Of a stretch of 64,000 bases of DNA, positions 1 through 64,000 are shown piece after piece. Numbering within the stretch: position 1 is the stretch's first letter; each line of letters starts with the position of its first letter. Origin of the DNA: Nakaseomyces glabratus (taxonomy: Eukaryota > Ascomycota > Saccharomycetes > Saccharomycetales > Saccharomycetaceae); contig NC_088959.1 of NCBI RefSeq assembly GCF_010111755.1, forward strand, positions 992,001-1,056,000, written 5' to 3'. A model generated the notes under the pieces. It did not search any database and was not told the origin of the DNA. It saw nothing but the letters and a program-made list of their open reading frames with translations. The position numbers and the translations under genes are program-made.

Positions 1-1288
1 TGGTAACAATCTCTCCCTTCTCATCAACAGTGATGAAGAACGAGATCCAGTCGCTCTCAACATAGTCCTCACCAGTAGTAGCCGTCACCGTCAAAGGTGG
101 AGCACTGTACGTCCTGGTGCTGCTCGTGGTGATCACACCGCCAAACTCGTTCGTAGTGGTCCAGAATGACACAACCTCATAGTTCGTCATATTGTTCTCA
201 AGAACAACTGTGTGCGTCTCCACTGGAGGTGCAGGGCCAAACGACGTGTGTGGAGCCTCAGGCAACTTGTAGTCACGCGTAGCATTGAACAGAGTGCTGC
301 TGGTAACAATCTCTCCCTTCTCATCAACAGTGATGAAGAACGAGATCCAGTCGCTCTCAACATAGTCCTCACCAGTAGTAGCCGTCACCGTCAAAGGTGG
401 AGCACTGTACGTCCTGGTGCTGCTCGTGGTGATCACACCGCCAAACTCGTTCGTAGTGGTCCAGAATGACACAACCTCATAGTTCGTCATATTGTTCTCA
501 AGAACAACTGTGTGCGTCTCCACTGGAGGTGCAGGGCCAAACGACGTGTGTGGAGCCTCAGGCAACTTGTAGTCACGCGTAGCATTGAACAGAGTGCTGC
601 TGGTAACAATCTCTCCCTTCTCATCAACAGTGATGAAGAACGAGATCCAGTCGCTCTCAACATAGTCCTCACCAGTAGTAGCCGTCACCGTCAAAGGTGG
701 AGCACTGTACGTCCTGGTGCTGCTCGTGGTGATCACACCGCCAAACTCGTTCGTAGTGGTCCAGAATGACACAACCTCATAGTTCGTCATATTGTTCTCA
801 AGAACAACTGTGTGCGTCTCCACTGGAGGTGCAGGGCCAAACGACGTGTGTGGAGCCTCAGGCAACTTGTAGTCACGCGTAGCATTGAACAGAGTGCTGC
901 TGGTAACAATCTCTCCCTTCTCATCAACAGTGATGAAGAACGAGATCCAGTCGCTCTCAACATAGTCCTCACCAGTAGTAGCCGTCACCGTCAAAGGTGG
1001 AGCACTGTACGTCCTGGTGCTGCTCGTGGTGATCACACCGCCAAACTCGTTCGTAGTGGTCCAGAATGACACAACCTCATAGTTCGTCATATTGTTCTCA
1101 AGAACAACTGTGTGCGTCTCCACTGGAGGTGCAGGGCCAAACGACGTGTGTGGAGCCTCAGGCAACTTGTAGTCACGCGTAGCATTGAACAGAGTGCTGC
1201 TGGTAACAATCTCTCCCTTCTCATCAACAGTGATGAAGAACGAGATCCAGTCGCTCTCAACATAGTCCTCACCAGTAGTAGCCGTCAC
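1..1288 (-). repeat. 300-bp tandem repeat array of adhesin A (at least 4.3 identical copies)
   Basis: The rows starting at 1, 301, 601, 901 and 1201 are identical. Identity stops sharply at 1288, where the following, older copy is diverged. The unit encodes 100 residues made of two related half-modules: one with YEVVSFWTTTNEFGG, the other with YVESDWISFFITVDEKG followed by an N-glycosylation sequon (NAT). The period is a multiple of three, so copy-number changes keep the frame. The array continues beyond the window. Confidence 0.97.
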
Positions 1289-2953
1289 AGTTAAAGGTGG
1301 TGGACTATATTTGGTGGTAGTACTTGTTGTAATAATTTTACCGTTTGCATCTAGTGTTGTGTAGTATGATATCACATCATATTCAGTGACCTCATTGCCA
1401 AGATCAATTATTTTGGTTTCAGGGCTTGGTGCGGGATCATAACTGGTAGATGCAGAAATTATGACGCTATCAGTAATTATTTGACCTTCTCCATTGACAG
1501 TAATAAAGTATGAATAAACGTCAACTACATGTTCATGGTTCTCATATATCGTGATAGTAGTGACTGGAGGAGGACTGTATTTGTCTACATGACTTGTAGT
1601 AATCAATTTACCATTTGCATCTAGAGTGGTATAATAAGATATCACGTCATACTCGGTCACCTGATTTCCCAAATCAATGATTTGTGTAGTTGGAGGAGGA
1701 GCCGGAAAATGCGAAATTGAGAGAGTCTTTGTCGTTGTCGCATACGTTGGCTTTCCGTCGGCAGCCACTGTTGGGACATATGAGATCTCCTCGATGATCT
1801 GCTCATAGTCGGAAGTGAATGTCGTCGTAAAAGCGGGGGGTAAACTTACACTCACAGATATTGTTCTTGTCTTTGTACCTGTAACTGGATGACCGTTTGC
1901 ATCTACTGTGCTGAAAAATGATAATTCGTCTTCTTCCACCCATCCTTGTTGAGTTATTGTCACAGTTTTCGGTGGAGGTATTATCAAGACCGTTCTAGTC
2001 GATATTGAGGATCCAGTCACTGGGCTACCATTTGTTGTCGTAGTACTAAAGAAGCTCACTATGTCTTCTTCAATATAATCTGAGTGACTGATTGTTACAG
2101 TTGTTATAGGAGGGATAGAAAGGGATGGTGTTATGGTCGGCACTTCGACTTGGTAGATAGTGTAATTGCTCTCGATACCGTCAATACCGGTGTACAGACT
2201 GTAACTTGTACCAGTTGTTGTTGGATTTAGTACCCACCCAGAAGAGTAAGTAGTTGTTTGTGTTGGTGGTTTGGTGTACGTACATGTTGAACAGGTATTA
2301 CTGTACTGCCATACGTATCCTTTCCAATCGGTGTGAGTAGTCCCACTGGGGTCTTTGAATGACACATTAAGTTTTCCGTCCCCACTACCGTTGTAGTAGG
2401 CTATTCTTATAGGGTACGCAACACCTTTAACCAGGTACAGTGTCCTCGATGGCACTAGTGTATCGGTTACAGTGATATCAGCCTCACGAGGTTGAGGCCA
2501 ATCGTTTTGACTGCCGCATGCAAATGTTGAAGGATTTGCAAAGAACAGAATGGCGGCGTCATCTGAGCCCTGCAGAGTGAACGTGTAATTACCCGATTCT
2601 GGGGGCACAAAGTAGCCTTGTAACTCAACCAGTAAGTTTATTGGCCACACTGTTAAGCCGTACAGTCCTGTGAAAAACGGGAACCCACTTATTGAAAAAT
2701 TAGGTTGTGTAACGGTCGCTTTTTGTGTAGCGAAATTGAAAAGACCCGGATAATTTAAAAGTTCCTTGTAAGTGTTCGAGGCGATAGTCAAACCTAGTCT
2801 GACAGTAGTCGCCTGAAATCCCGCAGTCCTTGCCCAGTTATCTGGGAATTGGCAGACATTCGTTATACTGATCGGGTTGGCTGCTAGTACTATGGCGGCT
2901 GCGAACCTTACCATGTATAGCAATAATAAACATAATCTTATAATACAGTACAT
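1..2953 (-). CDS. Adhesin A: PA14/Flo5-like cell-wall adhesin, 5' part (3' end outside window)
   Basis: Reading leftward from the ATG at 2953 the frame stays open to position 1 (984 codons), so the gene is cut by the window edge. Residues 1-25 are a signal peptide ending LAANP. Residues about 33-225 form a PA14 domain: VCQFP, YKELLNYPG, LLVELQGYFVPP, the D-D pair of the calcium/sugar site (SDDAAILF, D131-D132), SRTLYLVKGVAYP, and a final CSTC. Cysteines lie at the family positions near the N terminus, after the DD motif, and at the domain end. Diverged 45-50-residue beta-type modules follow to about residue 555, then identical 100-residue repeats run off the window. By family, such proteins are GPI-anchored wall lectins for cell-cell or surface adhesion; the anchor itself is not visible here. 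The sugar ligand is unknown. Confidence 0.88.
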   Translation of the reverse strand, partial: MYCIIRLCLLLLYMVRFAAAIVLAANPISITNVCQFPDNWARTAGFQATTVRLGLTIASNTYKELLNYPGLFNFATQKATVTQPNFSISGFPFFTGLYGLTVWPINLLVELQGYFVPPESGNYTFTLQGSDDAAILFFANPSTFACGSQNDWPQPREADITVTDTLVPSRTLYLVKGVAYPIRIAYYNGSGDGKLNVSFKDPSGTTHTDWKGYVWQYSNTCSTCTYTKPPTQTTTYSSGWVLNPTTTGTSYSLYTGIDGIESNYTIYQVEVPTITPSLSIPPITTVTISHSDYIEEDIVSFFSTTTTNGSPVTGSSISTRTVLIIPPPKTVTITQQGWVEEDELSFFSTVDANGHPVTGTKTRTISVSVSLPPAFTTTFTSDYEQIIEEISYVPTVAADGKPTYATTTKTLSISHFPAPPPTTQIIDLGNQVTEYDVISYYTTLDANGKLITTSHVDKYSPPPVTTITIYENHEHVVDVYSYFITVNGEGQIITDSVIISASTSYDPAPSPETKIIDLGNEVTEYDVISYYTTLDANGKIITTSTTTKYSPPPLTVTATTGEDYVESDWISFFITVDEKGEIVTSSTLFNATRDYKLPEAPHTSFGPAPPVETHTVVLENNMTNYEVVSFWTTTNEFGGVITTSSTRTYSAPPLTVTATTGEDYVESDWISFFITVDEKGEIVTSSTLFNATRDYKLPEAPHTSFGPAPPVETHTVVLENNMTNYEVVSFWTTTNEFGGVITTSSTRTYSAPPLTVTATTGEDYVESDWISFFITVDEKGEIVTSSTLFNATRDYKLPEAPHTSFGPAPPVETHTVVLENNMTNYEVVSFWTTTNEFGGVITTSSTRTYSAPPLTVTATTGEDYVESDWISFFITVDEKGEIVTSSTLFNATRDYKLPEAPHTSFGPAPPVETHTVVLENNMTNYEVVSFWTTTNEFGGVITTSSTRTYSAPPLTVTATTGEDYVESDWISFFITVDEKGEIVT

Positions 2954-3246
2954 TCTTTTGCTATATTCGTTTGGATTTCAAGTCGTTTTTGCCAACAAAA
3001 ACCAAAAAAAAGTTGTCGGTTTTGTTTCTTGAAGTTGTATGAGCTTGTTTAATCTTCGTTACGATTCAGTTATAAATAAAAGACTTATTTGTAATGTCAA
3101 GTTGTTTTGCTCTCCCTGAAAATATATTGTTGTTGCAATGGTATGTATATTTGATTGTATTCGATCAAACAATCAATAACCGCAAAATATTAGGAAAAAT
3201 AATAAATTGGGGAACTTGGGGGTCTTGATGATTATTACCCTGTTTT

Positions 3247-3256
3247 TATTTTATAC
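3247..3256 (-). promoter_or_regulatory. Possible TATA element of adhesin A
   Basis: On the minus strand the sequence reads TATAAAATA about 300 bp before the ATG at 2953. The distance resembles that of the TATA elements before adhesins B and C. AT-rich DNA gives such matches by chance, so this is only a candidate. Confidence 0.3.
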
Positions 3257-5084
3257 GCTCTCTTGTACTTAACTTAAACTTCTTCAGATTAACGTATTAG
3301 GGATGGAAAAACTATTGCTCTAAGAATTCTAGTAAAGTTGACTTAAATGTAAACAGTTCTTTTCCCGGCTGTTATATTAAAAGCTTCAATGTGTATTGCT
3401 GTTATTCCTTTAGTTTCAAAAATTTTGTGTGTGTGTAAATTAGTTGTCACTGGTTCTCAAATCAAATCTTCTCTTTTATACCAATGTTATATACAAAATG
3501 AATATTAGTATTTCAAAAAAAAATTTTAAAAGTTTGGGATTATATGGATTCTTTTGTGTATGGGGAAGGAAATTAAATCGAACCCTGAAAGGAAAAACAA
3601 ACAAGATTTTTTAAAGAAGATAGCTGTTGTATATATACTGTGAGATACTTTGTGCATTTTCCCAGCATTTTTTATTGTTATATAATGGAGATTACAAGAA
3701 AAATTTTCCGGTATCCATCCATGGATAGTTACCACATCAAAAATGACCCTCCTTGAACCAAAAACTAGTCGATGCATACGCTATTACTTCTCTGCAACAT
3801 ATTTTAAGAGATTTTCTTCACAAGAAAGCCAGTTAAGAAAATGTAATTCATTTAATTGATTCTAATTAAGAGTAGGGAGTGTGGAAATTTAAGGCTCTTC
3901 ATGTAGCTGTACTTTCAGGGAAAAAAAAAAACAGAAGATGCGCATCTCAGGATAGAGATAATAGCAGAGGATCATCGAAAAGGATCGGAAGGAAACCACA
4001 TTGCGAGTGTGCGCACATCTGTAATAATGACGTTTTCCATAATGTGTACGATGGCAAATGAATTACTAATTTACTTTTTTTGTGTGTGTGTGTGTTGTGG
4101 TGTAATACAGAAGGAAGGGATTGGGATCGGGATAACGGGTCCAGGCCCACCAACAATCTTCTCTATCCTTAATTAGAAAAGGGCCGGGCAATGGAGATTC
4201 CTCTTTGCCAAAACTCATTTAACAGTTTTCTGAACAATATTGTAAATTGCAGCATGTACGTTCGATTCTCTACATTTAGTCAAAATGCTTTTCCGATCCC
4301 TCAAAAACGTTGTAGGTGCATTTTGTAATAGGACAGTGCTACGATGCCCCTAGTAGTTATACAGAAGAGGGGTGGTTGGAAAAGAGTGCTACTAGATTTC
4401 TTATGCTCTGCCTGGGAGTCTAGTCTAATTGAAATTTACTCGAGACTTACACATGCACACTCACAGAGGCAACTGACTATGCAGCTTCCTAAGAAATATT
4501 CGTGGCACAGGGAATTTAGAATCCAGATGAAATGCTGAGGAACGGCTATTAGGCATAGTACCTGGACTTAACTGTCGACCAGCATTAAAGAGGGAAAAAC
4601 TTTATTTCTGTGAAGGACCCCTACAATTGCAAGTCTGTAAACACTTGATGCTTTGTTGCGTTGTTACTTTTTTCTTATCTTGATTCTGGGACCTTCTATG
4701 CTCCTCGTAGAGGTATTTTCAAGATTCGGAGATAACTGACTAAATAACGAGTAATAAGTGGTCCCAGTGTTGTAGTGCGCTGTGTTCAGTGGAAACAGAC
4801 ACAAAGGGGCTTTTTCCGTTTCTCACGCGCGTTCTGATGATTTGCCTTGTTGATGGGTTCCCTTTTTTTTCTCTTTCTCCCTTTTTGGAGCAAGATGCGG
4901 ATTTTCTTCTGTGCACCTTGGCGTAGAAGCCTGTGCAGAAGCCTGTGCAGAAGGGAGAGAGGCAGAGAGGGAAGCCGGGCCGGCAAGAATTGGGGGGGGT
5001 TGCCCACTCCATGAAGAAACACTCGGACGAAAGTCTCGGCTCTACTGGATGTGAGAGAGTGGTACAGAAAAAATCTACAAATCA

Positions 5085-5116
5085 GCTAAGAGGCTAAGAG
5101 GCTAAGAGGCTAAGAA
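5085..5116. repeat. 8-bp minisatellite, four copies of GCTAAGAG
   Basis: Three perfect copies and one with a final base change lie head to tail in non-coding DNA. No function is apparent. Confidence 0.9.
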
Positions 5117-8100
5117 GTTTAGCGTTGCACTGCCCGGGACGGCATGGTTCTGTTTGTGTTTGTTTTTTAGAAGTTGTCCGGCGATTTAGGACTAAGAAAA
5201 CAAGTAAATCGCAGCTCCGTATCTATGAGTCCTCCAACACTTACTACTTCGGGAAACTATTCTGAGATGGCTGATCGGAAAGCAAGTCTCTCTAAGAAGG
5301 AAGCAGGGGAAGAGACCTATTCTACGAGAGTAAAATGCTAGTGGGAGTTTACCTTAACAAGAAAAGAGGGGCGAAAATGGGATGTAGTGGGCTTGTTTTC
5401 CATTTGGGTTTTAAGTCTTTTGCTCTTCTGTGTTACGTACTCTACATAACTGTTCCACAGCCCCATGGAAAACATGATTTTTTTTGGGATTTGCCGATAT
5501 ACCCCGAGGAGATGAAAATCCCATTTTCTAAACTGGTAAACAGGCATGAATTTTTGCTTAAGAGAGGAAAACGAAAGAAAAGAAAAAAAGAGAAAGAAAT
5601 ACATTGCTTGAACTAAACCTTGCAAGACTATTCACAAGAAATATGCCATGCGATCTGTATCCCCAAGACAAAAAGAAATAAACAAATAAAACTACTGCTT
5701 GTATTGGGGTTATGTTGATATTATCATCTCTTCAATGGTACTTCTTATTTTTTTTATTCTGGATTTGCTATTGATTTTAGTAAGTGGTATCTATTGTGGA
5801 GAGACTATCTGAACTATTTTTATGGGAACAAAAAGGAAAATGTATTTCTTATAGGTAGCATTCATACTATGTAATCATTCCATAATCCATTTACACCCTT
5901 ACACGTCATAGATACATCCACATAGTTTCTCAAATATGTTCCTCATGTGAAACAACAGTATTTTGGACGATATATCGATACTTAGTACCATTGATAAAAA
6001 TATAGGAGTTAGTCTCTTAAAATAGATTCACTATATAGACTAAAAGTGCCTCTAATGATCTACATTGAACCAATAAAAACAAGGATGATGTATAGTATAT
6101 GTAGGTCTTCGAGCTCATTAATGCCTTGACCCATTTATTTAATTTCTAATTAACTAGCATATACACTATTATCATCACATTCTTTATTTTTAGAAGCATG
6201 TTGAAAAATAATTTGTGGAATCTTCTTCTAGAGAGTAATCTCTCTGGACTTTTCTTGACCCAATATGTATTTGACCTTAACCTACATGGGTGTATCAGTT
6301 CATTTCTGTGCCACAATAAAGCATTCTAACACAGCATTCACGGTTTGAGGACCGATGATGTAATAAACCACACTTGATACATTTATCTCGAGAAGAGATG
6401 AGCTTTGCCCTACCAAACCAATGCAGTCTTAATTACAACACCAGGTCAGGAAATCCAGTTTCTAAGCCCCAACAACACAGTGGTATTTTTATATATTAAT
6501 ACTTATCTGTTCTGGAATGGTAAGTTAGGTGAATGATTTTCCATGTGCCTATTGTTGTATTATTTATTTACTGGGATAAATAGTAAAAGAGCTAATCACG
6601 TATGAGTGTGAATCTTTTCTTTAGAGAGAGAGAATGACGCTCTTCGTTTCATTTTAAACTGAAGTTGATAGTGTTGTAACGTTATTTCTAATTCACAAAG
6701 TTTTGAAATTTAATGTGGGTATCCAAATAAATTTGAGACGATTGGTATCTGATCTTGGAATTCTTAAATCTTTGTCTAAATATTAGCTACTTCAATTAGT
6801 ATAATTTTTATACTATGCTGCTCACTTCTAGGAAGGGCAATATTCGGGTAGTGAAAATACATATCAGTTGCTAATCCATCATGGACGGTTGTTATATGAC
6901 TTTCTCTTAAAAAGGTGGTATTTCACATAGAAGGTGTGCCCTTGGTCAAGCAAACATAGCCATGCTATTCTCTTGTGCAAATCAAAAATAACCATTAGGT
7001 TTTAGTGATATCAATTATGATACTTACAAGGGGCAAAAATTATATCTATTTGGAGAGCAGATAAGTCTTGGAATGTAATGGCTTCATCTCCTGTCTATCT
7101 CATATTTCTTATGAGTAATCTACATTTGAGGTAACGATCTAGATAGCAAAATGAGAAAACTCGTTAAGTACAATCATCCTAACAATATTCAAGACAATAT
7201 TCACTTATCATTTTCAACAATTTGTTGAATTATCATCCTCAGAATATGTGAAGTTTAATGTTTTGTTCTTTCAATCTGACTTTCACATCCCAAACTTGAA
7301 TTATAAACACTGCAACATCCTACTGATATAAAGTGTGCCGTACAATTGGTCATATTCACGTGATCCCAACAGCATATGCGTTAGCATTTTGCTATGTTAC
7401 CCGCAAAGTAGTGAGACCAATGTGATACAGTTCGGGATAGCGATTCTATTATAAGTGATATGTGAAATGGTAAAATTTAACATTGTCAATTATTCAATCT
7501 ACGATTGTGCTTTGAAAAAGATATGTTTCAATTCGTTAACAAACCTTTCTTTGTTCGTAAAAGATAGAAGGTACTTTGCGTCGATAGACCATTTTATTGT
7601 AGAACTCACGCATCAAATGAGAGCGCAACATTTGTTTTAAAATTGAAAACAATTGAACATTTTTGAACATTTGAAAAGTAAGAACTGTAATATTATACCC
7701 AATTTTGAACATCCTTTTGCAATTTTTTCCCTACACTTGATATTTGCCCTGCAATGCAAGACTCAATTTCAGCATAGTCTGGCATTTTACTCGTCATGGA
7801 TGTAACAAGTTATGACTTCAATATAGAAATTGCGACATCCATAGAATAATAATAAAACATTACATATGATAAAAATTTGAAAATTTGGTTTCATAGGTCC
7901 ACTCAATTTTCAGAAAGCAGGTAGCTGTGCAGATAGTGATTGACTATTTCAAATGACGTTAACTCTCTTATGTGATCTGAATAGTATTGACCAAATGTAT
8001 GAGCACATATTATAAAGACTTTAGTCAAATTTAAAAAGCATCAATAACATTAGCTATACCCTTTGCCAATGCATGAAATAAAGGAGTTATTGAGCAGGGT

Positions 8101-11100
8101 AAGCTTCTGATCCTTCTATACAATGATTTAGCTAAAAATTACAAAGCTGAAAAACTAGTTTTTTATAGTTATTTTAATGAAACATCTACGCGATATCTAC
8201 AAATAGCGCTAAATACAGAAAACTATTGCGAGGCATTTCCAACTACATATTAATTAAAAAATTTCCAGTGCCCAAAAAACAAATCTCAAAGTATTTTTGA
8301 TTAGTCTCTCCGTATGTTTTAAACAATCGAATATCTATTAACCAATACGTAGCAACCCATTTATGCACTCTTCAGAGTGGTTAAGAATAACCGTCCCATT
8401 AGTTTATGTGCAGTACAGGCTTTTATGTAAGTAACATGCAAAACAAAAGTGCTATTAAGGTCTTTTTTGTAATTACTAAGGATCATTAACAAATATAGTA
8501 AAGCATTAATTAATGGTACGTTAGTCATGTAATGATACCAAAAGAAATGCTTACACAATTCTCAAGTACATTTTGTATGAGCAAGAACAATCAGAAGAGA
8601 GCGACTCTCATTCGCTAAAAATAGAAACTGCAGATGATATTGTACAGTCAGATTCCCAATGAAAACTACAATGGCACAGCAGTGAAGTAAGTACTTTTTC
8701 GCTAGGTTGCTCGGAGTTAATCTTCTGTCCGAACACTAATTCTCAGTTTCGTTCTTTAGTTTAGCAGTGGCTTTTCCCAGCTACATATATTTCATACCTA
8801 TTAGATACAACTTAGGTATATTCTCCGTGGCAGTAGGGAAGCAACATTACGACAGTAAGGGGGGTTTAGATCCAAGACTATAATTTTTTAAGCAACATCA
8901 AAAAGTTATTGAGCTGAGCTATTTTTATTCTTAGATTATACAACACTTGGAGCACTGACTTGCAATAAAGTCAGGCAGTACTTTAACTGTACGTCATCTC
9001 ACCTTACAATTTATAGAATCTTTAGTGATCCTGTTTTACTTACTACCTCAACGTAAAACCTTATCAAAGCTCTGCTCACATAACTATTCCGGCAAAATGG
9101 AAACAAAAGCCAACCCACAATATTAGAGTCGAAAGAGTAAATTACTCCTCCTCCTCTGCCTCATCCCCGTTCTACAATCAAATCATAATGAATACCAACT
9201 AATTCAAACACGGGTGAAGACCAAAAAAAATACCGCATTATCTTGGAAGCATTCCTTAGCCCCCTTTTAACCACAAGCATTGCCAATATGTGCTTACAAA
9301 ATTACTTTTTGAGGTTCACCCTTGTAATGCTCCTACTTCCACCCTTCCTCCGTCTACTGATAGTGAATGTGAGAATAGTGGCACATATTGCTCTTGGCAA
9401 CAAACACTGTAAAAATGGACATACGACCCGTCCTTTACTGGTGCTGAAGGAGTATAGTGAGGGCAAAACCGAGAAACACTGATCTCAAAAGGATTCTCCC
9501 TTTTGGTGAGTAGTTCGCAAGTCATCTTAGAACTCAAAGTTTGTACATTTGATGAATATTCTATGAAAATCACGTAAGTCTTTTTGCATCTGTACAGACC
9601 TTTCTATGTTTTATTTGCAACACTTCCGTTCTCCCCCCACCCAATCCGCTCCCGAGGTAGATTCAGTTTAAGCTAGATTCCTCTGACTAACTGATTAGCT
9701 CAGGTTTTCCCTTCACCAACGCCAGCTTTTCTGTGCGCTATTCTTAGTCTCTTCCGTTTCAAGTTCCCGTTGAATATGAACTACGGCTTTTCGGGAATTT
9801 TGCAATTTTTTTTTTGTTTTGCCCTCCGGGGTTAGGGAGGGCATTATACCTATAAGAACTGCCGTGCGGAATTTGTTTATCCACTAATCCATTCTACACA
9901 ATAACAAGTATTACCAAACTTTCCATGCTCGGGACTGGTGCGCATGTTTTGAGTACTATCTCTCCCCCTCTCATCTTTCACTTTTTAATTGAAATCTTCT
10001 TGAAAGGTCATCAGTTGTGCAACAGTTTGTCAGATTAATATGAAGCTCCGGGGATACTAACTTCCTAAACGTTTGCCAATCCTTTATGTTTAATCTCTCC
10101 TTACTCAAGAGTTAGCCATCGGGATGAAAATAAAAAATAATGAAAACAAGAAACTGATCCCCCCAGGAGTTTACACCAACTAAAATTTTGTTACTAAATG
10201 CGGAACTAACTCCCCCTAATAGAGGATCGGATTATCAAAAGGCCCAATAGTATTGAATGTATCGGTAGTACGTTTTATTATGTTAAGAAATCTATTTTTA
10301 TTGTCTGAACCTGCCTCCCCCCTCCATCCCGGTAATGAAAATTAAAAAAAATCCTTGATAGAGCTGCCCCTTGAATCTGTCTGTGACGAATAATCTAATA
10401 TGCTGTTCCAAGAAGACCTCTCTGCCGTCTCCGTTTCTACCAATGATGATACTAAGTGCTTACAAGTTAGTGTACACCACTACTGATTAAAAACCTAACA
10501 GTGATTTGAGATTCTTCTTCAACTCTGTTATGCAATATACTAAGAAAAGCTAGCCTCCTTGATTTGTCTTTGTGGTCCACTATCCTCCAAAAGTTCTTAT
10601 TTACCAAAATGACCTGCTATTACATCAGAATCTCTACAAACTATTTGTGTGCGAGGATTTACTTCCACAAAGCAAAAGGAATGAACTGCCTTCTATCAAC
10701 TCTACTGTATTTCAGGTATGTATGGAGCAAATCATAATCAAATAATGCCCACAGTGCCATCTGATGACATAGTCTAGAATTCATTATACCGTTTTTTTTC
10801 TAGATACTTGAAGAAAATTAAAGTAATGTGGAAAGAAGTAAACAACAATTATTCAACACCACAATGCACATACAAAAGTATATTGAGGAATTTTTTTTTT
10901 GTTTTAAAAAAATATTTATTATGAGCAACTAGGAAACCGTTTTTTGCCCCTTACGATCACCCTCTCTTTCATGATTCCCGGATATCAATATATTCTGCGC
11001 CAAGTAAATCCTTCACATCTACATATGCTTGTACACTTCCAAATTATAGGCGTTTGATTATAAAAAATAGAAGAGGGTTTCACTACAATTACTGCCATCG

Positions 11101-11378
11101 ACAAGAGGACTTACGGTGCATACGCTACCAGATTTCGGAAATTATAGAAACAGAAAATTTTGAGGAAATCACTGTACAGCTTATCCAAGTTTTGAAAGTA
11201 CAGGAGTTATAGGTATTTTTTATTCATAACTGTTTCTCAAAGTAACCGTTCTTTTGCCCACTTACAGTATAAGATAATTTATCATCAGCATCTTCACGTC
11301 GGATCTGAAATTGTTTCAATAGTTTCCAAAGTACTGCACATCTTCGGGAGTTATTTTTATCCTTGATAGAATTTCGAG

Positions 11379-11388
11379 TATATATAAA
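11379..11388 (+). promoter_or_regulatory. Probable TATA box of adhesin B
   Basis: TATATATAAA stands about 260 bp before the ATG at 11646, the same arrangement as before adhesin C. It is followed by pyrimidine-rich stretches typical of yeast initiation regions. The transcription start has not been located. Confidence 0.5.
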
Positions 11389-11645
11389 GTGGGTGTTCAG
11401 TTTTCTTTTCTAGAAATTACAAGTTATTTTTTTTCACTTTCAGAGGTTTGGATTAATATTATTATTATTGTTTTTTTTTTTGACATTTACTATTGCTTTT
11501 CAGTCGGTTGTACTTTATTGGTTTGAACTCTACATATTATCACTAACAAGATAACAAGCCAAAATCTAATTTCATTCAAGATTTTTTCATTATTTTCTGC
11601 TACACATTATAGTATTATATCTCATTTTGAAAGTATCCTCCAAAT

Positions 11646-14600
11646 ATGAGACAGACAACAATGCTTTGGTCATTGTTGGTATTTGTACTATCAATGATCA
11701 ACTTGGGTTTGGCCAAGAATCCAGTTGATTTTACTACAGTCTGCCAGTTCCCTGACAATTTCAGCAAAAAACCTGGGTTTTTGGCAACAACTGCTCGGCT
11801 GGGTTTGTGGATTACTGGAAATAGCTACAAAGAGTTATTAAATTATCCAGGTACATTTACATTAACAACACAACAAGCAAGTACTACAACACCGAATATT
11901 CAGTTAAGAGGTACTGATCTATTCACAACCATTTACGGCTTAACAGTTTATCCATTATACCTGCTGGTAGAGCTTCAAGGATACTTTGTTCCAACCCAAT
12001 CCGGTATGTATACCTTCAGTTTGACAGGTTCCGATGATGCTGCTATTATTTTTATTGGAAACCCATCAACTTTTCCATGCGACGCATTCAAGACGTGGCC
12101 ACAAGCCACTGCCAATGATATCACGGTAACTGATTCAATCAACCCATCAAGAACACTTTACATGGTAAAGGGCGTCGCCTACCCACTTAGAATAGCATAC
12201 TATAACGGCTTAGGTAACGGTGTTCTTAATGCTGCTTTCACAGATCCTAGCGGGACCAAACGTACCGACTGGAACGGTTACATTTGGCAGTATGATCAAT
12301 GTTCTACCTGCACTTATAAGCCTCCACCAACTGTTACCACATCCATTACGTCAGGTTGGGTGTTGAGCACCACAACGACAGGTACTAGTTACAGTCCATT
12401 TACTGGTATTGATGGTGTAGAAAGTACATCTACCATTTACCAAGTGGTAGTACCCACTATAACACCATCTCTATCAATTCCGCCAATAACCACAGTTACA
12501 ATACATAACCCTGAATACGTTGAAGAGGATGTCATTAGCTTCTTCAGTACTACAGATAGTGATGGTAAGCCAATTACGGGTAGCACCACGATAAATGCTA
12601 CACGAGAAGATATTCTACCAGATCCACCACATACATCATTTGGACCTGCACCACCCCCAGTGACACATACAGTTGATCTTGGTAACGGAGTCACTGATTA
12701 TGAAGTAGTTACGTATTGGACGACTACGAACGAGTTTGGTGGCATAATCACCACGAGTAGTACTGTTACATACAGTCCACCACCTGTGACGGTCACGGCT
12801 ACTACTGCGCCAGACTATGTTGAGAGTGACTGGATCTCGTTCTTCATCACAGTTGATGAGAAGGGAGATATTGTGACTGGCAGCACGACCATCAATGCCA
12901 CACGTGAATACATTGACGGTGAAGCTCCACACACATCATTTGGACCTGCACCACCTGTGGAGACTAAGACTGTTGACCTTGGCAATGAAGTGACTGAATA
13001 TCTGGTGATAAGCTACTGGACGACTACGAACGAGTTTGGTGGTCTAATCACCACCAGCAAGGTTGACACCTACAGTCCGCCCCCTGTGACGGTCACGGCT
13101 ACTACTGCGCCAGACTATGTTGAGAGTGACTGGATCTCGTTCTTCATCACAGTTGATGAGAAGGGAGATATTGTGACTGGCAGCACGACCATCAATGCCA
13201 CACGTGAATACATTGACGGTGAAGCTCCACACACATCATTTGGACCTGCACCACCTGTGGAGACTAAGACTGTTGACCTTGGCAATGAAGTGACTGAATA
13301 TCTGGTGATAAGCTACTGGACGACTACGAACGAGTTTGGTGGTCTAATCACCACCAGCAAGGTTGACACCTACAGTCCGCCCCCTGTGACAGTCACGGCT
13401 ACTACTGCGCCAGACTATGTTGAGAGTGACTGGATCTCGTTCTTCATCACAGTTGATGAGAAGGGAGATATTGTGACTGGCAGCACGACCATCAATGCCA
13501 CACGTGAATACATTGACGGTGAAGCTCCACACACATCATTTGGACCTGCACCACCTGTGGAGACTAAGACTGTTGACCTTGGCAATGAAGTGACTGAATA
13601 TCTGGTGATAAGCTACTGGACGACTACGAACGAGTTTGGTGGTCTAATCACCACCAGCAAGGTTGACACCTACAGTCCGCCCCCTGTGACGGTCACGGCT
13701 ACTACTGCGCCAGACTATGTTGAGAGTGACTGGATCTCGTTCTTCATCACAGTTGATGAGAAGGGAGATATTGTGACTGGCAGCACGACCATCAATGCCA
13801 CACGTGAATACATTGACGGTGAAGCTCCACACACATCATTTGGACCTGCACCACCTGTGGAGACTAAGACTGTTGACCTTGGCAATGAAGTGACTGAATA
13901 TCTGGTGATAAGCTACTGGACGACTACGAACGAGTTTGGTGGTCTAATCACCACCAGCAAGGTTGACACCTACAGTCCGCCCCCTGTGACGGTCACGGCT
14001 ACTACTGCGCCAGACTATGTTGAGAGTGACTGGATCTCGTTCTTCATCACAGTTGATGAGAAGGGAGATATTGTGACTGGCAGCACGACCATCAATGCCA
14101 CACGTGAATACATTGACGGTGAAGCTCCACACACATCATTTGGACCTGCACCACCCCCAGTGACACATACAGTTGATCTTGGTAACGGAGTCACTGATTA
14201 TGAAGTAGTTACGTATTGGACGACTACGAACGAGTTTGGTGGCATAATCACCACGAGTAGTACTGTTACATACAGTCCACCACCTGTGACGGTCACGGCT
14301 ACTACTGCGCCAGACTATGTTGAGAGTGACTGGATCTCGTTCTTCATCACAGTTGATGAGAAGGGAGATATTGTGACTGGCAGCACGACCATCAATGCCA
14401 CACGTGAATACATTGACGGTGAAGCTCCACACACATCATTTGGACCTGCACCACCTGTGGAGACTAAGACTGTTGACCTTGGCAATGAAGTGACTGAATA
14501 TCTGGTGATAAGCTACTGGACGACTACGAACGAGTTTGGTGGTCTAATCACCACCAGCAAGGTTGACACCTACAGTCCGCCCCCTGTGACAGTCACGGCT

Positions 14601-16412
14601 ACTACTGCGCCAGACTATGTTGAGAGTGACTGGATCTCGTTCTTCATCACAGTTGATGAGAAGGGAGATATTGTGACTGGCAGCACGACCATCAATGCCA
14701 CACGTGAATACATTGACGGTGAAGCTCCACACACATCATTTGGACCTGCACCACCTGTGGAGACTAAGACTGTTGACCTTGGCAATGAAGTGACTGAATA
14801 TCTGGTGATAAGCTACTGGACGACTACGAACGAGTTTGGTGGTCTAATCACCACCAGCAAGGTTGACACCTACAGTCCGCCCCCTGTGACAGTCACGGCT
14901 ACTACTGCGCCAGACTATGTTGAGAGTGACTGGATCTCGTTCTTCATCACAGTTGATGAGAAGGGAGATATTGTGACTGGCAGCACGACCATCAATGCCA
15001 CACGTGAATACATTGACGGTGAAGCTCCACACACATCATTTGGACCTGCACCACCTGTGGAGACTAAGACTGTTGACCTTGGCAATGAAGTGACTGAATA
15101 TCTGGTGATAAGCTACTGGACGACTACGAACGAGTTTGGTGGCATAATCACCACGAGTAGTACTGTTACATACAGTCCACCACCTGTGACGGTCACGGCT
15201 ACTACTGCGCCAGACTATGTTGAGAGTGACTGGATCTCGTTCTTCATCACAGTTGATGAGAAGGGAGATATTGTGACTGGCAGCACGACCGTCAATGCCA
15301 CACGTGAATACATTGATGCAGAAGCACAACACACATCATTTGGCTCTGCACCTCCAGTGGAGACGCACACAGTTGTTCTTGAGAACGATATGACGAACTA
15401 TGAGGTTGTGTCATTCTGGACCACTACGAACGAGTTTGGCGGTGTGATCACCACGAGCAGCACCAGGACGTACAGTGCTCCACCTTTGACGGTGACGGCT
15501 ACTACTGGTGAGGACTATGTTGAGAGCGACTGGATCTCGTTCTTCATCACTGTTGATGAGAAGGGAGAGATTATTACCAGCAGCACTCTGTTCAATGCTA
15601 CTCGCGTTTATGTGGATAATAATCCTCCATTTATGACTCCTTCATTAAATGTGACAAGTTCAGTTGTATCTGCTTATAGTAACAGTTCAACACAACTATC
15701 CTTTAGTAACGGGTTACAGTCTAGTGGTGTGGTTAGTGTCACTTCTCAGACTAACGCATTCACATCGACAAAGACTGTAAGCGATATTTCGTATACAAAG
15801 GAAGCACCTACTCTGAACTCGAAGTCCGACGTTATAAAATCCTCATCATCAGGAGATATTTTGAATGTTTCAACTTTGGTTTCATCCAGTCATTCTTCAA
15901 AATTGCAATCAGCCTATACAGCTAAGGAATCACAAGTTACTGGATCTCATCAAAATAGTGTAATTTCTACATTAACTGGACCCTCTGGCACACCTATAAG
16001 TAGCCAATCTCATAGTATGGTTCTTAACACAATGTCAGATACACTAAGTTTGGCAGTTTCTACAGGTAGTTCTAACAGTGGTACGGTTCAAGTGGGCAAG
16101 AGTAATAATCCTTCTCTTGTAATGTCTACTACAGAGACAAAGATATCTGGATCGGTCGCTTCTCCTAACAGCATTTTACTTAACATATCAGATAAATCAC
16201 AATCCCCCACCTCATCTAGTAAAAACGAGACAAATACATCAAAAGACAGTGCCAGAACATCTATATTAGGTGGGGCACCTAAAAAGTCGGGTTTGCCCCC
16301 CTCTTCAATAGAAGTGGGTGTTTCTTCAGTATTCCATGGAGGAAGCACCAATTTATGGAACCATGTTCCCATGGTATCGATAATAATCTCATTGTTATTG
16401 CATTTTATCTAA
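11646..16412 (+). CDS. Adhesin B: complete GPI-anchored PA14/Flo5-like adhesin, 1588 aa
   Basis: Residues 1-23 are a signal peptide (cleavage after LGLA, before KNP). The PA14 lectin domain spans about 28-225, with conserved cysteines C33, C145, C219 and C222, the D130-D131 pair that in Flo5/Epa-type domains holds calcium and sugar, and the closing WNGYIWQY-QCSTC segment. Residues about 230-335 are a linker with a diverged repeat. Residues about 336-1325 are ten 100-residue repeats. Residues about 1326-1560 are Ser/Thr/Asn-rich without periodicity. The C terminus is hydrophobic (VSIIISLLLHFI) after a small-residue region, as for GPI attachment. The expected role is a cell-wall lectin on a glycosylated stalk; ligand unknown. 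The frame is uninterrupted, and the start is the first ATG giving a good signal peptide. Confidence 0.93.
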   Translation: MRQTTMLWSLLVFVLSMINLGLAKNPVDFTTVCQFPDNFSKKPGFLATTARLGLWITGNSYKELLNYPGTFTLTTQQASTTTPNIQLRGTDLFTTIYGLTVYPLYLLVELQGYFVPTQSGMYTFSLTGSDDAAIIFIGNPSTFPCDAFKTWPQATANDITVTDSINPSRTLYMVKGVAYPLRIAYYNGLGNGVLNAAFTDPSGTKRTDWNGYIWQYDQCSTCTYKPPPTVTTSITSGWVLSTTTTGTSYSPFTGIDGVESTSTIYQVVVPTITPSLSIPPITTVTIHNPEYVEEDVISFFSTTDSDGKPITGSTTINATREDILPDPPHTSFGPAPPPVTHTVDLGNGVTDYEVVTYWTTTNEFGGIITTSSTVTYSPPPVTVTATTAPDYVESDWISFFITVDEKGDIVTGSTTINATREYIDGEAPHTSFGPAPPVETKTVDLGNEVTEYLVISYWTTTNEFGGLITTSKVDTYSPPPVTVTATTAPDYVESDWISFFITVDEKGDIVTGSTTINATREYIDGEAPHTSFGPAPPVETKTVDLGNEVTEYLVISYWTTTNEFGGLITTSKVDTYSPPPVTVTATTAPDYVESDWISFFITVDEKGDIVTGSTTINATREYIDGEAPHTSFGPAPPVETKTVDLGNEVTEYLVISYWTTTNEFGGLITTSKVDTYSPPPVTVTATTAPDYVESDWISFFITVDEKGDIVTGSTTINATREYIDGEAPHTSFGPAPPVETKTVDLGNEVTEYLVISYWTTTNEFGGLITTSKVDTYSPPPVTVTATTAPDYVESDWISFFITVDEKGDIVTGSTTINATREYIDGEAPHTSFGPAPPPVTHTVDLGNGVTDYEVVTYWTTTNEFGGIITTSSTVTYSPPPVTVTATTAPDYVESDWISFFITVDEKGDIVTGSTTINATREYIDGEAPHTSFGPAPPVETKTVDLGNEVTEYLVISYWTTTNEFGGLITTSKVDTYSPPPVTVTATTAPDYVESDWISFFITVDEKGDIVTGSTTINATREYIDGEAPHTSFGPAPPVETKTVDLGNEVTEYLVISYWTTTNEFGGLITTSKVDTYSPPPVTVTATTAPDYVESDWISFFITVDEKGDIVTGSTTINATREYIDGEAPHTSFGPAPPVETKTVDLGNEVTEYLVISYWTTTNEFGGIITTSSTVTYSPPPVTVTATTAPDYVESDWISFFITVDEKGDIVTGSTTVNATREYIDAEAQHTSFGSAPPVETHTVVLENDMTNYEVVSFWTTTNEFGGVITTSSTRTYSAPPLTVTATTGEDYVESDWISFFITVDEKGEIITSSTLFNATRVYVDNNPPFMTPSLNVTSSVVSAYSNSSTQLSFSNGLQSSGVVSVTSQTNAFTSTKTVSDISYTKEAPTLNSKSDVIKSSSSGDILNVSTLVSSSHSSKLQSAYTAKESQVTGSHQNSVISTLTGPSGTPISSQSHSMVLNTMSDTLSLAVSTGSSNSGTVQVGKSNNPSLVMSTTETKISGSVASPNSILLNISDKSQSPTSSSKNETNTSKDSARTSILGGAPKKSGLPPSSIEVGVSSVFHGGSTNLWNHVPMVSIIISLLLHFI
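12653..15620 (+). repeat. 300-bp coding repeats of adhesin B, mosaic of variant types
   Basis: Ten units are seen. Calling the unit with GNGVTDYEVVTYW and GGIITTSSTV type A, and the one with GNEVTEYLVISYW and GGLITTSKVD type B, the order is A-B-B-B-B-A-B-B, then a hybrid (B front half, A back half, from about 15058), then a distinct unit from about 15346 that matches the repeat of adhesin A. A synonymous A/G variant marks some copies (for example 13390, 14590 and 14890 carry the A). Each unit has one NAT glycosylation sequon. Confidence 0.95.
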
Positions 16413-16456
16413 AATAGTGTTTCAACTACTTGGGAGGGCTTTTTTTATAAATTTGC

Positions 16457-16492
16457 TTATTTCCGTTTTTTTTTGGAAATCAACGGAAATAA
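16457..16492 (+). terminator. 11-bp inverted repeat just after adhesin B, possible 3'-end structure
   Basis: TTATTTCCGTT (16457-16467) is perfectly complementary to AACGGAAATAA (16482-16492), with a 14-base T-rich loop, starting 45 bp after the stop codon. It would fold in the 3' UTR. Yeast 3' ends do not depend on hairpins, so a role in termination or mRNA stability is only a possibility. Confidence 0.35.
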
Positions 16493-19400
16493 TAAAGACA
16501 ATGATCATTTTCAGCTGTTTGTATCTTTTCTATAATCTATAAATCCACCAACACAATGACTTCTTATCATTTAAAGCATGGCTTAGGTAATCTTAATTAT
16601 ATTCTTCTATATCATGCCATATAGGATAGGAATTATTTAAAGTCTATATGCCATATACAGGGTGTCATGCAAAGTAACTTCACAAATGAATCATTCCGAC
16701 TACATTAGAGTACTTTCTCAGAATCCAAAAAACAGCAAATACACAGCCACAAAGGCATCAATTTGGACAAACTAATTGCTTCTACTGAATGATTGCCCAG
16801 TCGAAAAATATTTCAGATATATGAATATACATAAATTTTGAGAAGCTTGAAATAAAGAGCTCAATATGGAGTTTAATATGATAATGAGAAGAAAATCATC
16901 ACCCAAAATTATTTCTTATCTTTAACACGATTTTTGCAGGAAACCATTTATTTACACACACTAAACCTGCTGTATTGAAATTAAATATACTATTTATGCC
17001 AAAACTTATAAATTTGGTCCCTCAGGGTGGAAATATCTCAATAATTGAGAAATTCAAGAACAGAACTTCTAATATTATTTCCTGACATTCCCTAAACAAG
17101 CTCAATAACTCTACAGAGCAAATTGTTCATTGAGTGTCGTTCTTTTACTTTTTTTCATTACGTAATTTGCTAGTTTAGCAGGAAGATATTAATGTACTGC
17201 CAGTTTATTCAAAGTACAGCTTTAAATATATGGGCAACAGCACTTACGGCAAAACTTCAAAATGTCATCTTTTCATCCTGACGATAATAGCATATGTAGT
17301 GAGTTTGATATCAATGCTACATTATTAACCAGTAAAAAGGTGTAGAGTAATGGCGGAGGAGCTAGTAATCCCTCAATTATTGCAGGTTAGTATACAATCT
17401 GCAGTTTGTAAACTTAAAAAATGATGTATATAAAGTCAGTTATTAAATATTATTTTACATATTTTTGATATATAGTTGTAGCATTGTGATATATACAGTC
17501 ATCTGCCTTCCTGCACAGCATGTAAAATGTTATCCACAACCGACCTCCAACAAGATCCAACAAGGAAGAACATAAACAAAAATACAACCCGAATATAAAT
17601 AATAATTTCCAATTGTATGTTGAAAAGCGTTTCAATAGGAAACCATGATTTCTCCAGTAGAAATACCCTAAAATATTGTTCTATGAGTTCTTGTATTGCG
17701 ATCACATACAGATCCCTATTGATTTCTTTTGCGTCAGTGGAATACCTTGCATATCGATTAATTAGATGTTCTGGATTTCAATAGGCTGTTAACATGTATA
17801 CTAGCTAGAGCAGAGATTATTCTTTTGGTCAATGAAGAAATCTTGCAAATTTTCTTGCTGACTCAGTATGCATTTACAGACTTGACTATCTAAAGAGAGA
17901 ATACTTATGCGACCATGTACATAATTTCAAAGTTTATGCAACTAAGTGATAAGTATTAAAATTGGTTACTAAAGTCTAAACGTCATTATAGTAAGTGAAA
18001 ATGTCCAGCATAATAATTTTGCAATATGACCAGCCAACAATTTCAATACATGCACAGAAATTGAGTCATTGCATAGGACTAAATAATGTCAAGCTTTCCG
18101 TATTTACTCCTTTGTATTTTGAGCTGCTACAAGCAGTTTGGTTGAAGGATACATCAACTGATAAAAAACTTATGCTATTTTCGGTCGTTATTTGTTTCAG
18201 TCAAATGCTAATGTTCATTCAAATTTTACACATTGAAATTGAATCCCTCAACAATGTTCTTCCGATAAGAGGTCTCTCTTTCGTTGCTGGTTAGATGCAA
18301 TAATATATCTAAAACTTGGACAAAACAACCAAAAGAATAGATGAGGGGGAAACCCTGAACAGCAAATCAAACATGTAAGGTAGTCTTCTAGACTGCTATA
18401 TAATGACGGAGCAAGAGTACGATACGACGATCGAGACCTACATGTAGTAATTTCACTACATCAATATCAGTTCCAATCATCATTTCATCATGATGCAATA
18501 ACAAAGAACAACGATAGAACCACACTATAAACGTGGTCTTTGAGTATATATATCTTCTATTGGGAGCGACTTGGAAGACATTCTAGTGTATCTATGCTCC
18601 ATTTTCCCCAGGGCATAGCAGACGTTTCTAAAGTGGATATTTTAGATTTGACCGACCACTGGACTGAAGCTCAGCAAGTCAAAGTAAAAACCATGCCAAT
18701 CTCCATGAAGTATATTGCACATCATTTTTCTGTTCTTCTACACACACTTGCTCGAGATATTAGATGGTGTTCAATTTATCTTTTATTTTTATTTTTATCT
18801 TTTATTTTTCTTTTTTGGACACTGCCAATTTAAAACAACAACCTTTATTAAATACTGATATTGATAAGCAGCAAAAAGAGACATTGTTTATAAAGATACA
18901 TAACGAAATGTGCCAAGTACTTTTGTCTTTCTGCTGCTAAATCATCTTGTGCTCTTTTGAGAAAGGAACCTTCGAAAATTTAAACATTCCAATTTACATT
19001 TCAAGTTCAAATAGAGCTGCTCTTATCGTTAGTCTTTTTTTTTTTAAATTTTTTTAAAAAAATGACACTTTTCTTCTGCGTTCAATGACGAAATAAAGAA
19101 TAGAAACCCTCTTGAAACAGCGAATATGTTAACCATATTACAAGTATATGGAGCTAGAAGACACAATTAAATCCGTCACTTATACAAGTAATGTTTCTAA
19201 ACCCACTGAGTTTTACGGGCCATTTCTTTCATAGACAAAAAACCATCCTTAATACCATACCTTAGGAACCTGGGTGTATTGTCAATGATAAAATTATAAA
19301 CGGGTGCTTTTCTTTTGTATGAAACTTATCATACCTGGTTCTCTAAAAAGCTTGAGCTCAGAAAATACCGATATACATGTCTTAATAACATCTTACTCTA

Positions 19401-20354
19401 AGAGACATGTCCTACTGGGATACCTTACAATCTATTCTTCGACAGGTAACTGAGAGTAGAAATTGTTTAGGTAATCACTTTATTTCCTTCAAACAGCATT
19501 TACAGCCCATCGACTCGAACATGATAAACTTACGGCCTGGCACTGCAAAGGCACAACAATTTCTCCAGATAATGTACACTAGTTTTTCTATCACAAAGTT
19601 TGATACTGCTAGCTAAATAAAACAAATGAAAAAAAAGAACATAGTGTACAATGAAAAGAAAAGTAGGCAAATGTGACATTAACTTTTCAAGAAACTTCCT
19701 TTGCTTGCTACCTCTCAACACTTTAAACCATAATAATATAGCAATAGCTGGCTGTATTACTCCGATTTGTGTGTGAGATATGCACAGATACGTCACAGGG
19801 ACTCAAAATTTTTACAAAAAGATTAAAAATGATGGCCACTCTATTAGAAACATGCAAACAAGCAATGCGAATTCGATGAACAGAGTTACAATCCGAAAAC
19901 AAACGCATTAGATATTTATTTTGTTTCTACTTGTCTTGAAAAAAATTTTCTTTTGTTTATTTCCCATATTCATTTCCATTTAAAACAAAGCTCCTACGAC
20001 TCTAAAACAACTATAATTTAAAACTGACCAGCTATCTAAATTCCGGCCAGATGCCAAAATGTTTGAGTAATATATATAAGCGAGGCGTAGAATGAAACAG
20101 GCCATCAAACACATTCCAGACTCAATACCGCATTCACTAATATCTGCATATACACACACTAAGATCTGGATGTGTCCTTCAATATAATCACATCCACCGT
20201 CATTGCATTTTTGAGTTAAGAAGTTTGGTTAACAAATTACATTATAATTTATAGACGAATACCAAAAATTGGTTGCCAAGTTGAAGTATTAAAGATACTG
20301 AAAATTACATATTGCATCTCTAACTCAAATTCAAAACTTAATAAATTCATCGAA

Positions 20355-20364
20355 TATATATAAA
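20355..20364 (+). promoter_or_regulatory. Probable TATA box of adhesin C
   Basis: TATATATAAA lies about 275 bp before the ATG at 20638, matching the position of the TATA element of adhesin B. A second similar element (ATATATATAAG) lies near 20070-20081. Confidence 0.45.
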
Positions 20365-20637
20365 CCTTTGGCATTTTCAAAATATATGTGGAATTACATC
20401 GGATTAATTTGCAATTTAACATAAAAAACTCACTATATTTTCTAGGCGTTGATTAATTTTGACTACTCCAGTCATATTTACTTGCAAATAATAATCGAAT
20501 CGTATCACTCAATTATAAACAAAAGGCTATTTATGCTGTTGTATCTCTTCTGTGAATTATTCGTAACTTAATTTGTGAGAAGTAAAAAAAAAAGGAACAG
20601 AATATTTCCGATATTATAAGGCACAGCAGTTCGCGAA

Positions 20638-23600
20638 ATGCTAATTGACTGTATACTGAAATTATTTCTATTAATTGGTATTGCATTATCAAAGAACCCA
20701 GTTGAATTAAACAATGTCTGTACTTTTCCAAATGATTACGGTAGGATACCTGGTTTCACAGTTCTTGTTGGGCGGCTAGGGTTACTAATTAGTGCCAGTG
20801 ACTACAAGGAACTTCTTAGATACCCAGGTGCATTTTTAATTGCAACTCAGGATACGATGACCACAAGCCCAAATTTCGAATTAACAGGGTTTCCGTTTTT
20901 CACTGGACTTTACGGTTTAACTGTATTTCCATTAGATTTATTAGTTGAACTAAGAGGCTACTTTGTACCACCCAATTCTGGTCAATATACTTTTACTCTT
21001 TCAGACTCAGATGATGCTGCAATCATCTTTCTTGGAAATCCGTCGGCATTCCCATGTGGTGATTTACAAAATTGGCCTAAGCCTAGTGAAGAAGATATTA
21101 CTGTTACAGACCATTTATTTCCTTCAAGAACCCTGTACCTGATTGAAGGAGTTGCCTACCCCATGCGAATTGCATACTACAATGGGATTGGAGCAGGTAG
21201 GCTTAATGCTGCATTTATCGATCCCAGTGGAACAAGGCATACAAACTGGGAAGGATACATTTGGCAGTACGACCCCTGTTCGACCTGTACTTATTCGGAA
21301 CCCCCAACAGCTACGACTACTTATTCATCCGGATGGGTCGTTAATGAAACTACTACAGGAACAAGCTACAGCATATATACTGGCATAGATGGTGTAGAGA
21401 GCACATACACAATATTTCTAGTAGAAGTTCCAACCATAACCCCGTCACTTTCAATCCCTCCAATTACCACAGTTACTATATCTAGACCAGACTACATTGA
21501 GGTGGAAGTAATTAGTTTTGTTAGTACCACAAACAAAGAAGGCGTACCCATAACAGGCAGCACGACCATCAACGGCACCCGTGACTACCTTGATGCCGAT
21601 GCTCCCCACAACTCGCTGGCTCCAGCACCTTCCCCAGTGACACACACCATCGACCTGGGCAACGGGGTCACCAACTATGAGGTGGTGTCCTACAGAACCA
21701 CCACGAACGAGTATGGAGGTTACATCACAGTCACAGAGACCGTCACTTTCAAGGCGCCTCCGGTGACTGTGGTGGAGCTGAAGGGCGACGACTATGTTGA
21801 GTCCGACTGGGTCTCATTCTTCATCACTACAGATGAGAAGGGCGACATCATAACAGGCAGCACGACCATCAACGGCACCCGTGACTACCTTGATGCCGAT
21901 GCTCCCCACAACTCGCTGGCTCCAGCACCTTCCCCAGTGACACACACCATCGACCTGGGCAACGGGGTCACCAACTATGAGGTGGTGTCCTACAGAACCA
22001 CCACGAACGAGTATGGAGGTTACATCACAGTCACAGAGACCGTCACTTTCAAGGCGCCTCCGGTGACTGTGGTGGAGCTGAAGGGCGACGACTATGTTGA
22101 GTCCGACTGGGTCTCATTCTTCATCACTACAGATGAGAAGGGCGACATCATAACAGGCAGCACGACCATCAACGGCACCCGTGACTACCTTGATGCCGAT
22201 GCTCCCCACAACTCGCTGGCTCCAGCACCTTCCCCAGTGACACACACCATCGACCTGGGCAACGGGGTCACCAACTATGAGGTGGTGTCCTACAGAACCA
22301 CCACGAACGAGTATGGAGGTTACATCACAGTCACAGAGACCGTCACTTTCAAGGCGCCTCCGGTGACTGTGGTGGAGCTGAAGGGCGACGACTATGTTGA
22401 GTCCGACTGGGTCTCATTCTTCATCACTACAGATGAGAAGGGCGACATCATAACAGGCAGCACGACCATCAACGGCACCCGTGACTACCTTGATGCCGAT
22501 GCTCCCCACAACTCGCTGGCTCCAGCACCTTCCCCAGTGACACACACCATCGACCTGGGCAACGGGGTCACCAACTATGAGGTGGTGTCCTACAGAACCA
22601 CCACGAACGAGTATGGAGGTTACATCACAGTCACAGAGACCGTCACTTTCAAGGCGCCTCCGGTGACTGTGGTGGAGCTGAAGGGCGACGACTATGTTGA
22701 GTCCGACTGGGTCTCATTCTTCATCACTACAGATGAGAAGGGCGACATCATAACAGGCAGCACGACCATCAACGGCACCCGTGACTACCTTGATGCCGAT
22801 GCTCCCCACAACTCGCTGGCTCCAGCACCTTCCCCAGTGACACACACCATCGACCTGGGCAACGGGGTCACCAACTATGAGGTGGTGTCCTACAGAACCA
22901 CCACGAACGAGTATGGAGGTTACATCACAGTCACAGAGACCGTCACTTTCAAGGCGCCTCCGGTGACTGTGGTGGAGCTGAAGGGCGACGACTATGTTGA
23001 GTCCGACTGGGTCTCATTCTTCATCACTACAGATGAGAAGGGCGACATCATAACAGGCAGCACGACCATCAACGGCACCCGTGACTACCTTGATGCCGAT
23101 GCTCCCCACAACTCGCTGGCTCCAGCACCTTCCCCAGTGACACACACCATCGACCTGGGCAACGGGGTCACCAACTATGAGGTGGTGTCCTACAGAACCA
23201 CCACGAACGAGTATGGAGGTTACATCACAGTCACAGAGACCGTCACTTTCAAGGCGCCTCCGGTGACTGTGGTGGAGCTGAAGGGCGACGACTATGTTGA
23301 GTCCGACTGGGTCTCATTCTTCATCACTACAGATGAGAAGGGCGACATCATAACAGGCAGCACGACCATCAACGGCACCCGTGACTACCTTGATGCCGAT
23401 GCTCCCCACAACTCGCTGGCTCCAGCACCTTCCCCAGTGACACACACCATCGACCTGGGCAACGGGGTCACCAACTATGAGGTGGTGTCCTACAGAACCA
23501 CCACGAACGAGTATGGAGGTTACATCACAGTCACAGAGACCGTCACTTTCAAGGCGCCTCCGGTGACTGTGGTGGAGCTGAAGGGCGACGACTATGTTGA

Positions 23601-26600
23601 GTCCGACTGGGTCTCATTCTTCATCACTACAGATGAGAAGGGCGACATCATAACAGGCAGCACGACCATCAACGGCACCCGTGACTACCTTGATGCCGAT
23701 GCTCCCCACAACTCGCTGGCTCCAGCACCTTCCCCAGTGACACACACCATCGACCTGGGCAACGGGGTCACCAACTATGAGGTGGTGTCCTACAGAACCA
23801 CCACGAACGAGTATGGAGGTTACATCACAGTCACAGAGACCGTCACTTTCAAGGCGCCTCCGGTGACTGTGGTGGAGCTGAAGGGCGACGACTATGTTGA
23901 GTCCGACTGGGTCTCATTCTTCATCACTACAGATGAGAAGGGCGACATCATAACAGGCAGCACGACCATCAACGGCACCCGTGACTACCTTGATGCCGAT
24001 GCTCCCCACAACTCGCTGGCTCCAGCACCTTCCCCAGTGACACACACCATCGACCTGGGCAACGGGGTCACCAACTATGAGGTGGTGTCCTACAGAACCA
24101 CCACGAACGAGTATGGAGGTTACATCACAGTCACAGAGACCGTCACTTTCAAGGCGCCTCCGGTGACTGTGGTGGAGCTGAAGGGCGACGACTATGTTGA
24201 GTCCGACTGGGTCTCATTCTTCATCACTACAGATGAGAAGGGCGACATCATAACAGGCAGCACGACCATCAACGGCACCCGTGACTACCTTGATGCCGAT
24301 GCTCCCCACAACTCGCTGGCTCCAGCACCTTCCCCAGTGACACACACCATCGACCTGGGCAACGGGGTCACCAACTATGAGGTGGTGTCCTACAGAACCA
24401 CCACGAACGAGTATGGAGGTTACATCACAGTCACAGAGACCGTCACTTTCAAGGCGCCTCCGGTGACTGTGGTGGAGCTGAAGGGCGACGACTATGTTGA
24501 GTCCGACTGGGTCTCATTCTTCATCACTACAGATGAGAAGGGCGACATCATAACAGGCAGCACGACCATCAACGGCACCCGTGACTACCTTGATGCCGAT
24601 GCTCCCCACAACTCGCTGGCTCCAGCACCTTCCCCAGTGACACACACCATCGACCTGGGCAACGGGGTCACCAACTATGAGGTGGTGTCCTACAGAACCA
24701 CCACGAACGAGTATGGAGGTTACATCACAGTCACAGAGACCGTCACTTTCAAGGCGCCTCCGGTGACTGTGGTGGAGCTGAAGGGCGACGACTATGTTGA
24801 GTCCGACTGGGTCTCATTCTTCATCACTACAGATGAGAAGGGCGACATCATAACAGGCAGCACGACCATCAACGGCACCCGTGACTACCTTGATGCCGAT
24901 GCTCCCCACAACTCGCTGGCTCCAGCACCTTCCCCAGTGACACACACCATCGACCTGGGCAACGGGGTCACCAACTATGAGGTGGTGTCCTACAGAACCA
25001 CCACGAACGAGTATGGAGGTTACATCACAGTCACAGAGACCGTCACTTTCAAGGCGCCTCCGGTGACTGTGGTGGAGCTGAAGGGCGACGACTATGTTGA
25101 GTCCGACTGGGTCTCATTCTTCATCACTACAGATGAGAAGGGCGACATCATAACAGGCAGCACGACCATCAACGGCACCCGTGACTACCTTGATGCCGAT
25201 GCTCCCCACAACTCGCTGGCTCCAGCACCTTCCCCAGTGACACACACCATCGACCTGGGCAACGGGGTCACCAACTATGAGGTGGTGTCCTACAGAACCA
25301 CCACGAACGAGTATGGAGGTTACATCACAGTCACAGAGACCGTCACTTTCAAGGCGCCTCCGGTGACTGTGGTGGAGCTGAAGGGCGACGACTATGTTGA
25401 GTCCGACTGGGTCTCATTCTTCATCACTACAGATGAGAAGGGCGACATCATAACAGGCAGCACGACCATCAACGGCACCCGTGACTACCTTGATGCCGAT
25501 GCTCCCCACAACTCGCTGGCTCCAGCACCTTCCCCAGTGACACACACCATCGACCTGGGCAACGGGGTCACCAACTATGAGGTGGTGTCCTACAGAACCA
25601 CCACGAACGAGTATGGAGGTTACATCACAGTCACAGAGACCGTCACTTTCAAGGCGCCTCCGGTGACTGTGGTGGAGCTGAAGGGCGACGACTATGTTGA
25701 GTCCGACTGGGTCTCATTCTTCATCACTACAGATGAGAAGGGCGACATCATAACAGGCAGCACGACCATCAACGGCACCCGTGACTACCTTGATGCCGAT
25801 GCTCCCCACAACTCGCTGGCTCCAGCACCTTCCCCAGTGACACACACCATCGACCTGGGCAACGGGGTCACCAACTATGAGGTGGTGTCCTACAGAACCA
25901 CCACGAACGAGTATGGAGGTTACATCACAGTCACAGAGACCGTCACTTTCAAGGCGCCTCCGGTGACTGTGGTGGAGCTGAAGGGCGACGACTATGTTGA
26001 GTCCGACTGGGTCTCATTCTTCATCACTACAGATGAGAAGGGCGACATCATAACAGGCAGCACGACCATCAACGGCACCCGTGACTACCTTGATGCCGAT
26101 GCTCCCCACAACTCGCTGGCTCCAGCACCTTCCCCAGTGACACACACCATCGACCTGGGCAACGGGGTCACCAACTATGAGGTGGTGTCCTACAGAACCA
26201 CCACGAACGAGTATGGAGGTTACATCACAGTCACAGAGACCGTCACTTTCAAGGCGCCTCCGGTGACTGTGGTGGAGCTGAAGGGCGACGACTATGTTGA
26301 GTCCGACTGGGTCTCATTCTTCATCACTACAGATGAGAAGGGCGACATCATAACAGGCAGCACGACCATCAACGGCACCCGTGACTACCTTGATGCCGAT
26401 GCTCCCCACAACTCGCTGGCTCCAGCACCTTCCCCAGTGACACACACCATCGACCTGGGCAACGGGGTCACCAACTATGAGGTGGTGTCCTACAGAACCA
26501 CCACGAACGAGTATGGAGGTTACATCACAGTCACAGAGACCGTCACTTTCAAGGCGCCTCCGGTGACTGTGGTGGAGCTGAAGGGCGACGACTATGTTGA

Positions 26601-29600
26601 GTCCGACTGGGTCTCATTCTTCATCACTACAGATGAGAAGGGCGACATCATAACAGGCAGCACGACCATCAACGGCACCCGTGACTACCTTGATGCCGAT
26701 GCTCCCCACAACTCGCTGGCTCCAGCACCTTCCCCAGTGACACACACCATCGACCTGGGCAACGGGGTCACCAACTATGAGGTGGTGTCCTACAGAACCA
26801 CCACGAACGAGTATGGAGGTTACATCACAGTCACAGAGACCGTCACTTTCAAGGCGCCTCCGGTGACTGTGGTGGAGCTGAAGGGCGACGACTATGTTGA
26901 GTCCGACTGGGTCTCATTCTTCATCACTACAGATGAGAAGGGCGACATCATAACAGGCAGCACGACCATCAACGGCACCCGTGACTACCTTGATGCCGAT
27001 GCTCCCCACAACTCGCTGGCTCCAGCACCTTCCCCAGTGACACACACCATCGACCTGGGCAACGGGGTCACCAACTATGAGGTGGTGTCCTACAGAACCA
27101 CCACGAACGAGTATGGAGGTTACATCACAGTCACAGAGACCGTCACTTTCAAGGCGCCTCCGGTGACTGTGGTGGAGCTGAAGGGCGACGACTATGTTGA
27201 GTCCGACTGGGTCTCATTCTTCATCACTACAGATGAGAAGGGCGACATCATAACAGGCAGCACGACCATCAACGGCACCCGTGACTACCTTGATGCCGAT
27301 GCTCCCCACAACTCGCTGGCTCCAGCACCTTCCCCAGTGACACACACCATCGACCTGGGCAACGGGGTCACCAACTATGAGGTGGTGTCCTACAGAACCA
27401 CCACGAACGAGTATGGAGGTTACATCACAGTCACAGAGACCGTCACTTTCAAGGCGCCTCCGGTGACTGTGGTGGAGCTGAAGGGCGACGACTATGTTGA
27501 GTCCGACTGGGTCTCATTCTTCATCACTACAGATGAGAAGGGCGACATCATAACAGGCAGCACGACCATCAACGGCACCCGTGACTACCTTGATGCCGAT
27601 GCTCCCCACAACTCGCTGGCTCCAGCACCTTCCCCAGTGACACACACCATCGACCTGGGCAACGGGGTCACCAACTATGAGGTGGTGTCCTACAGAACCA
27701 CCACGAACGAGTATGGAGGTTACATCACAGTCACAGAGACCGTCACTTTCAAGGCGCCTCCGGTGACTGTGGTGGAGCTGAAGGGCGACGACTATGTTGA
27801 GTCCGACTGGGTCTCATTCTTCATCACTACAGATGAGAAGGGCGACATCATAACAGGCAGCACGACCATCAACGGCACCCGTGACTACCTTGATGCCGAT
27901 GCTCCCACAACTCGCTGGCTCCAGCACCTTCCCAGTGACACACACCATCGACCTGGGCAACGGGGTCACCAACTATGAGGTGGTGTCCTACAGAACCACC
28001 ACGAACGAGTATGGAGGTTACATCACAGTCACAGAGACCGTCACTTTCAAGGCGCCTCCGGTGACTGTGGTGGAGCTGAAGGGCGACGACTATGTTGAGT
28101 CCGACTGGGTCTCATTCTTCATCACTACAGATGAGAAGGGCGACATCATAACAGGCAGCACGACCATCAACGGCACCCGTGACTACCTTGATGCCGATGC
28201 TCCCCACAACTCGCTGGCTCCAGCACCTTCCCCAGTGACACACACCATCGACCTGGGCAACGGGGTCACCAACTATGAGGTGGTGTCCTACAGAACCACC
28301 ACGAACGAGTATGGAGGTTACATCACAGTCACAGAGACCGTCACTTTCAAGGCGCCTCCGGTGACTGTGGTGGAGCTGAAGGGCGACGACTATGTTGAGT
28401 CCGACTGGGTCTCATTCTTCATCACTACAGATGAGAAGGGCGACATCATAACAGGCAGCACGACCATCAACGGCACCCGTGACTACCTTGATGCCGATGC
28501 TCCCCACAACTCGCTGGCTCCAGCACCTTCCCCAGTGACACACACCATCGACCTGGGCAACGGGGTCACCAACTATGAGGTGGTGTCCTACAGAACCACC
28601 ACGAACGAGTATGGAGGTTACATCACAGTCACAGAGACCGTCACTTTCAAGGCGCCTCCGGTGACTGTGGTGGAGCTGAAGGGCGACGACTATGTTGAGT
28701 CCGACTGGGTCTCATTCTTCATCACTACAGATGAGAAGGGCGACATCATAACAGGCAGCACGACCATCAACGGCACCCGTGACTACCTTGATGCCGATGC
28801 TCCCCACAACTCGCTGGCTCCAGCACCTTCCCCAGTGACACACACCATCGACCTGGGCAACGGGGTCACCAACTATGAGGTGGTGTCCTACAGAACCACC
28901 ACGAACGAGTATGGAGGTTACATCACAGTCACAGAGACCGTCACTTTCAAGGCGCCTCCGGTGACTGTGGTGGAGCTGAAGGGCGACGACTATGTTGAGT
29001 CCGACTGGGTCTCATTCTTCATCACTACAGATGAGAAGGGCGACATCATAACAGGCAGCACGACCATCAACGGCACCCGTGACTACCTTGATGCCGATGC
29101 TCCCCACAACTCGCTGGCTCCAGCACCTTCCCCAGTGACACACACCATCGACCTGGGCAACGGGGTCACCAACTATGAGGTGGTGTCCTACAGAACCACC
29201 ACGAACGAGTATGGAGGTTACATCACAGTCACAGAGACCGTCACTTTCAAGGCGCCTCCGGTGACTGTGGTGGAGCTGAAGGGCGACGACTATGTTGAGT
29301 CCGACTGGGTCTCATTCTTCATCACTACAGATGAGAAGGGCGACATCATAACAGGCAGCACGACCATCAACGGCACCCGTGACTACCTTGATGCCGATGC
29401 TCCCCACAACTCGCTGGCTCCAGCACCTTCCCCAGTGACACACACCATCGACCTGGGCAACGGGGTCACCAACTATGAGGTGGTGTCCTACAGAACCACC
29501 ACGAACGAGTATGGAGGTTACATCACAGTCACAGAGACCGTCACTTTCAAGGCGCCTCCGGTGACTGTGGTGGAGCTGAAGGGCGACGACTATGTTGAGT

Positions 29601-32600
29601 CCGACTGGGTCTCATTCTTCATCACTACAGATGAGAAGGGCGACATCATAACAGGCAGCACGACCATCAACGGCACCCGTGACTACCTTGATGCCGATGC
29701 TCCCCACAACTCGCTGGCTCCAGCACCTTCCCCAGTGACACACACCATCGACCTGGGCAACGGGGTCACCAACTATGAGGTGGTGTCCTACAGAACCACC
29801 ACGAACGAGTATGGAGGTTACATCACAGTCACAGAGACCGTCACTTTCAAGGCGCCTCCGGTGACTGTGGTGGAGCTGAAGGGCGACGACTATGTTGAGT
29901 CCGACTGGGTCTCATTCTTCATCACTACAGATGAGAAGGGCGACATCATAACAGGCAGCACGACCATCAACGGCACCCGTGACTACCTTGATGCCGATGC
30001 TCCCCACAACTCGCTGGCTCCAGCACCTTCCCCAGTGACACACACCATCGACCTGGGCAACGGGGTCACCAACTATGAGGTGGTGTCCTACAGAACCACC
30101 ACGAACGAGTATGGAGGTTACATCACAGTCACAGAGACCGTCACTTTCAAGGCGCCTCCGGTGACTGTGGTGGAGCTGAAGGGCGACGACTATGTTGAGT
30201 CCGACTGGGTCTCATTCTTCATCACTACAGATGAGAAGGGCGACATCATAACAGGCAGCACGACCATCAACGGCACCCGTGACTACCTTGATGCCGATGC
30301 TCCCCACAACTCGCTGGCTCCAGCACCTTCCCCAGTGACACACACCATCGACCTGGGCAACGGGGTCACCAACTATGAGGTGGTGTCCTACAGAACCACC
30401 ACGAACGAGTATGGAGGTTACATCACAGTCACAGAGACCGTCACTTTCAAGGCGCCTCCGGTGACTGTGGTGGAGCTGAAGGGCGACGACTATGTTGAGT
30501 CCGACTGGGTCTCATTCTTCATCACTACAGATGAGAAGGGCGACATCATAACAGGCAGCACGACCATCAACGGCACCCGTGACTACCTTGATGCCGATGC
30601 TCCCCACAACTCGCTGGCTCCAGCACCTTCCCCAGTGACACACACCATCGACCTGGCAACGGGGTCACCAACTATGAGGTGGTGTCCTACAGAACCACCA
30701 CGAACGAGTATGGAGGTTACATCACAGTCACAGAGACCGTCACTTTCAAGGCGCCTCCGGTGACTGTGGTGGAGCTGAAGGGCGACGACTATGTTGAGTC
30801 CGACTGGGTCTCATTCTTCATCACTACAGATGAGAAGGGCGACATCATAACAGGCAGCACGACCATCAACGGCACCCGTGACTACCTTGATGCCGATGCT
30901 CCCCACAACTCGCTGGCTCCAGCACCTTCCCCAGTGACACACACCATCGACCTGGGCAACGGGGTCACCAACTATGAGGTGGTGTCCTACAGAACCACCA
31001 CGAACGAGTATGGAGGTTACATCACAGTCACAGAGACCGTCACTTTCAAGGCGCCTCCGGTGACTGTGGTGGAGCTGAAGGGCGACGACTATGTTGAGTC
31101 CGACTGGGTCTCATTCTTCATCACTACAGATGAGAAGGGCGACATCATAACAGGCAGCACGACCATCAACGGCACCCGTGACTACCTTGATGCCGATGCT
31201 CCCCACAACTCGCTGGCTCCAGCACCTTCCCCAGTGACACACACCATCGACCTGGGCAACGGGGTCACCAACTATGAGGTGGTGTCCTACAGAACCACCA
31301 CGAACGAGTATGGAGGTTACATCACAGTCACAGAGACCGTCACTTTCAAGGCGCCTCCGGTGACTGTGGTGGAGCTGAAGGGCGACGACTATGTTGAGTC
31401 CGACTGGGTCTCATTCTTCATCACTACAGATGAGAAGGGCGACATCATAACAGGCAGCACGACCATCAACGGCACCCGTGACTACCTTGATGCCGATGCT
31501 CCCCACAACTCGCTGGCTCCAGCACCTTCCCCAGTGACACACACCATCGACCTGGGCAACGGGGTCACCAACTATGAGGTGGTGTCCTACAGAACCACCA
31601 CGAACGAGTATGGAGGTTACATCACAGTCACAGAGACCGTCACTTTCAAGGCGCCTCCGGTGACTGTGGTGGAGCTGAAGGGCGACGACTATGTTGAGTC
31701 CGACTGGGTCTCATTCTTCATCACTACAGATGAGAAGGGCGACATCATAACAGGCAGCACGACCATCAACGGCACCCGTGACTACCTTGATGCCGATGCT
31801 CCCCACAACTCGCTGGCTCCAGCACCTTCCCCAGTGACACACACCATCGACCTGGGCAACGGGGTCACCAACTATGAGGTGGTGTCCTACAGAACCACCA
31901 CGAACGAGTATGGAGGTTACATCACAGTCACAGAGACCGTCACTTTCAAGGCGCCTCCGGTGACTGTGGTGGAGCTGAAGGGCGACGACTATGTTGAGTC
32001 CGACTGGGTCTCATTCTTCATCACTACAGATGAGAAGGGCGACATCATAACAGGCAGCACGACCATCAACGGCACCCGTGACTACCTTGATGCCGATGCT
32101 CCCCACAACTCGCTGGCTCCAGCACCTTCCCCAGTGACACACACCATCGACCTGGCAACGGGGTCACCAACTATGAGGTGGTGTCCTACAGAACCACCAC
32201 GAACGAGTATGGAGGTTACATCACAGTCACAGAGACCGTCACTTTCAAGGCGCCTCCGGTGACTGTGGTGGAGCTGAAGGGCGACGACTATGTTGAGTCC
32301 GACTGGGTCTCATTCTTCATCACTACAGATGAGAAGGGCGACATCATAACAGGCAGCACGACCATCAACGGCACCCGTGACTACCTTGATGCCGATGCTC
32401 CCCACAACTCGCTGGCTCCAGCACCTTCCCCAGTGACACACACCATCGACCTGGGCAACGGGGTCACCAACTATGAGGTGGTGTCCTACAGAACCACCAC
32501 GAACGAGTATGGAGGTTACATCACAGTCACAGAGACCGTCACTTTCAAGGCGCCTCCGGTGACTGTGGTGGAGCTGAAGGGCGACGACTATGTTGAGTCC

Positions 32601-35600
32601 GACTGGGTCTCATTCTTCATCACTACAGATGAGAAGGGCGACATCATAACAGGCAGCACGACCATCAACGGCACCCGTGACTACCTTGATGCCGATGCTC
32701 CCCACAACTCGCTGGCTCCAGCACCTTCCCCAGTGACACACACCATCGACCTGGGCAACGGGGTCACCAACTATGAGGTGGTGTCCTACAGAACCACCAC
32801 GAACGAGTATGGAGGTTACATCACAGTCACAGAGACCGTCACTTTCAAGGCGCCTCCGGTGACTGTGGTGGAGCTGAAGGCGACGACTATGTTGAGTCCG
32901 ACTGGGTCTCATTCTTCATCACTACAGATGAGAAGGGCGACATCATAACAGGCAGCACGACCATCAACGGCACCCGTGACTACCTTGATGCCGATGCTCC
33001 CCACAACTCGCTGGCTCCAGCACCTTCCCCAGTGACACACACCATCGACCTGGGCAACGGGGTCACCAACTATGAGGTGGTGTCCTACAGAACCACCACG
33101 AACGAGTATGGAGGTTACATCACAGTCACAGAGACCGTCACTTTCAAGGCGCCTCCGGTGACTGTGGTGGAGCTGAAGGGCGACGACTATGTTGAGTCCG
33201 ACTGGGTCTCATTCTTCATCACTACAGATGAGAAGGGCGACATCATAACAGGCAGCACGACCATCAACGGCACCCGTGACTACCTTGATGCCGATGCTCC
33301 CCACAACTCGCTGGCTCCAGCACCTTCCCCAGTGACACACACCATCGACCTGGGCAACGGGGTCACCAACTATGAGGTGGTGTCCTACAGAACCACCACG
33401 AACGAGTATGGAGGTTACATCACAGTCACAGAGACCGTCACTTTCAAGGCGCCTCCGGTGACTGTGGTGGAGCTGAAGGGCGACGACTATGTTGAGTCCG
33501 ACTGGGTCTCATTCTTCATCACTACAGATGAGAAGGGCGACATCATAACAGGCAGCACGACCATCAACGGCACCCGTGACTACCTTGATGCCGATGCTCC
33601 CCACAACTCGCTGGCTCCAGCACCTTCCCCAGTGACACACACCATCGACCTGGGCAACGGGGTCACCAACTATGAGGTGGTGTCCTACAGAACCACCACG
33701 AACGAGTATGGAGGTTACATCACAGTCACAGAGACCGTCACTTTCAAGGCGCCTCCGGTGACTGTGGTGGAGCTGAAGGGCGACGACTATGTTGAGTCCG
33801 ACTGGGTCTCATTCTTCATCACTACAGATGAGAAGGGCGACATCATAACAGGCAGCACGACCATCAACGGCACCCGTGACTACCTTGATGCCGATGCTCC
33901 CCACAACTCGCTGGCTCCAGCACCTTCCCCAGTGACACACACCATCGACCTGGGCAACGGGGTCACCAACTATGAGGTGGTGTCCTACAGAACCACCACG
34001 AACGAGTATGGAGGTTACATCACAGTCACAGAGACCGTCACTTTCAAGGCGCCTCCGGTGACTGTGGTGGAGCTGAAGGGCGACGACTATGTTGAGTCCG
34101 ACTGGGTCTCATTCTTCATCACTACAGATGAGAAGGGCGACATCATAACAGGCAGCACGACCATCAACGGCACCCGTGACTACCTTGATGCCGATGCTCC
34201 CCACAACTCGCTGGCTCCAGCACCTTCCCCAGTGACACACACCATCGACCTGGGCAACGGGGTCACCAACTATGAGGTGGTGTCCTACAGAACCACCACG
34301 AACGAGTATGGAGGTTACATCACAGTCACAGAGACCGTCACTTTCAAGGCGCCTCCGGTGACTGTGGTGGAGCTGAAGGGCGACGACTATGTTGAGTCCG
34401 ACTGGGTCTCATTCTTCATCACTACAGATGAGAAGGGCGACATCATAACAGGCAGCACGACCATCAACGGCACCCGTGACTACCTTGATGCCGATGCTCC
34501 CCACAACTCGCTGGCTCCAGCACCTTCCCCAGTGACACACACCATCGACCTGGGCAACGGGTCACCAACTATGAGGTGGTGTCCTACAGAACCACCACGA
34601 ACGAGTATGGAGGTTACATCACAGTCACAGAGACCGTCACTTTCAAGGCGCCTCCGGTGACTGTGGTGGAGCTGAAGGGCGACGACTATGTTGAGTCCGA
34701 CTGGGTCTCATTCTTCATCACTACAGATGAGAAGGGCGACATCATAACAGGCAGCACGACCATCAACGGCACCCGTGACTACCTTGATGCCGATGCTCCC
34801 CACAACTCGCTGGCTCCAGCACCTTCCCCAGTGACACACACCATCGACCTGGGCAACGGGGTCACCAACTATGAGGTGGTGTCCTACAGAACCACCACGA
34901 ACGAGTATGGAGGTTACATCACAGTCACAGAGACCGTCACTTTCAAGGCGCCTCCGGTGACTGTGGTGGAGCTGAAGGGCGACGACTATGTTGAGTCCGA
35001 CTGGGTCTCATTCTTCATCACTACAGATGAGAAGGGCGACATCATAACAGGCAGCACGACCATCAACGGCACCCGTGACTACCTTGATGCCGATGCTCCC
35101 CACAACTCGCTGGCTCCAGCACCTTCCCCAGTGACACACACCATCGACCTGGGCAACGGGGTCACCAACTATGAGGTGGTGTCCTACAGAACCACCACGA
35201 ACGAGTATGGAGGTTACATCACAGTCACAGAGACCGTCACTTTCAAGGCGCCTCCGGTGACTGTGGTGGAGCTGAAGGGCGACGACTATGTTGAGTCCGA
35301 CTGGGTCTCATTCTTCATCACTACAGATGAGAAGGGCGACATCATAACAGGCAGCACGACCATCAACGGCACCCGTGACTACCTTGATGCCGATGCTCCC
35401 CACAACTCGCTGGCTCCAGCACCTTCCCCAGTGACACACACCATCGACCTGGGCAACGGGGTCACCAACTATGAGGTGGTGTCCTACAGAACCACCACGA
35501 ACGAGTATGGAGGTTACATCACAGTCACAGAGACCGTCACTTTCAAGGCGCCTCCGGTGACTGTGGTGGAGCTGAAGGGCGACGACTATGTTGAGTCCGA

Positions 35601-38600
35601 CTGGGTCTCATTCTTCATCACTACAGATGAGAAGGGCGACATCATAACAGGCAGCACGACCATCAACGGCACCCGTGACTACCTTGATGCCGATGCTCCC
35701 CACAACTCGCTGGCTCCAGCACCTTCCCCAGTGACACACACCATCGACCTGGGCAACGGGGTCACCAACTATGAGGTGGTGTCCTACAGAACCACCACGA
35801 ACGAGTATGGAGGTTACATCACAGTCACAGAGACCGTCACTTTCAAGGCGCCTCCGGTGACTGTGGTGGAGCTGAAGGGCGACGACTATGTTGAGTCCGA
35901 CTGGGTCTCATTCTTCATCACTACAGATGAGAAGGGCGACATCATAACAGGCAGCACGACCATCAACGGCACCCGTGACTACCTTGATGCCGATGCTCCC
36001 CACAACTCGCTGGCTCCAGCACCTTCCCCAGTGACACACACCATCGACCTGGGCAACGGGGTCACCAACTATGAGGTGGTGTCCTACAGAACCACCACGA
36101 ACGAGTATGGAGGTTACATCACAGTCACAGAGACCGTCACTTTCAAGGCGCCTCCGGTGACTGTGGTGGAGCTGAAGGGCGACGACTATGTTGAGTCCGA
36201 CTGGGTCTCATTCTTCATCACTACAGATGAGAAGGGCGACATCATAACAGGCAGCACGACCATCAACGGCACCCGTGACTACCTTGATGCCGATGCTCCC
36301 CACAACTCGCTGGCTCCAGCACCTTCCCCAGTGACACACACCATCGACCTGGGCAACGGGGTCACCAACTATGAGGTGGTGTCCTACAGAACCACCACGA
36401 ACGAGTATGGAGGTTACATCACAGTCACAGAGACCGTCACTTTCAAGGCGCCTCCGGTGACTGTGGTGGAGCTGAAGGGCGACGACTATGTTGAGTCCGA
36501 CTGGGTCTCATTCTTCATCACTACAGATGAGAAGGGCGACATCATAACAGGCAGCACGACCATCAACGGCACCCGTGACTACCTTGATGCCGATGCTCCC
36601 CACAACTCGCTGGCTCCAGCACCTTCCCCAGTGACACACACCATCGACCTGGGCAACGGGGTCACCAACTATGAGGTGGTGTCCTACAGAACCACCACGA
36701 ACGAGTATGGAGGTTACATCACAGTCACAGAGACCGTCACTTTCAAGGCGCCTCCGGTGACTGTGGTGGAGCTGAAGGGCGACGACTATGTTGAGTCCGA
36801 CTGGGTCTCATTCTTCATCACTACAGATGAGAAGGGCGACATCATAACAGGCAGCACGACCATCAACGGCACCCGTGACTACCTTGATGCCGATGCTCCC
36901 CACAACTCGCTGGCTCCAGCACCTTCCCCAGTGACACACACCATCGACCTGGGCAACGGGGTCACCAACTATGAGGTGGTGTCCTACAGAACCACCACGA
37001 ACGAGTATGGAGGTTACATCACAGTCACAGAGACCGTCACTTTCAAGGCGCCTCCGGTGACTGTGGTGGAGCTGAAGGGCGACGACTATGTTGAGTCCGA
37101 CTGGGTCTCATTCTTCATCACTACAGATGAGAAGGGCGACATCATAACAGGCAGCACGACCATCAACGGCACCCGTGACTACCTTGATGCCGATGCTCCC
37201 CACAACTCGCTGGCTCCAGCACCTTCCCCAGTGACACACACCATCGACCTGGGCAACGGGGTCACCAACTATGAGGTGGTGTCCTACAGAACCACCACGA
37301 ACGAGTATGGAGGTTACATCACAGTCACAGAGACCGTCACTTTCAAGGCGCCTCCGGTGACTGTGGTGGAGCTGAAGGGCGACGACTATGTTGAGTCCGA
37401 CTGGGTCTCATTCTTCATCACTACAGATGAGAAGGGCGACATCATAACAGGCAGCACGACCATCAACGGCACCCGTGACTACCTTGATGCCGATGCTCCC
37501 CACAACTCGCTGGCTCCAGCACCTTCCCCAGTGACACACACCATCGACCTGGGCAACGGGGTCACCAACTATGAGGTGGTGTCCTACAGAACCACCACGA
37601 ACGAGTATGGAGGTTACATCACAGTCACAGAGACCGTCACTTTCAAGGCGCCTCCGGTGACTGTGGTGGAGCTGAAGGGCGACGACTATGTTGAGTCCGA
37701 CTGGGTCTCATTCTTCATCACTACAGATGAGAAGGGCGACATCATAACAGGCAGCACGACCATCAACGGCACCCGTGACTACCTTGATGCCGATGCTCCC
37801 CACAACTCGCTGGCTCCAGCACCTTCCCCAGTGACACACACCATCGACCTGGGCAACGGGGTCACCAACTATGAGGTGGTGTCCTACAGAACCACCACGA
37901 ACGAGTATGGAGGTTACATCACAGTCACAGAGACCGTCACTTTCAAGGCGCCTCCGGTGACTGTGGTGGAGCTGAAGGGCGACGACTATGTTGAGTCCGA
38001 CTGGGTCTCATTCTTCATCACTACAGATGAGAAGGGCGACATCATAACAGGCAGCACGACCATCAACGGCACCCGTGACTACCTTGATGCCGATGCTCCC
38101 CACAACTCGCTGGCTCCAGCACCTTCCCCAGTGACACACACCATCGACCTGGGCAACGGGGTCACCAACTATGAGGTGGTGTCCTACAGAACCACCACGA
38201 ACGAGTATGGAGGTTACATCACAGTCACAGAGACCGTCACTTTCAAGGCGCCTCCGGTGACTGTGGTGGAGCTGAAGGGCGACGACTATGTTGAGTCCGA
38301 CTGGGTCTCATTCTTCATCACTACAGATGAGAAGGGCGACATCATAACAGGCAGCACGACCATCAACGGCACCCGTGACTACCTTGATGCCGATGCTCCC
38401 CACAACTCGCTGGCTCCAGCACCTTCCCCAGTGACACACACCATCGACCTGGGCAACGGGGTCACCAACTATGAGGTGGTGTCCTACAGAACCACCACGA
38501 ACGAGTATGGAGGTTACATCACAGTCACAGAGACCGTCACTTTCAAGGCGCCTCCGGTGACTGTGGTGGAGCTGAAGGGCGACGACTATGTTGAGTCCGA

Positions 38601-40554
38601 CTGGGTCTCATTCTTCATCACTACAGATGAGAAGGGCGACATCATAACAGGCAGCACGACCATCAACGGCACCCGTGACTACCTTGATGCCGATGCTCCC
38701 CACAACTCGCTGGCTCCAGCACCTTCCCCAGTGACACACACCATCGACCTGGGCAACGGGGTCACCAACTATGAGGTGGTGTCCTACAGAACCACCACGA
38801 ACGAGTATGGAGGTTACATCACAGTCACAGAGACCGTCACTTTCAAGGCGCCTCCGGTGACTGTGGTGGAGCTGAAGGGCGACGACTATGTTGAGTCCGA
38901 CTGGGTCTCATTCTTCATCACTACAGATGAGAAGGGCGACATCATAACAGGCAGCACGACCATCAACGGCACCCGTGACTACCTTGATGCCGATGCTCCC
39001 CACAACTCGCTGGCTCCAGCACCTTCCCCAGTGACACACACCATCGACCTGGGCAACGGGGTCACCAACTATGAGGTGGTGTCCTACAGAACCACCACGA
39101 ACGAGTATGGAGGTTACATCACAGTCACAGAGACCGTCACTTTCAAGGCGCCTCCGGTGACTGTGGTGGAGCTGAAGGGCGACGACTATGTTGAGTCCGA
39201 CTGGGTCTCATTCTTCATCACTACAGATGAGAAGGGCGACATCATAACAGGCAGCACGACCATCAACGGCACCCGTGACTACCTTGATGCCGATGCTCCC
39301 CACAACTCGCTGGCTCCACCGCCATCTCCGGTTACAAACTTAATTATTGATGTGTATGAGAATGTTACTGAATATGAAGTGGTTTCGTATTATATTAAAG
39401 CTAACGCATATGGTCAATATTTAACACTAACTGAAACTATAACTTTCAAAGCCCCTCCGACTACTGTTGTTGAGGTGAAGGGGAGGGATTATGATATTAG
39501 GATTTATGTCTCTTATTTTATTACTGTTGCAAATAATGGAGTTTTAATAACGGAATCAACAACTTTAAGCGAAGTGAAAGAGTGCCTTGGTGCGGAGGGT
39601 ATTTCTAAGCTTAAATCATATTCGTACAATTGGGCTCCAAAACAGCTGCATTTCCCGAATAGTACTATCAGTTCAAGTTCTATTGATAGCTGTACTAATG
39701 AGTGTGATAAAATGGACGAAAATTCTTCCAAGGTTAAAAATCCTAATGCAAAACTAGGACATATGTCTGATGCACTTTCAATCACTCAGGAGGTGTATGG
39801 TGAAATGCTACCCAATTCTTCCCATATTTCTATTGAAACTTTTCCAACCTCCCTAATAAGTTCTAGACCCAATACGATAGGTGAGTCTGGAGCGAGCTCG
39901 TCTAACTTAATTATGTCTGATAAACTGATAGATTCAGTCACAGTAAATGAAATTTTCAGACATTCAACTATTAGTAGTACGAACTTTAACAGTACCACAA
40001 CAACTCGTGATAGCTTAGCAAATGTAGCAATAGAGCTTATTTCAAAATTATCTCCGCATAAAAGCGATGCTTTCCCTGCGACAACACCCGGAAATGAAAT
40101 AAACTCTAATTCACTACAGCCTTCGCGTGACGACTCATCAAGCATTGGTAATAGTTTAATGCATTCTAGGGACACGATACAATTATACAATAGCAACCAG
40201 TCGTCAAAGCCTGAATTATATGCCTCTGAAACATTAACCACTCATTCCGAGCCTGCAACATCAGGTTTGATCTCAGCAGAGCCTCCAAGGAGCTCCATTA
40301 TTTTTTCACCATCTACAATTAATTTATATTCACGTTTTAACTCTACACTAGGAACGGTTATTTCAAAATACTCGACAATGAGTGTGAGTCCACCGATGAA
40401 TGCCAGCTATAGCAAGCAATTCAATAAAACTATTTGCTCAGTATATTATCCTGATTCACAAATAATAAATGGATGTGCATCTGGAATCATAAATTATTGG
40501 CAATGTAATTTTATTTTTCCAATACTAGTATTACAACTGTTTTTTATACTCTGA
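20638..40554 (+). CDS. Adhesin C: giant PA14 adhesin with about 59 identical repeats; frame broken by six 1-base deletions
   Basis: Residues 1-18 are a signal peptide (ending IALS, before KNP). The PA14 domain spans about 23-220, with C28, C140, C214 and C217, the D125-D126 calcium/sugar pair and WEGYIWQY near its end. After a diverged linker, the 100-residue repeats run from residue 304. As written, the frame meets a stop at 27978 (2446 aa, no anchor). Deletions near 27904, 27931, 30655, 32154, 32879 and 34559 sum to six bases, so the last segment is again in the starting frame and runs to a stop at 40552-40554. Without the deletions the product would be about 6640 aa, ending in a roughly 410-residue tail: one diverged repeat, a Ser/Thr/Asn-rich region and a hydrophobic GPI signal (FPILVLQLFFIL). 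The intact termini suggest a functional gene with consensus errors rather than a pseudogene. Expected role: cell-wall lectin on an exceptionally long stalk. Confidence 0.82.
21549..39318 (+). repeat. 17.8-kb array: about 59.25 identical 300-bp coding repeats in adhesin C
   Basis: From 21549 to 39318 every copy reads the same apart from six single-base losses in G or C runs. Adding those six bases makes the span 17776 bp, or 59.25 units. One unit counted by hand has 168 G+C in 300 (56%), while the flanking parts of the same gene are clearly AT-rich. The unit encodes two half-modules (YEVVSYRTTTNEYGG and YVESDWVSFFITTDEKG) and one NGT glycosylation sequon. Both array edges are abrupt: identity drops at once to diverged flanking copies. 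Confidence 0.96.
27903..34561 (+). other. Six single-base homopolymer deletions in the middle of the adhesin C array
   Basis: Compared with the unit consensus: CCCC to CCC at 27904-27906 and again at 27931-27933 (same unit), GGG to GG at 30655-30656, at 32154-32155 and at 32879-32880, and GGGG to GGG at 34559-34561. All are losses in runs of three or four G or C, none is a substitution or insertion, and all fall in the centre of the array, with over 6 kb on the left and nearly 5 kb on the right free of them. The sum is minus six, so the frame is restored at the end. Confidence 0.93.
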
Positions 40555-40773
40555 TTTCTAAATCCCAACTATGAGCCACCAACGCCTTTCATCTTATTCG
40601 CCACAAAAAGGTTGCAATAAGTATACATCAGTATTCCCATTCATTGGCATTAAATTTTTGTTGCCATTATGTATATAATATTTTTAAGTATGCTACAAAA
40701 TTGAACTTTCTATGATTTATTACTCTTTAAGCATCATGAGATACGAATATAAGCTTTAGTACACAATGGTTAA
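40555..40773. other. Short convergent intergenic spacer
   Basis: 219 bp between the stop of adhesin C and the stop of the minus-strand Vps62-like gene. AT-rich, expected to hold both 3' ends; no other feature seen. Confidence 0.7.
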
Positions 40774-42180
40774 TTAGCCGGTAAAACTTTCCATTAAAAA
40801 GCACAAGCCACCCCTCCACGTAATAAGGCGCAATATAGAACGAAAAATGGAAGGTCTAACCTTATATAGTAATATTCCACAATTATCGCCTAAGTAGTCA
40901 TTCCGTTCGGCATCCAAGCCAACACCATTTTTTATCATCTTGCGTACAGGACAAACTCCCATAAAGTTCCACCATTTTGATCTTTGACAGAGGCCTTTTC
41001 TCATTAGATTTTTCCTTAGTGGACCCCTTGGGCCACCTATGTATTTCCATTGGACCAAACACCACTTTTGCCTGGGATCACGGAAAGGGATTTGCTTATC
41101 TCCCCAATGCCCTTGGAAATAGAGCCATGAAGTTCCCAAATCTTCCGAAGTCTGATTAGTAGCAGGAGCTAATTTACCATTAGTTGTTATTGTATATCCG
41201 TAATAGTTGAGCGATGGGTCCCATAGTGGACCTCTATCTGTAAAGTCACTTAATGGCATAAAGAAAAATGGAACATCATGAGAATGTTGACCTACCGATG
41301 GATAATTAGCATGAGTGCCTCTTGCACTGAAAAGTAGCGGTTTTTCTATCAACTCATTAGTGATTCTACCCTCAATACGCCTTAAACGCTTCTTTTTCTC
41401 AATTGCCTCGTAAGTGTAGGCACTCCCTCCTCCATGCGCACTCATCCATATATACTTAGGAACACCATTATAAAAGCGAACCAGGGTATGTTCCCAATCT
41501 CCAAGGTGATTCCCCCAAGGTCCATATCCCATAATAAAGGGACCCCAGTTAAAGGGATAGAAATAAAACCAAAACGCATCTACCCATCCATTACCTTTGT
41601 CTACTACAAACACTAACGCTGGAGCTTGAGCTGCATATCCTGTTCCATATTTTGGTTTGAAACCTTTCATCCAACCGGGATCCTTATCAAAATCATCTAT
41701 CGATGTCATAAATATATCTTCCGAGTCAACTTCATAAGATGCTCCGTCTTCGTCATATCGCACGTAGCTCTGCTTTAATTCTTTGATTGAGTTTAGTTGG
41801 TCTAATATGGCTTCTCCTTCATCATCCAACAATTTGAAATGTGACACATATTCTGAAAAATTGGACGGCCAGTATTTCTCATCACTATATAAGTGAATCA
41901 AAGGGCAGTTATCTATAACATAATCTGGGATAGTTCCGTTTTTAAACGAGTTTGAGCCACCATCAGATTTCTTTATGCTTGGAAGTTTATCGTACATATT
42001 TCGAGATATGTCCCTTTTCCATAAGTCTGATTTACCAATAGGATCCATATCAAATTCTTTCCTATCAGCTTTAATGTACACATTAATCAGCGTCACATAC
42101 ACTGAAGAGATCATTAAAGTCGTCCCCAAAACGGCTAGCAATTTCTTAAAGTTCTGCATTCTTGGTTTGTATAATTTCAT
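40774..42180 (-). CDS. VPS62: Vps62-family protein (vacuolar protein sorting-associated), 468 aa
   Basis: The length matches the S. cerevisiae Vps62 and Tda6 proteins (about 467 aa). Residues about 12-34 form one hydrophobic segment (LLAVLGTTLMISSVYVTLINVY) near the N terminus, suggesting a signal anchor with the rest lumenal or extracellular. Family motifs are visible: the DYVIDNCPLIHLYSDEKYWP opening, GNHLGDWEHTLVRF in the middle, WMSAHGGGSAY, and SARGTHANYPSVGQHSHD. In S. cerevisiae Vps62 was linked to delivery of proteins to the vacuole; its biochemical activity is not established. The gene converges with adhesin C (219 bp between stops) and lies downstream of the GCR1_C gene on the same strand, with an 870-bp gap. 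No link to adhesion is evident. It could equally be the Tda6-type paralogue. Confidence 0.8.
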   Translation of the reverse strand: MKLYKPRMQNFKKLLAVLGTTLMISSVYVTLINVYIKADRKEFDMDPIGKSDLWKRDISRNMYDKLPSIKKSDGGSNSFKNGTIPDYVIDNCPLIHLYSDEKYWPSNFSEYVSHFKLLDDEGEAILDQLNSIKELKQSYVRYDEDGASYEVDSEDIFMTSIDDFDKDPGWMKGFKPKYGTGYAAQAPALVFVVDKGNGWVDAFWFYFYPFNWGPFIMGYGPWGNHLGDWEHTLVRFYNGVPKYIWMSAHGGGSAYTYEAIEKKKRLRRIEGRITNELIEKPLLFSARGTHANYPSVGQHSHDVPFFFMPLSDFTDRGPLWDPSLNYYGYTITTNGKLAPATNQTSEDLGTSWLYFQGHWGDKQIPFRDPRQKWCLVQWKYIGGPRGPLRKNLMRKGLCQRSKWWNFMGVCPVRKMIKNGVGLDAERNDYLGDNCGILLYKVRPSIFRSILRLITWRGGLCFLMESFTG

Positions 42181-43050
42181 AATAGTTAGTTAGTGCTTCT
42201 TTCTTTCCTGTATTAGTTCACTTAATATGAACACTTGAGCGAGAGATGTGTCCTGAGAACGATAGACACTATTAAGCTCTACTGGAGAAGTTAAAGATGA
42301 AAAAAATGTAGCAAACGCCCTGTTGCGACACCCTTTACCAACTGTGTAGAGTACCAATAGCTTTTGATTTTCACAACAGTCAAACTTGATCACTTGTCAA
42401 TGATATGGTATATGTTGTTATCACACCAATACAGTAATTCGCTAGTATGTGAATAATTACCGAGGCTACAGAAATCAGCTGTAACAATAATTGGAATATG
42501 CTTTCGAGCCCATTTGCAGGCAGCTACAACCAGAACTCAAATTAGGGGCAAGCACTTCTAGTGTGAATGTTTCTGTTTTCTTTTGTATCTAATGTGTTGC
42601 TAGACCCTATGATACTTATTGCTTAATATGGCGATCCAAGTTGTCATTAGATAACTATCTTGACTATTCCTTTCATGAGATGCCTCTAAATATTCATAAA
42701 TTCCCCATAGGAGAGCGAGTACCAATAAGAACACTTTACTGCCACCAGAATGACCAAGTCAAACATCCGTAGACATTTTAGAGAAAATCTTATAATAAGA
42801 TGGAACCACGTGACTGTTCTCTCAGTGAGAATTCTTCAAATGTATAAATAAATGTAGGCTATACTGTATACTTATTCGAGAATGAAGGGAAATATCGTGA
42901 GTTCTAGATAGGGCACTAATATTGCAGCAAAATCCATAATATTATGGATTGAAAAGGAATACTGGAATGTTCGCAACAAATCTAATGTGTAGATTTTTGA
43001 AACCACATTTTAACAGTGACTGAACTTTGAACTATAAACTATGAACTTGA
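42181..43050. other. Intergenic region upstream of the Vps62-like gene
   Basis: 870 bp without a supported gene. A 67-codon minus-strand frame at 42190-42393 has no recognisable features. The stretch should contain the promoter of the Vps62-like gene and the 3' end of its upstream neighbour. Confidence 0.6.
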
Positions 43051-45819
43051 TTAGGTGTGCTGTATCTGATTCAATAGACCTACAAATGTAGAGTTATTCT
43101 TTTCTTTCCACGATTTTAGGTATGCTGATAATTCGCTTACTGTAAAATTATTCTGAGATTTAAGTTCCCAGCATATAGACAGAGCCTTGGATCTGGATAA
43201 TTTTTCCATGTTCACTAAATAGATAAAGAAATCAACTATTGGCTTCCTTTCCCTGTATATTTTCTCGAAACCTGTTCTCCACTTGGATTTGTATTTTTTG
43301 TTCATAGAATGGACACACATGTTACCTTGTTTTGGATCTGGCGTATACCATTCTTGTATAATCTCATCAATACTATCGAGGGTGTCTGCCATTCGGAAAA
43401 CAAAATGTTCTTCTTCGGCACCTGTGCTAGAGGTATTAACTTTGTCATTGAATTTTTCTTTGATACCATCATCAATACTCTTTCTGATCTTCTTGGTATT
43501 GTCTATTTCAAAGTCACCTTCGTAACTACGTTTTTTACTCTCTTGAGCTATATAGTGGTTGAATTTTTCTGAGACGGTATTTTTAACTAAGCTTTCTAAC
43601 TTCATTTCCATCTGTTCAAATTTCACATCAAAAAGGGTAGATAATTTTTTGGTAACAAGTTCATCTATCATAGAGCTAATTTGTTCTTGCATCGCATTTT
43701 CTTCCTCATGCAAATCATCTGTCGAACTATCACTTTCAGTACTAGAGTCATTAACTGAATCTTCATTAGCATCGTCAGTTCCAGATGATGAATCATCAAC
43801 AGACAGTAGTTTGAATCTCCTTTTCTGTTTTTGCTTTTTGCGTTTCAAATTGTCAACTACATCCCTACCAGATATTTGTTTATCTACACTATTCGACTCT
43901 TTATTGATGTACCGTAAACCATTTTTCTTTTCAAGTATATCGTCAAAATAACTAGTGATTTCTTCAGATGTAACGGAATTAAGTCTTGCGTTGACATATT
44001 TTGTCAGTGTTTCAAACTTATTGATTATGAATTCTCTGGTAGATCTTTTCATGTCTAACTTTTCAAAAACTTTTTTGAAAGTGTCAATCATTGGATTGAA
44101 ATTTGATAAAGTCTGAAATTGGACTAATTTGAAAGCTTCCTTTTTCCAACCACTATTATTAGTAATAGGTGGTGCCAGAGCAACAGAACTGCTTTGGCCT
44201 TCATTTCCTGTCACGGGGATATTATAAATACTATCGTGTACTGATGGTATTGAGTCAGATTTAACACCAGCTTTGAAATTTGGCTCCACTAAATATTGCA
44301 ACATAATATTATTTTCTATCAGGCCTGTATGATAACCTGGAATGTTTCTTAGCGGTGGTGGTATCGAGTTGATATCGATAGTAGAATCATTATTAGAAAT
44401 TAGTGCGATACGTTCATTAAAGTATGATACAAAATCGGAATTCTGGAATATGCTTGTTTGGTCACTAAAGATTTCGTGATCAGGAAAATATCTGTAAATC
44501 CATGGCAAATTTATAACTAAGACATTCCTAAGAACTTCAAGCACTTTTAAGAACTCTTTCGATTTAGTTGTTAATATGTTATAACTCTCCCTTTTGTACT
44601 TTTCTATCTCAGGAAATACCTGTACTAAGAGATCATTGGGGGGTAATTCCGTGATTTCAGGTATCGTTAACCCATCTTGTACTCCATCATAGTTAGAATA
44701 GTTAAAAATTCTTTCGTAGTCAAGAGGTATATGTGCAGGGAACAGTCGATCAAATTTCATTTCCTCATTATTGGGGTAGTCTGTTAGAAATTCTTTATAT
44801 GCCGGGTTGGAGGTATCAGGATACCTTATATTCTTGACCCCATTTTTTTCATCACTGCTTCCATGAAGGTAGACCCTTCGTTTGTATTCCAAAGAGCAAT
44901 ACTTAAAGGCACTTGAGTAATAATTCCCTAACGTCTCTTCACGAGGATAGTCCTTTAAAGACTTTCCTCGAATGAGCGGTAGGTCAAAATCCTTAGTCAG
45001 TTCAGGAAATCCGTCTCCTCTATAGATGGGTTTCACACCATAAAATCGAAGGTACAAATAAGCCGCTAATGTTGTTATGGGGCATATTAATGGACAATCG
45101 TGTGGTATCACAGTTCCCTGAACAGCACCGTCATCATTTATGATAATTAATCTATACGCATTTAAAGAGTTTTCATCGTTTTCAACATTATGCACTTTTA
45201 GATGTGATAGTTTTAATTTGGACCGTTCCTTGTATGGCCAATTGAGAAGTGTATAGAAGTGATAGTCTGTAAGAAATCGAAGCTTCTCCATACTAGTTTT
45301 GAAATATTTATCTGAGAGTTCTTGTGTATTTGAATTCCACATGTTTATAGATAAGGTTGCCATCTTATTTAGTTGAGATGATTGTGATTCGTCCTTTAAT
45401 AAAGAGTCCCATCTTCTATGCAATTCTAACACATCTGTAATGTAATCATCAAATTCAGAGTTTGGATCCACTTCAGAGTGAATATCACACAGTTTCTTGA
45501 GAAATCGAAATGACTCGATATATATCTGTAATTCATTGACATCTGATGCCACAATAGGCCATTTGATCACACATTCTAGCAGAAATAAGTGTACCAGTTG
45601 TGGAAGCAACGGTACGTTCTCATATGGTATACTTGAATTGCTCTCAAAACTTAATAGCTCTTTTTGTTCACACCATTCTATGTATTTCATGTAGTATGAC
45701 TTGTATTGATGCACCTTGATTGGAGCAACTGACTCCATGAGTTTCCGAATCTCATTGTCCTTGGAGATCATGATTGTGTGACCTAGAGGAATTTCATCTG
45801 CCTTGCTAGTAATCACCAA
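43051..45819 (-). CDS. Ndc10/Crypton-like protein with C-terminal GCR1_C DNA-binding domain, 922 aa
   Basis: Not an adhesin. Residues about 25-115 are helical, resembling the N-terminal SAM-like DNA-binding part of tyrosine recombinases. Residues about 165-410 resemble the Ndc10 domain II/Crypton recombinase fold: a KERSKLKLSHL segment at the place of the first catalytic Arg (R199), CPITTLAAYLYLRFYG (246-261), and PPNDLLVQVFPEIEKYKR (393-410), which matches the PP-L-FP-IE signature that follows the fold. The usual HxxR, G-R-W and tyrosine motifs cannot be recognised, so recombinase activity looks lost. Residues 659-668 are a basic, nuclear-signal-like cluster, 672-710 an acidic Ser-rich stretch and 708-755 probably coiled coil. 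Residues about 818-905 match GCR1_C (YTPDPKQGNMCVHSMNKKY, then KWR and RERKPIVDFF). It is probably a nuclear DNA-binding factor derived from a Crypton transposon, or an unusual Gcr1-type activator. Confidence 0.72.
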   Translation of the reverse strand: MVITSKADEIPLGHTIMISKDNEIRKLMESVAPIKVHQYKSYYMKYIEWCEQKELLSFESNSSIPYENVPLLPQLVHLFLLECVIKWPIVASDVNELQIYIESFRFLKKLCDIHSEVDPNSEFDDYITDVLELHRRWDSLLKDESQSSQLNKMATLSINMWNSNTQELSDKYFKTSMEKLRFLTDYHFYTLLNWPYKERSKLKLSHLKVHNVENDENSLNAYRLIIINDDGAVQGTVIPHDCPLICPITTLAAYLYLRFYGVKPIYRGDGFPELTKDFDLPLIRGKSLKDYPREETLGNYYSSAFKYCSLEYKRRVYLHGSSDEKNGVKNIRYPDTSNPAYKEFLTDYPNNEEMKFDRLFPAHIPLDYERIFNYSNYDGVQDGLTIPEITELPPNDLLVQVFPEIEKYKRESYNILTTKSKEFLKVLEVLRNVLVINLPWIYRYFPDHEIFSDQTSIFQNSDFVSYFNERIALISNNDSTIDINSIPPPLRNIPGYHTGLIENNIMLQYLVEPNFKAGVKSDSIPSVHDSIYNIPVTGNEGQSSSVALAPPITNNSGWKKEAFKLVQFQTLSNFNPMIDTFKKVFEKLDMKRSTREFIINKFETLTKYVNARLNSVTSEEITSYFDDILEKKNGLRYINKESNSVDKQISGRDVVDNLKRKKQKQKRRFKLLSVDDSSSGTDDANEDSVNDSSTESDSSTDDLHEEENAMQEQISSMIDELVTKKLSTLFDVKFEQMEMKLESLVKNTVSEKFNHYIAQESKKRSYEGDFEIDNTKKIRKSIDDGIKEKFNDKVNTSSTGAEEEHFVFRMADTLDSIDEIIQEWYTPDPKQGNMCVHSMNKKYKSKWRTGFEKIYRERKPIVDFFIYLVNMEKLSRSKALSICWELKSQNNFTVSELSAYLKSWKEKNNSTFVGLLNQIQHT

Positions 45820-47503
45820 AGGATGGATTTGTATACCAAGTGCTATTACTCACTCACGCGTAGTGATGTTTTAGAAAATAGTGCTCAATGCGCGAAGACC
45901 CATCCTTGTTTATTGTTTTTCGTTTTGTTTTTTTTTCACTCCCACGACAAACCCGAACGGCTCTGCTTTCACCATTCAATTTCCAGGGCATCGGAACAAG
46001 AGAGAGTTATGTGAAGCCCGAAGACTGGCCCTATATAGAGTTTTTTGTGCAACATATAGAACGAGGTGTTGGTACTTTTCTTGGCAGTGTCCATGACAAA
46101 TGCTCATAGCAACAGTTTTGTCACTCCACAAACAGCTTGTGTGTCCTTGTGTTTGCTTGTTATCGGCCTATTCATTTTGTAACAAGCTGTTGTGCAGAAG
46201 ATAACGGATTCCTTGGCTATATGCGCTGTTTTATCATTGCTGTTGCTCTTATTCTAATGAATTATAGATAGCTATAACTATGCGAGCAGCTCCACTTCAC
46301 ACATATCACACTGAAAGCTATAGCACCATTCAAAGCATTCGCGTTTCTATACACCGCAAGAAGACCACAGCGCATGCAAGTTGCACGCAAGCCAGGCCAG
46401 ATTTACTATTCACAAGTAATGAAGTATCTTTGCCATGAGTCTATGGGATGTCTATAGCATTAGTGCCTATGCTTTCGTCTCCGTGTTGCACTTTATCCTT
46501 TGTCATTGCCTATGAATAAATCGCTCTGTGCCCATTGTTCCTAAACCCCGAGCGGTGCCCACACTATTAAGAATGCCGGAAAGCAGCACTGATCTGCAAG
46601 GGACTTTATTGTGCACCAGAAGCGTCGGGTCTGCGCATTCCCCTTCTTGAAGATCCCCGCACTGTACATACGCGGTGTCGCCTTACTCTGAAAACTTTGT
46701 TTTTTTTAAGGGTCCGGAGATGAACAAAATATGTGTTCGCCAAGCATGAGTCACTCAGATAACTCCGCGCAAATCGCAATTAAATTTTAGGTTTATTACT
46801 GAACCAGCATATGCAATAGCTGTCACTCACCCAATCTTGCAGCTCTACTCTAACCCACACTTGTGCCTTCCCTTCCCCTCCCAAATACAGCTCTATTCTC
46901 AGTTCTGGCTCCCTCTCATGCGATCTTATACATCACCCGGTTGGACTGTTGGGGAAATACCAGACAGCAGAACCGTCTCCATAATTGACAGGAGTGGGGG
47001 TGAGGGAATGGAACGAGTCATCTTAACCCGCCCATTTGCATGATTTACTGTAAAGCATCGGATGACGGGTTGCACAACTGATTGTACAAGGGTATAATAC
47101 GATAGAGTCCGGTCTCAATGCGCACAGGTGATTCCTTGCCTGTGATGTCACCCCCCCCCCTTGCTATTTACCTTTCTCTTAATAGGGTCTGGATGAGGGT
47201 GTGATAGTAACAACTAGGTGGGCGATTTATGGTAAGCATGCCTTGGTAATAATCCCAATGGTCTCTGAATGTGCATTGTGAAGTACCGATAGTTCAATTA
47301 TTTTCGCTCATACATAAAGGGACGTTAATTCATGTTCTTTTGGAGTTCGCCGAGGGCTTGAAGTTTGTATGTTACAAGCGCAGAAATAAATATATTTTGC
47401 TCGGAAAATACGACAAACCCTTTACTAATATTTAATTTACTTGACAGTGTGGTTCATGAATCCTATATTTCATATCTATTATACATAATCAGTCTTTTGC
47501 CGG
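45820..47503. other. 1.7-kb intergenic region between the divergent GCR1_C gene and adhesin D
   Basis: No supported gene. Three overlapping short plus-strand frames (60-75 codons, 45823-46109) begin next to the start of the minus-strand gene and have no recognisable features. The middle (about 46350-47160) is less AT-rich than other gaps and contains a C run at about 47150. It should contain the promoters of both divergent genes. Confidence 0.55.
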
Positions 47504-50500
47504 ATGCCCCTCATAGGAAAATATTTTCATTTTCTTATATTGTGTCTGTTGAGCCTGATTGGGCTAGTATTAGCCGCAAATCCAGTACCTTTGACCAATG
47601 TTTGCTACTTTCCCGAAGAATATCCAAGACAGGCTGGCTTTCGTGCAATAACAGCAGGACTTGCCTCTACAATCTTACAAGGGTCCGTCGATGAGTTGCT
47701 AAACTACTCTGGTCTTTCTTCATTGACCACACAACAAACGACAACTACAACCCCGAACTTTCAGTTGCCAACACTGCCTCTACCAACGAACGTGTATGGG
47801 CTTACGGTGGTACCGTTATACCTTCTAGTCCAATTGCAAGGTTATTTTGTACCGCCTGTTTCCGGACAATACACATTTTCATTAGAAAATACAAACGATG
47901 CCGCTATCATCTTCTTCGGCAACCCATCTGCATTTCCATGCGGCGATCTATCCGCATGGCCTCAGGCCAGTGCTGATGATATTACAGTCACAGATGGTAC
48001 TTTTCCGTCAAGAACGTTGTTTCTGAAAGCCGGAGTAGCGTACCCAATGCGAATTTCTTACTATAACTCTTTGGGCTCAGGAAATTTGGCAGTTTCGTTC
48101 ACAGATCCCGGCGGAACCAAACGCACGAACTGGAACGGATACATCTGGAGATACAACTCATGTTCCACATGCACATACACTCCGCCACCAGCTGGCACCA
48201 CAATTTACTCCTCTGGATGGCTTCTTGACAGCACAACTGTGACAACTAGTTATAGTTTATATACAGGTATTGATGGCGTGGAAAGTACTTATACGCTTTA
48301 TAAGGTGGGTGTGCCAACTATTACACCTTCCCTTGAAGTACCACCATTGACTACAGTCACGCTAAGTTACAATGAATACAATGAGGAAAATGTAGTTAGC
48401 TATTATAGCACGACTACGGATGATGGCAGTCCCATAATTGCAAGCACAACATTGACAATTCGAACTATCTATTCAGAAGCTCCAGAACCAATAACAATTA
48501 CGATAGAAATACAACCAGGACTAACAAACTATGAAATAATATCCTACTGGACTACAACCAACGCAGATGGACAATTTATAACAACCAGCACCTCGACGAC
48601 GTACAGTCCACCGCCTGTTGGGACGGTGAGTGTGTATGAGAACCACGAGCTGGTTGAGGATGTGTACTCTTACTTCATCACACTGGATGGGTCTGGGAAC
48701 ATCATCACGGACAGCGTTCTGATCTCTGCTACGACGATCTACGATGCAGCGCCCGAGCCTTCGACGAATGTGATTGACCTGGGGGAGGAGGTGACTGGGT
48801 ATGAGGTTATTTCCTTCTACACGACAGTCGACGGGGATGGTAAGGTGGTCACCACCAGCACCTCGACGACGTACAGTCCACCGCCTGTTGGGACGGTGAG
48901 TGTGTATGAGAACCACGAGCTGGTTGAGGATGTGTACTCTTACTTCATCACACTGGATGGGTCTGGGAACATCATCACGGACAGCGTTCTGATCTCTGCT
49001 ACGACGATCTACGATGCAGCGCCCGAGCCTTCGACGAATGTGATTGACCTGGGCGAGGAGGTGACTGGGTATGAGGTTGTAACGTATTGGACTATGACGA
49101 ACGAAGCGGGCGATCTGATCACTACTAGCAGCACGGTGACATACAGTCCCCCCGCAATCACTGTTGTCGGAACCACTGGCAGTAACTATGTAGAGTCTGA
49201 TTGGATCTCTTTCTTTATCACGAGGGATGTGGAAGGCCAGTTGGTTACGGGAAGTACAACTTTGAACGGCACGCGTGAGTACATTGAAGCTGAGGTAGTG
49301 GAGACTTCATTGTTATCAGTACCCACTGCAGAGACAAGGACCATAGATTCAGGAAATGGAGTGACTGAGTATGAGGTTGTAACGCATTGGACTACGACGA
49401 ACGAAGCGGGCGATCTGATCACTACTAGCAGCACGGTGACATACAGTCCCCCCGCAATCACTGTTGTCGGAACCACTGGCAGTAACTATGTAGAGTCTGA
49501 TTGGATCTCTTTCTTTATCACGAGGGATGTGGAAGGCCAGTTGGTTACGGGAAGTACAACTTTGAACGGCACGCGTGAGTACATTGAAGCTGAGGTAGTG
49601 GAGACTTCATTGTTATCAGTACCCACTGCAGAGACAAGGACCATAGATTCAGGAAATGGAGTGACTGAGTATGAGGTTGTAACGCATTGGACTACGACGA
49701 ACGAAGCGGGCGATCTGATCACTACTAGCAGCACGGTGACATACAGTCCCCCCGCAATCACTGTTGTCGGAACCACTGGCAGTAACTATGTAGAGTCTGA
49801 TTGGATCTCTTTCTTTATCACGAGGGATGTGGAAGGCCAGTTGATTACAGGAAGTAGCATTGTTGATTATTCCTTTTTTTCTGCGTTGAACAGAACAATT
49901 TCTAATGCTGGAAGTAATAGCTTATCTGAGGAAGCGTCTTCTCAGACTTCCATTTCTGATCTTAAACCTGATATAGCAACAATCACTAATCTCAGAGCAA
50001 CATCTAGTATTACCATGTCTTCCTATGTCAGCTCCGCAAAAAGATGGAGCAATAGTTCGAAAGAAATTAAAATCAGTACTAGTTCATCTGCAACCTCAAA
50101 TAAAGAACTCACAAAAGCTAGTTCTTATTATCTAAAGGGGACCATTGTTAACACTATTGCTAATGTACCTGGAGCGCTCTCTAGTAAGAATGCTATTTCA
50201 AATAGTGTAGGGGTTCACCCCCCAATTAAAACTGATGAGGCAACGTCAGCGACCAGTTCATATGGAAACTCAAGAATGGACACACATTCATGGGTTCCTA
50301 GCAGTAAGAGCTCCCCAACTCCAAGTTCGGTTGAATCAAGTAACATTTCATCAGTAATTAATCAGTTTGAAAATAATACAACGTTAGAAACTAGAAGGAA
50401 GACTAATATCGAAAGTAAAATGTCTCAGAGCTCAAGTCATGATAATGAGCTATATGGATCCTTTTACGGAGGAAGTCCGCACACTAGAGAGGGGAACCTA

Positions 50501-50542
50501 TCTGTGGCTTTAGTGATTATTCTAGTTCAATTTCTGCTGTAA
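47504..50542 (+). CDS. Adhesin D: complete GPI-anchored PA14 adhesin with altered DD motif, 1012 aa
   Basis: Residues 1-24 are a signal peptide (ending GLVLA, before ANP). The PA14 domain spans about 29-226, with conserved cysteines (VCYFP, FPCGD, CSTC) and WNGYIWRY. Unlike the four other adhesins here, the conserved D-D pair reads Asn-Asp (TNDAAIIFFGN, N131-D132; codons AAC GAT near 47894). In Flo5/Epa-type domains both aspartates coordinate calcium and the sugar, so ligand binding may be changed or lost. Residues about 363-525 hold 270-bp repeats and about 525-783 hold 300-bp repeats. Residues about 784-985 are a Ser/Thr/Asn-rich stalk, and the hydrophobic tail (VALVIILVQFLL) fits GPI anchoring. 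The frame is intact. Confidence 0.92.
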   Translation: MPLIGKYFHFLILCLLSLIGLVLAANPVPLTNVCYFPEEYPRQAGFRAITAGLASTILQGSVDELLNYSGLSSLTTQQTTTTTPNFQLPTLPLPTNVYGLTVVPLYLLVQLQGYFVPPVSGQYTFSLENTNDAAIIFFGNPSAFPCGDLSAWPQASADDITVTDGTFPSRTLFLKAGVAYPMRISYYNSLGSGNLAVSFTDPGGTKRTNWNGYIWRYNSCSTCTYTPPPAGTTIYSSGWLLDSTTVTTSYSLYTGIDGVESTYTLYKVGVPTITPSLEVPPLTTVTLSYNEYNEENVVSYYSTTTDDGSPIIASTTLTIRTIYSEAPEPITITIEIQPGLTNYEIISYWTTTNADGQFITTSTSTTYSPPPVGTVSVYENHELVEDVYSYFITLDGSGNIITDSVLISATTIYDAAPEPSTNVIDLGEEVTGYEVISFYTTVDGDGKVVTTSTSTTYSPPPVGTVSVYENHELVEDVYSYFITLDGSGNIITDSVLISATTIYDAAPEPSTNVIDLGEEVTGYEVVTYWTMTNEAGDLITTSSTVTYSPPAITVVGTTGSNYVESDWISFFITRDVEGQLVTGSTTLNGTREYIEAEVVETSLLSVPTAETRTIDSGNGVTEYEVVTHWTTTNEAGDLITTSSTVTYSPPAITVVGTTGSNYVESDWISFFITRDVEGQLVTGSTTLNGTREYIEAEVVETSLLSVPTAETRTIDSGNGVTEYEVVTHWTTTNEAGDLITTSSTVTYSPPAITVVGTTGSNYVESDWISFFITRDVEGQLITGSSIVDYSFFSALNRTISNAGSNSLSEEASSQTSISDLKPDIATITNLRATSSITMSSYVSSAKRWSNSSKEIKISTSSSATSNKELTKASSYYLKGTIVNTIANVPGALSSKNAISNSVGVHPPIKTDEATSATSSYGNSRMDTHSWVPSSKSSPTPSSVESSNISSVINQFENNTTLETRRKTNIESKMSQSSSHDNELYGSFYGGSPHTREGNLSVALVIILVQFLL
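48591..49077 (+). repeat. 270-bp coding repeats in adhesin D (1.8 copies)
   Basis: The segment beginning CCTCGACGAC at 48591 recurs at 48861 and stays nearly identical until about 49077. The 90-residue unit carries YENHELVEDVYSYFIT and DLGEEVTGYEVISFYTT half-modules. A related unit (YENHEHVVDVYSYFIT) occurs in adhesin A around 1400-1560. Confidence 0.93.
49076..49850 (+). repeat. 300-bp coding repeats in adhesin D (2.6 copies)
   Basis: Copies begin at 49076, 49376 and 49676; the last stops near 49850, where the Ser/Thr-rich tail begins. The unit contains YVESDWISFFITRDVEG and an NGT sequon, so it belongs to the same 100-residue repeat family as adhesins A, B and C. Confidence 0.94.
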
Positions 50543-53500
50543 CCAGCTTGCTAAATCCTTGTAAGTTTCATTTATTCCATAACATGGGAATTAAAACATA
50601 TGATTATTTTGATATTTCTGGAAATTTTGTGATTATAATTTATACCATAAAGACTTCAATGCCAATAATTATACATTTTGTAGTATTCAGATGTGGGAAA
50701 TTGAAAACTGCAATATTATCTCATCGAATTTGGTGTCCAATTTAGAACTATGATGTAGTAAATTTGCCTTAAGTATTGGGTGCTGATTGGTTGTTGGCAA
50801 AATGTACTGTCCGGTAATTGAACAGAACTATGCGAGTTTTATATCTCATTTTAGAGGCAAAATAAAGCAATTGGGAGTTTTTACTATTGCATGATGGTAT
50901 CATTTTTGATGTAATAACCTCTTAACAGCGTAGCATACGCATTAGCTACTCAATAATCTTCAAGGTTTGTAATTCAGGTTCACCAACTATTAAAAAAAAC
51001 ATATATATGAAAAATTCCTTTTTTAATTAATGTATAACTAAGGGGACTCTATTGCAGTTGAATGGTAGCAAAGCTGTGATAGTTCAAGTAATTGCATCCT
51101 GATCAATAGTTATCTTTAAATCGGTTGATGGAGATCAATAGTATCAAACATGTCATAAATTTTTCTTTTTTTAGCAGAAAATAGATAACCATAAATTCGA
51201 ATTTGACTGTGTCTAGGAGAGATTGTTTTACCTGACGTCAACGTATTAACTCAAATTTGCAAAAACAAAATTTCTGGCGATAATACCGGTTTTTGTCACC
51301 CTAACTATAGAATTACTAGCAAGAACCTGGCCAAAGAGCTTGAATTTCTTGATATATCGGAGTTTTGAGAGTTTAGTTTATATGCAAAAGATCTTAAATT
51401 GTATGAGTTATCCTCAGTTCATACAGCTGGGGATTGTATATACATCTGAAAAAATTTTCCCATTAATAAGTTCATAAATACTTAGGAATCGCTTTAAAAA
51501 AATGAAGGCAAGATTAGATAATACACTCCATGCTCACTTTCTTCTCGCTTCGCAAAAATATAAAAAAACCTACTCTTCGTGGCACATCCAACTAACACTT
51601 TTGAAACGACTATTTACAATATGTAGGATAGTCTGAGTCATTTGTTCAATTTCGATGTTCAGGACCAAAATATTAAATGTAATATACTTGAAAGTAAATA
51701 CCACGTAAAACATGATTAATTATCTGATTAAAAGAGTAAACGAATACATTCTGTGAGAGAAACAAAACGGTTATTACAGTAGGTAGCACCAGAGAGAGAA
51801 TAAGGTAACCTCTCACTGCCGTGCGAGCTTTCTCTTATCGGAGACAATTGTGAATTGAGGTTTTTATATTGGGGATTACATCGTAATGTTCTCCTCCAAC
51901 GTCTGTTACTTTGAAAGCACACGTAAAGTTGGCTTAAATGGGTTGATTGTGCCTGAGTAAAGTTCTACTGCAAGGCAAACTAAAAAAACAGTGACGTGAT
52001 GAAACTTGGAAGTAGTTGAAACAGGAGCTCTTAGGTACTGCTCTGCTTCGCAAATATTAACTGGGTTGTTACATGGAGATAGAATGTTTACAAATCCAAG
52101 TAACAGGGTCTATCAAATCATTCCTTTTTTCTCTTACACACGAGGATAAAAGTAGGATTGTGGTCCACGACAGAATGATACGCGATGGATAAGAGTACAC
52201 AAGCTATTATGTTGGCTAATTATTTGGATTTTTTGCAAAAAACTGCGGTATTCTCCAGTACCGTTAATGCAGCAAATCTTCACATCAGGTCATCTCCATT
52301 CTTAATCTTAGTCTAGAATTTGTTGAACACTTTCAAATGACAAGAATAAAAGTTATCTGAGATGCATTTTGGAATATTTGCAGTGCATTGGTGTACGGTC
52401 CAAAAGAAATATGTATTCTAATCGAAGTCACCCATTCTTCTCTTCTTAATTCCTTACTATTGACCAGGGAATGGAAAGATATTACGAAATTTCGACTACC
52501 GAGTGCTTATTATCAATTAAGTCATATGGATTATTCCCACTATTTTTTTGGAGTGATATACTTTCCTTTTTTTGTTAACTCTATTCAAGCTTACACCTAC
52601 AAGTGCCTTCTCTTCTAAAATCGTTTAGTGAACTTCCATAGAGACCTGATGACCATGCAATATGGGAAAAAAAAAGAAAGTGAAAATAGATAAAGAAATG
52701 TGATTAACTTCTTTGTTACTCTCCAAAGTGCAGCACAATATAGAAAAATTAACGTTTCTGTCTGGGAACCGCAAAAGGCACGGTTTTTTTTGACATTATT
52801 TACTCCGTGCACAGTACTCTATGTGGGCAAAAAAAAATTATTTGTTCTGTATTTTAAAACATTTCTTTTCTTTATTTTACAGAATATTCTATTTAGAACT
52901 AACAATTCTTTCGAACTCTAACCCCACCTTATTGAAAGCTTCTCAATGGAATAGGTAACCTAACATTTTCCGACCTATTCATCTAGTTTTATATTTTGAG
53001 GCAACACACGTTTTGTTTGTTGGAATTCAGCAGGTAAATGATATTAGAATGTCTTTTTTGTAGTATAAATGATCAACAACTCCAACATATGTGCCAAACA
53101 CCATGATTTAACCCTATACTTTGTGCCACCGTAAATTAGTTATATGAGGACATTCGAGTGATTGCTACCTAAGCTTGATAACTGTGCTATAATTCAAATC
53201 GAAAAATGAAAGAGTATGTTGTAAATTAACCTCTTTGAATGTCCTGAACAGAACAACTACTAAATCATGTAGTATAGAGCAGCCCAATAATATACTTCTC
53301 GCTATGATCTACCTGTGCTCTGTTCTTTGACAATACACTTATTCGCCTAAAATGTCCGTAGTCTCTGTTTTTTCTTCCACCCACAAAAATCACTTTGCTT
53401 TTTCTTTCTAGAGAACATTTAACCAGACTTTTCCCGTGCATATGAACGGTAGTAAAAGTCTGTACTCTTCTATTAACCCAAACCGGGGATTCCACTTTTG

Positions 53501-54577
53501 GTACTCAGTAGGATAATAGACTATGGCAAAACACTCACCTTCTCTCGTCTCAAACAATGGTCAATGTGAATAAATATGCACTCTATTAAGCCATGCAATT
53601 TTATTAATTTTGATGTTTTGCTTCCATTTTTTCTGCCAAAGAAGAAACAATTTTGGAAAACTTCTTTTAAGGAATTTAACAACGAAGTCATAGAATATCA
53701 CCAAGAATAGAGAACATTGAGTTCCTCATTCTAAATACTCAAGTATATTTCCCAGAAATTGCATTTTATTCTTATAATGGTCTGTCAAAAGAAAGGCTGC
53801 TAATTTGAAATGCTACGAGAAATAATTTTTCTCATATACGGTTGTTGTCTATAGAAAATTGTGAAGGGCATCAGTTATAAGATATTTCTTACTTCTATTT
53901 TATGAAGAAATATTATACTGAACAATTTTATGCATCAGTCACCCTCCTGGAGGCTAGTTGAAGCACAAATTCTAGGTGGGCATTTTTGTTTGTTCACTGA
54001 GGGGTACCAATTCTAATCATGGAAAAAATACACATATTATTACATGTGCCTATTTTCTGTCTATTAGTATCGGTAAATACCTTGAAATAGCTATAGCTAT
54101 TCATCACCTAATTTGCAATGTTGAACTTAATGACCTCTTTTCATTACACATAATAGAGAAAGGATCAAACTTTAGAAAAACTAAATGCCAAATACTTTTA
54201 CACAGCTGATAGAAAAAACTAAAAATAAACAGACACATATAAATAAGGATGAAAGTAATTTTTTCCTTTTCAAGACACTTTAGATACATTTTATGAAAAG
54301 TGTTATATTATGCCATTTATTTCTCACATGAAACCAAGATCTCCTGCAATTAAGATTATCAGATCTGTAATTATTCGAGTCTTTAAGTTTATCAAAATTT
54401 TGCCTAACATATAAATCACATTTATCAAGAGCAGTTCTTTGATAATTCTAACAGTCAGCTCTATTTGCCGGAGAACTAAATACAGATTGTTAATTTGAAT
54501 TATTATTCCCGCGAACATAATTCTATATTTTTTTGAAAAATTTCGCTGTCTAGTTTGTGTCCACCATTTTATCAAAA
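50543..54577. other. 4.0-kb AT-rich intergenic region upstream of adhesin E, no gene recognised
   Basis: Open frames are short (up to 83 codons) and without recognisable domains; several lie in A- or T-rich low-complexity DNA. No tRNA, transposon end or pseudogene remnant could be supported by eye. Confidence 0.6.
54410..54415 (+). promoter_or_regulatory. Possible TATA element of adhesin E
   Basis: TATAAA (context CATATAAATC) lies 163 bp before the ATG at 54578. The surroundings are AT-rich, so the match is weak evidence. Confidence 0.25.
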
Positions 54578-57500
54578 ATGTGGATAATGAAATTTTTGAC
54601 AGTATTGTTGGTATTTATACTCAATTTAGACATTACTAATGGTCAATTAAAAGACGAATCTGATAATAATAAGGCATTCCTGGGTGTTCCTTACGCTGTT
54701 GGCAATCCAATAACAGTCTCCAATGTTTGTTCTTTTCCCAAAAATTGGCACAGAACAGCAGGATTCAGAGCCCTTACAGCAAGGCTGGGTATTGGTATTC
54801 AATCAGATTCATACAAAGAGTTGTTGAATTATCCCGGTACTTTCCAATTAACCACTCAACAGTCAAGCACAACAAAACCTAACTTTCAAATCAGTGGTTT
54901 GGTAGGGAATATTTATGGATTAACCATTGTACCAAGCTATCTGTTAGTGGAATTGACTGGATATTTTGTTCCACCTGTCTCGGGTGAGTATACATTTTCA
55001 CTTGAAGGATCTGATGATGCGGCCATTATCTTCATTGCCAACCCTTCTACGTTTAAATGTGGGCACGTTGAAGATTGGCCAACCGCATATGATAACGATG
55101 TGACCGTCACAGAGTCTATACACGCAACTAGAACCATCTACATGATTGAGGGTGTTGCTTATCCTATCCGTATTGCTTATTACAATGGACTATCATTAGG
55201 AAAATTGCAGGCGTCATTTACTGATCCCGAAGGTGTAAAGAGAGTCGATTGGAACGGATATATCTGGAGATATGATTCGTGTGATACATGTTCTTATGTA
55301 CCACCACCAACTGTAGTTACAACAGAAACTTCTAGCTGGGTTCTGAATCCTACGACTACAGGAACTAGTTATAGCACAGCTTTGGGAATTGATGGTTTGC
55401 CAACTACATATACCATCTACCAAGTGGTTGTTCCAACTATAACTAAGTCTCTTGAAATTCCTCCTCCTATTACGCAAACAGATACCCATCCTGACTATTT
55501 GGAAGAGGAAGTTGTTAGTTACTATAGTACTACCAATGCTGAAGGTAGTCCGATTACTGGCACCACCACTTCCACCATTCGGACGATTTTGATTATACCA
55601 CCCCCCATTACCATCACAGTTACTAAGGAAGGGTGGGAAGAAGAACAAGAAATCTCGTACTTTAGTACAACCGATGCTAATGGCCATGGAATCACTGGAA
55701 CTATAACTAAGACCGTAAGATTACGTGTAGATGTACCAACCCCATTTACGACAACATACACCAGCAATCATGAACAGGTTGAGGCTGAAGTATCGTATAT
55801 ACCCACTGTTGATGCGGATGGAAAGCCTACTTATGTTACAACTACCAAGGTTATAGCAATTTCGCACTTGCCGCCTCCTCCAGGTTATACAGTTACAGTT
55901 GATGTGGGAAATGAAGTGACCCACTATGAAGTTGTTAGCTACTTCACGACAGAAGACGAAAATGGGCAATTTTACACTGGCACATCCACTGTTACATTTA
56001 CTCCACCAAGTCCAACCACGATTACAATTACCAAAGAAGGTGTTGAGGAAACTGACTACGTTTCATATTTCATAACTACAGATGCCGAACACAATATTAT
56101 AACGAGCAGTTCAGTCAGTAAAATACTCGACGATGGATTAGACAAGACGACTGTTGTGACTGATGAGGATGGGACAGTGCACACCGACATCATCTCGCAC
56201 ATCACCACTACGGATGCGGAGGGCAACCCCACGATAATCTTGACCACGTACCCATCGCCTACTGACGACGGGTTGGACAAGACGACTGTTGTGACTGATG
56301 AGGATGGGACAGTGCACACCGACATCATCTCGCACATCACCACTACGGATGCGGAGGGCAACCCCACGATAATCTTGACCACGTACCCATCGCCTACTGA
56401 CGACGGGTTGGACAAGACGACTGTTGTGACTGATGAGGATGGGACAGTGCACACCGACATCATCTCGCACATCACCACTACGGATGCGGAGGGCAACCCC
56501 ACGATAATCTTGACCACGTACCCATCGCCTACTGACGACGGGTTGGACAAGACGACTGTTGTGACTGATGAGGATGGGACAGTGCACACCGACATCATCT
56601 CGCACATCACCACTACGGATGCGGAGGGCAACCCCACGATAATCTTGACCACGTACCCATCGCCTACTGACGACGGGTTGGACAAGACGACTGTTGTGAC
56701 TGATGAGGATGGGACAGTGCACACCGACATCATCTCGCACATCACCACTACGGATGCGGAGGGCAACCCCACGATAATCTTGACCACGTACCCATCGCCT
56801 ACTGACGACGGGTTGGACAAGACGACTGTTGTGACTGATGAGGATGGGACAGTGCACACCGACATCATCTCGCACATCACCACTACGGATGCGGAGGGCA
56901 ACCCCACGATAATCTTGACCACGTACCCATCGCCTACTGACGACGGGTTGGACAAGACGACTGTTGTGACTGATGAGGATGGGACAGTGCACACCGACAT
57001 CATCTCGCACATCACCACTACGGATGCGGAGGGCAACCCCACGATAATCTTGACCACGTACCCATCGCCTACTGACGACGGGTTGGACAAGACGACTGTT
57101 GTGACTGATGAGGATGGGACAGTGCACACCGACATCATCTCGCACATCACCACTACGGATGCGGAGGGCAACCCCACGATAATCTTGACCACGTACCCAT
57201 CGCCTACTGACGACGGGTTGGACAAGACGACTGTTGTGACTGATGAGGATGGGACAGTGCACACCGACATCATCTCGCACATCACCACTACGGATGCGGA
57301 GGGCAACCCCACGACAATCTTGACCACGTACCCATCGCCTACTGATTCTATTGGAAATCCAATTGCGTTATCTAATGTTTGTTCATTTCCAGAGAGTAGA
57401 TCTAGAACTGCGGGGTTCAGAGTACTCACTGCAGGGCTGGGTATATGGATTACGTCAGATTCCTACAAAGAGTTGTTGAATTATTCTGGTAGTTCCCAGT

Positions 57501-60500
57501 TGATCACTCAACAGTCCAGTACCACCCAACCGAACTTTGAAATTGGTGGTTTGGTAGGGAATATTTATGGATTAACCATTGTACCAAGCTATCTGTTAGT
57601 GGAATTGACTGGATATTTTGTTCCACCTGTCTCGGGTGAGTATACATTTTCACTTGAAGGATCTGATGATGCGGCCATTATCTTCATTGCCAACCCTTCT
57701 ACGTTTAAATGTGGTAATATTGAAGACTGGCCAACACCGAATGAAGCTGATATATCTGTCACTGATACTATACATACATCTAGAACTCTCTACATGGTCG
57801 AGGGTGTTGCTTATCCTATCCGTATTGCTTATTACAATGGACTATCAATAGGAAAATTGCAGGCGTCCTTCACAGATCCTAGGGGTGTAAGGAGAGTCGA
57901 TTGGAACGGATATATCTGGAGATATGATTCGTGTGATACATGTTCTTATGTACCACCACCAACTGTAGTTACAACAGAAACTTCTAGCTGGGTTCTGAAT
58001 CCTACGACTACAGGAACTAGTTATAGCACAGCTTTGGGAATTGATGGTTTGCCAACTACATATACCATCTACCAAGTGGTTGTTCCAACTATAACTAAGT
58101 CTCTTGAAATTCCTCCTCCTATTACGCAAACAGATACCCATCCTGACTATTTGGAAGAGGAAGTTGTTAGTTACTATAGTACTACCAATGCTGAAGGTAG
58201 TCCGATTACTGGCACCACCACTTCCACCATTCGGACGATTTTGATTATCCCACCCCCCATTACCATCACAGTTACTAAGGAAGGGTGGGAAGAAGAACAA
58301 GAAATCTCGTACTTTAGTACAACCGATGCTAATGGACATGGAATCACTGGAAGCACTACTAGAACAATAAATTTCCATGTAGACCTACCGACACCATTTA
58401 CGACAACATACACCAGCAATCATGAACAGGTTGAGGCTGAAGTATCGTATATACCCACTGTTGATGAGGATGGAAAGCCTACTTATGTTACAACTACCAA
58501 GGTTATAGCAATTTCGCACTTGCCGCCTCCTCCAGGTTATACAGTTACAGTTGATGTGGGAAATGAAGTGACCCACTATGAAGTTGTTAGCTACTTCACG
58601 ACAGAAGACGAAAATGGGCAATTTTACACTGGCACATCCACTGTTACATTTACTCCACCAAGTCCAACCACGATTACAATTACCAAAGAAGGTGTTGAGG
58701 AAACTGACTACGTTTCATATTTCATAACTACAGATGCCGAACACAATATTATAACGAGCAGTTCAGTCAGTAAAATACTCGACGATGGATTAGACAAGAC
58801 GACTGTTGTGACTGATGAGGATGGGACAGTGCACACCGACATCATCTCGCACATCACCACTACGGATGCGGAGGGCAACCCCACGATAATCTTGACCACG
58901 TACCCATCGCCTACTGACGACGGGTTGGACAAGACGACTGTTGTGACTGATGAGGATGGGACAGTGCACACCGACATCATCTCGCACATCACCACTACGG
59001 ATGCGGAGGGCAACCCCACGATAATCTTGACCACGTACCCATCGCCTACTGACGACGGGTTGGACAAGACGACTGTTGTGACTGATGAGGATGGGACAGT
59101 GCACACCGACATCATCTCGCACATCACCACTACGGATGCGGAGGGCAACCCCACGATAATCTTGACCACGTACCCATCGCCTACTGACGACGGGTTGGAC
59201 AAGACGACTGTTGTGACTGATGAGGATGGGACAGTGCACACCGACATCATCTCGCACATCACCACTACGGATGCGGAGGGCAACCCCACGATAATCTTGA
59301 CCACGTACCCATCGCCTACTGACGACGGGTTGGACAAGACGACTGTTGTGACTGATGAGGATGGGACAGTGCACACCGACATCATCTCGCACATCACCAC
59401 TACGGATGCGGAGGGCAACCCCACGATAATCTTGACCACGTACCCATCGCCTACTGACGACGGGTTGGACAAGACGACTGTTGTGACTGATGAGGATGGG
59501 ACAGTGCACACCGACATCATCTCGCACATCACCACTACGGATGCGGAGGGCAACCCCACGATAATCTTGACCACGTACCCATCGCCTACTGATTCTATTG
59601 GAAATCCAATTGCGTTATCTAATGTTTGTTCATTTCCAGAGAGTAGATCTAGAACTGCGGGGTTCAGAGTACTCACTGCAGGGCTGGGTATATGGATTAC
59701 GTCAGATTCCTACAAAGAGTTGTTGAATTATTCTGGTAGTTCCCAGTTGATCACTCAACAGTCCAGTACCACCCAACCGAACTTTGAAATTGGTGGTTTG
59801 GTAGGGAATATTTATGGATTAACCATTGTACCAAGCTATCTGTTAGTGGAATTGACTGGATATTTTGTTCCACCTGTCTCGGGTGAGTATACATTTTCAC
59901 TTGAAGGATCTGATGATGCGGCCATTATCTTCATTGCCAACCCTTCTACGTTTAAATGTGGTAATATTGAAGACTGGCCAACACCGAATGAAGCTGATAT
60001 ATCTGTCACTGATACTATACATACATCTAGAACTCTCTACATGGTCGAGGGTGTTGCTTATCCTATCCGTATTGCTTATTACAATGGACTATCAATAGGA
60101 AAATTGCAGGCGTCCTTCACAGATCCTAGGGGTGTAAGGAGAGTCGATTGGAACGGATATATCTGGAGATATGATTCGTGTGATACATGTTCTTATGTAC
60201 CACCACCAACTGTAGTTACAACAGAAACTTCTAGCTGGGTTCTGAATCCTACGACTACAGGAACTAGTTATAGCACAGCTTTGGGAATTGATGGTTTGCC
60301 AACTACATATACCATCTACCAAGTGGTTGTTCCAACTATAACTAAGTCTCTTGAAATTCCTCCTCCTATTACGCAAACAGATACCCATCCTGACTATTTG
60401 GAAGAGGAAGTTGTTAGTTACTATAGTACTACCAATGCTGAAGGTAGTCCGATTACTGGCACCACCACTTCCACCATTCGGACGATTTTGATTATCCCAC

Positions 60501-64000: not shown

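What the first reader, a model, noticed from the sequence alone, without database searches (positions are those of the whole stretch)
54578..64000. One adhesin with four (or more) tandem PA14 lectin domains
Seen: one open frame holds four complete PA14 domains, each with the DD pair and conserved cysteines, separated by identical linkers and 45-residue repeat arrays. Known: Flo, Epa and Komagataella Cea/Flo adhesins carry a single N-terminal PA14 domain on a passive stalk. Inferred: the gene makes a beads-on-a-string lectin whose internal domains sit at different heights above the cell wall, giving avidity or bridging. This is the best candidate here for an undescribed architecture.
Basis: partly seen in the sequence, partly recalled or inferred. 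Interest (0 to 1): 0.88.

Follow-up and report, generated by a model that had tools for sequence, protein, structure and literature searches.

The report
Yeast adhesin with five lectin domains
A known cell-wall adhesin gene of the yeast Candida (Nakaseomyces) glabrata encodes not one but five sugar-binding-type domains in a row, of two kinds, and related database proteins carry two or three, so the number of binding heads may change by recombination.

Summary
One uninterrupted frame (54578 to 67717, 3.7 kb beyond the window) encodes 4,379 residues with FIVE PA14/GLEYA domains, each followed by a linker and a 45-residue "SHITT" megasatellite array (9, 6, 7, 7, 4 units), and a GPI-like tail. The genome is Nakaseomyces (Candida) glabrata and the gene is PWP4: published PWP4 qPCR primers and probe match exactly, only in internal modules 2-5. 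Of 28 GLEYA-bearing frames found in this genome, only this one has more than one. Database relatives carry two (P0012) or three (P0002) PA14 domains, so the architecture is not private to this assembly, though the count of five needs single reads. The first domain (type A) and the internal ones (type B) stay distinct in the four proteins compared, while neighbouring linkers are homogenised within each; A-B divergence suggests purifying selection (dN/dS 0.22). Best reading: a multivalent Pwp lectin whose bead number changes by recombination. Ligand and avidity are untested. My searches found no description in print, but the key paper (Xu 2020) was not held.

The parts
54578..64000 (+). PWP4 coding sequence, window part (continues to 67717, i.e. 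L006:4718; 4,379 aa in all)
   Evidence: open frame; PWP4 identity by published primers and probe
54578..54643 (+). N-terminal signal-peptide-like stretch (hydrophobic, by eye; no predictor run)
   Evidence: translation
54701..55315 (+). PA14/GLEYA domain 1, type A (residues 42-246)
   Evidence: Pfam, genome search, own profile
55316..56128 (+). linker of module 1
56129..57343 (+). SHITT array of module 1, 9 units of 135 bp
57353..57967 (+). PA14/GLEYA domain 2, type B
   Evidence: predicted fold, PDB matches
57394..57508 (+). published PWP4 qPCR amplicon, first of its sites in the gene (others in modules 3, 4 and 5)
57968..58780 (+). linker of module 2
58781..59590 (+). SHITT array of module 2, 6 units
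59600..60214 (+). PA14/GLEYA domain 3, type B
60215..61027 (+). linker of module 3
61028..61972 (+). SHITT array of module 3, 7 units
61982..62596 (+). PA14/GLEYA domain 4, type B
62597..63409 (+). linker of module 4
63410..64000 (+). SHITT array of module 4 (7 units, cut by the window end). Module 5 (type B PA14, linker, 4 units), two further spacer+SHITT pairs and the GPI-like tail follow at window-equivalent 64364-67717 (L006:1365-4718)

Best explanation
This is PWP4, a GPI-type cell-wall adhesin of Nakaseomyces (Candida) glabrata, in a five-lectin form. SHOWN: one intact frame holds one type-A PA14 domain at the N-terminus and four type-B PA14 domains inside the stalk, each module being PA14 + linker + SHITT array; every domain keeps the D-D and Asn residues that bind calcium in relatives; A and B occur in the same order in three other database proteins; linkers are homogenised within a protein. 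INFERRED: the protein is secreted, anchored to the wall by its GPI tail and displayed as a string of Ca-dependent lectins, so that one molecule binds glycans at several points (avidity) and keeps a lectin exposed even if the tip is lost or buried; the number of internal lectins and the spacer lengths grow and shrink by unequal exchange or gene conversion between the near-identical modules and arrays.
Against: I saw no ligand, binding or display data for Pwp4; Kock 2018 calls Pwp A-domain function unresolved (passage). Internal domains may be buried in the wall. The B copies are so alike (1-2 nt of 1,428) that selection on each copy cannot be measured, and the A-B estimates rest on short segments. 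The other proteins come from assemblies or gene predictions of unknown quality: P0012 has a single SHITT unit per array and may be a short-read collapse, and P0003, P0010, P0011 and P0013 look like gene-caller products with false introns or broken frames (my reading); P0013 shows only one PA14 domain. The paralogue at 47504 has N-D in place of D-D, so Pwp domains can lose the calcium site.
Confidence: 0.62

Rival explanations
1. Passenger model: the internal PA14 copies were swept up when the SHITT array and linker expanded; they only lengthen the stalk that carries the N-terminal lectin, and their own binding is irrelevant.
For: Modules 2-5 are nearly identical (1-2 nt of 1,428) and modules 3 and 4 differ by 1 nt in 2,382, i.e. 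recent amplification of a long unit; N. glabratus wall-protein genes carry repeat arrays of variable number (passages).
Against: Type B keeps the calcium-site residues and cysteines in all copies of the four proteins checked; A-B divergence is under purifying selection (ratio 0.22 overall; 0.10 and 0.28 in the two diverged segments); A and B stay distinct while the sequence beside them is homogenised.
Confidence: 0.22
2. Copy-number artefact: the real gene has fewer modules (two or three) and the assembly repeated one or more.
For: Modules 3 and 4 are the same length and differ by 1 nt; other database proteins have 2 or 3 PA14 domains; no reads could be inspected.
Against: Array lengths 9/6/7/7/4 differ and some modules carry private single-base marks; the frame stays open over 13.1 kb; multi-PA14 PWP4-like proteins occur in other records. 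A miscount would change the number, not the architecture.
Confidence: 0.12
3. Intragenic donor model: the internal B copies serve mainly as templates for segmental gene conversion that diversifies the exposed N-terminal domain.
For: Between modules 1 and 2 a 169-nt tract across the calcium-site core and a 357-nt tract after it are identical (dS 0.02 in codons 61-120 against 1.39 and 0.49 beside it); 0 of 10,000 random placements of the 103 differences gave a tract as long as 357. In P0012 the linker stretch 331-375 of module 1 is of B type.
Against: In the four proteins compared the A-type flanks of the first domain are kept; no mosaic N-terminal domain was seen. Conversion shows exchange, not a role; the P0012 linker may itself be an assembly chimera.
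Confidence: 0.1

Closest known systems
Nakaseomyces glabratus Pwp family (cluster II; PWP1-7), here PWP4 = CAGL0I10362g
   Same: Pwp-type PA14 domain, SHITT repeats, signal-like and GPI-like ends, locus in a row of Pwp-type paralogues, exact match to published PWP4 primers and probe
   Different: A review describes an N-terminal PA14 domain (passage); this frame has five, four of them inside the stalk. The 14 other Pwp-like proteins that my profile matched among 25 database hits have one each.
Flo-type PA14/GLEYA flocculins (Flo1, Flo5, Lg-Flo1, KpFlo2, Cea1)
   Same: Fold and D-D/Asn residues of the calcium site
   Different: Cys-Cys doublet is Cys-Gly; no flocculin (PF00624) or Flocculin_t3 (PF13928) match was listed; 8 of 8 Flo-type examples in Table 2 of PMC8621652 have one adhesin domain.
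Epa adhesins of N. glabratus (Epa1, Epa6, Epa9)
   Same: PA14/GLEYA fold, wall adhesins of the same species
   Different: Weak sequence match only (E 2e-5 to 3e-4); LSLGK/LSIGK where Epa1 has EYDGA (my placing); no other frame in this genome has two GLEYA matches.
Flo11-type adhesins with several Flo11 domains
   Same: Precedent for several adhesion domains in one yeast wall protein (6 in Candida intermedia, 3 in Clavispora, 2 in Cyberlindnera; Table 3 of PMC8621652)
   [quoted passage not shown] another family.
Bacterial RTX adhesins with a PA14 domain (MhLap, MpIBP)
   Different: Bacterial, type I secreted, unrelated stalk.

Membership tests
N. glabratus Pwp cluster II / PWP4 | PA14 domain of the Pwp branch | tested here: met
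   57-64% identity of domain 2 to four other Pwp-type domains in the window; relatives named PWP2 and N. glabratus; no tree was built
N. glabratus Pwp cluster II / PWP4 | Identity with published PWP4 sequence | tested here: met
   forward primer and probe of PMC4863579 match exactly at 4 genome places each, all in this gene; reverse primer at 3 places in the window, all in this gene
N. glabratus Pwp cluster II / PWP4 | SHITT megasatellite repeats | tested here: met
   35 units of 135 bp / 45 aa; repeat class named in passages of PMC6023349
N. glabratus Pwp cluster II / PWP4 | Signal peptide and GPI tail | tested here: inconclusive
   both seen by eye; no predictor available
N. glabratus Pwp cluster II / PWP4 | A single N-terminal ligand domain, as described | tested here: not met
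   five PA14 domains
Flo-type PA14/GLEYA flocculin (definition of PMC8621652) | Flocculin (PF00624) and/or Flocculin_t3 (PF13928) repeats beside PA14/GLEYA | tested here: not met
   no such hit at E <= 0.01 in either half of the product
Flo-type PA14/GLEYA flocculin (definition of PMC8621652) | D-cis-D calcium site | tested here: inconclusive
   DD and Asn present in all five copies; the cis bond and bound calcium were not tested
Flo/Epa A domains | Two consecutive cysteines (CC motif) | tested here: not met
   Cys-Gly in all five domains; the legend in Kock 2018 implies that clusters other than its CC-less group have the motif (passage), which does not fit these Pwp domains
Epa family | Epa1-type EYDGA binding loop (this loop varies among Epa proteins, recalled) | tested here: not met
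   LSLGK (A) / LSIGK (B) in the place of Flo1's VSWGT, by alignment with Flo proteins (motif equivalence from a passage)
PA14 lectin | Calcium-dependent carbohydrate binding | not testable with these tools
   needs glycan array or calorimetry

The most novel reading that the evidence does not exclude
PWP4 is a lectin-valency rheostat: a yeast adhesin with two long-separated lectin types (A at the tip, B in the stalk) whose number of B lectins per molecule (1, 2 and 4 in the complete proteins seen here) is reset by recombination between isolates, perhaps within a patient. PWP4 'duplications' called from read depth in serial isolates would then partly be changes in lectin number inside one gene.
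Probability: 0.3. Interest if true: 0.72.

Novelty: new variant of a known kind. Interest (0 to 1): 0.52.

Why it matters
Yeast PA14 adhesins are pictured as one lectin on a passive stalk. A stalk that itself carries lectins changes how adhesion strength, reach and variation between isolates should be modelled, and makes valency a genetically variable trait in a common human pathogen. It also has a practical side: in this genome the published PWP4 qPCR amplicon lies in each of the four internal modules and not in the first domain, and read-depth calls of PWP4 duplication cannot tell extra genes from extra modules.

Tried and rejected
Chance or frame artefact: rejected; the frame is open for 4,379 codons while the five other frames hold 85 to 455 stops each over the same stretch. 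Splicing between modules: none of five branch-point heptamers of the TACTAAC kind anywhere in the coding stretch, and of five 5'-splice hexamers only GTATGT, at 66415 and 66868 in the C-terminal part; rejected as far as a consensus search goes. Other multi-PA14 genes in this genome: none seen; 27 further GLEYA matches each lie in their own frame, one of them a fragment with a stop inside (the tool states that counts are lower bounds). Larger PWP4 alleles: a third protein search, which admits products of about 2,400 to 7,700 aa, returned six Pwp-type proteins already seen, each with one PA14 domain by my profile. The first two protein searches scored only the 7,991 and 7,988 candidates that shared most words. 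Weak Pfam hits inside the repeats with no stretch passing on its own (for the finding's gene Cwp8_D2, DUF2755 and HypF_C) were dismissed as repeat artefacts. My PA14 profile misses distant PA14 proteins (P0024 carries PF07691 in the database but was not matched), so 'none' in that table means none by this profile.

Literature (PubMed Central library only): six phrases for several PA14 domains gave 1 paper, on a beta-glucosidase (listing only); a search that included 'tandem PA14' and 'multiple PA14' listed 8 papers, none holding either phrase; a second set of six phrases gave 20 papers, 19 listed, of which I opened five and read passages of them (PMC6218569, PMC8621652, PMC10228781, PMC12321659, PMC6023314; of PMC8621652 also the first half of the tables) and saw no yeast protein with several PA14 domains; glabrata + PA14 + Pwp since 2019 gave 7, of which only PMC10228781 was opened. 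Passages of PMC5054605, PMC11542307, PMC5555451 and PMC10769879 were also seen and do not describe it. Xu et al. 2020 (10.1111/mmi.14488) and the paper under PMC2566889 (Thierry et al. 2008) are not held, so prior description is not excluded. The genes to the right (MFS and proteasome subunit) agree with what I recall of TPO3 (CAGL0I10384g) beside PWP4; I saw only a search listing for that name.

Full report
WHERE AND WHAT. The window is bases 992,001-1,056,000 of contig C9 (1,142,525 bp) of a 12.73-Mb genome in 13 contigs. Protein relatives of the gene carry the species name Nakaseomyces glabratus, one of them named PWP2. The stretch is a row of Pwp-type genes with PA14/GLEYA domains: one whose domain lies at 2351-2632(-), then 11646-16412(+), 20638-40554(+), 47504-50542(+) and the gene of the finding. 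Over their first 250 residues these four neighbours match database Pwp-type proteins at 239/250 (P0005), 250/250 (P0016), 225/250 (P0004, PWP2) and 249/250 (P0008).

THE OBSERVATION. The frame of the finding is open from 54557, first ATG 54578, to the window end. I fetched C9:1055000-1074999: the frame closes with TAA at L006:4718, window-equivalent 67717. The whole product has 4,379 residues and no internal stop. A 1-kb stretch with the first PA14 domain matches the genome at five places, all in this gene. Pfam finds 4 GLEYA and 4 PA14 stretches in the window part and 1 of each in the rest. A profile built from domains 1 and 2 aligns to all 205 positions in each of the five copies. In the whole genome 32 GLEYA matches were scored: 5 lie in this frame and 27 in frames with one match each (one of these a fragment with a stop inside), so 1 of 28 frames has more than one (the tool calls such counts lower bounds).

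MODULES. Each module has a fixed part of 476 residues (PA14 plus linker) and then an array of 45-residue units with the SHITT motif: 9, 6, 7, 7 and 4 units; two further single units sit between spacers near the C-terminus, 35 in all. Twenty-seven of 35 units are identical at the DNA level. VSHITT repeats are a recognised N. glabratus megasatellite (passages of PMC6023349 and PMC6023314). The protein is 20% Thr and 8% Ser, begins with a hydrophobic signal-like stretch and ends in a hydrophobic GPI-like tail (by eye).

IDENTITY. PMC4863579 (mSphere 2016, passages) gives primers and a probe for PWP4. Forward and reverse primers each match the window exactly at three places, in modules 2, 3 and 4; up to two mismatches were allowed and module 1 still gave no match; none is expected by chance. 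In the genome, the forward primer and the probe each have exactly four matches, in modules 2 to 5. So the gene is PWP4 (CAGL0I10362g by a table row of PMC9348041), and the published assay for its transcript targets a type-B domain. PMC9348041 lists PWP4 at log2 -4.02 in its table of in vivo adhesin expression (passages). The genes to the right are an MFS transporter and a proteasome subunit.

TWO DOMAIN TYPES. Module 1 differs from modules 2-5 by 103-104 of 1,428 nt (43-44 residues), while modules 2-5 differ from one another by 1-2 nt. The A-B differences lie in clusters: codons 1-60 have dS 1.39 and dN 0.144, codons 121-187 dS 0.49 and dN 0.138, but codons 61-120, which hold the calcium-site DD, have dS 0.02. 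Tracts of 169, 357 and 313 nt are identical; 0 of 10,000 random placements of 103 differences gave a tract of 357 or more. Over codons 1-187 dN/dS is 0.22. The segments are short and the estimates rough. A and B are 84% identical, against 57-64% to the four other Pwp domains of the window.

OTHER ALLELES. Two protein searches returned 25 different database proteins (P0002-P0026). By my profile, 5 of 25 have more than one PA14 stretch, 15 have one, 5 have none. All five multi-PA14 proteins are PWP4-like. P0012, named N. glabratus, has A then B and both ends. P0002 has A, B, B and both ends. P0003 has A, B and part of a third. P0010 has A and a truncated B. P0011 has two B stretches, one truncated, and a false-looking N-terminus; P0013 has one B and the same kind of start. 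P0003, P0010, P0011 and P0013 look to me like gene-caller products with false introns or interrupted frames, and P0012 has one SHITT unit per array, as short-read collapse would give. So the counts in other strains are indicative only.

CONCERTED EVOLUTION. I compared 12 modules of four proteins (the window gene, P0012, P0002, P0003). Residues 1-186 group by position: 0-11 differences within type A or type B across proteins, 34-43 between A and B. Residues 187-330 and 376-476 group by protein: 0-1 differences between modules of one protein, 4-8 between the class {window gene, P0012} and the class {P0002, P0003}. Stretch 331-375 goes mostly by position, but P0012's module 1 carries the B-type version. 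Modules have therefore exchanged sequence, yet the diverged parts of A and B remain distinct, with A first. That pattern, with dN/dS well below 1, is my main reason to think that both types work, rather than that the inner ones are passengers.

COMPARISON WITH PRINT. The Flo family review PMC8621652 (passages, and the first of two parts of its figures-and-tables section) lists 8 of 8 PA14/GLEYA examples with one adhesin domain and Flo11-type proteins with up to six Flo11 domains. Multi-headed yeast adhesins are thus on record, but not of the PA14 kind in what I read. Phrase searches found no yeast protein with several PA14 domains. Xu et al. 2020, the long-read assembly paper on these arrays, is not held and may well show this gene. 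PWP4 is on record as variable: PMC9548116 reports a PWP4 duplication in strain M12, from chromosome-level assemblies (passages); PMC6379656 lists PWP4 among genes called duplicated by read depth between paired isolates (passages); PMC6023349 cites PWP4 among the most variable genes of isolate FFUL887 (passage). Read depth cannot tell a second gene from extra modules; that some of these are module changes is my inference.

VERDICT. A real, intact, five-lectin form of a known adhesin gene: new variant of a known kind. The anatomy is firm, the evolutionary reading rests on few proteins, the exact count is unverified by reads, and lectin activity and avidity are inferred.

Noticed in passing
20638-40554 (+): PWP2-like gene (225 of the first 250 residues identical to P0004) with 59.3 copies of a 300-bp unit (21549-39318). 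Five of 59 unit spacings are 298 or 299 bp instead of 300 (at 27849, 30547, 32046, 32645, 34444), and the open frame is interrupted in these units; real decay or sequencing error.
   Followed up: partly
2-2953 (-): Start of a 7,244-residue open frame with one PA14/GLEYA match and 300-bp repeats, running left out of the window.
   Followed up: no
47504-50542 (+): Pwp paralogue whose PA14 domain reads Asn-Asp (NTNDAAII) where the other five rows have Asp-Asp; the calcium site may be lost.
   Followed up: no
57394-57508, 59641-59755, 62023-62137 and module 5 beyond the window: The published PWP4 qPCR amplicon lies in each internal module, so signal per gene copy depends on module number (reverse primer in module 5 not searched).
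   Followed up: partly
43051-45771 (-): Protein with Ndc10 N-terminal and domain II matches plus a GCR1_C domain, set among adhesin genes.
   Followed up: no
G000:C1:18774-19064(-) and G000:C12:1457570-1457848(+): Other giant frames with one GLEYA match in this genome: 5,276 and 4,205 residues.
   Followed up: no
57353-57967 and the other type-B domains: Each internal domain carries an N-glycosylation sequon (NYSG) that the first domain lacks (NYPG).
   Followed up: no
type-B domains of the window gene and P0012 against P0002 and P0003: The loop beside the calcium-site Asn differs between allele classes only in type B (LSIGKL or LSTGRL), while type A reads LSLGKL in all four.
   Followed up: no
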